Source of the DNA: Terriglobia bacterium
Lineage (GTDB): Bacteria > Acidobacteriota > Terriglobia > Bryobacterales > Bryobacteraceae
Assembly: GCA_020073445.1 (NCBI GenBank)
Contig: JAIQFE010000017.1
Location: 1-64,000, forward strand
DNA length: 64,000 nt
Direction: 5' to 3'
The position numbers were made by a program, and so were the translations under genes. The notes under the pieces are model-generated. The model was not told where the DNA came from. It made no database searches and worked only from the letters and a program-made list of their open reading frames with translations. This document shows positions 1 to 64,000 of the stretch, one piece after another. The number at the start of each line of letters is the position of its first letter. Position 1 is the stretch's first letter.

Positions 1-257
1 GGACGCACCGCCGTTCCTCAGACGTTGATTTCAGACCCACGACGTGCAGCCCGGCTGCCTTCAACGATAAACTGTCGAATCCACGCTGAGCCATCTCCGG
101 GCACCCAGGCTTATGAATAGCTGCGGGCTGGACCTTCAAAACGATCCAGCCAGTGCTCTAGCGTTCTCGTAGTGAGGCCGGAGATTCTCGACATCGAGAA
201 CAGAGTAATGCCGCGGCTGGAGGATATTCCTATGCGTGGGACTGTTCGTTTCCTAGA
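1..257. other. Non-coding stretch, no gene seen
   Basis: I see no convincing gene here. A small stem-loop (TTCTCG, loop ACAT, CGAGAA) lies at 185-200, about 60 bases beyond the stop of the reverse-strand universal stress gene. It has no T-tract, so a terminator role is only possible. Confidence 0.4.
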
Positions 258-1118
258 TTAGACGCTCAAGACTGGGCACGGCGATTTCTGAATGATCCCG
301 TAAGCGTGCGTGCGGAGACGCCCGAGCGCCGACTGGAGCGAGCCGCGTCCGATAATAACGAGGTCAGCCTCTTCCTGCCTTGCCTCTTCAGTCACGGTGT
401 TCGCTACCTGACCCACAGCAATTCGTACCGGAGTCTCGATACCAGCGGACTGTCGCAGGGACTCGAGCTTGCGGCGCGCTTCTTCACGTATTTGTTCCTG
501 CAATTCTCGCTCGTTCGGCAAGTCAAGCCAGTCGCTGATTGGAGAGACAACGTGGAGCAGCTTCAAAGTCGCCCCCATCTGTTTACTGAATGTTTCGGCC
601 CACTGCATCTGCGCAGCAGTTTTGTCCGTGCCATCAATGGCACACACAATCGTTTTCGGGACATCCCGTGACCGTTGTTCTTCCGCATGGGTCGCAGTCC
701 AAACTGGGCACTTCGCATCGTGCAGGACTTTTGCCGTGACCGAGCCGATCAACAGGCTGCGAAATAGCCCGCACCCATGCGTCGGCATCATGATTAGATC
801 CACTGCATTGGAGTGTGCGAATTCTGTGATTTTCCAAGCTGGATCACCGGACGCAGTCACGCGCTGAACGGGGATGCCCAGATACTCCGTCGTTAACGTC
901 CCTTCGAGGCGAGACTTGAGATCACGCTCCATAGCTTGCGTGTCTATGCCCACCATCACCGGCATTCCCATTGAAGGGACATCCCACACAGGGGGAACCA
1001 CGCTGATGAGCGTGATGCGCGCTTCAAAGCGTTTCGCAACAGCCCGGACGAAAGGAACTGCGAGTGACGCTTGGTGCGAGAAATCGAAGGGAAACAAAAT
1101 GTGTTTGATGGTCGTCAT
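258..1118 (-). CDS. Universal stress protein, two UspA domains
   Basis: This 286-residue protein consists of two UspA domains in tandem. The first opens with IKHILFPFDFS and has the nucleotide-loop signature around HGCGLFRSLLIGS; the second opens with KTIVCAIDGTDK and ends with GRGSLQSALGR followed by a PCPVLSV strand. Proteins of this family bind ATP or AMP and act in the cytoplasm under stress or energy limitation. An upstream start at 1160 is possible, but the ATG at 1118 (MTTIKHI) begins right at the first beta strand and has AAGAG upstream, so it is preferred. The gene stands alone, divergent from the next operon, and the partner process cannot be read from context. Confidence 0.88.
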   Translation of the reverse strand: MTTIKHILFPFDFSHQASLAVPFVRAVAKRFEARITLISVVPPVWDVPSMGMPVMVGIDTQAMERDLKSRLEGTLTTEYLGIPVQRVTASGDPAWKITEFAHSNAVDLIMMPTHGCGLFRSLLIGSVTAKVLHDAKCPVWTATHAEEQRSRDVPKTIVCAIDGTDKTAAQMQWAETFSKQMGATLKLLHVVSPISDWLDLPNERELQEQIREEARRKLESLRQSAGIETPVRIAVGQVANTVTEEARQEEADLVIIGRGSLQSALGRLRTHAYGIIQKSPCPVLSV

Positions 1119-1383
1119 GAGGCTCTTGAGGCGCAATCGCCCGGCCAGAAAGTATCTCATGTGATGACAATGATATACAAGGGTGCCTCAAAATGCGCTG
1201 CAGCGTTGGGGCATCTCACGCAGTTTGGCGCTGACCCAGGTCGGGTCTGCGCGATCTCAATTACCCGACATTTGTTGCCAAGGCACATTATGAGCGAGCC
1301 GAATCATTGCGCCACTCAACGGAGAGGACGGAGCCCCGGCTTGGCGCGAAAAGTGCTCCAGGTTCCATGAAGCAGTTACTTCC

Positions 1384-2850
1384 ATGCAAGGGGCCGCAGA
1401 GTTCCGGCTGGTCAGTTCGGAGGAGCAGGCGGTTCGATCGCCCGCTCTGGTGGTCGACCTCGATGGCACTCTGGTGAAGACAGATCTTCTGCTGGAGTCT
1501 ATCCTGGCTCTCATAAAGCGAAGACCCTTCTACCTTTTCATTTTGCCTGTGTGGTTGTTGAAGGGTAGGGCCTATCTGAAACAGCAAATTGCCCGCCGGG
1601 TTTCGTTAGATGTCTGCGTGCTCCCATATCGAGAGGACTTCCTGGACTACTTGAAAACGCAACGCACAGAGGGGCGCACGATTGCTTTGGCAACGGCGGG
1701 TGACATCCAAACCGCGCAGCGGCTGGCCGATCATCTAAAACTCTTCGATCTAGTCTTCGCCAGCGATGGAATTACAAACCTTTCCGGCGAGTCTAAGAGG
1801 TTTCGTCTCGTAAGCGAGTTCGGCGAGAAAGGCTTCGATTACGCGGGCAATGACCGGCGCGATCTGACAGTCTGGTCCTCGGCGCGGAAGGCGATTTTGG
1901 TGAATCCGACTCGGCTGGTCAGTTCGCGTATTGCCAAAGTAGCCCATGTCGACCGCGTCTTCGAAAAACGGAGGAGGGGATTAGGGGACCATCTGGCGCC
2001 ACTTCGCCCTCAGCATTGGTTGAAGAACATCCTGCTGTTCGTGCCACTCATTGCGGCGCATCGCTTCAATGAGGTCGACCTGTTAGGAAAGGTGTTCCTG
2101 GCCTTTCTGACGTTCGGGTGTTTCGCCTCGGCTGGCTACTTGTTCAACGACTTATTGGACCTGTCGGAAGATCGACATCATCCCCAGAAGCGATTCCGAC
2201 CGTTCGCGGCGGGAGACCTGCCGCTTTCTTACGGTCTTGCAATGATTCCTGTTCTCGTTGGCCTCGGCTGCATCATCGGCATACTAGTTTCCCAGCTTTT
2301 CCTCTGGGTATCGTTGATATACCTGGCGCTGAGCGTGACCTATTCGCTCTATGTGAAGACAGTTGTCCTTTTGGACGTGATCGTCCTTGCAGGTCTCTAC
2401 ACGATGCGGATCCTGGCGGGTTCCGCGGCTGTTGCCATCTGGCCGTCGCACTGGTTGCTGGCGTTTTCAACATTCTTGTTTTTTAGCCTGGCGCTGGTGA
2501 AGCGTTATGGCGAATTAGTGGTCATGCGGACGATCAGCGGCGATGGCGCCAAAGCACGAGGCTATGAGCTCAGCGATGGAGAACTGCTGGCGGCCATGGG
2601 AATCGCGAGCGGGTATTTGGCAGTGTTAATACTAGCCTTGTATATCAACAGCGGCACAGCCCGACTTTTATATGGGAGATACGAACTCATGTGGTTCCTG
2701 TGCCCCCTGTTGTTTTACTGGATCAGCCACATCTGGCTGGTTGCTCATCGTGGGAGGATGCCTGATGATCCGGTCGTCTTCGCCAGCAACGACCGCACCA
2801 GCCGCATCCTTGGGCTACTCATGTTAGCTATAGCGGTTCTGGCAGTATGA
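1384..2850 (+). CDS. HAD phosphatase-UbiA prenyltransferase fusion
   Basis: The protein has 488 residues. Residues 20-190 form a HAD-type phosphohydrolase: motif I is DLDGTLVKTD with D25 and D27, a lysine lies near 138, and GNDRRD near 155-160 serves as motif IV. Residues 205-488 are a polytopic UbiA prenyltransferase. It begins RPQHWLKNILLFVPL, as in decaprenyl-phosphate phosphoribosyltransferase relatives, and carries the prenyl-diphosphate motif FNDLLDLSEDRHHP with N255, D256, D259 and D263. Such fusions probably transfer a polyprenyl group and dephosphorylate a product at the inner membrane; the substrate is unknown. The stop overlaps the next start (ATGA at 2847-2850), so translation is coupled. 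No clear ribosome site precedes this ATG, so the start is uncertain. Confidence 0.85.
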   Translation: MQGAAEFRLVSSEEQAVRSPALVVDLDGTLVKTDLLLESILALIKRRPFYLFILPVWLLKGRAYLKQQIARRVSLDVCVLPYREDFLDYLKTQRTEGRTIALATAGDIQTAQRLADHLKLFDLVFASDGITNLSGESKRFRLVSEFGEKGFDYAGNDRRDLTVWSSARKAILVNPTRLVSSRIAKVAHVDRVFEKRRRGLGDHLAPLRPQHWLKNILLFVPLIAAHRFNEVDLLGKVFLAFLTFGCFASAGYLFNDLLDLSEDRHHPQKRFRPFAAGDLPLSYGLAMIPVLVGLGCIIGILVSQLFLWVSLIYLALSVTYSLYVKTVVLLDVIVLAGLYTMRILAGSAAVAIWPSHWLLAFSTFLFFSLALVKRYGELVVMRTISGDGAKARGYELSDGELLAAMGIASGYLAVLILALYINSGTARLLYGRYELMWFLCPLLFYWISHIWLVAHRGRMPDDPVVFASNDRTSRILGLLMLAIAVLAV

Positions 2851-4646
2851 CCAAACATTTGCAGATCCGTGGGAATCACGTCGTGCAAGCATGGCTGTGT
2901 GTGTTTGCTATGGTTAGCCTCCTCGCCTTGGCAACGGTCGGTCCGGCCCAGGAAGCCCCTCGCACGAATGAGGTGAAGGAGTACGACGCGGAGGTTCCCA
3001 AGAGCGTCCTGGAGCTGCAACAGTTTCGGCAGGCCGGTTCCATCCGCATCAGATCTCGAGGAGGAAGAGAGGGCGTCGCAACGCTGATCAATCTCAATCC
3101 TGAGATCAACGTCTGGTTTTTGCTCAAAGTTGCCTGGAAGGATCGCTCCGCCGATCTCACTTTTCATCTGGAGAATCCGGAACCCCATGCCAGAAAGCTC
3201 CTCCTGGATGAGAAATACCCGGCGTGTGTTGTGATTGCGCACGGGGAGAATAGATATTTTTGCGACTTGTTTGGAGGCGACGCCTTGGATCGAGGCAAAG
3301 CCTCGCAGCACATTTTTGCCCCCTTGTGCGAGGGCCGCCTATACGTGCGAAACGCAGCGGCTGGGCATCGGACAACTTTGGAGGCTGCAACCGAGTTTCT
3401 CCGCGAACACGTCTGGGGTGGCGAGAAGATCATTGATCTTGGTCACATACTCATGGGAGACATACACCGCGAGACGGGGAGGATTGAGTCGGAAGCCGCG
3501 GGCACGAAAGCTCCAGGGGGGCAGGGCAATCTTCCACTCCCTGCCGTGATCGATTCGAAGTACGCGGATCGATCGCTGACATCCAGCAACCTGGGAATCG
3601 ATTTGGAGGGCCCTGAAAGAACTGGCATGCTCCCCGGAGCATGGTACCCGGCCGCCGGAAACGCGGGTATTTACGTCAGCATTCTTCAGCCGAATCTCAT
3701 CGATCCTGTGATCTTGCAGAGCTACAAAACGACCGTCAACAACCTGGATAGTGTTGAGGCGTCCGCGCTGTCCTATCTGATCGCCTTTGATCTCGACCAG
3801 TTTGATCTCGGATATGCGCTTGGCACCGAGCATCCGAGAGTGGAGTGGTCCGATCATATGCTGGAGCAGATGAGAAATCCAACGTTGCCTGGACCGGATG
3901 GCATCGGAAGCATTAGCCCCCTTATTGCGACTGGTCTCGTCAGCCCAGAAGATGCTCGGGAGACCGTGGCTACCTTCACCGGAGGTTTTAAACGAACGCA
4001 CGGGGCGTTCAAATCTGGAGAGCTCGCCCTAAAGAACCACGGAAGTCACTACGGCTTCATCGAAAATGGTGTCGTGTTCAGCAAACTTCAGCCGGGGTTG
4101 GCGACGATCTTTGTTCTCGACGATGGCTCGATCGCGATGAAGACATGGGCAGAGGCCGACAACAAGCTATTGTCGCGAATCAAGCATGCTCGCCAAAACG
4201 GCGTTCCCGTCATTGAATTCGACGAGACCTCCCGGTCGCCGGTTCCCGGCCGGCTGGTCGGCCGTTGGGGGCCCGGGAATTGGTCTGGTTCGGCGGACGA
4301 GAAGCTCCGCACCATGCGCTCGGGCGCTGCTCTGCAGACGAATCATGGGAAGCACTTTTTGATTTACGCGGTGTTCTCTGATGCCACACCCTCCGCGATG
4401 GCTCGCATCTTTCAGGCTTACCGCTGCGATTACGCGATGCTTCTGGATATGAACGCCCTTGAACACACGTACCTGGCGCTCTATCGCAGGTCCGGATCGC
4501 AGATGTTCGTCGATCACCTCTTGAAGGGGATGAGCGAAGTGGATAAGTCAGCCGCCGGTGAACTTGTTCCACGTTTTCTTGGATATCCGGACAACCGGGA
4601 TTTCTTCTATCTGATGCGGCGCAATCCCAAGGAGGTCAGGCCGTGA
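2847..4646 (+). CDS. Secreted protein of unknown function (599 aa)
   Basis: An N-terminal Sec signal (hydrophobic residues about 14-33, cleavage near AQE) marks this as exported. I do not recognise the main body. Residues about 380-560 contain GSHYGFIENG, then a strand pair and AMLLDMNALEHTYLALY. That arrangement recalls the end of phosphodiester-glycosidase (NAGPA/DUF2233) domains, where a protein describes its own 'LDGG' strand, but the match is weak and I do not assign it. The gene overlaps its upstream neighbour by ATGA and its downstream neighbour by GTGA (4643-4646). It therefore belongs to one translational unit with a prenyltransferase and a SUMF1-like protein, which suggests an envelope-associated task. 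Confidence 0.8.
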   Translation: MTKHLQIRGNHVVQAWLCVFAMVSLLALATVGPAQEAPRTNEVKEYDAEVPKSVLELQQFRQAGSIRIRSRGGREGVATLINLNPEINVWFLLKVAWKDRSADLTFHLENPEPHARKLLLDEKYPACVVIAHGENRYFCDLFGGDALDRGKASQHIFAPLCEGRLYVRNAAAGHRTTLEAATEFLREHVWGGEKIIDLGHILMGDIHRETGRIESEAAGTKAPGGQGNLPLPAVIDSKYADRSLTSSNLGIDLEGPERTGMLPGAWYPAAGNAGIYVSILQPNLIDPVILQSYKTTVNNLDSVEASALSYLIAFDLDQFDLGYALGTEHPRVEWSDHMLEQMRNPTLPGPDGIGSISPLIATGLVSPEDARETVATFTGGFKRTHGAFKSGELALKNHGSHYGFIENGVVFSKLQPGLATIFVLDDGSIAMKTWAEADNKLLSRIKHARQNGVPVIEFDETSRSPVPGRLVGRWGPGNWSGSADEKLRTMRSGAALQTNHGKHFLIYAVFSDATPSAMARIFQAYRCDYAMLLDMNALEHTYLALYRRSGSQMFVDHLLKGMSEVDKSAAGELVPRFLGYPDNRDFFYLMRRNPKEVRP

Positions 4647-5728
4647 GAAGCGCAAAGGGTGCAGCGCGCACCGCCAGACCCAGGCAAGAACTGATCGCGC
4701 CGCACTCCGTTTTGCGCGAGTTCCTCAAAAGGTGGCGCGGATTCGGATTCGGAGTGCTGGCGCTATTGGGGATGGTCCTCCTCGCCCAGTCCCCGCCGCT
4801 ACGCGAGCAGAATGAGGTTCTGTTCCGGCAACTGCAGCGTGTCCATGGATTGTCGGACGCCCAGATGACTGCCCTCCGTAAAATATTCGCCAAGTCTGGC
4901 TATATGAGCCAAGGCAATCCCGCGATAACCCGGCATCCGGTTACGCCGGCGGAGGCTCAGGCCAAGCTGAATCGACTGGGGATTGATTATTCGAATCCCA
5001 GGTTTGAGAAAATCTGCGGAGCCAAGTACATGGCGCCGCTTTACAATCCTGCCACCCAGCGCCCGGAAGATGCGAAAGCCTGCATCGATCAGTTCGAGTT
5101 CCCCGACATTCCCACCGTCTACCCCGTGGTTTGGGTGAGAGCCCGGGAAGCTGCGGAAGTCTGCTCCATCATGGGCAGACGCCTGTGCGATGCGCATGAA
5201 TGGGAAGGCGCCTGTGCAGGAAGCCTTGAACCTCCGGATTACCGGTTTGACCTTGCCCAAGGCCTGAGCCCGGCTGCCGCGATTGAACGGATGCGGATTG
5301 CACACAACAAGGCTGACGCCCCAACGAAGAGCTGGAGCTATGGCCCAACGTATCAGAAGGGGGGTTGCGCCGCGTCGAGTCAGAAGACGCCTGGCTGCAA
5401 CGGAGGAGGTTGGGCCGGATGTGGCTCCAACACTTTTCCAGCCGGAGATTTTCCCGAGTGCCACAGTCCCCTTCAGGTTTATGACTTGAACGGCAATGCC
5501 GCTGAGCATATGAATCTGCCTCTCAACGAGAGCCAGATGGCCAGCCGCGGCAGTCTCGAACTGGGGTACACGGAGATGAAAGGCAGTTGGTTTATCTTTG
5601 ACACCTATAGAGCGCATGAAGACTGGTGCCGGTGGCGTGCGCCTTTCTGGCACGGGAGCCGCGTGATGGATGAGCACAGCCACGCGAACTATCATCTGAG
5701 CTTTCGGTGCTGTAAAACGCTGCCGTAG
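4643..5728 (+). CDS. Membrane-anchored SUMF1/formylglycine-enzyme-like protein
   Basis: This 361-residue protein starts at GTG inside the previous stop. One membrane helix (about residues 33-50) is followed by an exported domain. The core has the C-type-lectin-like fold marks of the FGE-sulfatase family: CIDQFEFPDIPTVYPVVWV, then GRRLCDAHEWEGACAG, a middle cysteine-rich part (GGCAASSQKTPGC, GGWAGCGSNTFP), DLNGNAAEHMNLP, and the end WHGSRVMDE...SFRCC. Family members either oxidise a sulfatase cysteine or only use the fold as a binding module. No sulfatase is nearby and the paired active-site cysteines cannot be assigned by eye, so enzyme activity is unproven. The gene ends one base before the convergent gene at 5730. 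Confidence 0.8.
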   Translation: MRSAKGAARTARPRQELIAPHSVLREFLKRWRGFGFGVLALLGMVLLAQSPPLREQNEVLFRQLQRVHGLSDAQMTALRKIFAKSGYMSQGNPAITRHPVTPAEAQAKLNRLGIDYSNPRFEKICGAKYMAPLYNPATQRPEDAKACIDQFEFPDIPTVYPVVWVRAREAAEVCSIMGRRLCDAHEWEGACAGSLEPPDYRFDLAQGLSPAAAIERMRIAHNKADAPTKSWSYGPTYQKGGCAASSQKTPGCNGGGWAGCGSNTFPAGDFPECHSPLQVYDLNGNAAEHMNLPLNESQMASRGSLELGYTEMKGSWFIFDTYRAHEDWCRWRAPFWHGSRVMDEHSHANYHLSFRCCKTLP

Positions 5729-5729
5729 G

Positions 5730-6638
5730 CTATACGTTGCCGAAAGCCGGCGCAAGACGGATAGTCCCCTCATCGCTGAGGACGTTGGCTAACACGGAAT
5801 CCCGCAGGATATCGTAAACGGATCGAAGCCTGCCCTCGATCATAGCCATACTGGCGACCAGTCGAATCCCATGGCTGTAGTCGGCGTATCCGGCGCCATG
5901 GACTGTACTCAACGGCTGAATCGGTGCACCCTTACCGCGATGCCATCCATAGATCGCAAGCTGACCCGGTCTCTTGGCCAATCGATTGGTGATTACGACA
6001 TCTTTCTTGTGGCCGGAAACCAGCGGGCCTAAGTGAAAGCCGTTGGCCTGGGATTGCTGGTCAATCATCGTGTTGTGGGTCCGATAATATTCGGTGGAGA
6101 TCATTTGAGGACCCGCAGGCAACGGTTGCGGCGTGAAGCGACCAGTCGATTGATCGTAGATCGCGTCAACAATCTTCTTGGTGGGGAGAACAAACCCGAA
6201 CCGATCCGCGACGGCTGTTGCCGTGTGGAGATTCATTGGGATCCGCAAGAAATCGTGGTCTGACCCGATGGCGAGGTACTCGGGCATCACGAAGGTCATT
6301 GCGGCGCAGGTCTTCCCGCTAGCCAGTTCGTAACTGAGCTTGAGAGGAACCAGCTTTCTGAGGAAGCTGGGCAAATTGCCTTCCAGGAGTTGACCCAGAA
6401 TGGCGTGCTCGCGCTGTTGCCGGTCCATGTTCGAGACAGATTCGGCGAACTGCGATCCCGTGAGAGCCTGGGGCGCTCTCGGGGGGATACTCCGAGTCAT
6501 TTCAGGGACTTGCTTGGCCGAAGCGGTCGATTCACTGGCGCGCAGGCACCCCATGCAAAGGCCGGAAAGTGCCAGCTTGATGCCATTGCGCCGGGTGAGG
6601 CTCCGCTTAAAGCGGTCACCGGAGAAAATCGAATACAA
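5730..6638 (-). CDS. Exported protein of unknown function
   Basis: The C-terminal 240 residues look conserved and globular, with blocks such as GHKKDVVITNRL, LAIYGWH and YADYSHGIRLV. I have no family name. The N-terminus RRNGIKLALSGLCMGCLRA resembles a twin-arginine or Sec signal. The open frame extends to 6827 inside the upstream DUF362 gene, but that part codes no plausible protein. No ATG lies between the upstream stop and the signal, so I chose the TTG at 6638. A TATAAT hexamer (6645-6650, reverse strand) sits just before it without a good -35. Start confidence is low; the gene itself is likely. It probably follows the DUF362 gene in one transcript. Confidence 0.65.
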   Translation of the reverse strand: MYSIFSGDRFKRSLTRRNGIKLALSGLCMGCLRASESTASAKQVPEMTRSIPPRAPQALTGSQFAESVSNMDRQQREHAILGQLLEGNLPSFLRKLVPLKLSYELASGKTCAAMTFVMPEYLAIGSDHDFLRIPMNLHTATAVADRFGFVLPTKKIVDAIYDQSTGRFTPQPLPAGPQMISTEYYRTHNTMIDQQSQANGFHLGPLVSGHKKDVVITNRLAKRPGQLAIYGWHRGKGAPIQPLSTVHGAGYADYSHGIRLVASMAMIEGRLRSVYDILRDSVLANVLSDEGTIRLAPAFGNV

Positions 6639-6655
6639 AATACCATTATAGCTTG

Positions 6656-7741
6656 TTAGTAACTTGCAAAGAGCTTGCCCCAATCTGTCCGAAGCGCTTC
6701 TTTGACTCGCGCGCGTCCTACGTAGTTGTACCAGTAGACATCGTGATAGAGGAACGATGCGGCATAGGACCAGGGAGCAAGAAACGTATGCAAGAGCAAA
6801 GTCTCCAGCGGTTTCAGCGGACCCCAATAAATCATCTTCTGCCCGCGACTCGCGAGGGTATTGCCGACCTCAAAGTGAAAATTCACGCCGGAGATATCCT
6901 CACCGACCACCTCGATCTCGCGCACGTCGCCGCAACCCAAGCCTTGTTCGTGGGCAAGGCGGATGAATTTGATCGAGAGGGGGTCAAAACCCATCATCTT
7001 CGCAGCCACCGCGTCGATGGCAACCATGTCTCCGCTGGCAAGAATGTAATTCTTGACGAGCGGTACCATACACCGTGGGCCGGGCCCATCGCCCGCAAAC
7101 GTGCCGTCCATCACTGCGAAAATACCGGGGTGGATCTCCTTCTGAATGGCCAGAAGATCCACCAGAGTTTCATGGATCACGCTGTGAGTCCAATGGCGTT
7201 TCTCGAACAGCAGGCCGCCGAAGGCGTTCTTCATGGCTCCCGTTATCGTTGTGAAAACGTGGGTCTTCATGGTCGGCAGATGAATGATATTTGACCCAAC
7301 CAGCCGTTTGGGAATCCGAATGCCTTCGGGATAGATCTTGTCCAGTACCCGCATTTTCGCTTTGGGCGTGTACTGAATCCACTCCTCGCTTTTCTCGTAC
7401 AAATGGATGTTGCGCAGGCCGTACTTTCCAACGACAACCTGCTTGTGTTTATTAGCCAGCTCGCCGCGCCTGGCACTGACCACGACAGTACGGTTGTGAC
7501 AGCCGTAAAGGCTCTCTTTGTTATAGCCATCTTCGAGCAGTGTGGCGATGACGCCGTCAAGTTGCCACGGCGTCGTGGAACAGGCCGGATAGAAGTAGTT
7601 CGAACTGATATTGATCTTGAGCGCGGTCTCCTTATCGTGCGGCAGGAACTGCTGATAGTCCGTCAGTCGCATCAGACGTTTGTAGTCGTCGACGACTGTG
7701 GCGGGGGTCGTCTTCAGTACCGCAACGCGGGATCGTGCCAT
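6656..7741 (-). CDS. DUF362 domain protein
   Basis: The 361-residue protein matches the DUF362 family, which occurs alone or with ferredoxin domains and has no settled function. Supporting blocks are ALKINISSNYFYPACSTTP at the front, the central IIHLPTMKTHVFTTITGAMKN, and the late VAIDAVAAKMMGFDP. No 4Fe-4S cysteine cluster is visible, so this is the stand-alone type. The ATG lies 12 bases after the stop of the small secreted protein at 7754-8119, and the unknown exported protein follows, so three genes probably form one reverse-strand operon. Confidence 0.85.
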   Translation of the reverse strand: MARSRVAVLKTTPATVVDDYKRLMRLTDYQQFLPHDKETALKINISSNYFYPACSTTPWQLDGVIATLLEDGYNKESLYGCHNRTVVVSARRGELANKHKQVVVGKYGLRNIHLYEKSEEWIQYTPKAKMRVLDKIYPEGIRIPKRLVGSNIIHLPTMKTHVFTTITGAMKNAFGGLLFEKRHWTHSVIHETLVDLLAIQKEIHPGIFAVMDGTFAGDGPGPRCMVPLVKNYILASGDMVAIDAVAAKMMGFDPLSIKFIRLAHEQGLGCGDVREIEVVGEDISGVNFHFEVGNTLASRGQKMIYWGPLKPLETLLLHTFLAPWSYAASFLYHDVYWYNYVGRARVKEALRTDWGKLFASY

Positions 7742-7753
7742 AGACCTTCCTGG

Positions 7754-8119
7754 CTAACGTTGCTTCGGCCGCACGTGGACGGAGACAGAAGCGCATGAGG
7801 TCGTTGGACCTTCGCAGCTAATGACGTAGGTCGTGTCTTCTTTCGGTCGGACTTCAAGGCTTCCGCTCCCGCTGAACGTGCCGATCTCGTGCAGTTGGCT
7901 CTTCGACTTGGATGCTTCTTCAATCACCACCTTCGTCGCGCCCTTGATTGACCAACGCAGTAGAGCCGTCTCTCCAGGGGCAATTACCCGGGGCTGAACA
8001 TCAAATAGAAAAGCGTCAAGCTTCTGCTGTTTGTCTGCGGATCGACCCACATCTTGACTGCGGCTGGGCGCGCCTAGCAGGACGAGTGCAAGTAAGCAGT
8101 GCCCAGTGACCTGTCTCAT
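7754..8119 (-). CDS. Small secreted Ig-like protein
   Basis: A 121-residue protein with a Sec signal (MRQVTGHCLLALVLLGAPSRS) and a single beta-sandwich-like domain: FDVQPRVIAPGETALLRWSI, then VVIEEA, and LEVRPKEDTTYVISCEG. This is the pattern of bacterial Ig-like modules, which usually bind or space other proteins outside the membrane. A GTG at 8140 opens the frame earlier, but the ATG at 8119 has GAGGGAA at good distance and starts the signal peptide. It is first in the operon with the DUF362 gene. Confidence 0.75.
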   Translation of the reverse strand: MRQVTGHCLLALVLLGAPSRSQDVGRSADKQQKLDAFLFDVQPRVIAPGETALLRWSIKGATKVVIEEASKSKSQLHEIGTFSGSGSLEVRPKEDTTYVISCEGPTTSCASVSVHVRPKQR

Positions 8120-8253
8120 GGCTGGTTCCCTCTTCTTCACTGCAGGCAGTGCAACTTGCGTTCCAACGCCTCTGCCGTGTATTTAGCCGTCCGTCCCTTT
8201 GTTTGCCATCGTGAAGGGATTAGGCCCAATATCCTGCGCCAAAACCCTCAACC

Positions 8254-9936
8254 CTACCTGCGCATTACCAGGGTTGGCCGAGGTGGCGAGTCGTTCCCAA
8301 TCCCGATCGGTAGTAGGATTCGCGAAGGATGATGGGGATCGTGGAAGATCTCTTGATGTGCGACAGCAAAGGTCACGGCGTCAGCCATAGGCTCGCCGGA
8401 GCCAAGGTTTCGGGCATAGCGCGGGTGCGCGCCGCTAGCGACGATGATGCGCATCCGGTGGCCTTGGCGGAAACGGTAAGCGGTGGGCCAGAACTCGATG
8501 TGCACATGGCGGATCCCGTCGTTCGAAGGGCTGGGACGGTGTGGGCGAATGCGGATGTAGCCGTCGCAGACGTTCGTGCATCGGCGGTTGGGGGAGACGT
8601 CGCAGAGGACTAGGAAGAAATCAGTATGTTCGAGGCTCGAGCGGAAAAACAACTCCGCGGATACGGGGCCAATCACCTCAAGGTTGGCAGCGAAGGGTTC
8701 CGCGGTGAACAGAAGAACATCCGAACGGCTTTCGAGCTGGGCCATGTCGCCCGTCGGTCGGACACCGCTGAGCCTTGGACCGTGCACAGCAGGTGTTGGA
8801 TCCGCAGGGTCGTAGGTGTAACAACCGGGCTCGCTGGGACCGGGCGGCTTGGGAGACAAGCCTCCTCCTGCAGAAAGATAGAATGCCACTGGACTAGTGT
8901 CTGGGGGAGGCCAGGAGTCATACTCACGCCACTCTTCGGCGCCCATCACATAGAGGCGAACGGGGGCGCGCAGCGGAGGAGGTTGATCTAAGAGGTGCGC
9001 ACGAAATAAGGGCAGGGCCTGGCGCACGCCTTCCCCCCAGGCCGCGAGGGCAGAATGCACCCAGGGTCCGATGGTGATGGACGCAGGGCGGCCGGCGGCT
9101 TGCATGGCTGCATAGTCCTTGATCTGCCAAGGAAGAAAGATGTCATGCCAGCCGCTGATCATGGCGGTGGGCGGCGCCGCCGCGACGCCGGCAGAGAAGT
9201 CCAGGGGTGTCCAGAATGGATCGTCGGGCTCGGCGTGGTCAACCCAGTCCTGCCACCAGGGCACGTGGCGGCCTACTGCGGCCTGGTCTGTATCTCGCAA
9301 TGGCAGCGAATCCAAGGCGGGGAGCCTGAGCGGATTGGTCCTATGAGGAATCCATCCCCAGAAAAGCAAGCCCACGGTGCCGCTGAGTTGAGGCTGGGTA
9401 AGCTGGAGGGTCCAGACGAGGCATCCCTCGAGTGTGAATCCTCCGAAGGCGTAGGTTTCTGCACTAGCGTCGGAGAGCGTCGCATGCAGCGTCACTGCGG
9501 CGATTTGGGGACCTGCGGCATGCACAGCGGCCCACGCGGCATTCCCGAGATAGCTCGTGCCGAGAAGAGCAAGCCTGCCGCAGTACCAAGGTTGGCGGTT
9601 AAGCCAGTCGATAGTGTTGGCGCCGTCCTGTTCTTCTTGAAATGACGGACGCAGCGACCCGCCGGAACCACCGGTCCCCCGGCAGCTCTGCAGCAAGACT
9701 TGAAAGCCACGCTCGGCGAAGATGAGGGCGAGGTCCCGGAATTGATGGCTGCGGCCGTAGGGGCTGCGAATCAAAATTACCGGGAGGCGTTCGCCGCCTC
9801 GTGGGTAATAGCGGTCGGTGAGCAATTCGATGCCGTCGGACATGGATACGCGAATATCGTGATGCTCGGCGATGTCACGGGTGCACGGTGCCGAAAGATG
9901 CCAAATACGGGCGAGAAGCCGGCTGCCGATGCTCAT
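8254..9936 (-). CDS. CocE/NonD family hydrolase (X-Pro dipeptidyl-peptidase S15 type)
   Basis: The 560-residue protein has the two-part structure of CocE/NonD hydrolases. The N-terminal alpha/beta-hydrolase fold has PVILIRSPYGR, the oxyanion region QSCRGTGGSGG, and the nucleophile elbow LGTSYLGNAAW with serine in G-T-S-Y-x-G. A histidine in TIGPWVHSA probably completes the triad. The C-terminal jelly roll (PEFF-like) includes LLFTAEPFAANLEVIGPV and ends in the HPSRILLP strand. Relatives hydrolyse esters, acyl amides or proline peptides; the substrate here is unknown. No signal peptide is visible, so it should be cytoplasmic. Confidence 0.9.
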   Translation of the reverse strand: MSIGSRLLARIWHLSAPCTRDIAEHHDIRVSMSDGIELLTDRYYPRGGERLPVILIRSPYGRSHQFRDLALIFAERGFQVLLQSCRGTGGSGGSLRPSFQEEQDGANTIDWLNRQPWYCGRLALLGTSYLGNAAWAAVHAAGPQIAAVTLHATLSDASAETYAFGGFTLEGCLVWTLQLTQPQLSGTVGLLFWGWIPHRTNPLRLPALDSLPLRDTDQAAVGRHVPWWQDWVDHAEPDDPFWTPLDFSAGVAAAPPTAMISGWHDIFLPWQIKDYAAMQAAGRPASITIGPWVHSALAAWGEGVRQALPLFRAHLLDQPPPLRAPVRLYVMGAEEWREYDSWPPPDTSPVAFYLSAGGGLSPKPPGPSEPGCYTYDPADPTPAVHGPRLSGVRPTGDMAQLESRSDVLLFTAEPFAANLEVIGPVSAELFFRSSLEHTDFFLVLCDVSPNRRCTNVCDGYIRIRPHRPSPSNDGIRHVHIEFWPTAYRFRQGHRMRIIVASGAHPRYARNLGSGEPMADAVTFAVAHQEIFHDPHHPSRILLPIGIGNDSPPRPTLVMRR

Positions 9937-10034
9937 TTAGCGGCTCGCATCGAGGGGGCAGAACCGCAGGTCGAAAGACGACCATGATGGTCGAAATTCA
10001 TGCTGCCTATCACCTGCTCGTGGAATTGGTCCTG

Positions 10035-10832
10035 TCAAAGCGTGACGCGCAATCCGTCATGCGCAATCCTAGCATCGACGCCAGCCTGCTTACCCAGGAC
10101 GCGGATCTTGTCAGCAACAATCCGTTCATTGCCCGTCACGATTTCTGAGCCGCAGTGAGAAAAAATCGCGCGACGGACGCCTTCTTCTCTGCACCATTCC
10201 AGTTGAGTCCGAATAGACGCGTGGCCAATAAGCTTCCCATCGCGCTTCCGTAGAATCGGGCGCGTGATTGAGGCGCCATCACCGATATATAGTTGAAGAC
10301 CTTGCAGCGCCTGAGCCTGATCATGAATTCGAACCACGTCTGGCATATAAAACACGCTGTGGTGTCCCGCGGTGATCCGATATCCGACAGCCGGCGCCCG
10401 CATCGAGTGTTCGACCGGAAAGGCCTCAAACTCAATTCCGAAAAGGTCAACGGGTACCCTCGGCCTGATCACTTCTTTTCCCGGGATTAAGCCCACTCGG
10501 ATCCTACTCCAGGTGTCCTTTGTGGCGTAGACGGGACATGAAGCAACGCCCTTTAGCCCGCCGGCATGGTCGGCATGGGCATGTGTGATCAGGATGGCAT
10601 TTGGGTTTACTTGAACTACTTTGTTTTGCCAATCCGCGCCGCAGTCGATCATAATCCGCCGACGACGCCACGAAATGAGCAATGCTGAATGCATTCGGTG
10701 TCGCTTAGTCCGGGTGTCAATTCCGCCTCGTGTTCCCGAGAACGTTAGAGTGAGAGCCATATTCCCTTGGACGATGCGCCTACCTGCGAACTGCAGAGTG
10801 TGCGCACATGTTTCGGAGGTCACTCCCGACAT
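10035..10832 (-). CDS. MBL-fold metallo-hydrolase
   Basis: This 265-residue protein carries the metallo-beta-lactamase signature ITHAHADHAGGL together with MIDCGADW before it and FSHCGSEIV near the end. Those residues make a complete dinuclear metal site as in RNase Z-like and phosphonate-type hydrolases. The start at 10832 has AAAGGGAG six bases upstream; an internal ATG at 10760 (MALTLTFSGTRGG) would begin at the first strand and also has AAGGGA, so the first 24 residues are uncertain. It stands alone between two longer spacers. Confidence 0.85.
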   Translation of the reverse strand: MSGVTSETCAHTLQFAGRRIVQGNMALTLTFSGTRGGIDTRTKRHRMHSALLISWRRRRIMIDCGADWQNKVVQVNPNAILITHAHADHAGGLKGVASCPVYATKDTWSRIRVGLIPGKEVIRPRVPVDLFGIEFEAFPVEHSMRAPAVGYRITAGHHSVFYMPDVVRIHDQAQALQGLQLYIGDGASITRPILRKRDGKLIGHASIRTQLEWCREEGVRRAIFSHCGSEIVTGNERIVADKIRVLGKQAGVDARIAHDGLRVTL

Positions 10833-11088
10833 GTTCGACTCCCTTTAGGATAGGCCCTCTAGTTTTTGCGCACACAAGCGCCCGACCGTTGACGATGTGG
10901 CTCTAGTTCAGTCAACTTCCCGTCGGCCGAAGTAAGGTGCAAATGATCGCGGACCGGCGCGCAGCACCTAAGTACGGTGCCGACGAATCGAGGCGATCGA
11001 GGTTTTGGGGAGGCGGGTTTTGCTTGGAGGGCAATGGCATCCGGAAAACCAGGTCGATCAGCAAGCCCATCGACTCATATTTGAGAAG
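10833..11088. other. Non-coding spacer
   Basis: No gene is visible. The stretch holds partially repeated AAGGTGC/GCACCTAAG words near 10935-10980, and it leads into the recombinase remnant. It may be old mobile-element debris, but I cannot assign it. Confidence 0.3.
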
Positions 11089-11280
11089 TTAGCGGCGGCT
11101 GGGGCGCACATCTTGCGCATTAGGACGGGCTCCATCAAGCGACTTAAACAGGCGCATCGCACTCGCCGTCCCGATCCCTAGCGCTTTCGCGATCCGGCGC
11201 CAGCTCACATCCTGATTTCTAAGCTGGCCAATCTGTTCAGGTTTAATCTCGACGTTCGGACGTCCAACTTTACACTTCAT
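11089..11280 (-). pseudogene. Serine-recombinase C-terminal tail, truncated
   Basis: The 63-residue frame (KVGRPNVEIKPEQIGQLR, then SWRRIAKALGIGTASAMRLF) is the typical C-terminal helix-turn-helix of Hin/Tn3-type serine recombinases. The frame stays open upstream (SGQARAMK) only to a TAG at 11314-11316. The catalytic resolvase domain with its nucleophilic serine is absent. It is therefore a 5'-truncated remnant, or at best a small DNA-binding peptide. A shorter, clearly decayed copy of the same tail is at 39468-39535. Confidence 0.7.
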
Positions 11281-11455
11281 GGCGCGTGCCTGTCCACTTT
11301 TCCGCCTGCTTGTCTAGGAGCCACCCCACGCGCCGGTTAGTGTCAAGTAAGTATCAAACGCCCGCAGTTTCGCGGGCGTTCTTGGCTTTTTGCAGGCTGG
11401 TAAGTTCTTTGGAATGTATGGAAGGTGTAGCGGGTTTCCTGCTTGACACGCAGGA
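11098..11455 (+). repeat. Direct repeat copy A (recombinase tail + hairpin + tRNA piece)
   Basis: Two blocks of this copy, 11098-11161 and 11364-11455, recur in the same order and orientation at 39468-39622. By eye the second block is about 85 percent identical, including TTCGCGGGCGTTCTTGGC, GTTCTTTGGAATG and CTTGACACGCAGGA. Copy B lacks the roughly 200 bases between the blocks, which places its breakpoint inside the hairpin. Confidence 0.75.
11357..11380 (+). terminator. Terminator-like hairpin
   Basis: A nine-base-pair stem (AACGCCCGC / GCGGGCGTT) with a six-base loop AGTTTC is followed by CTTGGCTTTTTG. It looks like a rho-independent terminator on the plus strand, although the T-run starts a few bases late. 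No intact plus-strand gene precedes it now; it may have ended a lost tRNA or element gene. Confidence 0.5.
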
Positions 11456-11487
11456 GGTCACAGATTCGAGTTCTGTCGAGCCCACCA
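11438..11487 (+). pseudogene. 3' half of tRNA-Val(GAC)
   Basis: The sequence folds as an anticodon arm (CCTGC, loop TTGACAC with anticodon GAC, GCAGG), a five-base variable loop, a perfect T-arm (ACAGA, loop TTCGAGT, TCTGT), the 3' acceptor strand CGAGCCC, discriminator A and an encoded CCA. The expected 5' acceptor GGGCTCG and a D-arm are missing: the bases upstream (GAATGTATGG...) do not pair. It is thus half a tRNA, as left at attachment sites by integrating elements, rather than a working gene. Confidence 0.75.
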
Positions 11488-11595
11488 CTTCCTTCACTAA
11501 CTACAGCCCCACTTGGCCAATGATAAGCGGGGAGGCAGTTTTTGGGAGTTCTATCTACTAACCTCGCAAAGAGGTCGGAGGATTCCGCGTCTTAT

Positions 11596-13647
11596 TTATT
11601 TTCTCTGCTGCGGCTGTGCGGAACGATGCTGTGCGCCTTCGAGGAACACGCGGCACAGAGTTGCGCCCAGCTCCGAGGGGCTGAGTTCGCCATTCCGCTT
11701 GAACCAGACTACTGTGCGATCCAGGAGCCCTTCCAGCATCATGCCGAGGTATTTCGGGGAGATGTCGTTCCGTATGGACCCGGCCCGTTGTCCGGCTTCG
11801 AGGACCGATCGTGCGCGCGTCTGGTACGCCTTTCGCATGCTCAAGATTTCCGCCAACCGTTCGGGAGAGAGGGCACGCGCCTCGGCCAGGGCCGTCGCAT
11901 GTTGAGTCTGGTCGCGGAGCAAGCTCACGACATGCGTCTGAATGCCAACCTGAAGTTGCGCGAGGGGATCGGAAATGCCCTCCGTCGCTTCGCTGACATC
12001 GTTGGCCAACTGTTCGGTGGATGATTTGCAGATCGCGTAGAGCAGATCCTCCTTGCCCTCTACGTGGTAGTACAACGTGGCTCTTTCCATTCCGAGCAGG
12101 GTGGCAAGGTCGCGGGTACTCGTCGATTCGTAGCCGTACTTGGAGAACAGTTCTGCGGCGCCGCGAATGAACTTCCCGAGCGTACCTCGATGCAACGCGC
12201 GCGATCGTTGCCGGCTGGTGGACACCGGAAGCGGCGGAAGGGAAGAGATTTCGCGCAGCTCGGGGCTGATGACACCCTCCCAAAAAATCCGGCTATAGAT
12301 GGAACTCAGATCTTTGCAGGAAAGCGGGCCCGAAGAGTGAAACCAGCGTGGCGTCCAGTTCAGGGTGTTCAAGAGAGCCAGGCGGATGTACTTCGAAGCG
12401 ATGTCCGTTCGCAGGATCCCTAATTTTTGTGCCGCATTCAGCTCCGAGTCGAGGAGGCGCGAGTATTCCTTGTATCTTTCCGAAATCTCCGCGAAGTGCA
12501 GGCGAGACAATGCCCGAAACTCGGTGACCACCGCCAGTGTCTGGCGGGGATTTCTCTCCATCACCTGAAGATGAGCGTCAATGAAAGCGCTAATCCGGCC
12601 CCTTGCGGTCTCCGCCTGGTTCAGGGTGGCGGGAAGGTCCGTCAGGAAACAATCCATGACCTGGCGGCAGATACGGTGAAGCAGCTCCTCCTTGTTGCTT
12701 ACGTGATGGTATAAAGAAGCCTGTTGAATATTCAGACGCGTGGCGAGTTCGCGAGTCGTAGCAGCGTAGAAACCCTTCTCGCAGAACAAATCCGCGGCTG
12801 CATCGAGGATGCGTGCCGACGTAGCGCCGGCGGCACTTTCCTCCTTCTTCGGAAGCCGGCTCGGCCTGCTCGCCGTGAGCTGGGCGGGCTTCTTGCTGAC
12901 CAGCTCTAACGCGATATTCCGGCCGCAATGGGGCTGGCCCTCTAACGCACTTTCGATTCCATGGATTGCCAGCCCTGCGTGTTGCCTCACCAGGGCTTCG
13001 GCCCGGGAGGCATCGCCAGACTGGATGGCGTTCAAGATCGCTTCGTGCTCTTCAAACGCACGCCGTGCACCGTCGCCTTCCACGGGAATCACAACGGCCG
13101 CTGGAGATGCGAACGCCGCCGATTGAAGACGCTGGATGCACCAGGACAGCATCGGGCTTCGCGCTGCGGCGACGAATGCGCTGTGGAACGCGGCATTCAA
13201 ATCACCGAAGCGGGACATCCCTTCCGGGGTTGGCGAGGTCGGCAGCGTGGACGCGCGGGAGGGGATCGCTTCCGCCAACTGAGCGTTTAGCTTGCGTGCC
13301 GGTTCAAGCTCCGAAGGATCCTGGATGCGCTTGGCTGCAAGACCGGCGGCCAGCGCTTCCAGAGCCGAACGCGCCAGAATGGCGTCCCGGATGTCCTCCA
13401 GCGTGAAGTGACGGGCCGCATATCCTCCGGAGGGCGCCGGTTCAAGCAGCCCTTCGGAAACAAGGTGGTCCAGAGCCGATCGCAGAACCGGCCTGGATAC
13501 CCCCAGGCGCCTGCTCAAATCGAATTCTTCAAGACGCTTCCGCGGTTCAAGTTGGCCTCTGAGGACCATCTCTCGCAACGCGAGGACGGTGCGCCCGCGC
13601 AATGTGGAAGCCCCGTTCAAGTCGTTCATCAGGCCGAAGGAGTCCAC
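11596..13647 (-). CDS. GntR(FCD)-TetR-TetR triple fusion transcription regulator
   Basis: One uninterrupted 683-residue frame encodes three regulators. Residues 17-80 are a GntR winged helix (EEFDLSRRLGVSRPVLRSAL). Residues 84-235 are a FadR-type FCD ligand domain with likely metal ligands D149, H155, H201 and H223. Residues 276-462 are a complete TetR unit with helix-turn-helix TTRELATRLNIQQASLYHHV. Residues 489-672 are a second TetR unit with TRDLATLLGMERATLYYHV. Linkers near 240-270 and 465-488 are rich in S, R, P and K. The GTG start at 13647 lies five bases after a TATGAT box, so the mRNA may be leaderless; ATG at 13629 is an alternative. The gene is divergent from the TonB receptor operon, its probable target. 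Three DNA-binding heads on one chain are highly unusual. Confidence 0.88.
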   Translation of the reverse strand: MDSFGLMNDLNGASTLRGRTVLALREMVLRGQLEPRKRLEEFDLSRRLGVSRPVLRSALDHLVSEGLLEPAPSGGYAARHFTLEDIRDAILARSALEALAAGLAAKRIQDPSELEPARKLNAQLAEAIPSRASTLPTSPTPEGMSRFGDLNAAFHSAFVAAARSPMLSWCIQRLQSAAFASPAAVVIPVEGDGARRAFEEHEAILNAIQSGDASRAEALVRQHAGLAIHGIESALEGQPHCGRNIALELVSKKPAQLTASRPSRLPKKEESAAGATSARILDAAADLFCEKGFYAATTRELATRLNIQQASLYHHVSNKEELLHRICRQVMDCFLTDLPATLNQAETARGRISAFIDAHLQVMERNPRQTLAVVTEFRALSRLHFAEISERYKEYSRLLDSELNAAQKLGILRTDIASKYIRLALLNTLNWTPRWFHSSGPLSCKDLSSIYSRIFWEGVISPELREISSLPPLPVSTSRQRSRALHRGTLGKFIRGAAELFSKYGYESTSTRDLATLLGMERATLYYHVEGKEDLLYAICKSSTEQLANDVSEATEGISDPLAQLQVGIQTHVVSLLRDQTQHATALAEARALSPERLAEILSMRKAYQTRARSVLEAGQRAGSIRNDISPKYLGMMLEGLLDRTVVWFKRNGELSPSELGATLCRVFLEGAQHRSAQPQQRK

Positions 13648-13709
13648 CAGCCATCATAACGCACACTGATTTGGAGACCGTGGCTGCTGGCAGATGAACC
13701 TAGAGATGT

Positions 13710-13723
13710 ACCAGTCGACAGGT
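13710..13723. promoter_or_regulatory. Candidate operator palindrome
   Basis: ACCaGTCGACaGGT is symmetric except at the two lower-case positions. It lies between the divergent regulator and TonB receptor genes, 63 bases from the regulator start. It may be a binding site for one head of the regulator; this rests on position and symmetry only. Confidence 0.35.
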
Positions 13724-13881
13724 TACACGGTAAAGTCCTGTCGGCCTCAAAGTCTAGTTTCGTTCCCTCTCGGGCTGTCGCCAGGTGGATATGACTGTGA
13801 TAATCCAAGGCATCCTGCAATCTACTGAAAATAATAACATCCGCCGATTTGTCGTTACCGGTCGTTCGGTGTATTTTAGGC

Positions 13882-13910
13882 TTGACACCGGCGGTTATCT
13901 GAAATAGAAT
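13882..13910 (+). promoter_or_regulatory. Sigma-70 promoter of the TonB receptor operon
   Basis: TTGACA at 13882-13887, a 17-base spacer and TAGAAT at 13905-13910 form a near-consensus promoter. Transcription should begin near 13917, giving a leader of about 70 bases with GGGGAGGGG before the ATG at 13989. Confidence 0.7.
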
Positions 13911-13988
13911 TCCTGGGGTTGCATGCAAGCGGCCGTCAGGCCGCCATGGGGTACGTCGGACGTAGATACAAAAGGGGAGGGGTGGAAG

Positions 13989-16900
13989 ATGCGTAGTCGA
14001 CTAATCTTGCTGTGTTTGCTAGCGTCGGCAGCCGTAGTTTTGGCTCAGTCCGACCGCGGAACGATTACTGGAACCGTAGCTGACCCGGCCGGCGCGGTAG
14101 TGGCCAGCGCACCTATTGAGGCCAAGAACACGGGAACGGGCGCGGTCTTCCAGGCCGCGAGTTCAGACACCGGGAACTTCACTCTGGCGCAATTGCCGGT
14201 CGGCACCTACGAAATATCCGTGGCGGTGGGCGGCTTCAAAAAGTACGTGCGGCAGAACATCATCGTGGGCGTGGCCCAGACCGTGCGTGTGGATATAGCC
14301 CTCGAAGTCGGTTCGGCGACGGAATCGGTAACGGTATCGGAGCAGTCGTCGCTGCTCAAAACCGAAAGTGGAGAAGTGAGCACTACCGTTGGGGCGCAGC
14401 GCATGATCGACTTAGGCGGGCTGGGTATCGGCGGTAGCAATTCAACCAGCCAGGGTCTTCGAACCTATCTATCGGAAATCCAGCTCGTGCCCGGCGCAGC
14501 GAATCCTGCCTCGGGATTCGTCCTGGGCGTTCGTGTGAACGGTGCGCCGAATGGGACCCAGCGCACGATTATCGACGGCGCGGATTCCACTAACCAGATC
14601 AACGCGGTGCAGGCCGGCACCGGCGCGAGCATGGACGCCATGCAGGAAACCGCGATCCAGACCAGCAACTACTCGGCGGAGTTCGGGCAGGTGGGCGGCG
14701 GCTTGTTCAACATCACCATGCGCTCGGGAACCAACCAATATCACGGTGCGGGCTACGACTACCTGGTGAACGAAGCCTTCAATGCATCGACGCCTTTTAC
14801 CAACGTGCTCCCGCGCACCCGGCGCAACGATTACGGCTTCAACTTCGGCGGCCCGGTGTGGATCCCCAAAATTTACAACGGCAAGGACAAGACCTTCTTC
14901 TACTACAATCGCGAGCAGTATCGCGAGTTTTACGTGGTAAACGACACCGCCATCACGGTTCCCACTGCAGCCTACCGCGCGGGCGATTTCTCGGGCGCGA
15001 TCACCGGCCGCAGTGCCGGAAACGATCCGCTGGGCAGAGCGATGCTGGAAGGCATGATCTTCGATCCCCAATCGCAGCGAGTCGTCAACGGGCAGCAGAT
15101 TCGCGACCAGTTCCCGGGCAATATCATTCTGCCAGCTCGGTTTGACAAGGTTTCGCAGGCCATCCAGGCGCTGATTCCAAGCCCGACCAATACCGCAGCG
15201 GCGCTGAACTATTTGCCGTCATTCCCGAACGATCGCATCACCACCAACGAGTCGGTGAAGCTGGATCACCAATTGACCCCCAAGATCAAGCTGTCGGGCA
15301 CGTGGCTGACGAACGCAACCTCGACGCAGTACTCACAGAGTCTGAACTCTTCCGAAGGATTCCCGGCTCTCATTACTCAGACGCGCGGATCGTTCAGCCG
15401 GTCCATGAACTGGCGCTTCAATTTAGATTACACACTGTCACCGGCAATGCTGTGGCACATCGGCATCGGATCGCTTCAGTATTTGCTCGATGATCACTCG
15501 CCCACCAACGATTTCAAGGACAGCTCGATCGGCCTGACGGGTGTCCCGAACCCCGGCGGGCGCTTCCCGGCCATCTCCGGATTGTGCGCTTCGGGCACGG
15601 CTCCGGCTTGCACGGGAACCGGCGGCAGCGCGAACGTCGGCGCGGGTGCTAACGTCGGCGCGGCGCAGTCCTTGACCAAGCAGTTCACTCCTACCTATAA
15701 CACCAACTTAACTTGGGTGAAGAGTAACCACACTTATAAGTTCGGCGCGGAGCTTCGCACCTTCGGTTATCCTTTCCATAATCTCACCGCCACTAACGGA
15801 AATTTCGTGTTCTCCACCAACCAGACCGCGCAGCCGTACGCGCAGTCATCCACAGTGAGCGGCGTGACGCTGGGCTACTCCTACGCGAGCTTCCTGCTGG
15901 GCCTGGTCAACAACGGCGTGGTGAATCCTCCGGCGGATCTGAAAACCGGGAAAAAATTCTGGGGGTTCTATGCGCAGGATACCTGGAAGCTCACCCGGAA
16001 GCTGACTCTCGACTACGGATTGCGGTATGACTATGACACCTATCCGCGCGAGCAGTACGGGCGCATGCCGACTGCATCCCTGAGCGTTCCGAATCCCACC
16101 GTCGGCGGACGCCCGGGCGGAATCATCTATGAGGCGACTTGCAACTGCAAGTTCGCTAAGAACTATCCGTTTGCGTTCGGCCCGCGCCTTGGCGTGGCTT
16201 ACCAGATAACGCCCAAAACCGTCCTCCGCGGCGGAATCGCGGTCGCCTACGACGGAACGGCCACGGGCAACACCGGCACCGGCAGCGCCGGCGCGAACAA
16301 TGCGTTCTCGGCTCCCGGATTCGGGGATGCGGCGATGAAGTTAGATACGGGTGTTCCTGCGGGCTATGTGTTGCCCTGGCCCAATTTCTCTGCCGGATCC
16401 TATCCCAATCCGAATTTCCCGGCGAACGTAAACGGCCCGGCGTCCATAGTGGATCAGAACGCGGGCCGTCCGGCGCGCCAGATCCAATGGAGCATCGGTC
16501 TGCAGCGTGAGGTTACGCGCAACACGGTGGTGGACGCATCCTATGTCGGGAATCGTGGCGCATGGTGGTTGAGCCCGAATCTCGACAACTACAACGCGCT
16601 CTCGACTAACACGCTCCAGGCTGCCGGCTTGGACATTAACAACGCCGCCGACCGTGCGATTCTTCGCGCGACGATCGGGTCGACGGCTGCGGGCCGGTTC
16701 CAAAACAAGCTGCCTTATGCCGGCTTCCCGACGAACTTCACCGTCGCTCAATCGCTGCGCCCCTTCCCGCAATTCACCAGCGGGTTGGCCCCTCTGTGGG
16801 CGCCGCAGGGCCGCACCTGGTACGATTCGCTCCAAGCCAAGGTTACGCAGCGCGTCTGGCACGGGTTGGAAGTGGCGTACGCGTTCACCTGGGCGAAGGA

Positions 16901-17606
16901 GATGCAACTGGGCACCGAGGGCGGCACGATCAACGACGTGTTCAACCGGTCGCAGAACAAGACGATCTCCGGTTTCTCCCGTCCGCTGGTGAGCGTGATT
17001 TCGATCAACTACCGGGTGCCCGCGCCGCAGGGTAATAAGATTGTCTCCCTGGCGGTTCGCGACTGGGCATTCGGAACCCTTCTGACATACGCCAGCGGAA
17101 CGCCGATTCTGGCGCCGACTTCCACCAACAACCTGACCAGCTTGCTGTTCCGCAGCACGTACTACAATCGCAATCCCGGCGTGCCCTTGTTCCTGAAGGA
17201 CCTGAACTGCCACTGCATCGATCCCACCAAGGATCTGGTCCTGAATCCCGCCGCCTGGAGCAATCCGACCGATGGACAGTGGGGCACGGCGAATGCCTAC
17301 TACAATGATTACCGATATCAGCGGCGGCCTTCGGAGTCGTTGAGCGTCGGCCGAGTATTCTCCTTCAAAGAACGGATGCGCTTCACGGTGCGGATGAACT
17401 TCACCAACGTTCTCAACCGCCTGGAAATGTCGAACCCGTCGGGTTCGCCGTCGACACCCACCACCACAGGAAATGTGACCGGCGTGCCTGCGTGCACCGG
17501 CGTGAACAAGTGCGCTACAGGCGGATTTGGCTTCATCAATTTCGCTAGCGGTGCCACTTTCATTCCGGCTCGCCAGGGTACCCTGGAGATGCGGCTTCAG
17601 TTCTAA
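13989..17606 (+). CDS. Oar-like TonB-dependent outer-membrane receptor
   Basis: This 1205-residue protein has a Sec signal (MRSRLILLCLLASAAVVLAQ), a CarboxypepD_reg beta-sandwich at about residues 24-108 (GTITGTVADPAGAVV ... GNFTLAQLPVGTYEISV), a plug domain and a large beta barrel. The plug has NGAPNGTQRTIIDGADSTNQ and TSNYSAEFGQVGGG; the barrel shows WGFYAQDTWK, LTLDYGLRYD and a C-terminal aromatic residue (LEMRLQF). Such receptors, greatly expanded in Acidobacteria, take up large substrates or act in adhesion at the outer membrane with TonB energy. The frame opens at 13923, but the ATG at 13989 begins the signal peptide and has a strong ribosome site. It is first in an operon that continues with a VOC protein 20 bases later. 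Confidence 0.92.
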   Translation: MRSRLILLCLLASAAVVLAQSDRGTITGTVADPAGAVVASAPIEAKNTGTGAVFQAASSDTGNFTLAQLPVGTYEISVAVGGFKKYVRQNIIVGVAQTVRVDIALEVGSATESVTVSEQSSLLKTESGEVSTTVGAQRMIDLGGLGIGGSNSTSQGLRTYLSEIQLVPGAANPASGFVLGVRVNGAPNGTQRTIIDGADSTNQINAVQAGTGASMDAMQETAIQTSNYSAEFGQVGGGLFNITMRSGTNQYHGAGYDYLVNEAFNASTPFTNVLPRTRRNDYGFNFGGPVWIPKIYNGKDKTFFYYNREQYREFYVVNDTAITVPTAAYRAGDFSGAITGRSAGNDPLGRAMLEGMIFDPQSQRVVNGQQIRDQFPGNIILPARFDKVSQAIQALIPSPTNTAAALNYLPSFPNDRITTNESVKLDHQLTPKIKLSGTWLTNATSTQYSQSLNSSEGFPALITQTRGSFSRSMNWRFNLDYTLSPAMLWHIGIGSLQYLLDDHSPTNDFKDSSIGLTGVPNPGGRFPAISGLCASGTAPACTGTGGSANVGAGANVGAAQSLTKQFTPTYNTNLTWVKSNHTYKFGAELRTFGYPFHNLTATNGNFVFSTNQTAQPYAQSSTVSGVTLGYSYASFLLGLVNNGVVNPPADLKTGKKFWGFYAQDTWKLTRKLTLDYGLRYDYDTYPREQYGRMPTASLSVPNPTVGGRPGGIIYEATCNCKFAKNYPFAFGPRLGVAYQITPKTVLRGGIAVAYDGTATGNTGTGSAGANNAFSAPGFGDAAMKLDTGVPAGYVLPWPNFSAGSYPNPNFPANVNGPASIVDQNAGRPARQIQWSIGLQREVTRNTVVDASYVGNRGAWWLSPNLDNYNALSTNTLQAAGLDINNAADRAILRATIGSTAAGRFQNKLPYAGFPTNFTVAQSLRPFPQFTSGLAPLWAPQGRTWYDSLQAKVTQRVWHGLEVAYAFTWAKEMQLGTEGGTINDVFNRSQNKTISGFSRPLVSVISINYRVPAPQGNKIVSLAVRDWAFGTLLTYASGTPILAPTSTNNLTSLLFRSTYYNRNPGVPLFLKDLNCHCIDPTKDLVLNPAAWSNPTDGQWGTANAYYNDYRYQRRPSESLSVGRVFSFKERMRFTVRMNFTNVLNRLEMSNPSGSPSTPTTTGNVTGVPACTGVNKCATGGFGFINFASGATFIPARQGTLEMRLQF

Positions 17607-17626
17607 AGCAGGAGTAAAGTAGAACT

Positions 17627-18478
17627 GTGAACATTAGCGAGTACACCCGGCGCCGGACTCTTCAGCTTCTGGGCGCCGGGGCCGCCACCTGGATGGCGGC
17701 CGGGGTGGCAGACGCATCCGAACTGCCCATCAAGACCAGCGGTCTCGAACACATTGGCATGCAAGTGCCGGATCAGGAAGCGGCCGCGAAATTCTACGGA
17801 CGGATCTTCGATCCCCAGCTGTTCCAGGAGAAGGATCCCCCGCCGAGGTATTACGTTAAGATCGGCATCAACTATATAGCGTTCGGCGGGCTTCCTGCCA
17901 ATGCCAACCCTCCCGTAACCTCTGCCCGGATCGACCACTTTTGCGCTGTTGGCCTGGACTATAAAGGACAGGAGATGAGGAAGAGCCTGGATGAAGCCGG
18001 CGTTCCCATGACAGGCCAGGGCGCCTTGGGGATGGCGGCGGATCCGGACGGCCTGCGGCTTCAGTTTCTGGGCGCGCCGGCCGGATTGGCGCGGACCATC
18101 ATCCCGTCTTCCCGAATCTCGCAGGACGAACCTGCCGTGCAGGCCATCGGATTCGATCACATTATGCTTGCCGTGACCGATCTCGAAAAGTCCGCGGTGC
18201 ACTACCGGAAGATTTTCGGCATGGAGGTTTCGCGGACCAAGAAGCCCGACAGGATCTGGTTCGGCGTTGCGAAGACCCGCCTGGGTCTGGAGACGGTCGC
18301 GCCCGGGAAGTCGCCCAGCATCGAACATATTGGGATCAAGGTTGCGGGTTTCGATAAGGGTGCTATTACCGAAAAGCTAAAGAAACTCGGCGTGGAGATC
18401 GCGCCTTCGAACGATGAGGGCGGGCTGCGATTCAAGGATCTGAACGGGCTGTTGATGGAGCTGAAACCGGGAGTTTGA
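17627..18478 (+). CDS. Exported VOC (glyoxalase/dioxygenase fold) protein
   Basis: The GTG-started 283-residue protein has a twin-arginine-like signal (YTRRRTLQLLGAGAATWMA). Two VOC modules follow: residues about 38-152 (GLEHIGMQVPDQEAAAKFYGRIF) and about 165-283 (AIGFDHIMLAVTDLEKSAVHYRKIF). Each begins with an IxHI/M strand whose histidine is the usual metal ligand of this fold. The family includes glyoxalases, extradiol dioxygenases and binding proteins; the reaction here is not predictable. The gene lies between the TonB receptor and the ankyrin gene in one operon. Confidence 0.87.
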   Translation: MNISEYTRRRTLQLLGAGAATWMAAGVADASELPIKTSGLEHIGMQVPDQEAAAKFYGRIFDPQLFQEKDPPPRYYVKIGINYIAFGGLPANANPPVTSARIDHFCAVGLDYKGQEMRKSLDEAGVPMTGQGALGMAADPDGLRLQFLGAPAGLARTIIPSSRISQDEPAVQAIGFDHIMLAVTDLEKSAVHYRKIFGMEVSRTKKPDRIWFGVAKTRLGLETVAPGKSPSIEHIGIKVAGFDKGAITEKLKKLGVEIAPSNDEGGLRFKDLNGLLMELKPGV

Positions 18479-18479
18479 C

Positions 18480-19988
18480 ATGCGATTTACGTGCGCCGCG
18501 CTGGGGCTGGTCGTATTGCCGGCCGCGGGTTTCGGAGCGGATACGCGCATTGCGGAAGCCGCGATGCACCAGGACAACTCCGCGGTGCGAGCCCTGATCC
18601 AGCAAAAAGCGGATGTAAACGCTACGCTGCCGGACGGCGCGACGGCTCTCCATTGGGCCGCGAACGAGGACGATCTCGACACGGTTAGCCTGCTGATCCA
18701 GGCGGGCGCGAACGTGAAGGCCAAGGATCGCTACGGCTTCACCCCCTTGTACTTCGCGTCGACAAACGGCAGTGCAGCGGTGATCCGCAAGCTGCTCGAC
18801 GCCGGGGCCGATCCCAACGCCGCCGATTCGAGCGGGGAAACGGCACTCATGACCGCGACGCGCAGCGGCAATGTCGACGCTGTCAAAATTCTTCTTCAGC
18901 ACGGAGCGGATGTAAAAACGAAGGATGCTGTAACGCAGCAGACGCCGCTAATGTGGGCGGTGCGATCGAATTTTCCCGCAGCCGTTGACCTCTATCTCGA
19001 ATATGGAGCCGAGATCAATGCGCGCACGCGCACCGGCAAGACGCCCGCGGCGCGACCCCCTGGGGCGGGTGGTGGATCGCACGGCGCGGGAATCGTTCGC
19101 AGCGGCTGGCCGGAACAGGGTTTTCAGGGCGAGACTCCGGGCGGCATGACGCCGCTGCTCTACGCGGCTCGCGACGGCAGGGTCGACATCGCGCGGATCC
19201 TTATCGCGGCCAAAGCGGACGTGCAACAGGCGGACGTAAACGGCATCACTCCGCTACTGATGGCGATCACCAACAATCATCTGGATACGGCGAAGTTCCT
19301 GTTGGAGAAGGGCGCTGCCGTAAACGCGGCCGACTGGTGGGGCCGTGCACCTCTGTACGCCACGGTAGAAATTCGCAATCGTGATTATGGCCGGAACAAT
19401 GAGCACGAGATCGACCGGCCGGCTGCGCTCGAAGTGATCAGAATGCTGCTCGATCGCGGCGCGAATGTGAATGCCCGAACCAAGGAAGTCCCGCCGACCC
19501 GCCGGTTCGTGACTCCATTAGGCGATTTATCCTGGGTCGATTTCACCGGCCAGACTCCGTTCCTAAGGGCGGCGCTCGCCGGTGATATTACGGTGATGCG
19601 ACTCCTGCTCGAAAAGGGCGCCGATCCGAATATCGCTACCTTCGCGGGCACCACGGCCCTGATGGCGGCCTCTGGAGTGAACTGGATGACGGGGCAGACC
19701 TACACCGAATCCAAAGAAGCTCTGATGGAGGCGGTTCAGTTGTGCCTCGATAAGGGCGGAGACGTGAACGCGAAGAACTCGATGGGAGTGACGGCAGTCA
19801 TCGGCGCTGCGAATCGGGGATCGGATGACATCCTGGAGTTCCTGGTGAAGAAAGGTGCCCGGTTGGACATTAAAGACAAGGAAGGCCGCACGCCGCTGGT
19901 GTGGGCCGAAGGCGTTTTTCTCGCCACCAACGCTCCGGAAGCCAAGCCTTCGACGATGGCTCTGATCAAAAGGTTGATGGCGCAATGA
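18480..19988 (+). CDS. Secreted ankyrin-repeat protein
   Basis: A Sec signal (MRFTCAALGLVVLPAAGFG) precedes around ten ankyrin repeats spread over residues 25-500, for example DGATALHWAANEDDLDTVSLL, GFTPLYFASTNGSAAVIRKL and GETALMTATRSGNVDAVKIL. A glycine/proline-rich insert (near residues 188-200) splits the array. Ankyrin stacks bind proteins; location in the periplasm beside a cytochrome suggests a scaffold. GGGAG lies six bases before the ATG. The stop overlaps the next start as ATGA (19985-19988), so it is coupled to the cytochrome gene. Confidence 0.9.
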   Translation: MRFTCAALGLVVLPAAGFGADTRIAEAAMHQDNSAVRALIQQKADVNATLPDGATALHWAANEDDLDTVSLLIQAGANVKAKDRYGFTPLYFASTNGSAAVIRKLLDAGADPNAADSSGETALMTATRSGNVDAVKILLQHGADVKTKDAVTQQTPLMWAVRSNFPAAVDLYLEYGAEINARTRTGKTPAARPPGAGGGSHGAGIVRSGWPEQGFQGETPGGMTPLLYAARDGRVDIARILIAAKADVQQADVNGITPLLMAITNNHLDTAKFLLEKGAAVNAADWWGRAPLYATVEIRNRDYGRNNEHEIDRPAALEVIRMLLDRGANVNARTKEVPPTRRFVTPLGDLSWVDFTGQTPFLRAALAGDITVMRLLLEKGADPNIATFAGTTALMAASGVNWMTGQTYTESKEALMEAVQLCLDKGGDVNAKNSMGVTAVIGAANRGSDDILEFLVKKGARLDIKDKEGRTPLVWAEGVFLATNAPEAKPSTMALIKRLMAQ

Positions 19989-22264
19989 GCGGACTGAAAC
20001 GGGCGGCCGCGGCCGTTGGAGTGCTGCTGATCGCCCTGGTCATTCGCCCAGAGAATGCCCGCCCTCAGAATCCATCTCCTGACCAGGCGCTGCTAAATCA
20101 GTACTGCATCGGCTGCCATAACGAGAAAACCAAGACCGCGGGCCTGATGCTTGACAAGCTGGATCTGTCGCATCCCGGGCAGGATCCGGAAACCTGGGAA
20201 AAAGTCGTGCGCAAAGTGCGGGCGGGCATGATGCCGCCGTCGGGCATGCCTCGCCCGGCGCGTGCGGTGCTCGACTCGTGGGCTACTAACCTCGAAGCCG
20301 GTTTGGATCGCGCGGCCACAGCCAAGCCCAATCCCGGCAGCACGGGACTTCATCGGCTGAATCGCACCGAATACACCAACGCCATCCGCGACCTTCTGGC
20401 CATTGACGTGGATGGCGCGACGGTTCTTCCCGCGGACGATTCGAGCGAAGGGTTCGACAATATCGCCGACGCACTAGCGGTTTCGCCCGCGTTGATCGAG
20501 CGCTACGTCGGCGCGGCCGGGAAGATCAGCCGTCTGGCGGTGGGGAACATGTTGATCACGCCGTCGACGATCACTTATCGCGCGCCGGGGGATCTCTCGC
20601 AAACGGAACACGTCGACGGGTTGCCGCTCGGTACGCGCGGCGGCATGCTGGTCCGGCATACGTTTCCCCTGGATGCCGAGTACTCGTTTAAGGTTCGTGC
20701 CCGATCGGCGGGAATCGGCGTAGGCGGCGCCGGGGCTCCGGGCGAGGAATTGGAACTGGTTTTGAACGGCGAGCGCCTCAAATTGGCGGCCGGGGGCTCT
20801 ATCGACGTGAAGGTTGCCGTAAAGGCGGGGCCGCAGGACATTGGTGCGGCTTACGTGCGGAAGGCTCCTCCAGGCGCGGACGATATCTGGCAGGTATTCG
20901 CCGGAAACTCGAGCGTGAGCAGCATCGCGATTACCGGGCCGCTCAATCCGACTGGTCCTGGAGACACACCCAGCCGCCGGAAGATTTTCGTGTGCCACCC
21001 GGCGTCCGAAGCGGAGGAAGCCGCGTGCGCGAAGACGATTCTGTCCACGCTCGCACTGCGCGCGTATCGCCGGCCGCCCTCTGGCGCCGATCTCGATACG
21101 CTTCTCAGCTTCTACCAGACGGGGCGCAAGAACGGCAGTTTCGATCTGGGTATCGAGCAGGGACTGGCGCGCGTACTTGTCGATCCGCGTTTCGTGTTCC
21201 GCTTCGAACAGGAACCGGCCGGTGTAGCCGCGGGCGCTAGTTATCGCGTGAGCGATGTGGAACTGGCTTCGCGCTTGTCGTTTTTCCTCTGGAGCAGTAT
21301 CCCGGACGCGGAACTTCTGGACCTGGCGGTTCAGGGCAAACTGCACGATCCTGCCGTGCTCGAAAAACAGACGCTGCGCATGCTGAAGGATCCGCGTTCG
21401 GAAACGCTGGCGACCAATTTCGGCGGGCAGTGGCTGTATCTGCGGGAATTGAAGAACGCCCGTCCCGAGGCGCGCGGCTTCAACGATAACCTTCGCCAGG
21501 CGTTTCGCCGCGAGACCGAATTGCTTTTCCAAAGCGTCGTGGACGAGGATCGCAATGTGGTCGATCTGCTCAACGCGGATTACACGTTCGTCAATGAGGC
21601 GCTGGCTCGCCACTACGGGATCCCGGGTGTCAAAGGGAGCCGGTTCAAGCGGGTCACGATCCAGGATGAAAACCGCCGCGGTCTGCTGGGCCAGTCGAGT
21701 TTCCTGCTGGTGACTTCGGTCGCCAACCGGACTTCGCCCGTATCGCGCGGCAAATGGGTGCTCGAAAACCTTCTGGGGACTCCCGCGCCTCTGCCTCCGC
21801 CTAACGTTCCGCCGCTCCCGGAGAGCGAAGGCGCACAGCAGCCCGCTTCGATCCGGCAGAAAATGGAGCAGCACCGGCAAAATCCCGTGTGCGCCGCCTG
21901 CCATAAGATCATGGATCCGATCGGGTTTTCGCTGGAGAATTTTGACTTGATCGGAAAGTACCGGACTACCGATGGCGGCACCCGCATCGACGCGTCTGGC
22001 CAACTGGTCGACGGCACCAAGCTGGACGGCCCGGCGAGCTTGCGGCAGGCTCTGTTGAGCCGTTCCGACGTGTTCGTTCGGACCATGACCGAAAAGCTGT
22101 TGACGTACGGAACCGGCAGGGCCCTGAAATATTACGACATGCCGGTGGTGCGTTCGATCACGCGCGACGCGGCCAAGAACGACAACCGTTTTTCATCACT
22201 GATTCTGGGCATCGTCAAGAGCGATCCGTTTCAGATGCGAGTAAAAGCAGGAGGCAACCAATGA
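19985..22264 (+). CDS. DUF1587/DUF1592/DUF1588/DUF1585 c-type cytochrome
   Basis: This 759-residue exported protein has a signal peptide and a heme-binding motif C41-I-G-C-H45 followed by MMPP, the planctomycete-type cytochrome c start. Then come DUF1587 (GLHRLNRTEYTNAIRDLLAI), a DUF1595/1592 core (YRVSDVELASRLSFFLWSSIP), DUF1588 (RRGLLGQSSFLLVTS), a proline run PLPPPNVPPLP, and DUF1585 with a second heme-like motif CAACH before KIMDPIGFSLENFD. These proteins occur in Planctomycetes and Acidobacteria with a DUF1552 partner, as here. A role in periplasmic oxidation of sugars or polymers is suspected but unproven. The earlier open frame from 19901 is inside the ankyrin gene and was not used. 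Confidence 0.92.
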   Translation: MSGLKRAAAAVGVLLIALVIRPENARPQNPSPDQALLNQYCIGCHNEKTKTAGLMLDKLDLSHPGQDPETWEKVVRKVRAGMMPPSGMPRPARAVLDSWATNLEAGLDRAATAKPNPGSTGLHRLNRTEYTNAIRDLLAIDVDGATVLPADDSSEGFDNIADALAVSPALIERYVGAAGKISRLAVGNMLITPSTITYRAPGDLSQTEHVDGLPLGTRGGMLVRHTFPLDAEYSFKVRARSAGIGVGGAGAPGEELELVLNGERLKLAAGGSIDVKVAVKAGPQDIGAAYVRKAPPGADDIWQVFAGNSSVSSIAITGPLNPTGPGDTPSRRKIFVCHPASEAEEAACAKTILSTLALRAYRRPPSGADLDTLLSFYQTGRKNGSFDLGIEQGLARVLVDPRFVFRFEQEPAGVAAGASYRVSDVELASRLSFFLWSSIPDAELLDLAVQGKLHDPAVLEKQTLRMLKDPRSETLATNFGGQWLYLRELKNARPEARGFNDNLRQAFRRETELLFQSVVDEDRNVVDLLNADYTFVNEALARHYGIPGVKGSRFKRVTIQDENRRGLLGQSSFLLVTSVANRTSPVSRGKWVLENLLGTPAPLPPPNVPPLPESEGAQQPASIRQKMEQHRQNPVCAACHKIMDPIGFSLENFDLIGKYRTTDGGTRIDASGQLVDGTKLDGPASLRQALLSRSDVFVRTMTEKLLTYGTGRALKYYDMPVVRSITRDAAKNDNRFSSLILGIVKSDPFQMRVKAGGNQ

Positions 22265-23586
22265 GTTTCATCACCAGAAAACATCTTTCGCGCCGGACTC
22301 TGCTGCGCGGCGTGGGAGTTTCGCTCGGGCTGCCGCTGCTCGATTCCATGGTGCCGGCACAAACGCCGCTGTCCAAGACCGCGGCGACGTCGAAAAGCCG
22401 ACTGAGCTGCATCTACGTGCCCCACGGCGCGACCATGGACAAGTGGACTCCGGCCGCTGACGGCAAGGGCTTTGAGTTCACCGAGATCCTCAGCCCGCTG
22501 GAGAAATTCCGCGACCGCGTTTCGATTGTGTCGAACCTTGCGCACCCAGCGGCGGGCGGTGTGGGGTCCGATGCCGGCGCCGACCACGCGCGATCGGCCG
22601 CCGTGTTTCTCAGCGGCGTGCACCCCGAGCAGGGCTCGATTCACGTGGGCACCACGATCGATCAGATCGCGGCGCAGCGTATCGGACAGGATACCCCACT
22701 GCCCTCAATCGAGCTTTCGATTGAAGAGGTCGCTCTGAGCTGCGGCTCGGGTTACGCGTGCGCCTACTCGAATACGATTTCCTGGAAGACGCCGACCACG
22801 CCGCTGCCGATGGAAAACAATCCACAGGTGGTGTTCGAAAAACTGTTCGGCGACGGGAGCAACAACGCCGACCGGCTGGCTCGCAAGCAGCAGAGCCGCA
22901 GCCTTCTCGATTCGGTGATGGATCAGGTGGCGTCGCTGCAGCGGGAGCTTCCCGCGTCCGACCGCACCAGACTGGGCGAATATCTGGATGACGTCCGCGA
23001 GATCGAACGCCGCATCCAGAAAGCCGAAAATCAGATCCCGGCGGATCTGAAACTGCCCGAAGCGCCGGTGGGCGTGCCGGAATCCTTCGACGAGCATTTC
23101 AAGATCATGTACGACCTGCAGGTGCTGGCATTCCGCGCCGAGATCACTCGAGTCGCCACGCTGATGTACGCGCGCGATACCAGTGGCGCGGTCTATCCGC
23201 AGAGCGGCATTCGCGACGGGTTCCACGTGGCTTCGCACCATTCGAACAATCGCGCGAATATGGACAAGTTCGCGCTGATCAATAAGTATCACGTGGAGAT
23301 GCTCGCGTACTTCCTGGACAAGCTGAAGTCGACGCCCGATGGCGACGGAAACCTGCTGGATCACTCCATGGTTCTTTACGGCAGCAGCATGAGCAACGGA
23401 AACCAGCACGATCATGATCCGCTGCCCGTCGTGCTCGCTGGTGGAGCCTCCGGACAACTGAACGGCGGCCGTCACATGACTTATGCTCCGCATACGCCGA
23501 TGTCGAACCTGCTGCTGTCGATGCTCGACAAGCTGGGGATTCAGGCGGATAAGCACGGCGATAGCACCGGGAAGCTCGAGATTTAA
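22261..23586 (+). CDS. DUF1552 protein, cytochrome partner
   Basis: The 441-residue protein has a twin-arginine signal (KHLSRRTLLRGVGVSLGLPL) and the DUF1552 core: RLSCIYVPHGATMDKWTP, EKFRDRVSIVSNLAHP, ARSAAVFLSGVHP, and late HSMVLYGSSMSNGNQHDHDPLPVVLAGG. The fold resembles alkaline-phosphatase/sulfatase-type proteins (DUF1501 relatives), and the export route suggests a folded, possibly metal-loaded protein. It overlaps the cytochrome gene by ATGA (22261-22264), so the two products are probably made in equal amounts and act together in the periplasm. Confidence 0.92.
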   Translation: MSFITRKHLSRRTLLRGVGVSLGLPLLDSMVPAQTPLSKTAATSKSRLSCIYVPHGATMDKWTPAADGKGFEFTEILSPLEKFRDRVSIVSNLAHPAAGGVGSDAGADHARSAAVFLSGVHPEQGSIHVGTTIDQIAAQRIGQDTPLPSIELSIEEVALSCGSGYACAYSNTISWKTPTTPLPMENNPQVVFEKLFGDGSNNADRLARKQQSRSLLDSVMDQVASLQRELPASDRTRLGEYLDDVREIERRIQKAENQIPADLKLPEAPVGVPESFDEHFKIMYDLQVLAFRAEITRVATLMYARDTSGAVYPQSGIRDGFHVASHHSNNRANMDKFALINKYHVEMLAYFLDKLKSTPDGDGNLLDHSMVLYGSSMSNGNQHDHDPLPVVLAGGASGQLNGGRHMTYAPHTPMSNLLLSMLDKLGIQADKHGDSTGKLEI

Positions 23587-23609
23587 CTGCGTTATAAGGT
23601 TTCCTTAAC

Positions 23610-24476
23610 ATGAAAATAAAATTACTGCTTTCCACCCTTGCTCTTGCCGCCGTCGCTATGGCGCAGCCGAAGCTCCAATTGAAGGTGCATCACGGCGCCG
23701 GCCAGAACGGTTACGACGTGAACTCCACGATGATCTCCGGCGAAAAGGACATGCTGGTGATCGATCCCCAGTTCAGTCTGAGTGAAGCCCATCGCCTGGC
23801 CGCGGAGATTCTGGAGTCCAAGAAGAATCTGGCGATCATTTACGTCACCCACCCGCATCCCGACCATTTGTTTGGCCTCGCGGTGCTGCATCAGGCGTTT
23901 CCGTCTGCCCGGATTGTCGCGCTGCCGGCCACGGTCAACGCCGCCAAGACGGGTTGGCCCGCCCGGCAGAAGTTCTGGTTTCCCACCTACGGCAACAACA
24001 TCCCAGGGCCCGAACCCGTCTTGCCGGAGGAACTGACTACTCCCGTACTCACCCTTGAGGGGGAAAACTTCCCCATTACGGGTGGAGTGCAAGGGGCAGA
24101 CGGTCCAGGGAACAGCTTCGTCTATATTCCGTCCCTCAAAGCGGTGGTGACGGGAGATATCATGTTCGACCACGTCTACTTTGGTGTTCCCCGGGACAAG
24201 GCTCGCGAAGATTGGTTGAAGACCACCGAGCAGATCGTCGCGCTGAATCCGGCCATCATTGTCCCCGGTCATGAGGGTCCTGGCGCGACACGCGACCTGG
24301 CGACACTCGCGTTCATGAAGAAGTACATCGCGGATTGGGACGCGAACGTCGCTGCTTCGCATGACGCCGCGGAAATGCGGGCCAAAGTTCTAAAACAGTA
24401 TCCCGGCCTGGGGATGGAATTCACCCTCAACGATCGGGTCGCGACCTACTTCCCGGCGGCTACCAAAGGAAAGTAG
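23610..24476 (+). CDS. Secreted MBL-fold hydrolase
   Basis: A Sec signal (MKIKLLLSTLALAAVAMAQ) is followed by a 270-residue metallo-beta-lactamase fold. The metal motif is THPHPDHLFGL, VVTGDIMFDHVYF gives the bridging aspartate, and IIVPGHEGPG the last histidine. The full set of ligands suggests an active periplasmic hydrolase; relatives act in quinoprotein-linked oxidation or as lactonases. It lies 23 bases after the DUF1552 gene and closes the operon; the convergent arabinofuranosidase gene ends 21 bases away. Confidence 0.88.
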   Translation: MKIKLLLSTLALAAVAMAQPKLQLKVHHGAGQNGYDVNSTMISGEKDMLVIDPQFSLSEAHRLAAEILESKKNLAIIYVTHPHPDHLFGLAVLHQAFPSARIVALPATVNAAKTGWPARQKFWFPTYGNNIPGPEPVLPEELTTPVLTLEGENFPITGGVQGADGPGNSFVYIPSLKAVVTGDIMFDHVYFGVPRDKAREDWLKTTEQIVALNPAIIVPGHEGPGATRDLATLAFMKKYIADWDANVAASHDAAEMRAKVLKQYPGLGMEFTLNDRVATYFPAATKGK

Positions 24477-24497
24477 AGCCGTGTTGGGCATGCTCGT

Positions 24498-26057
24498 CTA
24501 TGCCGGAGCAGCCTGCAGCAGTAGCCGCGAATACGAACGTGCTGGCAGTTGAAGCACCATACGCCCGCTCGGGCGCGGCGACTCGAGCGAGGCGGGCTTC
24601 ACTTTGTCGGGCTCGGCAAACGTGTTGACGGCTTTCAGATCCGTGCCCGTCAGGGTATCGAATCGCAAGCTGCGGGTAGGTGCGTTGTCGCGGAACACTA
24701 GGGTGGCTTCGCGCGGCTGCATCAGGTCGCGATTGAGCAGCAACACACAATACTGGCCCGTAGCCGGGTCAAAGGTGACCGCGCTGTCGATGGCCGGAAT
24801 GCCTTCGATCGCGGCGGATTCCACCAAGGCGTCCAGTGCCTGCCCGCGCGCGCTTTCGAGCGCCCACGAGTAGGGATAGTAGATGCTCTGGCGCAACAGG
24901 CCATTTGCATTGGTCACAATCGGTGCGATTACGTTCACCAATTGGGCAAGGCAGGCGACGCGGACTTTGTCCGAGCGCCGCAGGAGCGCATTCACCAACC
25001 CTCCCACCAGCAACGCGTCTTCCAGGTTGTACTCTTCCTCCAGCAGATGCGGGGCCTGTTGACGCTGGCCGTTGCCGCCCCGGCGGCGGTACCAGACGTT
25101 CCATTCGTCGAAGGAGAGCCACAGGCGCTTGTTGGAGCCGGTGCGCTTGCGAACATACTCGCAAACGGCCGCGACCTGATCGATCTGCTCTTCCATCGCC
25201 AGGTTCAACGCCAGATATTTCAGGGAATCGCCCCGAGTTTCACCGGTCGCGTCGTTCCCGTAATAGCGGTGCAGGCTGATGCCGTCCACTTGCGAATAGC
25301 ACTCTTCCAGAACTTCACGATCCCATTCCAGAAATGTCGATTGCCCCGGGCCAGACGAGCCGCAGGCGATCAGTTGCACGTTGGGGTCGGCCGCTCGCAT
25401 TTGCCGCGCGGCGTCGACCGCTTTGCGGCCATATTCTCGGGCCGGCATGTGGCCAATCTGCCAGGTACCATCCATCTCGTTGCCCAGGCACCAGGTGCGA
25501 ATGGCATGGGGCTGCGCGTAGCCATGTTCGCGTCGCAGATTGCTCCACTTAGTGCCGCCAGGAACGTTGCAATATTCCACCAGTGCGGCCGACATCTCGG
25601 GTGCCGCCGTGCCGAAATTAGTCCCGATCAGCGGCTCGGCGCCAACACTCCTGGCCCAGGTTACGAATTCATTGGTGCCGAACTGGTTCGTCTCGATGGA
25701 GTTCCAGGCCCGGTCGAGCACAGTGGGCCGTTTGTCGCGCGGGCCCACGCCATCCAGCCAGTTGTAGCCGGAAACGAAGTTGCCGCCCGGATAGCGAATG
25801 ATCGGCACGCCCATGCTGCGCACCTCCGCGGCAACGTCTTTGCGGAAGCCGGCCGGATCCGCCAGAGCCGACCCGGGATCATAGATGCCGCCGTAAATAG
25901 CGCGACCCAGGTGTTCCAAAAAGCTGCCCCAAATGCGCCGGTCAATGGTGGCCCGCACGCGAAGCGGATCGATCACAACACGGTTGGCCGCGGCCTGCGC
26001 CCGCAGCAGGGTGGGCGCGGCAAACATCAGCGGGACAAAGTTCCGTCGAGTCAGCAT
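24498..26057 (-). CDS. GH51 alpha-L-arabinofuranosidase, exported
   Basis: The 519-residue protein matches glycoside hydrolase family 51. Markers are GSFLEHLGRAIYGGIYDP, IIRYPGGNFVSGYNW, WCLGNEMDGTWQ with the acid/base glutamate, and LWLSFDEWNVWY with the nucleophile glutamate, followed by the C-terminal beta-sandwich. It releases terminal arabinofuranose from arabinan, arabinoxylan or oligosaccharides. The start MLTRRNFVPLMFAAPTLLRAQA looks like a twin-arginine signal, whereas many GH51 enzymes are cytoplasmic, so it probably acts in the periplasm. It is last in the operon headed by an AraR-type regulator, 14 bases after the permease. Confidence 0.92.
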   Translation of the reverse strand: MLTRRNFVPLMFAAPTLLRAQAAANRVVIDPLRVRATIDRRIWGSFLEHLGRAIYGGIYDPGSALADPAGFRKDVAAEVRSMGVPIIRYPGGNFVSGYNWLDGVGPRDKRPTVLDRAWNSIETNQFGTNEFVTWARSVGAEPLIGTNFGTAAPEMSAALVEYCNVPGGTKWSNLRREHGYAQPHAIRTWCLGNEMDGTWQIGHMPAREYGRKAVDAARQMRAADPNVQLIACGSSGPGQSTFLEWDREVLEECYSQVDGISLHRYYGNDATGETRGDSLKYLALNLAMEEQIDQVAAVCEYVRKRTGSNKRLWLSFDEWNVWYRRRGGNGQRQQAPHLLEEEYNLEDALLVGGLVNALLRRSDKVRVACLAQLVNVIAPIVTNANGLLRQSIYYPYSWALESARGQALDALVESAAIEGIPAIDSAVTFDPATGQYCVLLLNRDLMQPREATLVFRDNAPTRSLRFDTLTGTDLKAVNTFAEPDKVKPASLESPRPSGRMVLQLPARSYSRLLLQAAPA

Positions 26058-26071
26058 GATAAATCCTCTCT

Positions 26072-27328
26072 TTACGTGGAAGAGATATTGGAAGCGAGTT
26101 GTTGGTATTCGGTTTCATCCGCGCGTCCCAGGATCGTGCTGGTGGGGTCGAGAAACTGGTTCAGCAGTGTTCCCACAAACAGCAACGCGGCAAACCCGGT
26201 GGCGAGCATGAAGCCGTAAATCGGTCCGCCCATGGCGTCGCTGATCGCGCCGATCGCCAGCGGAGCCAACACGGCGGAGAGGCAAGTGTAGAAGAGGATG
26301 ACACCCGCAGCCGCGCCGTGCGCGGATTTGGGAACGCAGCTGATCCCCTTGGAGTTGACGGTCGGGTAGATGACGGACATGAACAATCCCGACAAAGGCA
26401 GAGCGTAGATGGCCCAGTGCACGCCACCGGCGATGCTCGCGGCGAAACACGCCACGATAGCGCCGCTGCAGATGGTCAAAGCTGAACTCCAGGCGAGCTT
26501 GTTCAGCATCCACGCGCCCAGAAACCGGCCTCCCGCGCGTAACAGGAAGAAAATCGAGATGCTGTAGACGGCGATCCATTCGCCCGATCCGTGGTAGCCG
26601 TCGAACAGCGTCGGCATCCACACGTAGATCGCCGATTCGACGGCGACATAGAGAAATGCCCCGAGCGAGAACAGGAGAACGAAGGGGTTCTTCGAGACGG
26701 CCAGGACGGCCTGCGGATTCGCGTCTTCGACCGCCGCGGCCCGCGTCGGGTATTGCACACGGAGCGCGGTCAGAATCAGCAGGACGCACATACTGCCCGC
26801 GATCACGTACAGCCATTGCCATGGGACGCTCCGTTTCAGTAGTTGCGCCAAAAGAGCCGGGCCGATAATCGAGCCGATCCCGAAGAAGCCCTCGACGAAG
26901 TTCATGATGGACGTATGTTCGGCCGTCGAGTGGGAGATGTCGCCGATCAGCGCGAGTGCTCCGGTCTTGAAGATCCCAATGGCGGCGCCGGACAGTGCCA
27001 TCAGCACGCAGAAGAATGGGAAGGAGCTCCCGGCGATGAAGAGGTAGGAAGAGGCCGCGAAAAGAGTCAGGCCGGCGACGATCGTCGTTTTCCGTCCGTA
27101 GCGGTCCGCCAGATGCCCGAGCAGGAAGCCTGCCAGAGCGATGCCGGCCATCGTAGCGTATTGAAACGTTCCGGCGGCGGTCAGGCTCAGTTTGAATGTC
27201 TTGATGATCTGGGGAATAATGATGCCGACCGAGTCGGTAGTCATCGCGAACATCGCGAACATGACATAGGTCAAGCCCTTGATCAGGGTCATGTTCATGA
27301 GGTTGCGCGGCTTGGCGGGCGCACTCAT
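26072..27328 (-). CDS. MFS sugar permease
   Basis: This 418-residue membrane protein has twelve predicted helices in two halves. The MFS signature between helices 2 and 3 is GHLADRYGRKTT. The second half has LFMSVIYPTVNSKGISCVP and GVILFYTCLSAVLAPLAIGAISD, which resembles FucP-like sugar porters. Substrate is probably sucrose or arabinose because it sits between a sucrose phosphorylase and an arabinofuranosidase. The start at 27328 has AGGAG eight bases upstream and overlaps the phosphorylase stop by ATGA; the longer frame to 27442 was rejected. Confidence 0.88.
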   Translation of the reverse strand: MSAPAKPRNLMNMTLIKGLTYVMFAMFAMTTDSVGIIIPQIIKTFKLSLTAAGTFQYATMAGIALAGFLLGHLADRYGRKTTIVAGLTLFAASSYLFIAGSSFPFFCVLMALSGAAIGIFKTGALALIGDISHSTAEHTSIMNFVEGFFGIGSIIGPALLAQLLKRSVPWQWLYVIAGSMCVLLILTALRVQYPTRAAAVEDANPQAVLAVSKNPFVLLFSLGAFLYVAVESAIYVWMPTLFDGYHGSGEWIAVYSISIFFLLRAGGRFLGAWMLNKLAWSSALTICSGAIVACFAASIAGGVHWAIYALPLSGLFMSVIYPTVNSKGISCVPKSAHGAAAGVILFYTCLSAVLAPLAIGAISDAMGGPIYGFMLATGFAALLFVGTLLNQFLDPTSTILGRADETEYQQLASNISST

Positions 27329-28824
27329 CGCGCGATCTCCTTCATCGAGGCAGGTGCGACGGCAAGCCTGCATTCTCCTCCAGTGGCCGAGTGAAAAACT
27401 GTGGCGACGGTTGCTTTCAAGTCGGCCTCCAAGCGAGCCCACTGGTCACCGTTTCGCCACTCGACATGGATCTCGTGGTCCGCGCTCGGCAATAGACGAA
27501 ACTCTCCCGCAAAGGCGGGATGCGTGTTGCGGAAGCGAATCAAATCGAAAAGCGCGGAGACGACAGGGCGCGTGATTTCGGAGTCGATCTCTCGTCGGCT
27601 GTAGTAGTGGCGGTTGATGTCGCGGCCAACACCGGTGCGGCGCAGCAGGTCCAGATCATTCTCGCCGGCCAGCAGTCCCACATAGTAGACCTGCGGGATC
27701 CCCGGCGCAAAAAACTGCAGTGCGCGGGCGATCAGGTACTCTTCATCGCGCCGCCCCAGGGCGTCATAGTAGGTGCAATTGACCTGATAGAGGTCCAGGT
27801 TGTTCGCGGCCTCCCCGGTTGCTTGGCGGCTCTGGCCATTGCTGCGCGCATGGATCGTCTCGACAAGATTGTCGATCTCCTCGGCCGTCAGCAATCCGGG
27901 CAGGATCTCAGCGCCTCTCCGATCCGGTCCAACGTCGATGACGCCGATGCCGTCGTGTGTGTCGAGAACCGTAATGCAGTTCCGGGGGCTGATGCTCAGC
28001 CAATGTTTCAGATGCGCGGTCGTGCGCGTGTTCAAAGCGTGGAGCACCAAAGGTGGCAGGGCGAAGTCATAAACCCAGTCGACTTGCTTCGCGATGTTGA
28101 TTTGATCCTGATGGTATGCGTGGATCTCCACCAATACTTCGATGTTCAGCGCGTGAGCCTGCGCCGTAAGTTCCGCGATGAAGTCGAACGACTCGGGAAT
28201 CATGAAGCAACTGGTGCCGGGTTTCTTGATCGCATAGCCTGCGGCGTCCAAACGAATCGCTCGAATCCCCGCAGCCTGAAACCCGTGCAAAATCTGATCC
28301 AGATAAGCGCGTCCCGCGGACGAGCGCACATCGATATCGATCTGTTCGGGAGTGAACGTCGTCCACAGCAGGCGTTCCGTGCCGTCATTCAATCGCACCT
28401 TCGTAAACGGCAGCCCCGGACGCGGGCGATAGATCTGGAGCAGATCGCTCTCCGAAGCTCCGTTGGGAAAGACGCGGCCGTAGGTCAGGAACAGGTCTGT
28501 GTAAGCGGAACGATCGCCGTGTTTCCGGAAGTCCTCAAATTGTGGCGAACGGCTCGAGACATGGTTGACGATCAGGTCGGCTACGAGGTCCCGGCCCTGG
28601 GCCAGCGCACGCACATCTTCCCACGAGCCGAGCCGAGAATCAGGTTGGGTGTGATCGATCGGATCGAAGCCGGCATCGGCGCCATCGATCGGCCAGTAGA
28701 AGGGCAGGAGATGCGCGCCGCCGAACAGCCCCCCGAACGGTCCCTGGAACAGGTCTTGGAGAGCGCGAAACCCGCCGCCCGATAAGCGGTCGACGTAGGT
28801 GATCAACTGGACCTGATTCCTCAT
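27325..28824 (-). CDS. Sucrose phosphorylase (GH13_18)
   Basis: The protein has 499 residues, the usual length for sucrose phosphorylase, which converts sucrose and phosphate into glucose-1-phosphate and fructose in the cytoplasm. The beginning MRNQVQLITYVDRL and the block HLLPFYWPIDGADAGFDPID are characteristic of the family. The catalytic set is visible: nucleophile aspartate in IRLDAAGYA, acid/base glutamate in EVLVEIHAYH and the stabilising aspartate in VLDTHDGIGV. The next upstream gene codes for a fructokinase that can take the fructose. Substrate alternatives within GH13_18, such as glucosylglycerate or sucrose-6-phosphate phosphorylase, cannot be excluded. Coupled on both sides by ATGA overlaps (28821-28824, 27325-27328). 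Confidence 0.88.
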   Translation of the reverse strand: MRNQVQLITYVDRLSGGGFRALQDLFQGPFGGLFGGAHLLPFYWPIDGADAGFDPIDHTQPDSRLGSWEDVRALAQGRDLVADLIVNHVSSRSPQFEDFRKHGDRSAYTDLFLTYGRVFPNGASESDLLQIYRPRPGLPFTKVRLNDGTERLLWTTFTPEQIDIDVRSSAGRAYLDQILHGFQAAGIRAIRLDAAGYAIKKPGTSCFMIPESFDFIAELTAQAHALNIEVLVEIHAYHQDQINIAKQVDWVYDFALPPLVLHALNTRTTAHLKHWLSISPRNCITVLDTHDGIGVIDVGPDRRGAEILPGLLTAEEIDNLVETIHARSNGQSRQATGEAANNLDLYQVNCTYYDALGRRDEEYLIARALQFFAPGIPQVYYVGLLAGENDLDLLRRTGVGRDINRHYYSRREIDSEITRPVVSALFDLIRFRNTHPAFAGEFRLLPSADHEIHVEWRNGDQWARLEADLKATVATVFHSATGGECRLAVAPASMKEIAR

Positions 28825-29750
28825 CCCAACTTCACAGCTTCCTCCAGGGTCCAGTCGGGAATGGCTCCATGTCGGCTGGCAACCAGAGCGCCAACGCGAT
28901 TCGCGAACGATGCGATTTCGGCCGCGGGCCAGTTCAGGCTGAGTCCGTGCATGAACGCGGCAGCGAAGGCGTCGCCGGCACCCACGGTATCGACGATCTC
29001 TATGGGGTGCACGGCCGCTTCGACGTAATGCCCACCGGCGAGAACGGCGCAACCGCGATCTCCCAGTGTGACCCCTACGGCCTGCCACCCGTAGCGTGCC
29101 GACCCTTCACGGCAGAACGCTTCGATGCTCAACGGGAGTTCCGAGAACTCGTGGACCCGCCGGAGTTCCTCCTCGTTGAGCTTAACCACATCGGCACTCT
29201 GCAGCAGTTCACAGACGAGTTTCGGGGAGTCGGATCCCGGGCGAAGGTTCAGATCGTAAAATTTCGCGGCCCCTCGCAAAGCGTGGAGAATCTGATGCAG
29301 CACGCTTTTGCCTGGATCGGTCGAAGCGAAGAGCGTGCCGTAATAAAACCATCCGTGCGCGTCTTGCTGGAGAAGATCGAGATCATGAGCCGAGAGATCG
29401 ACGGCATCATACGCCGCCGGCCGCTGAATCGTGAACTGCGTCACTCCGCCATGCCCGATCTGTACTTGAGCGGTCCCCGTGGGAAAGCGCGAAGTCTTTT
29501 GCAGAAAGCGAGTATCCAGATCCAGCGAAGCAATCATTTCCGCGGCCTGCTCGCCTGGTTCATCCGCACCCAGTGCGCTGATCAGGGTCACGGGATGGCC
29601 CAGCCGGCGCGCGTGAACGCCAAAGTTTAACGGGGCTCCGCCCAATCGCCTGGAATGCTCGAATAGATCCCACAGGACCTCACCCAGAACGGCCACGTGA
29701 GGCAGGGACGATCCGACCTGTAAAGACAGATTCTCTTTCTCGGTGCTCAC
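28821..29750 (-). CDS. PfkB-family fructokinase
   Basis: A 309-residue ribokinase-type sugar kinase. The front motif LGGAPLNFGVHARRLG is the sugar-binding glycine region and VDTVGAGDAFAAAFMHG contains the catalytic aspartate and anion hole. The start VLGEVLWDLFEH matches bacterial fructokinases. In this operon it most likely makes fructose-6-phosphate from the fructose released by sucrose phosphorylase; another ketose or ribose-like sugar is possible. It begins 34 bases after the regulator stop. Confidence 0.9.
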   Translation of the reverse strand: MSTEKENLSLQVGSSLPHVAVLGEVLWDLFEHSRRLGGAPLNFGVHARRLGHPVTLISALGADEPGEQAAEMIASLDLDTRFLQKTSRFPTGTAQVQIGHGGVTQFTIQRPAAYDAVDLSAHDLDLLQQDAHGWFYYGTLFASTDPGKSVLHQILHALRGAAKFYDLNLRPGSDSPKLVCELLQSADVVKLNEEELRRVHEFSELPLSIEAFCREGSARYGWQAVGVTLGDRGCAVLAGGHYVEAAVHPIEIVDTVGAGDAFAAAFMHGLSLNWPAAEIASFANRVGALVASRHGAIPDWTLEEAVKLG

Positions 29751-29784
29751 GCAACCGCCAGTATCGGGGTTCGGAGTACGGCTG

Positions 29785-30909
29785 TCAATCTCTTTCTCGT
29801 TTCATCTCTTTCTCTTTTCTGGCCCCGCACGAGTTCCTTACCACCAACTCAAAGTTCAGCAGGATGTCTCGCACCGGAAGCCTGGGCTCGCGCAGCCGGT
29901 CCAGCATGGCGCTGATCGCGACGGCGCCTATGCGGGAGCACGGCTGATGGATCGTAGTGAGCGGAACAGAGAGCAGGCTGGCGTACTTGACGTCGTCAAT
30001 GCCAACCATGCGCACCCTGTCCGGAACGCTCACCCGCAGCTCCTTCAGAGTCCGCAGCAGGCGAGCCGCGGTGAAGTCGTTCGCACAGACGAATCCATCG
30101 GGACGCAGCCGCGCCAGGATGTCCTTCACCTGCGCCCGATCATCTGGTTCGATCCGGCAAACGTGGCTTCCGAGAACAGGAGTCGCCGTCGCGACGGCTT
30201 CCTGGTAGCCGGCGGCGCGGGCGTCCACAGTCGGCGCCGAGCCCAGCCGGCCGACGAATACGGGACGCTTGCACCCGCTGCGGATCAGATGTCTCGTGAT
30301 CGCGTAGCCGGCTCGCCGGTTATCGATGCCGACCAGATCATAGCGGCTTCTTTCCGGGTACGACACCAAGTCGCGATCCAGAAGAACCACGGGAATCCCA
30401 GCCCGATCGAGCGCCTCCGCGATCGCGCGGTTGATGGCGTCTTTCTGCGGCGTCAACTCCAGCGGAGCGAAGAACACGCCGGACACTTTTTTTGTCACTA
30501 ACTGGCGGCATGCTTGGGAGGCCTGCTGTTCCATGTTGGCCTCGTCGCCGAACGAGCTGCCCCAGAGCAACACATGCTGGCTGCCGTGTTGGGCTTCCGC
30601 CATGCCCCGGCAGATCGGCTCAAAGATCTCGGTCCGCCCGAGCTCCGGGATCAGCAGCCCGAAGGTATAGCCGCGCGCTGCCGCATCGGCGCGTACGTAG
30701 CTTCCCGAGCCTGCGCGTCGCTCAATCAAACCCGCCAGCTGGAGTTCCCGGAGAGCGCGGTTCACGGTCGGCCTGGAGGCAGCGAAGGTCTTGACCAGCT
30801 CCGATTCGCTGGGGAGGCGATGTCCCGGTGGATAATGGCCGGATAGGATCCCGTCTGCCAGTGTTTGCCGGATAACCTCGTATTTCGGCAACGGTCCCGG
30901 TTGTGTCAC
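29785..30909 (-). CDS. AraR-type GntR/LacI regulator
   Basis: The 374-residue protein joins a GntR winged helix (residues about 8-70, LPSESELVKTFAASRPTVNRAL) to a LacI-like sugar-binding domain (about 80-360, with YTFGLLIPEL, GIPVVLLDRDLV, VFVGRLGSAPTVDARAAGY and VRMVGIDDVKYASLLSVPLTTI). This is the layout of AraR, which releases DNA when arabinose binds. It leads the sucrose/arabinofuranosidase operon and is divergent from the esterase operon. A frame from TTG 30945 exists, but that codon lies in the -35 of its own promoter; transcription should begin near 30910, right at the GTG at 30909, so the mRNA is probably leaderless. A repeated 11-bp site covers its -10 box, suggesting autorepression. 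Confidence 0.88.
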   Translation of the reverse strand: MTQPGPLPKYEVIRQTLADGILSGHYPPGHRLPSESELVKTFAASRPTVNRALRELQLAGLIERRAGSGSYVRADAAARGYTFGLLIPELGRTEIFEPICRGMAEAQHGSQHVLLWGSSFGDEANMEQQASQACRQLVTKKVSGVFFAPLELTPQKDAINRAIAEALDRAGIPVVLLDRDLVSYPERSRYDLVGIDNRRAGYAITRHLIRSGCKRPVFVGRLGSAPTVDARAAGYQEAVATATPVLGSHVCRIEPDDRAQVKDILARLRPDGFVCANDFTAARLLRTLKELRVSVPDRVRMVGIDDVKYASLLSVPLTTIHQPCSRIGAVAISAMLDRLREPRLPVRDILLNFELVVRNSCGARKEKEMKRERD

Positions 30910-30916
30910 AAATCTG

Positions 30917-30945
30917 ATAATACAGGTTGACCGTTTCCCCGGCAA
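30917..30945 (-). promoter_or_regulatory. Promoter of the regulator/sucrose operon
   Basis: On the reverse strand TTGCCG (30945-30940), a 17-base spacer and TATTAT (30922-30917) form a good sigma-70 promoter. The predicted transcript starts next to the GTG at 30909, so no ribosome site is expected. Confidence 0.6.
30919..30929 (+). promoter_or_regulatory. Candidate operator copy 1 (AATACAGGTTG)
   Basis: The 11-base word recurs exactly at 31025-31035. This copy overlaps the -10 element of the reverse promoter and lies just upstream of the -35 of the forward promoter, so a protein bound here could act on both. Confidence 0.5.
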
Positions 30946-30950
30946 CCGGC

Positions 30951-30979
30951 TTGACTTGTCGTTGAGGCCGGTTTATATT
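30951..30979 (+). promoter_or_regulatory. Promoter of the esterase operon
   Basis: TTGACT at 30951-30956, a 17-base spacer and TATATT at 30974-30979 make a strong sigma-70 promoter. Transcription should start near 30986, 70 bases before the SGNH start. Confidence 0.65.
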
Positions 30980-31024
30980 GCCATCTGCTGGGTCCGATCT
31001 GACCGTCTTCATCGGCTACTTGTC

Positions 31025-31035
31025 AATACAGGTTG
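31025..31035 (+). promoter_or_regulatory. Candidate operator copy 2 (AATACAGGTTG)
   Basis: This second exact copy is 106 bases (about ten helix turns) from copy 1 and lies within the esterase leader, as a roadblock or loop site. In context TTGTCAATACAG resembles the TTGTnnnnACAA half-sites known for AraR. Confidence 0.5.
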
Positions 31036-31055
31036 TGGACTCCGGCTCTTGCCTT

Positions 31056-31883
31056 ATGACAACTCGACCACTCCTCTTCCTTTCCGCATTGGCATGGGCG
31101 GCGATCCCCGCCGGAGCGCAGATAGCCGAAGAGTTTAATCCTCCTCGTGCGAACTGCTGTCTCATCAACAACGCGCGAGCGCTTGCCGACCAGTTGCAGG
31201 ACTGGAATCAACTGAGCCGTTATCACCAGGCCAACCAGCAGCTGAAGAAGCAGGCGGCGCCTGCCAATCGAGTGGTCTTCATGGGCGACTCGATTACCGA
31301 CTTCTGGAACCTGGAAGAATCCTTTCCGGGCAAGCCATACGTGAACCGCGGCATCGGTGGCCAGACGACGCCGCAGATGCTGGTCCGCATGTATCCCGAC
31401 GTCATCGAGTTGAAGCCTGCCGCGATGGTGGTGCTGGCCGGCACCAATGACGTTGCCCGGAACACGGGCCCCGAAACCGCGGAAATGATCCAGCAGAACA
31501 TCATGGCTATGACCGAGCTGGCGCAGCACCACGGAATCAAAGTTGTCCTGTGCTCGGTTCTGCCGGTGAGCGATTATCCATACCAGCGCTCGCAAAACGC
31601 GCCGACTGCACCCGCGGGTGCCGGAAGGGGCGGTCCTCCGCGCATCGCCGCCAAGATGACCGACAGTCATCCGGCGGGCGACATCCTGAAGCTGAATGCC
31701 TGGATGAAGGACTACGCCGTGAAGGTCGGGGCCGTCTATGTGGACTATTTCAGCGTGACCGTGGATGAGCGGGGCTGGCTCAAGGACGCTTTGTCCTCGG
31801 ATGGCCTGCATCCCAACGCCGAAGGCTACAAGGCGATGACGGCCGCGGTCGTCCCCGCGATTCAGAAGGCTCTTGGACAATGA
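31056..31883 (+). CDS. Secreted SGNH/GDSL esterase
   Basis: This 275-residue protein has a Sec signal (LLFLSALAWAAIPAGAQ) and all SGNH blocks: block I VVFMGDSITDFWN with the catalytic serine, block II NRGIGGQTT with glycine, block III AGTNDVARN with asparagine, and block V SSDGLHPNAEGY with aspartate and histidine. Relatives remove acetyl groups from xylan, pectin or peptidoglycan. It is the first gene of the esterase operon and overlaps the next gene by ATGA (31880-31883). The ATG at 31056 was chosen because it begins the signal peptide. Confidence 0.9.
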   Translation: MTTRPLLFLSALAWAAIPAGAQIAEEFNPPRANCCLINNARALADQLQDWNQLSRYHQANQQLKKQAAPANRVVFMGDSITDFWNLEESFPGKPYVNRGIGGQTTPQMLVRMYPDVIELKPAAMVVLAGTNDVARNTGPETAEMIQQNIMAMTELAQHHGIKVVLCSVLPVSDYPYQRSQNAPTAPAGAGRGGPPRIAAKMTDSHPAGDILKLNAWMKDYAVKVGAVYVDYFSVTVDERGWLKDALSSDGLHPNAEGYKAMTAAVVPAIQKALGQ

Positions 31884-33130
31884 CTCAGCGCAAACTCGTA
31901 GCTGTAACCATCGCGGCTATGGGCGCCGTGGCGATGCTTCCGGCGCAGACCGCGCTAGACGGTTGGGTAACCACCTGGACCACGGCTCAGCAGCTTATCG
32001 CCCCTACCGGTCCTCCGCGGCCGGCCCGGCAGAAAGGTCCCGAGGCGTCGAATTTGCCGGCATCGCTGGCCGACCAAACGGTTCGGATGGTGGCGCATGT
32101 CAGCGTGGGCGGACGCCGCGTTCGCGTGGAACTGTCGAACATGCTGAACGCGCAGCCACTCGAGATCGAAGCCGCACATGTGGCAACAGCCAAGGCCGGC
32201 GGAGAGATCGCCGACGAGACGGATCGCGTTCTTAAGTTCGGAGGAAGCGCATCCTTCACGATTCCCCCAGGAGCGATCGCGGTCAGCGACCCCGTGGATC
32301 TTGAGGTTGCCCCGCTTTCGGACCTCGCGGTCTCGCTGTATCTCCCCCGCGACACCGGTGCTCCCGCTAACCACACGGTCGGATTGCACACAGCCTATAT
32401 CTCGAAAGGGAACGTAACGGGTTCGCGAAGCATGCCTGAACCCGCGACCATGTTCGCGTACGCCTGGCTGGCCGGTATCGACGTCGCTGCGCCGCGCGAT
32501 GCGTATACGGTGGTCGCGTTGGGCGATTCGATCACCGATGGCTTCGCGACAACGCGGGATGCCGATATGGCCTGGCCTACGCTGCTCGCCAAGCGACTGA
32601 AGGAGAACAAGTCCACCCAACACGTCGCAGTCGTGAACCAAGGCATCTCCGGCAACCAGGTGCTGCGCGACGGCGCAGGCATCAGTGCACTGGCGCGACT
32701 CGATCGGGATGTCCTCACTCGCCCCGGCGTGAAGTGGGTGATCCTGCTCGAAGGTATCAATGACATCAACATCCGCACCAGGCCGGGTGGAGCGAACCCT
32801 TTGACTGCCGAAGAACTGATTGGCGGATACAAGCAAATCATTGAACGCTGTCATGCGCAGGGCATCCGGGTGATAGGAGCCACGCTCACTCCCGCAGAGG
32901 GCGTCCCGACTTACTCCGAGCATGGCGAAGAGGTTCGGGTGGCGGTGAACACCTGGATCCGGGCGAAGGGGAATTTCGATGCGGTGGTCGACCTGGATGC
33001 GGTTCTGCGCGATGCGCAGCATCCGGCCAAGCTGAAGGCCGAAGGGGATTCCGGCGACCACATCCATCCCAACGACGCCGGCAATCAAAAAATGGCCGAC
33101 GCATTCGACCTCGGAGTGTTTAAGCAGTGA
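31880..33130 (+). CDS. Secreted two-domain SGNH/GDSL hydrolase
   Basis: The 416-residue protein has a Sec signal, then a beta-rich N-terminal part (residues about 30-190; VRMVAHVSVGGRRVRVELSN) and a C-terminal SGNH domain with VVALGDSITDGFATT, NQGISGNQVLRDG, LLEGINDINIR and GDHIHPNDAGNQKMADAF. The layout is that of larger GDSL esterases seen in plant-polymer clusters. Natural substrates are unknown; acetylated polysaccharide is likely from context. It ends 35 bases before the ATG of the tannase-type gene. Confidence 0.9.
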   Translation: MTQRKLVAVTIAAMGAVAMLPAQTALDGWVTTWTTAQQLIAPTGPPRPARQKGPEASNLPASLADQTVRMVAHVSVGGRRVRVELSNMLNAQPLEIEAAHVATAKAGGEIADETDRVLKFGGSASFTIPPGAIAVSDPVDLEVAPLSDLAVSLYLPRDTGAPANHTVGLHTAYISKGNVTGSRSMPEPATMFAYAWLAGIDVAAPRDAYTVVALGDSITDGFATTRDADMAWPTLLAKRLKENKSTQHVAVVNQGISGNQVLRDGAGISALARLDRDVLTRPGVKWVILLEGINDINIRTRPGGANPLTAEELIGGYKQIIERCHAQGIRVIGATLTPAEGVPTYSEHGEEVRVAVNTWIRAKGNFDAVVDLDAVLRDAQHPAKLKAEGDSGDHIHPNDAGNQKMADAFDLGVFKQ

Positions 33131-33165
33131 AGTCCGCCTGTTGTTCCAGAAATGAGAGTGTACCG

Positions 33166-34701
33166 ATGAAATTTATCTTCTTCCTTATTGCAGCCGCGAC
33201 GAGCTTCGCCCAGACGGCGAAGCAGTGCGCGGATCTATCCAGGTTCCAGATGCCGGGCGCGACCATCGAGATCACTCGGGCCGAGATGGTGGCTGCGGGA
33301 CAAGCTCCCGGCGGACGCGGAGGCCCCGGTCCGATGCTGCCGGCGCATTGCCGCGTGAATGGCATCGTCGACAAGCGCACGGGTGCGGACGGCAAGACAT
33401 ACGGCATTCGCTTCGCGGTGGCGCTGCCGGAAAATTGGAACGGCAACTTTCTGCAACAAGGCGGCGGCGGCCTGAACGGAACCGTCGGAGAGCCGATCGG
33501 TAACCAGGCCGTTGGCGACAAAGTGGCCCTGGCGCGCGGTTTTGCGGTCGTCAGCAGCGACACGGGACACCAAAGCAGCGGCGGCGGTTTCGACGGTAGC
33601 TTCATGCAGGACCAACAGGCCGCAATCGATTTCGAGTTCATGGCGATCGGGCGGCTGACGGTGCTCGCCAAGCAGATCATCGCAGCGTACTATGGCAAGC
33701 CGCCTGCACATTCCTACTACGTGGGATGTTCGACCGGTGGACGCGAGGCGATGCTGATGTCGCAGCGCTATCCGCTGTACTTCGACGGGATCGTGGTGGG
33801 TTCGCCCGCCATGCGCACGGGCCATTCGAACCTGGCTACGCGCACTGTGACCGTCGCCTTGAACTCAGTCGCGCCCAAGGACGCGAGCGGAAAGCCGGGA
33901 CCCGCGCTTTCCGACAGCGAGAAGAAAGCCTTTATCGCAAAACTGCTCGACGCCTGCGATGCGCGCGACGGCGTGAAGGACGGCATGATCTTCGACCCGG
34001 CAGGCTGCACCTTCCGGCCTCGCGATCTCCAATGCGCGGGCGCGAAAGCGGACGGGTGTTTGTCGCCGGAGCAGGTGGCCGCCATTGAAAAAGGTTTTGC
34101 GGGTCCCAAGGACTCGCGCGGCCGGCAGGTTTATCCCGGCTGGTTCTACGACACGGGACTTACGGCGCAGGGCGGTGGGATTCCCGGCTTGCTGAATCCC
34201 GGCCCCAGCCCCGTCGGTGGTCCCACCGTGGCCACAACTCAGGACGTGGATGCGGACGCCGCGACGGTGGAGAACAATCCGGTGTCGCGCATCGGCGACA
34301 GCTACACCTGGGTGAACCTCAACAGCTTCTCCTCGCACGGCGGAAAGTTGATCTTCTACCACGGGGTGAGCGACCCGTGGTTTTCCGCCAAAGACACCAT
34401 CGATTACTACCAGCGAATGACGGCCGCCAACGGTGGCGCGTCGAAAGTTACGGATTGGAGCCGTTTGTTTCTTTCGCCGGGCATGGGCCACTGCGGCGGC
34501 GGCAGCGCGACGCTCGATAGCTTCGACATGCTGAGCACGGCGGTGAATTGGGTGGAGAAGGGCCAGGCTCCCAAATCGGTTATGGCTACTGGACGGGCAT
34601 TTCCGGGGCGTAGCCGTCCCCTGTGCGCCCATCCCGCGCATGCGCAATACAACGGCTCGGGCAATCCGGAAGACGGCGCGAACTACTCCTGCCGTCAGTA
34701 A
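33166..34701 (+). CDS. Tannase/feruloyl esterase, classical CS-D-HC type
   Basis: A 511-residue exported member of the tannase family (Sec signal MKFIFFLIAAATSFAQ). The nucleophile elbow is YYVGCSTGGREAMLMSQRYP, with a cysteine right before the catalytic serine. The histidine region is SPGMGHCGGG, with cysteine right after the histidine. These two cysteines form the disulfide of the CS-D-HC motif that holds the active site of feruloyl esterases and tannases. The lid domain carries further cysteine pairs (DACDARDGVKDGMIFDPAGC). It probably cleaves ferulic or gallic esters. The ATG at 33166 begins the signal and has GAGAG upstream; the frame from 33127 was not used. Confidence 0.92.
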   Translation: MKFIFFLIAAATSFAQTAKQCADLSRFQMPGATIEITRAEMVAAGQAPGGRGGPGPMLPAHCRVNGIVDKRTGADGKTYGIRFAVALPENWNGNFLQQGGGGLNGTVGEPIGNQAVGDKVALARGFAVVSSDTGHQSSGGGFDGSFMQDQQAAIDFEFMAIGRLTVLAKQIIAAYYGKPPAHSYYVGCSTGGREAMLMSQRYPLYFDGIVVGSPAMRTGHSNLATRTVTVALNSVAPKDASGKPGPALSDSEKKAFIAKLLDACDARDGVKDGMIFDPAGCTFRPRDLQCAGAKADGCLSPEQVAAIEKGFAGPKDSRGRQVYPGWFYDTGLTAQGGGIPGLLNPGPSPVGGPTVATTQDVDADAATVENNPVSRIGDSYTWVNLNSFSSHGGKLIFYHGVSDPWFSAKDTIDYYQRMTAANGGASKVTDWSRLFLSPGMGHCGGGSATLDSFDMLSTAVNWVEKGQAPKSVMATGRAFPGRSRPLCAHPAHAQYNGSGNPEDGANYSCRQ

Positions 34702-34718
34702 CAAAGGAAGGAACCAGC

Positions 34719-36275
34719 ATGAAATCCATCAAAGAACTACGCACTTTGAGTTGCGTTCTGTGCCTGGGGCAAGCCTTGTTACCACTCCTCTTCGCGCAGT
34801 CGCAGGCAAAAGCCGCGGGGTCTGATCCGATCGTCACCATCAGCACCGGCCAGCTTCGCGGCAGCCTCACGTCGAATGGCGGAGCCGTGTTCAAGAACAT
34901 TCCTTTCGCGCAACCTCCGGTCGGCCAGCTGCGCTGGCGGGAACCGCTTCCGGCGAAAGCCTGGACCGGTGTCCGTGATGCGACCGCTTTCGGGCCGATG
35001 TGCAATCAGAACGACAACAAGTCGATGCCCCACAGCGAAGACTGCCTGCAGCTGAACGTGTGGACGACGAAGTGGCCCCAGACATCGCCGGTTCCCGTCA
35101 TGGTCTGGATCCACGGTGGAGGGAACACCGCCGGATCGGGAGTGGAAGCTCTGTTCAACGGTGAAGTTCTCGCCCGCCACGGCGTGGTGGTGGTGAACGT
35201 CAATTACCGGTTGGGCATCTTTGGCTTCTTTGCGCATCCTGGGCTGACCAAAGAGTCTCCCCATCATGCCGCCGGAAACTACGGGCTGGCCGATCAGATT
35301 GTGGCCTTGCACTGGGTGCGGGACAACATCGCCAAGTTCGGCGGCGATCCCAAGAATGTCACTATCTTCGGCGAGTCGGCTGGCGCTGGAGATGTCAATG
35401 CGCTGATCGCTTCCCCTCTGACGAAGGGACTGTTCGTGAGAGTGATCGCACAAAGCGGCCCGGCAGGCGCGGGACTTGCACTGGCAGACGCGGAAAGGAG
35501 AGGCGTGGACTTCGCCGCTAGCCTGGGCTTCACCGGCGACGATGCGCTGGCCAAGCTGCGCGGGCTTCCCGAAACAGAGTTGATCGTGAAGAGCGCACGG
35601 GCAGGCTTGGGAATCACCGTAGACGGCTGGGTGCTTCAGGAGCCGGCCACCAAGATTTACGCCCAGGGCCGCGAGCAAAAGGTGGCGTTGCTGATAGGCA
35701 ACAATTCCCAGGAGATGCAGCCGCGCGGCGCGCCTGGCGATATCCGCCAGATGATTTCGCAACGCTACGGCCCCCTCGCCGATCGTGCACTAGCGGCGTA
35801 CGGAGTGAACGGCGCGAACGATCCCCAGCCCGATCCCGAGAATGGAAGCGTGATGTTGCAGTTCACCACGGATAATTCGTTCCGCTGCGGCACGGTTCAG
35901 GAACTGATCTGGCACACCGCCGCGAAGAATACCGGCTACGAGTACCAGTTCTCGCGCACCGTGCACGGCCAGGAGGCGCTGGGCGCACCGCATGCGTCTG
36001 AGATTCCGTTTATCTTCGGCACGCTGCCCGTTTGGCAAAACATGCGGAAATACAACGATTCGGATCAGCAGTACGCGCCGCAGATGCAGGAATACTGGAC
36101 CAACTTCGCCAAGACCGGCGATCCCAACGGCGGAAAGCTGGTGAAATGGCCGAAGTTCGATGCGGCCGCGCGCGCATATATCGACTTCACCGATTCCGGC
36201 CCGGTGGCCAAAGAAGGCCTGCGGCGGCAGGCGTGCGATGTGTTTATGGAGAATCAGAAACGCCAGGGTCTGTAG
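34719..36275 (+). CDS. Type-B carboxylesterase, secreted
   Basis: This 518-residue protein has a signal peptide and the type-B carboxylesterase/lipase layout. It shows GGAVFKNIPFAQPPVGQLRW, the disulfide and EDCLQLNVW signature, the oxyanion hole MVWIHGGGNTAGSG, the nucleophile VTIFGESAGAGD, and the histidine in GAPHASEIPFIFG. Members hydrolyse carboxylic esters broadly. AAAGGAAGGAACC precedes the ATG; the frame from 34623 is rejected because it lies inside the tannase gene. It is fourth in the esterase operon. Confidence 0.9.
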   Translation: MKSIKELRTLSCVLCLGQALLPLLFAQSQAKAAGSDPIVTISTGQLRGSLTSNGGAVFKNIPFAQPPVGQLRWREPLPAKAWTGVRDATAFGPMCNQNDNKSMPHSEDCLQLNVWTTKWPQTSPVPVMVWIHGGGNTAGSGVEALFNGEVLARHGVVVVNVNYRLGIFGFFAHPGLTKESPHHAAGNYGLADQIVALHWVRDNIAKFGGDPKNVTIFGESAGAGDVNALIASPLTKGLFVRVIAQSGPAGAGLALADAERRGVDFAASLGFTGDDALAKLRGLPETELIVKSARAGLGITVDGWVLQEPATKIYAQGREQKVALLIGNNSQEMQPRGAPGDIRQMISQRYGPLADRALAAYGVNGANDPQPDPENGSVMLQFTTDNSFRCGTVQELIWHTAAKNTGYEYQFSRTVHGQEALGAPHASEIPFIFGTLPVWQNMRKYNDSDQQYAPQMQEYWTNFAKTGDPNGGKLVKWPKFDAAARAYIDFTDSGPVAKEGLRRQACDVFMENQKRQGL

Positions 36276-36284
36276 GGCAAAACC

Positions 36285-37628
36285 ATGAAGAAATCGCTCA
36301 CGGCCGCTTGGATCGCGATCGCCCTTGGAACGTCCGTCGCGGCGTATGCTCAGAACACGGCTCTGCGCGTGGGCGCGGCCAAAGTGGATGTGACTCCGGC
36401 GCAGGCCGACCTGCCGAAGAACTACGACGGCATCCTCGATCACATCTATTCGCGCGCGATCGTAATCGACAACGGGACCGCCTCGGCTGCGCTCATAACG
36501 GTGGACGCTGGCGGTGTGCCCGACCCGATCTGGCAGGCTGTCTCCAAGCAGCTCGAAAGCGAGCTCGGAATTCCCGCGAAGAATGTGCTGCTGACCGCGA
36601 CGCACAGCCACAGTGTGCCGGGCCAGCCAGCCGGTCCGTACACGCAGAAGATCGTGGAATCCGTCCGGCTGGCCAAGCAGCGGCTCGCGGCGGCTCGCAT
36701 TGGTTATGGGACGGGCGTTTCCTACATCAACGTCAATCGCAACATTATCGATCCCAAGACAAGGCGTTGGTGGGAAGGACCCAATTACGAAGGTCCGTCC
36801 GACAAGACCGTCGCCGTGATCAAGTTCGAAAGTCTGAGCGGGGAGCCGCTGGCAGTCTATTACAACTACGCCATGCACGGGGTTGCCGCGGGCCAGTTGG
36901 ACCTGGTCAGCGGCGATGCCCCAGGCACCACTTCGAAGTACATCGAGGATTCGTTCGACGATAAGATCGTCGCCTTGTGGTCCAGCGGCGCTGCCGGTGA
37001 TCAGAATCCCATCTACTTTCAGCAGACCTACGATCTGCGCGAAATCCGCATCAAAGACTACGCCAAACGCGGCATCGACATCAGCAACTCCATGCCTCCC
37101 GGCGGCCAGGGCCTGAACAAGAAAGACCCGACCGTCATCAAGCTGATGAACCAGCAGAAACAGATGATCCTGTCCATGGGGCAGTTCCTGGGCGAAGAGG
37201 TGATGCATGTGATGCGCGACATGGAACGTACCGAGTCGAGCATTCAGGTTGACGGCCGGTTCAAGACCGTCAGTTGTCCGGGGCGCGAGCGCACGAACGA
37301 GGGGCGCGCGGGTTTTCCGGGCGAGTATAAAGAGGCCGGTCCGGTGGATATACGGCTGGGACTACTCAGGCTGGGAGACATCATGATCGGCGCCGTGAAT
37401 GCGGAGGTCTTCAACCCGATTGCCCAACGCCTCAAGAAAGAGTCGCCCTACGCGCGGACCATGATGGCGACTCTCACCAACGGTTCCGCACGTTCCGGTT
37501 ATATCCCGCACGATGCGGGCTTCGGGATGTACACGTTTGAGGTCCTGTCTTCGCGGTTGCAGCCCGGTTGTGCGGAGTCCGCGATCGTCAACGGAATCCT
37601 TGACCTCATGCCAGTATCCGGCAAGTAA
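36285..37628 (+). CDS. Neutral/alkaline ceramidase-like secreted protein
   Basis: The 447-residue protein has a Sec signal and the N-terminal fold of neutral/alkaline non-lysosomal ceramidases (PF04734): LRVGAAKVDVTPAQADLP, then VLLTATHSHSVPGQP with metal-ligand histidines, VYYNYAMHGVAAG and LWSSGAAGDQNPI. Short bacterial relatives like this are common in Acidobacteria and Planctomycetes, and few hydrolyse ceramide; the reaction is best described as amide or ester hydrolysis of unknown substrate. It starts nine bases after the carboxylesterase stop. Confidence 0.87.
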   Translation: MKKSLTAAWIAIALGTSVAAYAQNTALRVGAAKVDVTPAQADLPKNYDGILDHIYSRAIVIDNGTASAALITVDAGGVPDPIWQAVSKQLESELGIPAKNVLLTATHSHSVPGQPAGPYTQKIVESVRLAKQRLAAARIGYGTGVSYINVNRNIIDPKTRRWWEGPNYEGPSDKTVAVIKFESLSGEPLAVYYNYAMHGVAAGQLDLVSGDAPGTTSKYIEDSFDDKIVALWSSGAAGDQNPIYFQQTYDLREIRIKDYAKRGIDISNSMPPGGQGLNKKDPTVIKLMNQQKQMILSMGQFLGEEVMHVMRDMERTESSIQVDGRFKTVSCPGRERTNEGRAGFPGEYKEAGPVDIRLGLLRLGDIMIGAVNAEVFNPIAQRLKKESPYARTMMATLTNGSARSGYIPHDAGFGMYTFEVLSSRLQPGCAESAIVNGILDLMPVSGK

Positions 37629-37646
37629 CCGCACGGAAGGAATCTC

Positions 37647-39407
37647 ATGACAGGCTCACGTTTCTCGATCGTTCTTACCGTTGGAGCCGCTGCTCTGATC
37701 TGGTCTGTTGGCGCCGGCGCACAAGCTCCGTCCGGTTCCAAGACAATCACCGAGGCGGAGTGTACCGCCGCCAAACTGGGCGATAGCATTCCGATTACGG
37801 CAATCGGTGAGCCCGTATCCGCGGTTACTCTTAGCGCTCCCCGCTGGAACGCCGCCGCGAAGGGATTGCCACCGTACTGCACTGTGAACGGCGCGATGGC
37901 GCCGGTGGATCGCGCCCCAAATGCCAAACCGATCAACTTTCAGGTGGCCTTTCCACCCGCTTGGAATGGGCGCGCCGCGCAGCTTGGCGGTGGCGGCATG
38001 AACGGAACCATCCCGGGCCTCACGGGCGGCGGCCCCGGGAACCCGTTCGCTCAAGGTTTTGTCACCTACGGCAGCGATTCCGGCCACCAGGCCGGCGGAT
38101 TCGGTTTTGGCGGGCCGGGCGCGGCCAAAGGAGCGGTAAAAGATGCTGCGAAGGCCGCACCTCCCTCCGACGATTGGGCACTGAACGACGAGGCGATCAA
38201 GAATCTCGGCTACATGCAGATGAAGAAGACGCACGATGCCGCGATGGTGCTGATCCAAAGGATGTATGGCGAGCGCCCCAAGTACAACTACTACATCGGT
38301 TCCTCGCAGGGCGGACGCGAGGCGCTGACGGTCGCGCAGCGTTATCCGGCCGATTATGACGGCGTGGCGGCGAACGTCCCGATCGTGAGCTTCTCATCAC
38401 TCATGCTGGCGCCGGAGCTGATCCGCATTCAGGAGAAGCCAGCGGCAAACTGGATCACACCAGCAAAGATCAACGCCATCCGCGGCGAGTTCATGCGCCA
38501 GTGCGACCATCTGGACGGGCTTGTGGACGGCATCATCAATAACTACATGGCATGCCGCGCCATTTTCGACGTGAAGCAAGGCAAGTCCGGCCGGCATCCG
38601 TGGGCGTCGAAACGCTGCCCGAACAATGTGGACCCGAACCCGGCTGATACCAGTGCAGAGGCCTGCCTGACAGACGGCCAGAGCGCAACGCTCGAGTTCG
38701 TCTACACCCGCTACCCCTTCGCTGCGCCGCTGGCGAATGGCGTGAAAAGCTTCGGAATGTGGTTGCCAAATACTGACCCGAGCGGCAGCGGCCTGATCCT
38801 CGGGTCGCGGTTTCGTGGGCAGGAAGGCGCCCCTGCGGATGCGGCGATGCACAGCCACTTAGGCGCGATTGGCGTCACGGGATTCCTGATGAAGGACCTG
38901 ACCGAAAACCCCTTGGACTACGTCGAAGGCGGCAAGTTGGCCGCTCGGCGCGCCGAACTATCTTCCTGGCTCGACGCTACCAATCCCGATTTCGCCGCGT
39001 TCGCGAAGCGGGGCGGCAAAATGATCGTCGCGATCGGTACCAATGATACGCTGGCATCGCCCGGGGCGCAGCTTGACTTCTATCAATCGGTGCTCGACAA
39101 GATGGGCCGCGGCGCAGTCGACCGTTTTGCCCGGCTCTACGTCATACCGCAAACCGGCCATGGACTCTCCGGCACCAACTACGGGGTCGACGGGGAAGGG
39201 AAGACAATCCAAGCGCGGCCTATCCCAAACACCTTTGATCGCCTAACGCTACTGACGGATTGGGTGGAAAAGGGCGTGGCTCCTGGCAAGTCCATGAAAG
39301 TGACGGCTGGCGATCGCAGCCTTCCGCTGTGTTCCTATCCTGAGTTTCCGAAATACAGCAAGGGGCCAGTGGACGCGGCAGACTCATACGCTTGCAGCGC
39401 CCGGTAG
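37647..39407 (+). CDS. Tannase-family hydrolase lacking the CS/HC cysteines
   Basis: This 586-residue exported protein is a second tannase/feruloyl esterase homologue (APRWNAAAKGLPPYCTVNGAM, NFQVAFPPAWNGR, YGSDSGHQAGG). Its nucleophile elbow reads YIGSSQGGREALTVAQRYP and its histidine region QTGHGLSGTN. The two cysteines of the CS-D-HC motif, present in the paralogue at 33166-34701, are both replaced, by serine and by glycine. The paired loss suggests a real subfamily without the active-site disulfide. AAGGAATCTC precedes the ATG. It is the last gene of the esterase operon and ends 61 bases before repeat copy B. Confidence 0.88.
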   Translation: MTGSRFSIVLTVGAAALIWSVGAGAQAPSGSKTITEAECTAAKLGDSIPITAIGEPVSAVTLSAPRWNAAAKGLPPYCTVNGAMAPVDRAPNAKPINFQVAFPPAWNGRAAQLGGGGMNGTIPGLTGGGPGNPFAQGFVTYGSDSGHQAGGFGFGGPGAAKGAVKDAAKAAPPSDDWALNDEAIKNLGYMQMKKTHDAAMVLIQRMYGERPKYNYYIGSSQGGREALTVAQRYPADYDGVAANVPIVSFSSLMLAPELIRIQEKPAANWITPAKINAIRGEFMRQCDHLDGLVDGIINNYMACRAIFDVKQGKSGRHPWASKRCPNNVDPNPADTSAEACLTDGQSATLEFVYTRYPFAAPLANGVKSFGMWLPNTDPSGSGLILGSRFRGQEGAPADAAMHSHLGAIGVTGFLMKDLTENPLDYVEGGKLAARRAELSSWLDATNPDFAAFAKRGGKMIVAIGTNDTLASPGAQLDFYQSVLDKMGRGAVDRFARLYVIPQTGHGLSGTNYGVDGEGKTIQARPIPNTFDRLTLLTDWVEKGVAPGKSMKVTAGDRSLPLCSYPEFPKYSKGPVDAADSYACSAR

Positions 39408-39467
39408 CTGCGTGCCGCGGTCCGCAATTGGATGAGGGCCAAAGCCACTATTTCGACCTGCTCCCTA

Positions 39468-39535
39468 GCTTGGGGACGCACATCCTGAGTATTAGAACGC
39501 GCTCCTCTAAACAACTTGAACACGGGCATCGCGCC
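39468..39535 (-). pseudogene. Decayed serine-recombinase tail, copy B
   Basis: Reverse translation gives MPVFKLFRGARSNTQDVRP, homologous to the end of copy A at 11089-11280 (MRLFKSLDGARPNAQDVRP). Everything upstream of this point in the tail has been lost by a deletion that joins it directly to the hairpin remnant. Confidence 0.65.
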
Positions 39536-39622
39536 GTTTCGCGGGCGTTCTTGGCTTTTGCGGGCTGATGAGTTCTTTGGAATGTGTGGAAGAAGTGGCC
39601 TGTTTCCCGCTTGACACGCAGG
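39468..39622 (+). repeat. Direct repeat copy B with half-tRNA remnant
   Basis: Matches 11098-11161 and 11364-11455 with the intervening 200 bases deleted. The terminator has lost its left arm. The anticodon arm reads CCCGC-TTGACAC-GCAGG with one mismatch, and no T-arm follows, so tRNA character is already eroded. Two further hairpins lie at its edge: TCCCGCT/AGCGGGA (39605-39630) and GGCCTCT/AGAGGCC (39632-39650). Confidence 0.7.
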
Positions 39623-39650
39623 AAGCGGGAAGGCCTCTAGTGAAGAGGCC

Positions 39651-39899
39651 GCGCACTCAAACTGCCTTGCGTCGAGGACTTTCCGGGAACCGCCAGACAG
39701 ATTGCTACATCTAACAGATGAGGGGCCACGCGTGTCAGACCCTAACCTCCGGCAGGTTTGACTTCCTGGAAGTGTTTTTTTCGAAAGAGATCGTGCTTTC
39801 TCTTTCACTCTTCCGGGCTGGCCTCTCCCAATCGATGCTTCCCGACCCAGGGCCTCGGGCTCTTTGTTTGATAGCATGGTTGGCTCGCGGACATTGGAG
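39651..39899. other. Non-coding stretch after repeat copy B
   Basis: No gene can be supported here. A T-run at 39776-39781 follows a weak CTTCCTGGAAG palindrome and could end transcription coming from the esterase operon, but this is speculative. Confidence 0.3.
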
Positions 39900-40082
39900 A
39901 TGATCGAGTGCCCACACTGCCGGATGGTAACCAAGGACGACAAGGCGTCTCACTGTGTTTCCTGTGGACGGCAATTCTTCCGTCGAGAACACAAGTTCAA
40001 AGAACATAGCTCTTGGTGGGTATTTCTTCTCCCTGGTCTGGTTATCTTCATTGCTGTCGTTATATTTCTGCGGCACTGCTAG
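39900..40082 (+). CDS. Small zinc-ribbon membrane protein
   Basis: The 60-residue product has two C-x2-C pairs (IECPHCRMVTKDDKASHCVSCG), a basic stretch, and one C-terminal membrane helix (WWVFLLPGLVIFIAVVIFL). This matches small tail-anchored zinc-ribbon proteins. The frame is open from 39864, so an upstream ATG at 39864 or 39876 is also possible; GGAG directly abuts the ATG at 39900. Function unknown. Confidence 0.55.
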   Translation: MIECPHCRMVTKDDKASHCVSCGRQFFRREHKFKEHSSWWVFLLPGLVIFIAVVIFLRHC

Positions 40083-40258
40083 GGAGCCGATGAGCGGGAC
40101 CACAGCGGGGCCTGCTATCGCCCCACGGCTCCTCCCACAAGTCACTTCTGGATCGGGTTCCGTCCGCCTTACGTTGGTTTCGTCTCGTTCTGCCGATAGA
40201 TACGCCAAGAGCCGCCGCACAGGAACCTGGGACCCCTCTTTCATGAAAGTGAGTCTCT

Positions 40259-40471
40259 ATGGCACTGTTCGCCGCTGCATCAGAATATTGCGATATCTGC
40301 AAGATCGCCACGAAACGCTGCGAGTACTATCCTGCCGGCCGCAGTCGGAGGCACGCGAAATGCCTGGAGTGCGATCGCAAGGACCCCCGCACCCCTAACG
40401 ACTTCCAGAAGAGAGATGCTCGATTTTGTTTCGAATGCAATTGCCAACAAAATCAGCCGCGATCCCACTGA
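40259..40471 (+). CDS. Possible small cysteine-rich protein
   Basis: A 70-residue frame with three C-x2-C pairs (EYCDICK, AKCLECD, RFCFECN), the spacing expected for zinc knuckles, which is hard to get by chance. GAAAGTGAG precedes the ATG by few bases. No family is recognised; it may be phage- or element-derived because it lies beside repeat copy B. Confidence 0.45.
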   Translation: MALFAAASEYCDICKIATKRCEYYPAGRSRRHAKCLECDRKDPRTPNDFQKRDARFCFECNCQQNQPRSH

Positions 40472-40476
40472 TCCAC

Positions 40477-40695
40477 ATGAGGCCATCCAATGAACGAGAG
40501 CTGGCAATCGCACGCACCGTCGATAAGATCGCCATCGAAGGCCGGCTTAGTCTAAACGCGGTCGATGAGGTGGCAGCGGCCCTTGGTTTCCCTGTTATCC
40601 ACAAATCCGACAGCGCGTACCTGGGACGCTACATTCAGTGGCGAATGGAAACCCCCATTGTCAAGGTACAGGACCCGTCGGAAAGAACGGCCTAG
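40477..40695 (+). CDS. Small hypothetical protein
   Basis: A 72-residue, mostly helical frame (ERELAIARTVDKIAIEGRLSLNAVDEVAAALGFPVI). I see no known family. It starts five bases after the cysteine-rich frame ends, so the two may be co-transcribed. The lack of a clear ribosome site leaves this uncertain. Confidence 0.4.
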   Translation: MRPSNERELAIARTVDKIAIEGRLSLNAVDEVAAALGFPVIHKSDSAYLGRYIQWRMETPIVKVQDPSERTA

Positions 40696-40771
40696 CCGGC
40701 CGTTATCGATGTCCTCCGGCGCGGCATTTCCATCGAGCATTACGCGGCCTTTTCAGTGGTTGAAGGAGCCT

Positions 40772-40978
40772 ATGTCCAAAAGAGTAGATCGCAATGGTGC
40801 ACGCATTCGGATTGTGGAGGATTCGACTGGTCGTGAAGTCTGGAATGGACGAACTGACTCCAGTCCAGCGGAGGTTATTCGCTACTCCGAGGATGGAATT
40901 AAGAAGACCCTCAGCGTAGACGGGTCCACGGATGTGGAACTGCTTCAGGCACTGGAACATCTCTTAAATCCAAGCTAG
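40772..40978 (+). CDS. Small hypothetical protein with strong ribosome site
   Basis: The 68-residue product (MSKRVDRNGARIRIVEDSTG ... ELLQALEHLLNPS) reads as a compact alpha/beta protein. GAAGGAGCCT lies directly before the ATG, an almost ideal ribosome site, which supports a real gene although no family is recognised. It is convergent with glycogen phosphorylase, whose stop is 35 bases away. Confidence 0.6.
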   Translation: MSKRVDRNGARIRIVEDSTGREVWNGRTDSSPAEVIRYSEDGIKKTLSVDGSTDVELLQALEHLLNPS

Positions 40979-41013
40979 CTCCGCACGTTGTCCAGTTCGC
41001 AGCTCGCCGGCGT

Positions 41014-43581
41014 CTATGACGGGTTCTTGATGTTCCAAATGTCGCGAGCGTATTCTGCGACCGTCCGATCGCTCGAAAACTTCCCCATCCTGGCGACATT
41101 CATAATCGCCATCTGGGTCCAGCGGCTCCGCTCGCGGAACGTATCACCTGCCTTTTCCTGCGCTTCGACGTAGGCCGTGAAATCCGCCAGGTGGAAGTGC
41201 TCATCGTTTGCGTCCATGACGCTGGCAAAAATCCAGGCGAAGAGGTTCGGCTCGTTAGGACAGAACAGATTCGATGAGAAGCTGTCGACCATCCGCTTCA
41301 CTCGAGGATCGCGAGCGTAATATTCCCACGGCCGGTACGATTTCTGCTCGCGCATGGTCCGCACCTCGGCGGCTTTCAAGCCGAAGATGAACATGTTTTC
41401 CCGGCCCACTTCCTCCAGGATCTCGATATTTGCGCCGTCGAGAGTGCCGATCGTGACCGCGCCATTCAGCGCCAGTTTCATGTTGCCGGTTCCCGATGCT
41501 TCGGTTCCGGCGGTCGAAATCTGCTCGCTGATATCTGCGGCGGGGATAATCTTCTCCGCCAGCGAAACGCGATAGTCGGGAATGAAGGCCACCTTGATCC
41601 ATGGGTTGGCGCGTGGATCGTGGTTGATCACCCGCCCCACGTTGTGGATCAGCTTGATGATCTGTTTGGCGAGCCAGTAGCCGGGCGCGGCCTTCCCCGC
41701 GAATATGTAGGTTCTCGGCACAGCAGGCTGGCGGCCGTCATCGACCAGTGACAAGTACTCATCGACGAGGTGCATCACGTTGAGCAACTGCCGCTTGTAG
41801 GCGTGGATCCGTTTGGCCTGAATATCGAAGAGCGAATCGGGATCGACTTTCAACCGGGAGGTATCTTGGATGATCCCCGCCAGTTTTTCCTTATTCAGGT
41901 GCTTGACTCTTTCGAATTCGGCTTGGAAGCCAGCATCCGCCGCATGGGCTTCCAGCTCCCGCAGCCGATACAGGTCCGTGAGCCACCCTTCTCCGATCGT
42001 GGAAGTGATCAGGCTTGCCAATGCGGGGTTCGTCTTCAGCAACCAGCGCCTCTGCGTAATACCGTTGGTCTTGTCGTTGAACTTTTCCGGGCAGAGCCTA
42101 AAGAAGTCGGGTGCCAGAGACGTCTTGATCAACTCGGTATGAATGGCGGAGACTCCGTTGATCGAATGGCTTCCTTCCATGGCGAGACTTGCCATGCGCA
42201 CCTGCTGGGGCGTGGACTCCTCAATGATCGACAATCGCTTGAGGCGGCCGGCATCCCCTGGATATGCAGCGGAAATCCTGTCCAGAAAACGGCGGTTGAT
42301 CTCATAGATAATCTGCAGGTGCCGGGGAAGCACCGACTCGAGCAGCGGAACCGGCCACTTCTCCAATGATTCCGGCGCGAGTGTGTGGTTGGTGTATCCG
42401 AGGGTAGCCTGAGTGATCGTCCACGCCTGCTCCCATTCCAGATCCTTTTCATCAATGAGGATGCGCATCAACTCGGCGACCGCGAGAGCGGGATGCGTGT
42501 CGTTTAGCTGAAGCGCAACTTTCTCGGGGAAGGCCTGGAAGTTCTCGTGATCCCGTTCGAACCGTCGGACGATATCTCGAATCGCGCAGGCGACGAGGAA
42601 ATACTCCTGCACCAGCCGCAGTTCTTGTCCGGCAACCATGACGTCTGAAGGGTAGAGAACCTTGGAAATTGTTTCCGAGGCGATCTTCTGCTCGACGGCC
42701 TTCAAATAATCGCCGTCGTTGAAGATCTTCATATCGAAGTCCTGCGAGGCGCGCGCCGAGTACAGCCGCAGATAGTTTACGGTCTGGCCGCCATAGCCGA
42801 CGACCGGAATGTCGTGAGGAATGCCGATGAGGACCTTCCAATCCATCCACATGGGGTTGTAGCCGCCTTTGCGATCGACGCTGTGCTCGACATGGCCATA
42901 AACCGGGACCACGCAAGCTTCGTCCGGGCGGGCGATCTCCCACGGAGTGCCTTCCGCGAGCCAGTTATCCGGTTTCTCGCGCTGATATCCGTTATCGATC
43001 TCCTGCTTGAACAGGCCGTATTCGTAATTGATGCCGTAACCGTAGCCGGGCATCCCAAGGGTCGCCAGCGAGTCCAGAAGGCAAGCGGCCAACCGCCCGA
43101 GCCCGCCATTGCCCAGGGCTGCGTCGGGCTCGCTTGCCTCGACGTCTTCCAAGCTGGCTCCCAGATTTTTGAGCGCTTCCCGGCAGGATTCGCGGATTCC
43201 GAGATTGAGGAGGTTGTTGCCGAGAAACTGCCCGATCAGAAACTCGATCGAAAGGTAGTACAGCCGCTTGGGATTGCTGCGCCCGTACCGCTCTTCGGTT
43301 TCGAGCATGCGATCCACCATCCGGTCCCGTACTGCCAGCGCGACCGCGTCAAACCGGTCTCGCGCGCTCAGATCCCGCCAATGCTTGCCTAGCGAGTATC
43401 TGGCGTGGCGCTCGATAGCTTCCTGCAGCGAGGAGGCACTATCCCGAATGGAACTTGTTTCCTCCACTTGTTCGCCGGTTCCAGTTGGCCGTCGCCTTAA
43501 TATACCCCCGCAGACTGTTGCTTCGCATACGGCGGATAACTTCCCGATCTCAGACGTTTCCCTTACCGAGGACAGCATCAT
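41014..43581 (-). CDS. glgP: Glycogen/starch phosphorylase
   Basis: This 855-residue protein is a complete GT35 phosphorylase, which releases glucose-1-phosphate from glycogen using pyridoxal phosphate. Evidence includes YYLSIEFLIGQFLGNNLLNL, the ALGNGGLGRLAACLLDSLATL block, LNDTHPALAVAELMR, and the cofactor region EASGTGNMKLALNGAVTIGTLDGAN with the PLP lysine. The first 50 residues are not typical, so the start could lie further in; no ribosome site precedes the ATG at 43581. A weak promoter candidate (TTGACT at 43629-43624) lies upstream. The branching enzyme gene is 10 kb away, so glycogen genes are not one operon here. Confidence 0.93.
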   Translation of the reverse strand: MMLSSVRETSEIGKLSAVCEATVCGGILRRRPTGTGEQVEETSSIRDSASSLQEAIERHARYSLGKHWRDLSARDRFDAVALAVRDRMVDRMLETEERYGRSNPKRLYYLSIEFLIGQFLGNNLLNLGIRESCREALKNLGASLEDVEASEPDAALGNGGLGRLAACLLDSLATLGMPGYGYGINYEYGLFKQEIDNGYQREKPDNWLAEGTPWEIARPDEACVVPVYGHVEHSVDRKGGYNPMWMDWKVLIGIPHDIPVVGYGGQTVNYLRLYSARASQDFDMKIFNDGDYLKAVEQKIASETISKVLYPSDVMVAGQELRLVQEYFLVACAIRDIVRRFERDHENFQAFPEKVALQLNDTHPALAVAELMRILIDEKDLEWEQAWTITQATLGYTNHTLAPESLEKWPVPLLESVLPRHLQIIYEINRRFLDRISAAYPGDAGRLKRLSIIEESTPQQVRMASLAMEGSHSINGVSAIHTELIKTSLAPDFFRLCPEKFNDKTNGITQRRWLLKTNPALASLITSTIGEGWLTDLYRLRELEAHAADAGFQAEFERVKHLNKEKLAGIIQDTSRLKVDPDSLFDIQAKRIHAYKRQLLNVMHLVDEYLSLVDDGRQPAVPRTYIFAGKAAPGYWLAKQIIKLIHNVGRVINHDPRANPWIKVAFIPDYRVSLAEKIIPAADISEQISTAGTEASGTGNMKLALNGAVTIGTLDGANIEILEEVGRENMFIFGLKAAEVRTMREQKSYRPWEYYARDPRVKRMVDSFSSNLFCPNEPNLFAWIFASVMDANDEHFHLADFTAYVEAQEKAGDTFRERSRWTQMAIMNVARMGKFSSDRTVAEYARDIWNIKNPS

Positions 43582-43732
43582 GACTTGTAACGGCGCATTT
43601 ATGTCAGAAAATAGCCTGTACTAAGTCAAAAATGTGTCTTTAGAGGGATTTATTTACTGAAATAACATTGATACCTTCGAATCCAGTGGCCCTGCAGCCC
43701 GTAGCTCAAAAACCACCGAGGAGAATCAGTCG

Positions 43733-43915
43733 ATGAAAAACCTGCTCTTAAAATTACGAATCTTAAAAGATACTAGAGGTCAAGATCTCATTGAATACGC
43801 TCTGATGGCCGGCTTCGTGGCCGTGGCTGCCGGGGCAATCATGCCCGGCGTGTCCGTAAGCATCAGTCAGATCTTTTCGAAGGTCGCTTCAGTCCTCAGC
43901 TCCGCCAACGGCTGA
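43733..43915 (+). CDS. Flp-type IVb pilin
   Basis: The 60-residue product has a short basic leader, the processing site in [23 protein letters not shown] (glycine before Q-D-L-I-E-Y-A-L; the conserved glutamate is present) and a hydrophobic helix, as in Flp/Fap pilins of tad systems. GAGGAG lies nine bases before the ATG. No tad or rcp assembly genes are in the window, so this is a solitary pilin gene that must use machinery coded elsewhere. Confidence 0.9.
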
Positions 43916-43986
43916 TCGCTAGCCAACGTCGCACTGGAAGGCAAGGAACTGCCCGGTATAATTGGAAGCGGATCGGAATAGCTTCC

Positions 43987-44382
43987 TTGCCTTCAATTCT
44001 CTCTCCAGAAGAAGTACGAACTCGCCTCGCCGAAGTCGCCCGCAACTTGGGTATCGGCAAGATCCAGCGCCACATCTTCCTCTGCGCGGAACAGACCAAG
44101 CCCAAATGCGCTCCTCCCGAAGTCACTGGACCTGCGTGGGATTACCTCAAGAAACGCCTCACCGAAACCAAGTTGACTAGTGCTGACGGCTGCGTATACC
44201 GCACCAAGGCCAACTGCCTGCGGATCTGCGAGCACGGGCCCATTGCCGTGGTCTATCCCGACGGCGTTTGGTATCACTCGGCTACTCCCGAGGTCCTCGA
44301 ACGCATCCTGCAGGAACACCTGATCGGCGGCAAACCGGTCGAGGAATTTGTCTTCGCTGTGAACCCTCTGCCCCCCGCCTAA
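43987..44382 (+). CDS. Thioredoxin-like 2Fe-2S ferredoxin
   Basis: A 131-residue protein with the thioredoxin-fold [2Fe-2S] pattern: [15 protein letters not shown] gives two cysteines spaced by seven residues and [11 protein letters not shown] two spaced by three. The end [30 protein letters not shown] is characteristic of stand-alone family members. It likely carries electrons in the cytoplasm. The TTG start at 43987 has no clear ribosome site and should be treated as tentative. A tandem hydrolase follows 57 bases later. Confidence 0.83.
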
Positions 44383-44439
44383 AAGCCTCCAGATCGTGGT
44401 ATCAATGTTTCGATACCCTTCTCAAAGGAGCCCACGTCG

Positions 44440-46731
44440 ATGAAATCAAAACCCCCTTCCAACGCTCAATTTAGCCGCCGCGATTTCATGGCCACCAGCC
44501 TCGCCGTGCCCGCGGGTATGGCAGGCCTCGCCGGTTTGATGGCCAGTCCCGAGGCCGTGGCCGCCACCACCGGCGGACCGGCTCTCGATATCGCCGAGTG
44601 GAGCTTCTTCTGGGTCGGCATCGAACGCGCCACGCTGCCCGCCGCGGCCAATGCCAAGGGCGAGCCGAGTCCCGTCGTCAGCGGCAAGCAGATGTACGTC
44701 GAGTATCAGATTCCCGCCAAGGTCCGGCACCCGTATCCGATCGTGCTGGTGCACGGCGGTGGCGGCCAGGGCCTGGATTGGATGGGCACGCCCGACGGAC
44801 GTCGCGGCTGGGCCACCATTCTTCTTGAAGAAGGCTACAAGGTCTACGTGGTCGACCGCCCCGGTCACGGCCGCTCTCCCTATCATCCCGACCTGCACGG
44901 GGGCTGGCCGGGCGCCCAGACACTCGAATCCATCTCGGGTTTGTTCACTCCCCAGCGCGCGAATGCTCCTGCCGGGGGTCGCGGCGGACGCGGCGGCGGA
45001 TTCGGTAATTCTCCGAACGCGAAGCTCCACAATCAGTGGCCGGGAACGGGCGCGGTCGGCACGCCGGAACTGGCCCAGCTGGTCGCCTCGCAAGGCGGAT
45101 CTTTTGGCAACGGCATGGGCCTGATCAAGGATTCCCAGGTCGCCGTCTGGCAGAAGAACGGCGCGGAGATGTTGGACAAGATCGGTCCCGCGATCATCAT
45201 GACCCACTCCGCGGGCGGGCCCTTCGGTTTCTACGTTCTCGAAGCGCGGCCCAAGCTGGTCAAGGGAATCGTCGTCGTCGAAGGCGCGCAGGGGTCAGCC
45301 GTCTTCGGGCCGAACCGCTGGGGCTTGATCAACCTTCCCACCGAATTCGATCCGCCGGTGTCGGATCCCACGCAGATCAAGACCAAACAGGTTCAGCCCA
45401 CCGAGGCCGACGCCAAGCTCGGCATCCAGCCCTATAACATTCAGGAAGAACCGGCGCGCAAGCTCAAGAACTGGCGGGATTGCGCCATTTGCGTTTACAC
45501 TTCCGAGGCGTCTTTCGTTCTTCCCAATCCCGGGGCGGTTGCGTTCCTGAAGCAGGCCGGAGTTCATGCCGAGGAAATCCGGCTGGCCGACATCGGCATC
45601 CACGGCAACGGCCATTTGATGATGGGCGAAAAGAACAACCGCGAGACGCTGAAGCCGATCTTGACTTGGCTCGATAAGAACGTCAACCACCTGGCTCCGC
45701 TGCCCAAGACCGCGTCCAACAAGAGGGCCGAAGATTCCACCGCGATGAAGCTCGCCGATCAGGGATATTTCTGGGTCGGCATGGAGGAGAAGAAGATCCC
45801 GGCGGGCACCATTCTCGTCGGGCAGACCTTCGTTCAATACCTCAAGCCGCAGCAGAAGCGCCATCGCTTCCCGGTGGTGCTCATCCACGGCGGGGCGGGG
45901 CAGGGCACGCACTACATGGGCATCGGCGGGAACGCCGGCTGGGCGCATTACTTCGTGCAAGCGGGCTACGACACCTACATCATGGATCGTGTCGGTCACG
46001 GCCGCGCGATCTATCATCCCGATGCGCTGGGACCCATTGGCCCGGTGTTTAACTACGCCAGCATCACTGTCGACTTCAAGCGGGCTGCCGTGGAACCCAA
46101 CCGCCGCTGGATTGGAACGGGCGACGTCGGCGATGCTCTCATCGACCAGTTCCAGGCCGGGCAAAACTCGACGCCCACCGACAACGCTCTGGCGCAAAAG
46201 CTGTGGGCGTGGGCCGGCGGCGAGCTGCTCGATAAGATCGGGCCGGCGATCGTCATGGTGCACTCCGCCGGCGGGCCGGCTAGCTGGCTGATCGCCAACG
46301 AACGCCCCGGCATGGTGAAAGCGATCCTGAATGTCGAGGGCGCGAGTCCGCTGCAGCCGGGGGCGTGGCCGTTGACGGCGATTCCCTTGGTCTACGATCC
46401 GCCGGCAACAGATCCGGCGCAGTTCGTCATGAAGGAAGTCGCTGCTTCCGACGGCGGCGCCGCGTATCGGGTTCAAGCCGATGGATCGGTGAAGAAGCTC
46501 AAGAACCTGCAGGGCATCCCGATCGCTTATATCGTTGCGGAGCGCTCCACACGCCGCGCCGAACCTGTTGTCACATTTTTGAAGCAAGCTGGTTGCGACG
46601 CCGAAGCCTTGAACTTGAAGGATAAGAACATCCTCGGAAACGGGCACTTCATGATGCTCGAGAGCAATCGAAAGCAGGTGTTCGAGGCGATCCGCGGCTG
46701 GCTGGAAGCCAAGGTTCCACCCAAGGCGTAG
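44440..46731 (+). CDS. Tandem alpha/beta-hydrolase fusion, Tat-exported
   Basis: The 763-residue protein begins with a twin-arginine signal (FSRRDFMATSLAVPAG) and contains two related alpha/beta-hydrolases. The first spans residues about 45-420: PIVLVHGGGGQGLDW, VVDRPGHGRSPYHP, nucleophile IMTHSAGGPFGF, histidine GNGHLMM. The second spans about 435-760: FPVVLIHGGAGQGTHYM, IMDRVGHGRAIYHP, VMVHSAGGPASW, GNGHFMM. Both keep the catalytic serine and histidine, so both may be active. A glycine-arginine loop (GGRGGRGGG) is found only in the first. The duplicated layout suggests gene fusion after tandem duplication. Ester hydrolysis in the periplasm is the most cautious assignment. AAAGGAG precedes the ATG. 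Confidence 0.88.
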   Translation: MKSKPPSNAQFSRRDFMATSLAVPAGMAGLAGLMASPEAVAATTGGPALDIAEWSFFWVGIERATLPAAANAKGEPSPVVSGKQMYVEYQIPAKVRHPYPIVLVHGGGGQGLDWMGTPDGRRGWATILLEEGYKVYVVDRPGHGRSPYHPDLHGGWPGAQTLESISGLFTPQRANAPAGGRGGRGGGFGNSPNAKLHNQWPGTGAVGTPELAQLVASQGGSFGNGMGLIKDSQVAVWQKNGAEMLDKIGPAIIMTHSAGGPFGFYVLEARPKLVKGIVVVEGAQGSAVFGPNRWGLINLPTEFDPPVSDPTQIKTKQVQPTEADAKLGIQPYNIQEEPARKLKNWRDCAICVYTSEASFVLPNPGAVAFLKQAGVHAEEIRLADIGIHGNGHLMMGEKNNRETLKPILTWLDKNVNHLAPLPKTASNKRAEDSTAMKLADQGYFWVGMEEKKIPAGTILVGQTFVQYLKPQQKRHRFPVVLIHGGAGQGTHYMGIGGNAGWAHYFVQAGYDTYIMDRVGHGRAIYHPDALGPIGPVFNYASITVDFKRAAVEPNRRWIGTGDVGDALIDQFQAGQNSTPTDNALAQKLWAWAGGELLDKIGPAIVMVHSAGGPASWLIANERPGMVKAILNVEGASPLQPGAWPLTAIPLVYDPPATDPAQFVMKEVAASDGGAAYRVQADGSVKKLKNLQGIPIAYIVAERSTRRAEPVVTFLKQAGCDAEALNLKDKNILGNGHFMMLESNRKQVFEAIRGWLEAKVPPKA

Positions 46732-46739
46732 AATCCTGC

Positions 46740-46801
46740 CCGCTCGATTACTCTCGCGGCTCTGAATGGCCTTCTACCGAGCCGCGACAGTAATGGAGCG
46801 G
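46740..46801. repeat. REP-like inverted repeat
   Basis: Arms of 23 bases at 46740-46762 and 46779-46801 (starting CCGCTC, ending CGCGGCTC) are inverted copies with two mismatches around a 16-base loop. It lies eight bases after the tandem-hydrolase stop and could end transcription or act as an extragenic palindrome. Confidence 0.7.
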
Positions 46802-46812
46802 ATTGAGTCTGC

Positions 46813-46928
46813 CCAGCACCGACCAGCGCGCGACAGCGAGCGGCTACACTGCACAGATGGGCATTCTGTAAGGACGGGGGATATGCCTGGAGCCGGTCCA
46901 GCACCGAACCGCGAGCGATAGCGGGCGG
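46813..46928 (+). repeat. Direct repeat pair, 31 bases each
   Basis: 46813-46843 and 46898-46928 both begin CCAGCACCGA, end GCGG, and agree at about 26 of 31 positions. They are next to the inverted repeat and share its CGCGA/GAGCGG words, so they look like diverged parts of the same repeat family. Confidence 0.6.
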
Positions 46929-46985
46929 CCAGAGGCACGTGGCGCACGCACTCCTGCGCGCCGCGTCGCCACTCACGGCGACGCC

Positions 46986-47489
46986 TTAGCGATTCGTCAG
47001 CCCCGGCAGCCCGGACACTGGACCCACGTACGCCAATAACCGCCCCGCGGTGATTGCGCCGATCCAGCAGATCAGCGAGAGCCATGCCAATCCCTTGGCC
47101 ATGCCCGTGACCGGAGCCAAATCCAGCTGCTGATCCGCGAACACCTTCTTTCGCATGACCTTCAGCAGGACGATCCCGGAAAACACAAACACCATCTTGA
47201 TGCCGAAGTCCGGATTGGTTCCCTTCGTCGTGGCATCTCCCATCAGCAGGCAGGTGCCGGTCACCGCGTTGAGGGCGAATCCCCACCAGATCCAGGGATA
47301 TAGCCGCTCCATCGGCTTGATCGGAATTTTCGGCGCAAAGCCCAGAAGCCGCAGGGCAATCACGAAAGCGAAACCCGCCACCAAAGCCATCCCGATGCCG
47401 TGCAGGAACAAAATCGTGGAGTAAGGGCCCTGCAGCACCCACATGCTGAAGGGCAACTGCTCGATCTTCTCAAGAAGCTCCTTGTACAA
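46986..47489 (-). CDS. Four-helix membrane protein (DUF6644-like)
   Basis: The 167-residue protein has four membrane helices and conserved-looking polar marks: QGPYSTILFLHGIGMALVAG with a histidine inside helix 1, then FALNAVTGTCLLMGDA and a C-terminal AGRLLAYVGP. The pattern matches small membrane proteins related to the second half of the upstream 320-residue gene. Its in-membrane histidines could bind heme. The start is TTG at 47489, two bases after the stop of the 33-residue gene, so translation is probably coupled. Confidence 0.75.
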   Translation of the reverse strand: MYKELLEKIEQLPFSMWVLQGPYSTILFLHGIGMALVAGFAFVIALRLLGFAPKIPIKPMERLYPWIWWGFALNAVTGTCLLMGDATTKGTNPDFGIKMVFVFSGIVLLKVMRKKVFADQQLDLAPVTGMAKGLAWLSLICWIGAITAGRLLAYVGPVSGLPGLTNR

Positions 47490-47490
47490 T

Positions 47491-47592
47491 TTAGTCCCTC
47501 TCCCCGTTGGCGCTTTTGTCGATCAGATAGCCTACGATCCCCATTGCTACAACCGCGCAGATGACGATGCTCACCACCATCACAGGGAGCAT
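47491..47592 (-). CDS. 33-residue single-helix membrane peptide
   Basis: The frame MLPVMVVSIVICAVVAMGIV continues with GYLIDKSANGERD and stops. It is one membrane helix with a charged C-terminal end. Its ATG overlaps the stop of the upstream 320-residue membrane gene (TAATG), and its own stop is followed by the TTG of the next membrane gene, so it is packed exactly between two partners. This placement strongly suggests a real small subunit, like those of cytochrome oxidases (CydX, CcoQ). Confidence 0.65.
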   Translation of the reverse strand: MLPVMVVSIVICAVVAMGIVGYLIDKSANGERD

Positions 47593-48554
47593 TAGAACGC
47601 CTTCCCCAGGAACGGCAACATCCGTCCGCAAAAGATGACGCCGATCACCAGTACGAACGCGGAGGCTGCGACAAACTTCGCCAAGGGCGGCGCGTTATCG
47701 TCTGCCCCGACCTCCCAGGGCTCGTCAAAGATCGTGAAGTACAGCACGTTCAGGCCGGCCAGCATGATCAAAACCAGCTTCCACTGGTACACGGTATTGG
47801 TGGTGTACTGGTCGTACGCCGCCACAAAGAAGAACATGCCCGTGATCAGGTTGATGCCGAATCCCAGAACTGCCCAAGGCAGCATGCGGTGCAGGGCCTT
47901 GAAGGAAATACCTTTGATGACCCCCAGCATCCGCAGATCCACGAAAGAAGCGATCCCGAACAGCAGGCACAGCCCGACGAAGTGAAGAGTCTCGCACGTC
48001 GCCCACATCCAGGTCTTGCCGATCACGAACGACGCCACCGCTCGTCCCAGCGGCTGCTGGCCTTCGATCTGCGCAGCCTGCGCTTGCAGCGCCTCGCGAA
48101 TTTCAGGATGCCGGATCTCGCCGCCGATGTTGGCAGCCTGCGCCATCAGCCCGAATGTCACCATGGACAGCAGCGCGACAGCGGCCAGCACCGCGCCCGG
48201 GAAACGCGCCGCGCGGCGGAACTTCCACAAGCCGAGCCAGGCGAACGCCCCGGTAAACTCCATGAACAGGAACGCCAGCAGCGCCGCGCCCTCGTGTTTC
48301 TCGATCAAGGCTTTCGATACGCCCGGATCGGTGCAAGGACCCTTGGTCTGCCCCTTGCAAATCATCTCCTGGGCGGCGTTTCCGCTCATGTACGTGGGAA
48401 GCGTGATCAGCGCGATCCCCAGGAACACCACCAGGCTCGCGCGCTTCAACTCGTCGCTTTTCGCCGCCAGTCCGACCAGGAACAAGCCGATTCCGATGAT
48501 CGTGCCGATGGTCGGGAAGTGATTCAGTAACAGATGGATGTGGGCAAGGTTCAT
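47592..48554 (-). CDS. Polytopic membrane protein, possible heme-binding
   Basis: This 320-residue protein has about eight helices. The first part MNLAHIHLLLNHFPTIGTIIG carries histidines at 5, 7 and 12 as in DUF2231-like membrane proteins; the second part (TWMWATCETLHFVGLCLLFGIA ... YQWKLVLIMLAGLN) resembles the 167-residue neighbour. Repeated intramembrane histidines suggest b-type heme ligation, but this is inference. An extracytoplasmic loop has two cysteines (ICKGQTKGPCTDPG). It is fifth in the seven-gene operon. Confidence 0.78.
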   Translation of the reverse strand: MNLAHIHLLLNHFPTIGTIIGIGLFLVGLAAKSDELKRASLVVFLGIALITLPTYMSGNAAQEMICKGQTKGPCTDPGVSKALIEKHEGAALLAFLFMEFTGAFAWLGLWKFRRAARFPGAVLAAVALLSMVTFGLMAQAANIGGEIRHPEIREALQAQAAQIEGQQPLGRAVASFVIGKTWMWATCETLHFVGLCLLFGIASFVDLRMLGVIKGISFKALHRMLPWAVLGFGINLITGMFFFVAAYDQYTTNTVYQWKLVLIMLAGLNVLYFTIFDEPWEVGADDNAPPLAKFVAASAFVLVIGVIFCGRMLPFLGKAF

Positions 48555-48615
48555 ACGGGACTCTAGAGACGCACGTCAGGCTCGACTAGTGATTTCCGGG
48601 CTACCGTGTCCCAAG

Positions 48616-49506
48616 CTATCGTGCCGTGCAGACCGACGGGCTCCACTTCGATCCATCCGGTTCTTTCTTGAAATGGGTGCTGGTGAGAAATTCCTGCGTC
48701 AGATTCTGTGGATCGTTCACGATCGTGCTGACGATCAGCAAGGTCTCGCCGTCCGGTTCCGTGACTTTATCGAAATTCTCCGTCAGCACGGTATTGGCGC
48801 TGTACGGCACGCCATTCTTGCGCAGATATCCGGGCTTCATGTGCGTGGTCACCACGTGCAGCGATCCCGGCCGCACCGGTTGAGGACCGGCTTTTGCCGC
48901 CTCCGGACCGCCCGTAAGCCCTGCGCCGCCGCCTGGCAATCCGAACACGCCTCGTCCGCCGCGGCCCAATCCTTCCCACGACGCGACCGAATAGCCCTGA
49001 TATCCCGCATCGCCCGAAGCCGGCGGCGTCCCGCCGAAGTGCAGCAGCCGTGTCTGAGTGCCGGCGTCGAAATCGATCTTGAGAGTGTTGTCGTCCTGCC
49101 AGTCGATGTGCATCCGCCCAGGGACGCGCACGATGGCCGCCGCTCCGTAGGACTTGCACTGCTCGCCCGCGGCTTCGTCCTTGGCCGGATCCCAATTGTT
49201 CGCCGCCTGCTTGCCTTGATTGTTGAGTGGCACGCTGGCGGTGTCGCCCTTGGCCGGAGTCACCATGCGATACAGCCAGTCTTCCGTGACCAGCGAAACC
49301 CAGTAGCCGGTGATGTCGATGGGAGCTTGTGCGCGAGGAACCGCCGGAGCCGCTGGTGCGCCACCGCCTCGGCCGCCACCACCGCCGCCTTTACCTTGTC
49401 CGCCGCCACCTCCGCCGCCCTGGGCGAAGATGTACACAGGTATCGTGAGGGAAAGTAATAACGCCATCACCGACAGCCATGGTCTTGTGTGTGTTTTCTG
49501 GGTCAT
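48616..49506 (-). CDS. Secreted protein of unknown function, glycine-rich linker
   Basis: The 296-residue product has a Sec signal (LSVMALLLSLTIPVYIFAQ), a glycine-rich stretch (residues about 30-50) and a globular domain starting ITGYWVSLVTEDWLYRM, with MHIDWQDDNTLKIDFDAGTQ and TTHMKPGYLRKNGVPY later. The latter block recurs in the gene at 51162-52040 (TTHIKQGWHRRNGIPS), so both belong to one unnamed secreted family. AGGGAA precedes the ATG. Function unknown; the neighbours are membrane and DUF6152 proteins. Confidence 0.78.
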   Translation of the reverse strand: MTQKTHTRPWLSVMALLLSLTIPVYIFAQGGGGGGGQGKGGGGGGRGGGAPAAPAVPRAQAPIDITGYWVSLVTEDWLYRMVTPAKGDTASVPLNNQGKQAANNWDPAKDEAAGEQCKSYGAAAIVRVPGRMHIDWQDDNTLKIDFDAGTQTRLLHFGGTPPASGDAGYQGYSVASWEGLGRGGRGVFGLPGGGAGLTGGPEAAKAGPQPVRPGSLHVVTTHMKPGYLRKNGVPYSANTVLTENFDKVTEPDGETLLIVSTIVNDPQNLTQEFLTSTHFKKEPDGSKWSPSVCTAR

Positions 49507-49537
49507 TCTTGTTCCCTCGCGACTTGAGGACGTCAGT

Positions 49538-49951
49538 CTAGTTGAACGTCTGGTTCCCGACCGGCCAGGTCCATCCGTCCGACGGCCTGGTGATGCTGCG
49601 CATCCGTAGCCGATAGTCGTCCGCGTTGCGGCCAGGACTGCCGACCACCTTAACTTTGTCGCCGACCTTCAGCGATCCAGTGCGCACGCCCTGCTGCGCC
49701 AGTTGCCCGGCAGCGCCCCACTCGATGGACCAGCGAATCGGCTCGCCCGTCTTCGGATCCTTCTTCGTCGCATCTTCCACGTGCACAAAGGAGTGTGGAT
49801 TCCGCACCAGGAACGCCACCAGAGTGCCTTCCACCGTCACCGGCGTGGCGTCTTCCAGGTAGGTCCCGGCAAAGGAATGGTGCGCCGACATGGGCGTTGC
49901 AACAAACATGAGACCAGCCGCCGCTGCGATGATCGCAAGCTTCGTTTTCAT
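49538..49951 (-). CDS. DUF6152-type secreted protein
   Basis: A 137-residue exported protein with signal (MKTKLAIIAAAAGLMFVATPMSA) and the hallmark HHSFAGTY after cleavage. VEGTLVAFLVRNPHSFVHVE follows, then a small beta barrel (GDKVKVVGSPGRN). The family is frequent beside the secreted proteins found here and has no known function; the histidine pair could bind metal. The frame opens at TTG 49954, but the ATG at 49951 after GAGGGGG is the better start. Confidence 0.83.
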   Translation of the reverse strand: MKTKLAIIAAAAGLMFVATPMSAHHSFAGTYLEDATPVTVEGTLVAFLVRNPHSFVHVEDATKKDPKTGEPIRWSIEWGAAGQLAQQGVRTGSLKVGDKVKVVGSPGRNADDYRLRMRSITRPSDGWTWPVGNQTFN

Positions 49952-50050
49952 CAAGATAACCCCCTCAATTTCAATTTCGATTCAACAAACCGTCCGTCCA
50001 GCCATTTGAAGACTATCACGGGACTGCCGTCGCCTAACGATCCGCTGACT

Positions 50051-50070
50051 GTCAGTGACCGGTCACTGAC
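50051..50070. promoter_or_regulatory. Perfect 20-bp palindrome
   Basis: GTCAGTGACC followed directly by its exact complement GGTCACTGAC. It lies about 100 bases before the DUF6152 start and 25 bases beyond the stop of the MBL gene. There is no loop and no T-tract, so an operator is more likely than a terminator. Confidence 0.5.
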
Positions 50071-50094
50071 CTTTCTTCCTTCACTTCACTCACT

Positions 50095-51165
50095 TCACTT
50101 TTTCGCCGACAGGCTCTTAAATACGGCCTCTACAAACCCATCCGTCGATCCCGGACCGGAGGCCGCGGCCCACCGTCCATCATATTCAAAAGTCGGTTTC
50201 GCTTCCTTCACCTGGGCCAGCGTCTTTCCTTGCTTGATCAGGTTCTGCACCCGGTCCCGGACGATGGTCACCATATCGCGATACTCCAGCACATCGTGTT
50301 CGTCCGTAAGCCGCCCATGGCCCGGGATCACGTAGGTTCCGCCCTCTTGCTCGTGCTTGGGAATAGTAATGTCGAGCACCACGTTTAGCGCCTTGATCAC
50401 GCCCTGAATGTTCCCGCCCTTCTCCACCTCGATCACCGGATAACTGTTCATGTTGAAGATGTCGCCGGTAGCGATCACGTCGGAGCGGCGGAGGAAGACC
50501 ATGCTGTCGCCGTTGGTGTGGGCCGCCGGCTCGAACATGATGATCACCGGCTCTTCATTGAAAAAGATTTCTTTCTGTCCCTGGAAGAACGTCGTCGTCG
50601 GCAGCTTATCGGCGTTCGTATCGGCCTTGCCCTCGGCCGCCTCGCTCATCGCGCGCAACACGTTCTCATGCGCCACTATGGTGGCTCCGTTGTCGAACGC
50701 CACCGCACCCAGGTTCCCGCCGATCACCGGCGCTCCCGCCCTGGAGATCTTCGCGTTGCCGTCCGTGTGATCCATGTCGGCGCTGGTGTTAACGACGTAG
50801 CGGATCGGCTTGTTGGTCAGCTTCCGGATCTCCGCCACGATCTTGTCGGATACTTCCTCATATTGCGTGTCCACCACCAGGGCGCCCGAATCGCCGATCT
50901 GCACCGTGGTGTTGCCGCCCGGACCCACGATCATATACACATTGCCCTGAACTTTGAGCGTGTGGACTTCCGCATTCGCCCAAGCCGGATTCGGCGTCCT
51001 GGTCGCCGCGGGACCCGGAGCCGGTGCGCCACCCTGCTTACCGCCGCCGCCCTTTCCCTTGCCTTGCGCGTGGGCCACATCCGCCGGGCCGAACATCATC
51101 AATGCGGCAGCAACAACCGCGCATACCGCCAGCAGGATTCTCGGCATGGTTGTACGGGTTGTCAT
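50095..51165 (-). CDS. Secreted MBL-fold protein with altered metal motif
   Basis: The 356-residue protein has a signal peptide, a glycine/proline-rich linker (GKGKGGGGKQGG) and an MBL fold of the quinoprotein-associated type (VYMIVGPGGNTTVQIG, GALVVDTQ). The first metal motif, normally H-x-H-x-D-H, reads NTSADMDHTDGN, with serine and aspartate in place of the first two histidines. Later ligands are intact: IVAHENV, PAAHTNGDS, VIATGDIF and YVIPGHG. It may use one metal, another metal, or have changed reaction. The stop of the upstream secreted gene overlaps its ATG (ATGA 51162-51165). Confidence 0.87.
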   Translation of the reverse strand: MTTRTTMPRILLAVCAVVAAALMMFGPADVAHAQGKGKGGGGKQGGAPAPGPAATRTPNPAWANAEVHTLKVQGNVYMIVGPGGNTTVQIGDSGALVVDTQYEEVSDKIVAEIRKLTNKPIRYVVNTSADMDHTDGNAKISRAGAPVIGGNLGAVAFDNGATIVAHENVLRAMSEAAEGKADTNADKLPTTTFFQGQKEIFFNEEPVIIMFEPAAHTNGDSMVFLRRSDVIATGDIFNMNSYPVIEVEKGGNIQGVIKALNVVLDITIPKHEQEGGTYVIPGHGRLTDEHDVLEYRDMVTIVRDRVQNLIKQGKTLAQVKEAKPTFEYDGRWAAASGPGSTDGFVEAVFKSLSAKK

Positions 51166-52040
51166 TTAGCTGCGCTCTTCAGCTTCTTCATGTATTCCGG
51201 ATACATCGTCTCCGCGCCGCCCAAAGCCGCGTCCACTGGAATGTGAAACTTGTCCGCGAACTCATGCTCGAACGGATTCTGTCCAGGCATAAAGCTGGGC
51301 ACCTTAGTCAGGTCCGAATTCGGCAGTTCCTCCACATACTCGCAAGGCCACAGCCAGTTTCCGCCGGAACTATTGTTCAGCACGTAGTCTTCGCTCTTGA
51401 TCAGGGGCTCGCTCAAATACACCGGATCAGTAACGACGCTCACGTGCGTCAGATGGTTATCGTGCCGGATGAAATGTTCTACCAGCGTGATCTTGTCGCT
51501 CGAAGGGATTCCGTTGCGCCGGTGCCAGCCCTGCTTGATGTGGGTGGTGTACACGGTAAGGATGTTGCCTTCCCACTTGCCCGTCGAAAATCCCATCCAG
51601 GTGTGCGCGGCATACTCCGGAGGATGCGGGCGCCCGTCCATATAGATGGTGCGATTCTGTTCGTACGTGCTGGTGTATTGCCGGATGGCGACCAGGTCCT
51701 GCGTCTGCGGATCGCGCTCCTCCCAGATGCGAAGAGCCAGCGGACCACGATAAATATAGGCCGCGGTGTGAACCTGACACTGATGCTCGGGCAGTCCGAG
51801 CCGGTCGGGATCCCAGCTCAAGGCCCATTGCCGGGCTTGTGCGTTGATCGGAATGCCGAGGTAATCCACCAGCGCTGGACCGGGGATGCGCTCATCCACA
51901 TCCTCCAGGTATTGGGGATTCCAGGTGCCCGACAGATCCACCTGGGCGAATACCGGGCTAGTCATCAGCGCCGAACCCAAAAGAATGAGAGAACGAAGAA
52001 CGAGAGAGCCTGAGATTTTGGCACGGGTGACGATGCCCAC
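51162..52040 (-). CDS. Secreted protein of unknown function, first gene of operon
   Basis: The 292-residue product starts at GTG 52040, right behind an excellent GGAGGT ribosome site, and has a signal peptide ending in TSPVFAQ. The domain VDLSGTWNPQYLEDVDERIPG ... RTIYMDGRPHPPEYAAHTWMGFSTGKWEGNILTV resembles the product of 48616-49506 and a widespread acidobacterial secreted family without known function. It is first in the seven-gene reverse operon and is coupled to the MBL gene. The open frame to 52088 is not used. Confidence 0.78.
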   Translation of the reverse strand: MGIVTRAKISGSLVLRSLILLGSALMTSPVFAQVDLSGTWNPQYLEDVDERIPGPALVDYLGIPINAQARQWALSWDPDRLGLPEHQCQVHTAAYIYRGPLALRIWEERDPQTQDLVAIRQYTSTYEQNRTIYMDGRPHPPEYAAHTWMGFSTGKWEGNILTVYTTHIKQGWHRRNGIPSSDKITLVEHFIRHDNHLTHVSVVTDPVYLSEPLIKSEDYVLNNSSGGNWLWPCEYVEELPNSDLTKVPSFMPGQNPFEHEFADKFHIPVDAALGGAETMYPEYMKKLKSAAK

Positions 52041-52212
52041 ACTACCTCCAACAAACCTAGTTGAATCGGTACACAGTAACACTACCATTCTATCGTAGTC
52101 AAGTTCTGTGCTTTCAGCGCGGTGGATACAGTACTTGACGCGAAAATTTGCCGCTGTTTAGCCGCTGGAGCGGGTAACCTTGAGACGGTGGCAGTCCTGA
52201 GATCCCGCCCCG

Positions 52213-52309
52213 GAATGGGGACCGGCTACGCTGCCCCAAGCGGGCAATCAGCGTATTTCCACTAAGACTCCGCTCCGCCGCGCGTGGGCAGCGCTGCCTG
52301 TCCCCATTC
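52213..52309. repeat. MITE-like inverted repeat
   Basis: Arms at 52213-52237 and 52284-52309 are inverted copies: both read GAATGGGGAC, then GGC, then CGCTGCCC, with about four mismatches over 25 bases. A 46-base non-coding centre separates them. The arm is itself partly palindromic (GGCAGCGCTGCC at 52287-52298). It looks like a short palindromic mobile repeat lying before the toxin-antitoxin pair. Confidence 0.6.
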
Positions 52310-52354
52310 TCGACCAACTTGCCTCGGTCGACGCGTTCCCGTACTCTGAAGGCG

Positions 52355-52609
52355 ATGGAAGTGAAGTTCAAGCCCGACCTGCAAGCCAAGCTCGACGAGC
52401 TGGCGACCGAAACCGGTCGCCCAACGGATGAGTTGGTCGAGGATGTTGTGGCCGGATATTTCGACGAGTTGGCTCGGACCCGGGACACACTCAACAGCCG
52501 CTATGACGACCTGAAAAGCGGTCGGGTCAAGCCCATCTCCCGCGACGAGGTTGTTGCCCATTTCCGCGAGAAGAGCGATGCTGCTCGCCGGACCCCGCCC
52601 GGTTCATGA
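52355..52609 (+). CDS. Ribbon-helix-helix antitoxin
   Basis: An 84-residue protein with a DNA-binding front (MEVKFKPDLQAKLDELATETGRPTDELVEDVV) of ParD/RHH type and a flexible C-terminal half, the part that wraps the toxin. It is followed by and overlaps the toxin gene (ATGA at 52606-52609), which is the standard arrangement. It should neutralise the toxin and repress the pair. The ATG at 52355 is preferred over the frame start at 52319. Confidence 0.83.
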   Translation: MEVKFKPDLQAKLDELATETGRPTDELVEDVVAGYFDELARTRDTLNSRYDDLKSGRVKPISRDEVVAHFREKSDAARRTPPGS

Positions 52610-52917
52610 TCGCCTATGACTTCCATCCGGAAGTCCTCTTTGACCTTGACGAGATTTGGGAGTTCATTCGCGGGGATAATCTTGCCGCCGCCGACCGGGT
52701 GTTTGCGGAGATTCTGGCCGCCATTGATGCTCTTGTGCCTTTTCCCGGTCGCGGTCATAGACGCCCGGACCTCACCTCACGGCCTCTGCGCTTCATTTTG
52801 GTTCGTGAATATCTGATTGCCTACGCGCCGGATGAAATCCCTCTGTGGGTTGTCGCGGTGATGCACGGACGGCGCAGCCCCCGTGTCATGGCCGCGATCC
52901 TGAGAGGTCGGGCGTAG
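52606..52917 (+). CDS. RelE/ParE-family toxin
   Basis: This 103-residue protein has the ParE/RelE fold order: helix pair EVLFDLDEIWEFIRGDNLAAADRVFAEI, strands with GRGHRRPDLTSRPLRFILVREYLIAYAP, and the terminal VVAVMHGRRSP strand seen in toxins of this class. Type II partners of this type inhibit gyrase or cleave mRNA; the class cannot be told apart here. It forms a two-gene module with the antitoxin. Confidence 0.85.
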   Translation: MIAYDFHPEVLFDLDEIWEFIRGDNLAAADRVFAEILAAIDALVPFPGRGHRRPDLTSRPLRFILVREYLIAYAPDEIPLWVVAVMHGRRSPRVMAAILRGRA

Positions 52918-52988
52918 CTCTATGTTCCACTTAGCGGTTCGACCTCGATGACTGAGGTCAAGAGGGCGGCATTAGACTAGGAGGAGCA

Positions 52989-53420
52989 ATGAACTTGCGA
53001 GAAGGCATGCGCCGAATTGGTATTGTGCTGGGCATCAGCGGCGCCGCTCTTGGGACATTCGTCGCCTAACAGAGGGGAGACGCGGTTTGGACCGCACGCT
53101 CCGCGTACAATCGGTTTGAATCGCTGATGGCTTCCCGAACCATGTTGGACATCGCCAAGGACGCGAAGGAAAACCAGCCAATAACACCCTGGGGCCTCGT
53201 CGTTGAGGTAAATCTTGATGGAATTAAGGAGGTGGTCATAGACAAAGCCGGGTCTGTGTCTTCAATTGAACTGTTAACCGGGGAATCTATTCAGAGAATA
53301 GAAGCTCCGACATTGAGAGCCTATCTCGCACTACTCCTCTATCCTGTGCTAGGATTCTTTGCGCCCTGGGGCTTCATCCGCCTCCTCGCTTGGATCGGAG
53401 CCGGATTCCTTTCAACGTAA
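52989..53420 (+). pseudogene. Membrane protein gene broken by one in-frame stop
   Basis: Start ATG 52989 with GGAGGAG four bases before it. The first 26 codons (MNLREGMRRIGIVLGISGAA...) form a membrane helix, then TAA at 53067-53069 interrupts. In the same frame the protein continues as QRGDAVWTARSAYNRFESLMASRTM and on through two more hydrophobic helices to 53420. Related intact proteins have tyrosine-like residues at such a point (inferred), so a single base change (TAC or TAT to TAA) explains it. The part from 53127 could still be made from an internal start. Confidence 0.65.
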
Positions 53421-53446
53421 GCCGGTGGGTCTGGCGGGATAGTGTG

Positions 53447-53890
53447 TTAGATGTGGCTGTAGCCAATCCAAATGCTTAGGCAGAGTAGCGCTACACCGAC
53501 GCCGAAGAATCCAGTTTGCCAGAAGAATAGTCGCCAGGTCCATCTGCCGAACGTATTTGCCTTGTCCTGAAGACAGTCATGCTCTGGCTTATCCTTCCAT
53601 CGGGCATAAGCAGCCCGACGTGTGTAACGAAAATCCAGTGCTCTAGTTACGTTGGCGGCCAGGGAGGCCCCTATCGAGAAAACCAAGACGAGCAGCGATG
53701 TATGAAACATACAGTGCGCGCCAGTCGGAAGAGGCGCCTTAGACTCCATCATGGTCTTGACGGCAAATGCCAGAACCGCTCCTGACAAGGTAAGGAATAG
53801 GTTAACGACATAGCCTAGTTGTACAATGGCGAGTTTTTGCCATCGGAGATAGCTATCGAGACTTCGATCCCCACTTGATCCGTCTTCCAC
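53447..53890 (-). CDS. Four-helix membrane protein, unknown
   Basis: The 147-residue product has about four helices: LAIVQLGYVVNLFLTLSGAVLAFAV, MFHTSLLVLVFSIGASLAANV, and two at the end (FFWQTGFFGVGVALLCLSIWIGY). A basic loop RYTRRAAYARWKDK separates them. No family is recognised. The GTG start at 53890 follows a TACAAT box by few bases, so a very short leader is possible. Base composition is less GC-rich than neighbouring genes, as in the broken gene beside it, which fits acquired DNA. Confidence 0.7.
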   Translation of the reverse strand: MEDGSSGDRSLDSYLRWQKLAIVQLGYVVNLFLTLSGAVLAFAVKTMMESKAPLPTGAHCMFHTSLLVLVFSIGASLAANVTRALDFRYTRRAAYARWKDKPEHDCLQDKANTFGRWTWRLFFWQTGFFGVGVALLCLSIWIGYSHI

Positions 53891-54161
53891 GCCCGCGATT
53901 GTATCATTTGACGCCCGAAAATCCCCAATCTCCAGACAATTGTCTTGCTAATTCTTTCAGTCACTTGCGTCTTGATCGCGCGCGTGATCGAAACTTCTTA
54001 CCGTAAACCTTGAATTGGAACCCGCTCCGCAACCACGCGGGAACGGGTGGCCGAACGGAGGCAACTTGAACCACATCGCCAAAAATGCTCGACCGTTTGA
54101 TTTCAGTAACTTCTTGGGTTCGTTTTGTCGCTGTGCGTTTCGCGCCGCCGTCCAACAAAGC
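53891..54161. other. Non-coding stretch
   Basis: Between two reverse genes I see no convincing gene. A 65-residue reverse frame here has no recognisable features. Confidence 0.3.
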
Positions 54162-56300
54162 CTATTCCGGCTTCAACACCACCACGCTCAACGGAGGCAA
54201 AGTAATCCGAGCGCTCGCGGGCTGGCCGTGCGAGGCCTTATCTTCCGCCTGCACCCATCCGCCGTTGCCCATGTTGCTGCCGCCGAACATCTCCGCGTCG
54301 CTATTGAAAACTTCCCGGTATCCGCACAGCCGCGGAAGACCGATCCGGTAGCCCGTCCGCAGCACCGGCGTGAAGTTGCAGCAAAAGACCAGAAAGTTCT
54401 CGCGATCCAGCGCGTAGCGAGCGAAACAAATCACGCTGGCTTCGGCGTCGCGGAAGTCGATCCACTCAAACCCGCGAAAATCGTCATCCACCTGGTACAG
54501 CGCCGGCTCCGTGCGATACAGGCGGTTAAGTTCCCGGACCATGGTCTGAAGCTTGTGGTGCACCGGAAATTGCAGCAGCCACCACGGCAGGCCTTCCGCG
54601 TGATTCCATTCCGCCGTCTGCCCGAATTCCGAGCCCATGAAAAGCAGCTTCTTGCCGGGATGCCCGAACATGTAACTCAGGAACGCCCGCACGTTGGCGA
54701 AACGCTGCCACTCGTCGCCCGGCATCTTGGAAATCAGCGAGCCCTTGCCGTGCACCACCTCGTCGTGCGAAATCGGCAGCAGGAAATTCTCGGTAAAGGC
54801 GTACAGCATGCTGAAGGTGATGTCGTTCTGATGAAACTTTCGGAAGACAGGCTCCTTGGAGAAGTAACTCAGCATGTCGTGCATCCAGCCCATGTTCCAC
54901 TTCATGGTGAAGCCCAGGCCGTTCAGATAGGTGGGCTTCGAAACGCCGCCCCACGCCGTGGATTCCTCCGCCACCGTGATCGCCCCCGGAACCTGGTGCG
55001 CGAGCTCATTGAAGCGCCGCAGGAAATCGATCGCCTCCAGGTTTTCGCGTCCTCCGTAGCGGTTGGGAATCCAGTCGCCCGCAGTGCGCGAATAATCCAG
55101 ATACAGCATGGATGCCACGGCGTCCACGCGCAGCCCGTCGATGTGAAATTCCTTCAGCCAATACAGCGCGTTCGAAAGCAGAAACTCGCGGACTTCGTTG
55201 CGGCCGTAGTTGAAGATGAGCGTGCCCCAGTCGCGATGCTCGCCCAGCCGCGGATCCTCATGCTCGAAGAGTGCCGTGCCGTCAAAACGCGCCAGACCAT
55301 GCGGATCCTTCGGAAAATGGCCGGGAACCCAATCCAGGATCACGCCCAAACCTGCCTGGTGGCAGCGGTCAATGAAGTACCGGAAATCGTCGGGCGTTCC
55401 GAAGCGCGAAGTCGGCGCGAAGTAGCCGGTGACCTGGTAGCCCCACGATCCCGAAAACGGATGTTCCATGACGGGCAGCAGTTCCAGATGCGTGAAACCG
55501 TTCTCGACCGCGTACACCGGCAGTTTCTCGGCAAGCTCGCGATAGGTCAGCCACTCGTTCAACTGCCCGCGCAGCCACGATTCCAGATGTACCTCGTACA
55601 TCGAGACCGGCTCGCGGAGCCAATTCCGCTGTGCGCGATGCTCCATCCACGCTGCGTCGCCCCAGTTGTAATTCGTCAGCGGCCAGACGATCGACGCGGT
55701 CTTCGGCGGCACCTCGGCGAAGAATCCGTAGGGATCGCTGTGATCCTGCTCATGGCCGCTCGGCGTCATGACGGAGTATTTGTAATGCGCGCCCGCCGCG
55801 AGTCCGGGCAGAAAGATCTCCCACAGTCCTCCATCGCGCAGACGCATCGGATGGCGGGTTCGATCCCAACTGTTGTGGTCGCCGGTAACGCTGACGACTT
55901 CGGCGTTCGGAGCCCACACCGCGAAGCGAACACCTTCCACGCCCTCGCAGGTGACCGTGTGCGCGCCCAACGTGCCGTAGCTTTCGTAGTTGGTGCCTTC
56001 GCCGTGCAAGTGCAATTCGAACGCAGTCAGCAGGGGAGGGAAGCGGTACGGATCGTCCAGGTCCTCCGATTCGCCCGAGTAGAGCGTGATACGGAAGCGG
56101 TATTCCGTTGCGTCCGACTTGGCGACATAGAGTCCTGCCGGATGCGCGCGCTTCATCGGGATCACCTGATCGCCCGCGAGCACGGCGGCTTCTTTCGCCT
56201 GCGGCAGCCAGGCGCGGATCTGCCCTTTGTGTGGACCCAGGTAAGAGAAAGGATCGCGGTGGCGGCCTTGTACGATCAGCTCAGTTTGAGCTGCGGACAT
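54162..56300 (-). CDS. glgB: 1,4-alpha-glucan branching enzyme
   Basis: The 712-residue protein has the classical GlgB layout: an N-terminal CBM48-like sandwich ([18 protein letters not shown]), a second one ([24 protein letters not shown]), the GH13 barrel ([11 protein letters not shown] ... [26 protein letters not shown]) and a C-terminal sheet. Catalytic residues: aspartate in [14 protein letters not shown], glutamate in [10 protein letters not shown], aspartate in [13 protein letters not shown]. It introduces alpha-1,6 branches into glycogen. Start codons of this gene and adenosine deaminase are only five bases apart and divergent, so each promoter must lie inside the other gene. Confidence 0.95.
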
Positions 56301-56305
56301 TTGTC

Positions 56306-57256
56306 ATGAGTTCCCTGGCCGCTATTATTACAGGAATGGCTCGCGGAGAACTGCATCTTCACTTGGAGGGGGCCGTCGAGCCGGAGACACTGAAGGAACT
56401 CGATCCGGCTTTGACTGACGCCGAACTCCGTGCGGGGCTGACGTATTCCGACTTTGCGGGGTTCATCCAGAGCTACGTCTGGGTCAACCGGAAGCTACGC
56501 GGCCCGGCCGATTACGCCCTCGTCGCGCGCCGCTTGTTCGAGAGGCTGGCGTCTCAGGGCATCTGCTACGCCGAAGTGACCGTTTCCGCTGGAGTGATCC
56601 TGTGGAAGAAGCAGGACCTGGCTGCGATCTTCGACGCGCTGGCCAACGAAGCCGCTCGGAGCCCCATTCCGATCCGCTGGATCCTCGATGCGACGCGCCA
56701 ATGGGGCGCGGAAGCCGCCGCCCCGGTGTTCGACTTCGCCGCGGATCACATCAACGACGGTATCGTCGCGATCGGCATTGGAGGCATCGAGGCGGAAGGT
56801 CCCGCGCTCTGGTATCGCGACCTCTACGCGATGGCCCGCGATCGCGGACTGCGCCTTCTCTGCCACGCGGGCGAGACGACGGACGCGCAAAGTGTCTGGG
56901 ACGCGCTCGCCATTGGTGCTGAGCGCATTGGCCACGGCATCCGCGCGATTCATGATGAGAAGCTTCTCGCGCATCTTCGGGATCGGGATATTCCTCTCGA
57001 AGTCTGCATCTCCAGCAACGTGCGAACTGGCGCGGTTGCGTCGCTTGCGGATCACCCCATCCGGAAACTGTTCGACGCCGGCGTACCGATCATTCTGAAC
57101 ACAGACGATCCGGCGCTGTTCGAATGCACGCTCGAATCCGAGTACGATCTGGCCGCGCGCGCCTTCGGGTTCACCGCCGCAGAACTGAGCGCGATCGCCG
57201 CCAACAGCTTGCAGTACGCCTTTAGCTCTTCGACTCTTCTTTCTGGAGGGACTTAA
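56306..57256 (+). CDS. Adenosine deaminase family protein
   Basis: This 316-residue protein shows the adenosine/AMP deaminase motifs: [16 protein letters not shown] with metal histidines, [18 protein letters not shown] with the catalytic [26 protein letters not shown] and [16 protein letters not shown]. It hydrolyses an amino-purine. In menaquinone-using bacteria the same family includes aminodeoxyfutalosine deaminase, so substrate is open. The ATG at 56306 lies five bases from the divergent glgB start; the ATG at 56336 (MARGELHLH), which leaves 35 bases of spacer, may be the true one. Its 3' end overlaps the convergent cysE by 35 bases. Confidence 0.87.
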
Positions 57257-57866
57257 CGGTGGCTTCAAGCTCCGCCACTCGCCGAGCCAGCTCATCGATC
57301 AACTGGCCCTCCGGATCGGGAAGGTTCCCATGCTCCAGCGCATCGGTCGGATCCATGCCACTCACGACGCGGCCAGGAATCCCGACCACTGTCGACTGGT
57401 CCGGCACAGGCCGCACGACTACCGAGCCCGCGCCGACCTTGGAATAGTCGCCGATGCGAATGTTGCCGAGGATCTTCGCACCCGTGCCGACCACGACGCC
57501 GTTGCCCAGCGTCGGATGCCGCTTGCCCGTGTCCTTGCCCGTGCCGCCGAGGGTGACGCCCTGGTATAGCAGCACGTCGTCGCCGATCTCGGCCGTCTCG
57601 CCGATCACCACGCCCATTCCGTGATCGATGAAGAAGCGCTTGCCGATGGTCGCGCCCGGATGAATCTCGATCCCAGTCAATGTCCGCGATAGCTGGCTGA
57701 CCATGCGGGCCGGCGTGAACCATCCGGCGCGATACAGGCGATGGGCCACGCGATGCAGCAGAACGGCATGGAAGCCCGGGTAACACAATACGATTTCGAG
57801 CACGCTCCGCGCCGCTGGATCGCGTTTGAATACCGTATCGATCTGCTCGCGAATGGTCTTGAACAC
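57222..57866 (-). CDS. cysE: Serine O-acetyltransferase
   Basis: The 214-residue protein is the short form of CysE. An N-terminal helical part ([22 protein letters not shown]) is followed by the left-handed beta helix: [46 protein letters not shown], with the catalytic D-H pair in FIDHG and the later HPTLGNG. The tail is a coiled helix ([12 protein letters not shown]). It acetylates serine for cysteine synthesis. It begins at GTG. Its end overlaps the convergent deaminase gene. Confidence 0.92.
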
Positions 57867-57900
57867 TTAGTGAACAGCCCTGTAAGAGTATTATGCTGGA

Positions 57901-58341
57901 GTGGTGCGTCTAACGTTAGTCGTCCTTCTAGTGATGCTTGCGGGTTGTTCTTCGCCTGCGCCCCAACCCGCCGCCAAACAGGCGACCCCGGAGAACATTG
58001 GTCCAGCCACCACCAGCAGCAAGCATCCGCTTGCCAAGTACATTGAACTGGCGGGCTTCCGCTTAACCGAATCCAAGCCAGGGGAACTGGAAGTGAAGTT
58101 CGTCGCCGTGAACCACTCGGAGGCTGACCTGGGCGACCTGGAACTGACCGTCCACCTCAGAACCACTGCCGCCAAGCCCGAAGATCCGCCTGTGGCGGAG
58201 TTCAAGGCCAAGGTTCCGTCGCTGGGCCCGCTCGAAATCCGCGACACGAGCGCCAAAGTAGCTACTAAGATGCGGATCTACGAGCTCCCGGATTGGCAGT
58301 TCATGCGCGCGGACTTCGATATCACTTCGCCGGCGCCCTAG
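57901..58341 (+). CDS. Lipoprotein of unknown function
   Basis: The 146-residue product has a lipobox (LLVMLAGC) ending in cysteine, then a proline- and alanine-rich spacer and an Ig-like domain (EVKFVAVNHSEADLGDLELTVHL) with FNIII-like strand spacing. It should be anchored to a membrane. It begins at GTG with divergent cysE 34 bases away, and its end lies 14 bases before the alanyl-tRNA editing gene. Function unknown. Confidence 0.75.
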   Translation: MVRLTLVVLLVMLAGCSSPAPQPAAKQATPENIGPATTSSKHPLAKYIELAGFRLTESKPGELEVKFVAVNHSEADLGDLELTVHLRTTAAKPEDPPVAEFKAKVPSLGPLEIRDTSAKVATKMRIYELPDWQFMRADFDITSPAP

Positions 58342-58355
58342 TTCACATTCAAGGG

Positions 58356-59504
58356 ATGACCGAACGTCTTTATTATCAGGACTGCTATCTCCGCGAGTTC
58401 CGCGCGCGCGTCATTGAGACCGACGGAAATCGGGTGTACCTCGACCGGACGGCATTCTATCCGACGTCGGGCGGGCAGCCCTTCGATTTAGGCTCTCTGG
58501 GGGGTGTTGCCGTCCGCGAAGTGATCGACGAAGAGGATCGCATCGCGCATCTTCTGGAGGCGCCTTTGGTGTCCACAGAGGTCCAAGGGCTGATCGACTG
58601 GACACGCCGATACGACCACATGCAGCAGCACACCGGGCAACACTTGCTCTCCGCGGTTCTCGAGGAGCTGTTCAAGATCCGCACGGTGAGCTTTCACCTG
58701 GGCGTCGACGTTTCGACCATCGATGTTGACGCGCCCTCGCTGAGTGCCGAACAAATCGAGCGCGCCGAGGAGCGTTGCGCGGAAGTGATCGCCCAAGCCC
58801 GTCCGGTCCAGATCACCTTCGAAGACGCCTCGACAACGCTTGAACTGAGAAAAGCCTCGGAGCGCACCGGCACGCTGCGAATCGTCAGCATCGATAAGCT
58901 CGACCGCAGCGCGTGCGGCGGGACGCATGTAAATACAACGGCTGAGATAGGGATGGTACTCACTGGCAAGACGGAGAAGATTCGCGGGATCACGCGATTG
59001 GAGTTCGTCTGCGGAAACCGCGCGCTGCGTCGTGCCCGGGCCGACTACCGCCTGCTGGCCGCTATCGGGCGAACTCTGTCCGTTCCGCCCGAGCAGGGCC
59101 CCGAGCTGATCTCCGGATTGATCGAGAAGAACAAATCGCTCGAGAAGACCACGCAGCGACTGGCGACGGAACTCGCGCGGCGGGAAGGGAAGGAGTTGTA
59201 CCTTGCGGCGACGCCTGACGCGGACGGAATCCGCCGCCTCATCCAGCGCGGCCCCATCGACGATGCCCTGCGCGCTCGTGCCCAGGCTTTCATCACTGGG
59301 GAAAAGGCCGTGTTCCTGGCGATCTGCGATCAGCCGCCCTCGCTGCTGCTGGCGGCCTCGGCCGATTCCGGGATTCATGCCGGCGATCGCATCAAAGCGG
59401 CTGTGGCTGCGGCACATGGGCGGGGTGGAGGGAACCAGCAACTGGGGCAGGGCAGCGTCCCGGACGCCGCGGCGCTCGCCGGTGCGGAGGCTTTGCTACG
59501 CTGA
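58356..59504 (+). CDS. AlaX-type alanyl-tRNA editing protein
   Basis: This 382-residue protein is the editing part of alanyl-tRNA synthetase as a free protein. The zinc motif is present (QQHTGQHLLSAVLEE giving H-x3-H and SACGGTHVNTTAEIG giving C-x3-H), after the barrel front (DRTAFYPTSGGQPFDLG). A coiled segment (about 240-285) and a DHHA1-like C-terminal part (GGGNQQLGQGSVPDAAALAG) make it the long type (AlaX-L). It removes serine or glycine from tRNA-Ala. The start at 58356 begins MTERLYYQD; the frame from 58293 is rejected. Confidence 0.9.
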   Translation: MTERLYYQDCYLREFRARVIETDGNRVYLDRTAFYPTSGGQPFDLGSLGGVAVREVIDEEDRIAHLLEAPLVSTEVQGLIDWTRRYDHMQQHTGQHLLSAVLEELFKIRTVSFHLGVDVSTIDVDAPSLSAEQIERAEERCAEVIAQARPVQITFEDASTTLELRKASERTGTLRIVSIDKLDRSACGGTHVNTTAEIGMVLTGKTEKIRGITRLEFVCGNRALRRARADYRLLAAIGRTLSVPPEQGPELISGLIEKNKSLEKTTQRLATELARREGKELYLAATPDADGIRRLIQRGPIDDALRARAQAFITGEKAVFLAICDQPPSLLLAASADSGIHAGDRIKAAVAAAHGRGGGNQQLGQGSVPDAAALAGAEALLR

Positions 59505-59509
59505 AGCTT

Positions 59510-59869
59510 ATGGTTGAGAACACGCGTCGCTTTCAGGCTGGTCCCGATCCGTTCGGCCGCACCTGGGAAGTCGAGTTCCGGTGGCTCCAGACGGGCATCT
59601 CCATTCGCCACGCCGACACGGTGGACGTCAAGTTCCTCTTGTGGACGGAAGGCGAGGAGAAGCAGGAGAAGGTCATCGCGTTGCCGCATCCGCTTCTGTT
59701 AACGCTCAGTGCGGAGACCGGCCATGCTCTTACCGACCCGTGGTGCATGCGGCTGGCCGCCCGGCATTTGAAATACATGATCGAATCCGGCGAGGATCTC
59801 GAGAAAACACTAGTCACGTTGTCGCTTCCGGCCATGCAGCGAGTGGCTAGGGATCTGCAGCCTGCCTGA
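59510..59869 (+). CDS. Conserved hypothetical protein
   Basis: A 119-residue protein without signal or membrane helix (WEVEFRWLQTGISIRHADTVDVKFLLW ... DPWCMRLAARHLKYMIESGEDLEKTLVTLS). The beta-strand front and helical back look like a compact cytosolic fold, but I know no family. It begins five bases after the editing gene, so it is probably co-transcribed. Confidence 0.7.
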   Translation: MVENTRRFQAGPDPFGRTWEVEFRWLQTGISIRHADTVDVKFLLWTEGEEKQEKVIALPHPLLLTLSAETGHALTDPWCMRLAARHLKYMIESGEDLEKTLVTLSLPAMQRVARDLQPA

Positions 59870-59955
59870 GCCGTTTCGGGGCTCCGTGGCAGCCGTCCTG
59901 CGTGGTAAAACAAAACTCATAAGATGATGCAAACGCGAACGAGGGGAGATCGGAA

Positions 59956-60195
59956 ATGATCCACTGTCCGCTGTGTAATGCGGCCATTGATGTAGACGAG
60001 GAAGAACTGGACGAAGGCGATTCTCTCATCTGCGAAGAGTGCGGGAAGAACCTCAATGTAAGCGGCGTGTCTCCGCTGGAGCTAACTCCGGACGATGAAG
60101 ACGATGACGACGACGATGATGAGGACGAAGACGGGGATTACGACGACTACGACGAAGACGAAGAGGACGAAGACGAGGATGAGGAGGAAGTCTAA
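59956..60195 (+). CDS. LysW-like zinc ribbon with long acidic tail
   Basis: The first 44 residues (IHCPLCNAAIDVDEEELDEG, then LICEECGKNLNVSGVSPLEL) match the zinc-ribbon of LysW/ArgW amino-group carrier proteins, with C-x2-C pairs and the PLEL segment. From residue 45 the protein becomes almost purely Asp and Glu with a few Gly and Tyr. Classical LysW ends in EDWGE, so this tail differs. No lysine or arginine genes are near. It could be a carrier, or a different small zinc protein. GGGGAG lies before the ATG. Confidence 0.75.
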   Translation: MIHCPLCNAAIDVDEEELDEGDSLICEECGKNLNVSGVSPLELTPDDEDDDDDDDEDEDGDYDDYDEDEEDEDEDEEEV

Positions 60196-60556
60196 ATCCA
60201 CCCTTGTCCTGCTGATTCCCGCGCTGTGCCTGACTCAGTTTCTGGTGGCTCAAGGCAAGCAGAAGCCCGGGCCTGAAGCCGTGATCGCAGGTACCGTATT
60301 CCGCGACCCCGGATTCGCCCAGCCCGGCGCGTCCGTAGTGCTGGCGCTGAAGAGCGCGCCCGCGAAGAAATTGCAGCGTCAGATCAGCTCGCCGCGCGGC
60401 GAATTCACGTTCCGGGTCCCCGCCGGGGCCAATAGCTACGTAGTAACCGCTACATTAAAAGGGTTTCAGACCGCTCGCCAAGAGATTGATATTCAAGGCG
60501 AGGAGCAGATCAATGCAACTCTGCTGCTGGTTCCCGAGTCTAAGAAGGGGAGGTAA
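60179..60556 (+). CDS. Secreted CarboxypepD_reg-domain protein 1
   Basis: The 125-residue product has a signal (STLVLLIPALCLTQFLVAQ) and one carboxypeptidase-regulatory-like sandwich (AVIAGTVFRDPGFAQPGASVVL ... GEFTFRVPAGANSYVVTATLKGF). Such modules are common on acidobacterial surface proteins. It begins inside the acidic tail of the previous gene (overlap 60179-60195), and the GACGAGG of that tail serves as its ribosome site. The longer frame from 60095 was rejected as low-complexity. Confidence 0.75.
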   Translation: MRRKSKSTLVLLIPALCLTQFLVAQGKQKPGPEAVIAGTVFRDPGFAQPGASVVLALKSAPAKKLQRQISSPRGEFTFRVPAGANSYVVTATLKGFQTARQEIDIQGEEQINATLLLVPESKKGR

Positions 60557-60562
60557 CCCGTC

Positions 60563-60961
60563 ATGCAACGCATTTCGCGCACCGGCGTTTCACGGATGAT
60601 GCTGGTGGCAGTTTTGGCGGTGGCATGCACGCAGCTCCTGCCCGCCCAGAAAAACAAGGACAAAGAGGACCCCACCATTCGCAGCCTGCAGGGTCAAGTG
60701 AATGACGCGGACGACAAGCCGGTGGCCGGGGCGGTGGTGCAGCTGAAAGACACGAAGACGCTCCAGGTTCGTTCCTTCATCACCCAGACGGATGGCAGTT
60801 ACCGCTTCTCCGGGCTGCGCGCCGATACGGATTACGAGATCAAGGCCGATTACAACGGCATGAGCAGCGACAACCGGCGGCTGAGCAATTTCGACACCCG
60901 CAAGATCGCGACGGTCATTCTGAAGCTGAATAAGAAATCTGAAACGGATAAGTCAAAATAG
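60563..60961 (+). CDS. Secreted CarboxypepD_reg-domain protein 2
   Basis: This 132-residue exported protein (signal MMLVAVLAVACTQLLPAQ) carries the same kind of sandwich: RSLQGQVNDADDKPVAGAVVQL, then GSYRFSGLRADTDYEI. It and the preceding gene appear to be diverged tandem copies. GGGAGG lies nine bases before the ATG. Its TAG is immediately followed by the amidohydrolase frame. Confidence 0.78.
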   Translation: MQRISRTGVSRMMLVAVLAVACTQLLPAQKNKDKEDPTIRSLQGQVNDADDKPVAGAVVQLKDTKTLQVRSFITQTDGSYRFSGLRADTDYEIKADYNGMSSDNRRLSNFDTRKIATVILKLNKKSETDKSK

Positions 60962-60962
60962 A

Positions 60963-62315
60963 CTGCTCTCCCGGCGGCCGCTCGTTTTCGTCGCCCTCTT
61001 TACTTTCGTCGTCTTCGGGCCCGCCGCCCTGAGCCAGAGCGCCGTTCCCGAGATCGTCATTGAGCACGCGACGGTCATCGATGGGACTGGCGCGCCGCCG
61101 CGTAAGGACGTCACGGTCGCCATCGGTGGCGGTCGCATCATCTCCATTGAGCGCAGCACCGGCACGAGCGGGAAGCCGGCGCCCGGCACACGGGTGATTG
61201 ACGCCACCGGCCAGTTCCTGATCCCCGGCTTGTGGGACATGCACTTTCATCTGGACCCCCAGGGAAGCAGTCTGCACACGCTGGCCGCCAACGGCATTAC
61301 CGGAATCCGCGAGATGTATTCCCGGATCCCGATCGCGACTTTGGCCGCGTGGCGCGCTCGTCCCGAGAATCCACGGATCGCCGCCCCGGGATTTCTGGAC
61401 GGGCCGCTGATGCAAGTTTCCGATCTAACGCCTGACGCATATGCGGTCGGGACTGCCGATGAAGCCCGGCTGGCGGTCGCGCTGCTCGCAGCCCGCGGAG
61501 CCGACTTTCTCAAGGTTTATAACAGCCTGCCGCGCGAAGCTTTTTTTGAGATCGCACAGCGATCCAAAAGCCTCGGAATACCGTTCGCGGGTCACGTGCC
61601 GGAAGCGGTCAGCCCGGCGGAAGCGTCGGAAGCAGGCCAGCGCAGCCAGGAGCACCTGATCAACATTCTGTTGGCGTGCTCCACGCGCGAGGAAGAATTG
61701 CGCGCCCAGCGGATCTTCACCATGACCGACCCGGCCATTTCTCCGGCGGAGCGCGCACTCCAGCTGGGATTTCCCGATCCGCAGGGTTTGTTCGATAGCT
61801 ATGACGATGCCAAAGCCGCGGCGCTGTTCAAGACGTTCGTGAAAAATGCCACCTGGCAGACGCCCACGCTGGCATTGCTCCAAAGCTTTCTGGCGGATCG
61901 GGAGCGCGCGCGGCGGACGGTGTACATGCAGGACCTCTCGCCTGAAGCCTTCGACATATGGATGGTCCGCATCGGCGCGCTGCTCGCTCGCTATAAGCGA
62001 CTGGTTGGGGACATGCATCGCGCCGGTGTGGAATTCCTGGCGGGCACCGATACGGGGCCGAACAATCCCGTGCCGGTGGGAACGGGCTTGCATGAAGAGC
62101 TGGAATTGCTGGTCGAATCGGGATTCACTCCCATGGAGGCACTGCAAACGGCGACGCGCAATCCCGCCCGCTATTTTGGCACGCTGAAAGACACGGGCAC
62201 GATCGAGACGGGCAAACTCGCCGACATGGTGCTGCTGTACGCCAATCCGCTCGATGACATCCGCAATACGCGGAAGATCAGCCTGGTGATCCTGCGGGGG
62301 CACTTCGTTATTTAG
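60963..62315 (+). CDS. Secreted amidohydrolase, unusual start
   Basis: The frame encodes about 450 residues of the amidohydrolase superfamily. After a signal (LVFVALFTFVVFGPAALS) come the N-terminal beta-sandwich (IVIEHATVIDGTGAPP), the metal motif GLWDMHFHLD, the carboxylated lysine in ADFLKVYNSLP, histidines in PFAGHVPEA and QEHLI, and aspartate in AGTDTGP. The signal and sandwich lie upstream of any ATG: between the stop at 60927 and the GTG at 61191 there is no ATG, GTG or TTG in frame. CTG at 60963, just after the preceding TAG, is the best candidate. A shortened start at 61191 would lack essential parts. Confidence 0.75.
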   Translation: MLSRRPLVFVALFTFVVFGPAALSQSAVPEIVIEHATVIDGTGAPPRKDVTVAIGGGRIISIERSTGTSGKPAPGTRVIDATGQFLIPGLWDMHFHLDPQGSSLHTLAANGITGIREMYSRIPIATLAAWRARPENPRIAAPGFLDGPLMQVSDLTPDAYAVGTADEARLAVALLAARGADFLKVYNSLPREAFFEIAQRSKSLGIPFAGHVPEAVSPAEASEAGQRSQEHLINILLACSTREEELRAQRIFTMTDPAISPAERALQLGFPDPQGLFDSYDDAKAAALFKTFVKNATWQTPTLALLQSFLADRERARRTVYMQDLSPEAFDIWMVRIGALLARYKRLVGDMHRAGVEFLAGTDTGPNNPVPVGTGLHEELELLVESGFTPMEALQTATRNPARYFGTLKDTGTIETGKLADMVLLYANPLDDIRNTRKISLVILRGHFVI

Positions 62316-62832
62316 AAGATTTCGACACCAGCCCGACGCTGGTCACGATCAGCCCGAGTTCGCGCTTTTCGATCTTTCCGGCCGGGATCGCTTTGTCGAG
62401 CGCGTAGTCGATGGTCAGGTTGTCGCCGGCAAGGACGCCGCCCGGCACATCGCGAGTGTAGACGTAGTTGCCGGTTGCAGTGTATTTCTCCGGCGCCAGC
62501 GAGATTGAACCGGCCATGGCGGAGAGCGTCACTGCGCCAAGCTGCTTCACAACCACGTCGGGAATGTTCAGCGCCAGTTCCAGGCGCGCGCCATCCTGAG
62601 CGGATCCAGGAGGTGGACGCAAGATCACGCTGAATTGACGGGCTGTCCAGCGCCACTTACCCTCTTCCAGCATGTGGAATCCCTGAAGCAGTTGGCTGTC
62701 GGCGCGGGGATCGTCCATGGAGACGACGCTCAATAGCTCCGAGGCTTGATGCTTCGAGCTTCGCTTGCAGACACTGGTGGCGAGGGCGAAAAGGAATACT
62801 GCAGCGATCCGTCGCCGCGTCATCCTATGCAT
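62308..62832 (-). CDS. Secreted protein of unknown function
   Basis: The 174-residue product starts with a basic, hydrophobic signal (RRRIAAVFLFALATSVC), in which the cysteine could be lipidated, although the box is weak. The body is beta-rich (ARLELALNIPDVVVKQLGAVTLSA ... NLTIDYALDKAIPAG) and unknown to me. The 3' end overlaps the convergent amidohydrolase by eight bases. Either ATG at 62832 or 62823 may be used. Confidence 0.65.
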   Translation of the reverse strand: MHRMTRRRIAAVFLFALATSVCKRSSKHQASELLSVVSMDDPRADSQLLQGFHMLEEGKWRWTARQFSVILRPPPGSAQDGARLELALNIPDVVVKQLGAVTLSAMAGSISLAPEKYTATGNYVYTRDVPGGVLAGDNLTIDYALDKAIPAGKIEKRELGLIVTSVGLVSKSSK

Positions 62833-62846
62833 AGCCGCGGCGCCAT

Positions 62847-64000
62847 CTAATCGCCGCAGCGCTCGACTTGTACCAGGCAGTTGTAGAACGTTGGGCCGCC
62901 GCCAATGTCGGTGAGCCGGTCCGATGTGAGCGCGTTCGCGTTGCGGCCGTCCGAGGAGCGCTTGAGCCAGCGAGTGGAAGGGGCGCGCACAACTCCGGCC
63001 TGCACGACGCCGTCGACATTCGCTTTGAGCAGCAGGCTGCCACGATCGTTGAACACGCGCACGCGATCGCCCGTGCGGATCGACCGCGGCCCGGCGTCGG
63101 CCGGATGAAGATGCAGGATCGAAGTGTCTTCGTCCACCGAGGCGCGATAGCCGAAGGTCGAGTTCATGCTGTCGTCGTTCTTGGAGGAGATTAGCTCCAG
63201 AGGATACTTGCCGCGGAGCGCGTTATCGCCGTGGCGTGATTCCACTGGCGGCGTGTAGTCGAGCGTCTCTGCTCCGAACTCGCACTTGCCTGACGCTGTA
63301 CCGAATCCGCCTTGCGCGAAGGGTAGGAAAGGCTGGTTGCCGGGCGCGACATTGAGACGGACGAAATGTTCGCGATCCAGGCGCTCCAGCGTGATCCCAT
63401 CCAGGAATGGATGATCGGAATTTAGCAGCGTCCGGATCATATCGTCTTCGGTGTCACGGAAGCAGGCATCGTCGAAGCCCATGCGCAGCGCGAGCGCGCG
63501 GAAGGTTTCCACGTTCGACCGGGCCTCACCCGGAGCCGGCAGGGCAGGCCGTGCCAACGGCAAGTAGTGATGCCCGTATGCAAAATAAACGTCGGTGTGT
63601 TCCAGGAACGTGGTGGCGGGCAGCAGGATATCGGCGTAGTCGGCCGTGTCGGTCTGGAACTGTTCGAGGACGACGGTGAACAGGTCTTCGCGCCGCAGCC
63701 CGCGCAGGACCACGTTCTGATCGGGCGCCACCGTGGCTGGATTCGAGTTGTACACCACCATCGCCTTGACGGGCGGCTTGTCCATCTCGGTAAGAGCCTT
63801 GCCGAGCAGGCTCATATTCACGATGCGCGCTTCGCGTCCCAAGGGCGACCGATGCTGTAACTCCGGCATCTCGAGACCCGCGCGGTTGAACTGAAACGCC
63901 TGCGACGTCGAAAGCTGCAGGCCGCCACCCGCCTCGCGCCAGGATCCGACCAGCGCGGGAAGAGCCGCGATCGCCCGTACCGCAGCGCCGCCTTGCTCGC
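62847..64000 (-). CDS. Molybdopterin oxidoreductase (DMSO reductase family), C-terminal part
   Basis: The frame runs off the right edge, so only about 384 C-terminal residues are visible. Internal parts include VKAMVVYNSNPATVAPDQ and TADYADILLPATTFLEHTDVYFAYG, both typical of Mo-bisPGD enzymes. The final domain that holds the cofactor dithiolenes has SSKNDDSMNSTFG, LHPADAGPRSIRTGDRVRVFNDRGS and NALTSDRLTDIGGGPTFYNCLVQV. The apparent start at 63869 is internal: upstream codons (QLSTSQAFQFNRAGLE) are coding. The function is oxygen-atom or electron transfer; substrate cannot be told. The upstream part needed for the molybdenum ligand is beyond the window. Confidence 0.88.
   Translation of the reverse strand, partial: EQGGAAVRAIAALPALVGSWREAGGGLQLSTSQAFQFNRAGLEMPELQHRSPLGREARIVNMSLLGKALTEMDKPPVKAMVVYNSNPATVAPDQNVVLRGLRREDLFTVVLEQFQTDTADYADILLPATTFLEHTDVYFAYGHHYLPLARPALPAPGEARSNVETFRALALRMGFDDACFRDTEDDMIRTLLNSDHPFLDGITLERLDREHFVRLNVAPGNQPFLPFAQGGFGTASGKCEFGAETLDYTPPVESRHGDNALRGKYPLELISSKNDDSMNSTFGYRASVDEDTSILHLHPADAGPRSIRTGDRVRVFNDRGSLLLKANVDGVVQAGVVRAPSTRWLKRSSDGRNANALTSDRLTDIGGGPTFYNCLVQVERCGD

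Follow-up and report, generated by a model that had tools for sequence, protein, structure and literature searches.

The window analyzed here, i.e., the whole stretch of 64,000 nucleotides under study, contains one open reading frame that joins a GntR-type regulator to two TetR-type regulators, which raises the question of whether such a polypeptide is a real regulator and what it would do at the promoter of the divergent receptor operon. A sequence-only reading had described the frame as uninterrupted, 683 residues long and composed of a GntR winged helix, an FCD domain and two complete TetR units. This description proved correct: the gene (11596..13647, minus strand) runs from a GTG start at 13647 to 11596 with no internal stop and encodes 683 aa (an ATG at residue 7, position 13629, is an alternative start), and its domains scored above the curated Pfam cut-offs. 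The GntR winged-helix head (PF00392) occupies residues 20-75 (13423..13590; 40.7 bits versus a cut-off of 27, E = 1.8e-10) and the FCD ligand/dimer domain (PF07729) residues 91-223 (12979..13377; 69.6 bits versus 24.3, E = 4.3e-19), which places the N-terminal part in the FCD subfamily of the GntR superfamily. A first linker of about 40 residues (residues 237-276, 12820..12939) leads to TetR unit 1 (residues 277-465, 12253..12819), delimited by Pfam (TetR_N at 280-326), tree and structural model, and a second linker (residues 466-490, 12178..12252) leads to TetR unit 2 (residues 491-672, 11632..12177), delimited by Pfam (TetR_C_24 at 560-671) and tree; all of these features lie on the minus strand. 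The second junction had earlier been put at 12350, which falls inside TetR unit 1. TetR_N (1.7e-27) and TetR_C_24 (1.4e-42) each matched two stretches of the chain above the curated cut-offs, and each C-terminal unit consists of a TetR_N helix-turn-helix followed by an all-helical ligand domain, as is characteristic of the TetR family. With two units per chain, the protein is not a conventional single-unit TetR regulator of the PaaR or KstR2 type; with two non-identical TetR units in one chain, it has the layout of the Mce3R-like double TetR proteins.

Among proteins of solved structure, the one closest in sequence to the GntR part is Atu1419 of Agrobacterium fabrum (PDB 6z74, 1.6e-24), which regulates hydroxycinnamate genes, binds ATGTATACAT with a contact by Arg45, holds Zn by Asn137, His141, His192 and His214, and as a tetramer loops DNA via two palindromes (PMC7797058). 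Arg52 of the fusion aligns to Arg45, and the four Zn ligands align to N151, H155, H201 and H223. This predicted site of one Asp/Asn and three His is found in all four fusion proteins described below. Three of the metal ligands proposed previously (H155, H201 and H223) are therefore retained, while the fourth is N151 rather than D149; residue 149 is E in the relative with 53% identity, unlike the four metal-ligand positions.

The whole fusion layout was found in at least four of the 237 genomes of the family, i.e., those of the window, G014, G020 and G218, when the best candidates of each genome were scored. Identity to the window's fusion was 92% for G014, 91% for G020 and, over residues 15-675, 53% for G218, and G218 belongs to another genus than the window's genome. 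Two of the other fusion genomes correspond to the public records JAIQFI010000067.1 and JAICXC010000090.1, whose titles point to different projects. No further fusion appeared among the best few candidates scored per genome (mostly four, and two in the class sample) in the order (257 genomes), in 399 genomes sampled from the class or in 396 sampled from the phylum, the last of which were searched with the tandem part. Viral contigs yielded no relatives, and phage and plasmid records gave partial matches only, none of which covered more than 80% of the query. Twelve matches with long open frames were fetched as possible further fusions. Eleven of them proved to be genes for one GntR or one TetR regulator, and in several the open frame was merely lengthened by chance. 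The twelfth is a 1059-residue frame (L157, G254:C508) that combines a TetR regulator with a part named by eye as a FadB-like 3-hydroxyacyl-CoA dehydrogenase/enoyl-CoA hydratase. In addition, a Rhodococcus plasmid encodes a 440-residue TetR regulator (L155, 3172-4494), whose match spans both TetR units in two pieces and which adjoins acyl-CoA dehydrogenase and CoA-transferase genes. Among the window, G014 and G020, dN/dS was 0 to 0.23 in every domain, indicating purifying selection, and reached 0.97 and 2.25 in the linkers, where there were few changes to count. Given that the layout is kept in three other genomes, it reflects more than chance, and the possibility that relatives always carry three separate genes is excluded. 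Thus, the fusion is a real, conserved and rare regulator made of known domains.

The fusion gene is divergent from an Oar-like TonB-dependent receptor gene in all four loci, with ankyrin and DUF1592 genes further on. In the window, Pfam identified the receptor gene (13989..17606), followed by genes for a VOC/glyoxalase-fold protein (17627..18478), an ankyrin-repeat protein (18480..19988), a DUF1587/1592/1588/1585 planctomycete-type cytochrome protein (19901..22264) and a DUF1552 protein (22261..23586), all on the plus strand. The receptor frame opens at 13923, and ATG 13989, which follows GGGGAGGGG, was judged by eye to be the likelier start. The DUF1552 gene was seen in three fusion loci, the G218 stretch ending before that point; the VOC gene was not found in the G218 locus, where a metallo-beta-lactamase-fold gene lies on the other strand between the receptor and ankyrin genes. 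The DNA common to the window, G014 and G020 extends from about 11564-11615 to 23588 at 87% identity, and the window gene at 23610-24476 occurs further on in both G014 and G020.

Downstream (24498-39407), the window contains genes for an arabinofuranosidase C-terminal domain, an MFS transporter, a PfkB kinase, two GDSL esterases, two tannases/feruloyl esterases, a carboxylesterase and a ceramidase-like protein. Some of these recur at the G218 fusion locus, namely tannases (72% and 43%), the transporter and a portion of the ceramidase-like protein. These neighbors make plant phenolic esters a plausible signal for the regulator, although by inference only. A direct repeat of about 93 bp (81/93 identical; 11363-11455 and 39532-39623) brackets the 28 kb that hold the regulator, its operon and the esterase genes, and its left copy extends into a 3' fragment of tRNA-Val (11438-11488), whose 51 bases exactly match the intact tRNA-Val(GAC) of contig C59; ARAGORN found no tRNA in the window. 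The repeats and the tRNA-Val piece look like the edge of an old integrative island.

Inspection of the gap between the two divergent genes revealed one operator-like site of each kind, which goes beyond what the sequence-only reading had seen and supports its suggestion that the protein integrates signals or bridges sites for the TonB/cytochrome genes. The receptor gene is preceded by the promoter TTGACA-17-TAGAAT (13882..13910, plus strand; 11/12, with 0.4 expected in shuffles of the region). A candidate TetR-type operator, ACCGGTCGTTCGGT (13857..13870), lies 11 bp upstream of the -35 box; it is the only exact ACCGNNCGNNCGGT in the 64 kb (0.175 expected in simulations) and is symmetric at 5 of 7 base pairs, as counted by hand. 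A candidate FCD-GntR-type palindrome, TTGCATGCAA (13919..13928), lies 8 bp after the -10 box, and 0.1 occurrences of its pattern TTG[CT]AT[GA]CAA were expected in simulations; these simulations preserve only first-order base statistics. A possible second, weaker TetR site, ACCAGTCGACAGGT (13710..13723), lies close to where the regulator gene starts and is the only other ACC...CG...GGT in the 64 kb. The two main sites and the weaker site are the most conserved part of the gap among the window, G014 and G020: the invariant bases number 14/14 in the TetR site, 9/10 in the palindrome, 12/14 in the second TetR-like site and 24/29 in the promoter, versus 121/274 in the rest of the gap.

The arrangement of the sites is conserved as well. 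Their centers are 60 bp apart in the window, G020 and G019 and 61 bp in G014, and in each of the four, 8 bp separate the -10 box from the palindrome downstream of it. The TetR-type site ends 11-12 bp before the -35 box; in G218, it has one mismatch and abuts the -35 box, ending 1 bp before it. The palindrome is present in three of the four fusion promoters and was not found in that of G218. When the 237 genomes were searched for the exact gapped pair, only four matches were obtained, i.e., the three close fusion promoters and G019, while the reversed-pattern control gave none; the TetR pattern was chosen after the sites had been seen, and this count has its own control. G019 contains no fusion; its standalone tandem TetR gene is tail to tail with a receptor gene that is divergent from ankyrin, DUF1592 and DUF1552 genes. 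Because G019 keeps both sites without a fusion, a separate GntR can serve the palindrome.

Further analyses of 30 receptor promoters (one per genome, best match) related each site to the type of regulator gene nearby. The TetR site with at most one mismatch was found in 5/5 receptor promoters with a tandem or fusion neighbor and in 2/25 others (two of these with less than 400 bases upstream). The GntR palindrome was found in 10/30 receptor promoters: in all but one (that of G218) of the seven that have a GntR-FCD gene within 1.5 kb upstream, and in 4/23 without such a gene. Standalone FCD-GntR genes with 38-42% identity to the fusion adjoin related receptor genes in G008, G015, G004 and G217; ankyrin and DUF1592 genes are near in G008 and G015, and only the receptor was seen in G004 and in G217, where the contig ends. 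The receptor promoters next to these standalone genes contain TGTATACA-like palindromes, and exact TetR sites are absent from them; a single 1-mismatch TetR site was found in G008, in or at the GntR gene. Just upstream of standalone tandem-TetR genes, a 1-mismatch TetR site was found for 2 of 10 (that of G014 and one of two in G222). Elsewhere in G222, two Oar-like genes (L077, 3380 and 6982) are each preceded by the same 35 bases, which hold the exact TetR-type site ACCGGTCGATCGGT, and a standalone tandem TetR is in the neighborhood.

Pairs of a palindrome and a TetR site with at most one mismatch, no more than 100 bp apart, occurred five times in 571,849 bases from 29 sources and never in 12 simulations, which likewise preserve only first-order base statistics. 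The fifth pair is in the window's own genome (L083, 5376-5423), in the divergent gap of another ankyrin/DUF1592 locus close to a tandem TetR, and consists of a 1-mismatch TetR site and the palindrome TTGCATGCAA at a spacing of 36. Across the window's genome, 17 TetR sites with at most one mismatch were found versus 16 in the control, i.e., no excess. Since 1-mismatch sites are no commoner than in the control, only the exact, conserved site is informative. A longer TetR pattern with up to three mismatches gave 50 versus 36 matches in the same genome, and the window site was the only exact one. The one other exact TetR site in this genome follows a NusA-like frame (named by eye) and looks like chance.

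How the two TetR units might grip such a site is suggested by modeling. For residues 262-683, the best of five models (five rows) had a mean pLDDT of 62 and a pTM of 0.55, and the other models had 39-41; the full-length AlphaFold model (three rows, pLDDT 40) was not used. The first Foldseek match to the tandem model was Mce3R (PDB 9b7y; E = 3.2e-8, TM 0.55-0.59, rmsd 10.0), and VIA-align superimposed this moderate-confidence model on Mce3R over both units (Z = 19.6, 354 residues, rmsd 6.1). The next matches included CoA-thioester-binding TetR proteins, i.e., KstR2 and, by title, FadR and AibR. Mce3R of M. tuberculosis is a single-chain TetR pseudo-dimer that dimerizes further (PMC11667970). 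Its type of double TetR is characterized by a single-chain omega fold that includes an internal four-helix bundle. The predicted match supports, without proving, that each chain of the fusion makes one TetR-type clamp, perhaps with one shared TetR cavity, and that the two units are probably not parts of two separate TetR dimers. Of the earlier proposal of one chain with three DNA-binding heads and three ligand pockets, the single polypeptide stands, while its two TetR heads would probably make up one Mce3R-like pseudo-dimer. The standalone tandem TetRs and the Mce3R-like predicted fold lead us to expect that a homodimer has a single GntR dimer and a pair of single-chain TetR clamps.

Based on these observations, we propose that the fusion is a two-input repressor of the divergent TonB-receptor operon, a reading to which we assign a probability of about 0.6. 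We infer its DNA binding, repression, dimer architecture and ligands. The protein would be a natural fusion of an FCD-type GntR repressor and an Mce3R-like tandem-TetR repressor, acting on the divergent operon and probably also on its own gene. The GntR-FCD part would dimerize and block RNA polymerase by occupying the palindrome immediately downstream of the -10 box. The two TetR units of each chain would form a single-chain pseudo-dimer that binds the ACCGNNCGNNCGGT site on the upstream side of the -35 box. A single homodimer could thereby clasp the core promoter from both sides, with its GntR-FCD dimer on the palindrome and one TetR clamp at the ACCGNNCGNNCGGT site, which would leave the other TetR clamp available to the weaker site (13710-13723) close to the fusion gene itself. 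Release of each arm would depend on a separate metabolite, i.e., a carboxylate-like ligand with metal assistance for the FCD domain and an acyl- or aryl-CoA for the TetR part. More tentatively, and at slightly less than even odds in our estimate, the fusion may represent a new regulator class in which a GntR-FCD dimer carries two single-chain TetR pseudo-dimers, occupies both promoter sides by two different operators at the fixed 60-bp spacing, gives an AND-type response to two metabolites and is able to loop to the third site at its own gene.

The alternative that survives best, which we consider unlikely yet worth serious attention, is that only the tandem-TetR part binds DNA, that the GntR-FCD part serves as a ligand sensor and dimerization module, and that the palindrome is read by a standalone GntR paralogue. 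Such paralogues are present in all four fusion genomes, and G019 has the palindrome without a fusion. Moreover, the palindrome is absent from the G218 fusion promoter, which means that the GntR head may not bind DNA everywhere, and the head is the domain of G218 that is least like the window's (44% versus 49-63% for the others). Taken together, the drift in G218, the pair of sites in G019 and the GntR paralogues suggest that the head may be a sensor, not a DNA grip, in some or all fusions. However, the head has a dN/dS of 0.10-0.23 among close orthologues, R52 and R56 are kept in all four fusions, and the three close fusion promoters all have the palindrome at the same distance of 8 bp downstream of the -10 box, which argue for a head that binds DNA.

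A considerably less likely alternative is that the protein is an activator, with the TetR part recruiting RNA polymerase from upstream of the -35 box and the GntR part shutting the promoter off. The distance of 11-12 bp between TetR site and -35 box, which in G218 is shorter by about one helical turn, would suit such a role. Against it, Mce3R represses, PaaR represses through a site of the same framework, and a 1-mismatch site seems, as read by eye, to lie between the promoter hexamers at the G000:C20 locus.

It is very improbable that distinct GntR and TetR proteins arise from the frame during translation or by processing. An in-frame GTG475 (ATG in G014 and G020) and a TTG485 in linker 2 do precede TetR unit 2, but no Shine-Dalgarno sequence was seen before either codon, no ATG, GTG or TTG codon occurs between residues 230 and 286 and hence none in linker 1, and the linkers remain in frame in all four fusion genomes; separate proteins made from internal starts were rejected after this inspection of start codons and Shine-Dalgarno sequences. 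An assembly or sequencing artefact, for which the draft state of the genome (102 contigs) might speak, has a negligible likelihood and was rejected because the layout recurs in three further genomes, in one of them at only 53% identity.

The proposed two-input repressor appears to have been assembled from parts that also exist on their own. The searches yielded at least 10 standalone tandem-TetR proteins, whose open frames span 430-519 aa. Eight of them come from the family, while G508, of another family of the class, and G274, from elsewhere in the phylum, contribute one each. Trees were built from 28 GntR-FCD and 46 TetR rows, kept from 61 named loci after two GntR and three TetR candidates had been dropped for matches that were too short or absent. 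The fusion parts each formed one clade (GntR 96/90, TetR1 100/99, TetR2 100/100). In the 46-unit TetR tree, the TetR1 units of the fusions and the standalone tandems also formed one clade (96/98), and the second TetR units of tandems and fusions stood apart without resolving as one clade. This pattern suggests that GntR was added to an existing tandem TetR; the tandem TetR would be the older part, and the GntR-FCD part was apparently joined later and once.

Each part of the fusion also has characterized counterparts. Like Mce3R, it has two TetR units in one chain, with a predicted fold that aligns over both (PDB 9b7y; PMC11667970). Mce3R differs in having no GntR-FCD part, in its weak sequence similarity to the fusion (1.2e-9, one unit) and in its operator, which is described as non-palindromic (PMC11667970), whereas the candidate site of the fusion is nearly palindromic. 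Like Atu1419, the fusion is an FCD-GntR protein with predicted Asn-His-His-His ligands, the aligned contact Arg and a TGTATACA-type palindrome near a -10 box, and its palindrome TTGCATGCAA resembles the Atu1419 site ATGTATACAT (PMC7797058); unlike the fusion, Atu1419 is a GntR-FCD protein alone. The ACCGNNCGNNCGGT framework of the window site is shared by the operator ACCGACCGGTCGGT of PaaR of Burkholderia cenocepacia, which mutation showed to be needed for repression (PMC2770484), and by several genomic sites of TTHB023 of Thermus thermophilus, such as CCTACCGACCGGTCGG (PMC7022988). For TTHB023, the earlier predicted consensus was TACCGACCGNTNGGTN, and its own selected consensus is a differently centered palindrome (PMC7022988). 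PaaR and TTHB023 are single-unit TetR proteins, unlike the fusion (PMC2770484, PMC7022988). The standalone tandem-TetR and FCD-GntR proteins of the same family are relatives of its parts that occur beside related receptor genes as separate proteins.

The sequence-only reading knew of no described regulator of this layout, and searches of an open-licence library showed no natural one. Engineered GntR-TetR fusions that combine two inputs on one chain in human cells have been reported (PMC10450161); they differ from the fusion in being synthetic and in having a gluconate GntR and one TetR unit (PMC10450161). The protein consists of known domains in an arrangement for which these searches showed no natural precedent, and the promoter evidence suggests its use.

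Fused regulators are easily overlooked as oddities of annotation; in this case, the promoter hints at the purpose of the fusion. Promoters of related receptor genes neighbor a GntR alone, a tandem TetR alone (still with both sites) or a chain that unites the two, so that the step from two co-acting regulators to one molecule becomes directly testable. With two candidate sites 60 letters apart, one molecule of a soil bacterium may read two chemical signals at one promoter, which would make it a natural design for a two-input, single-protein promoter switch.
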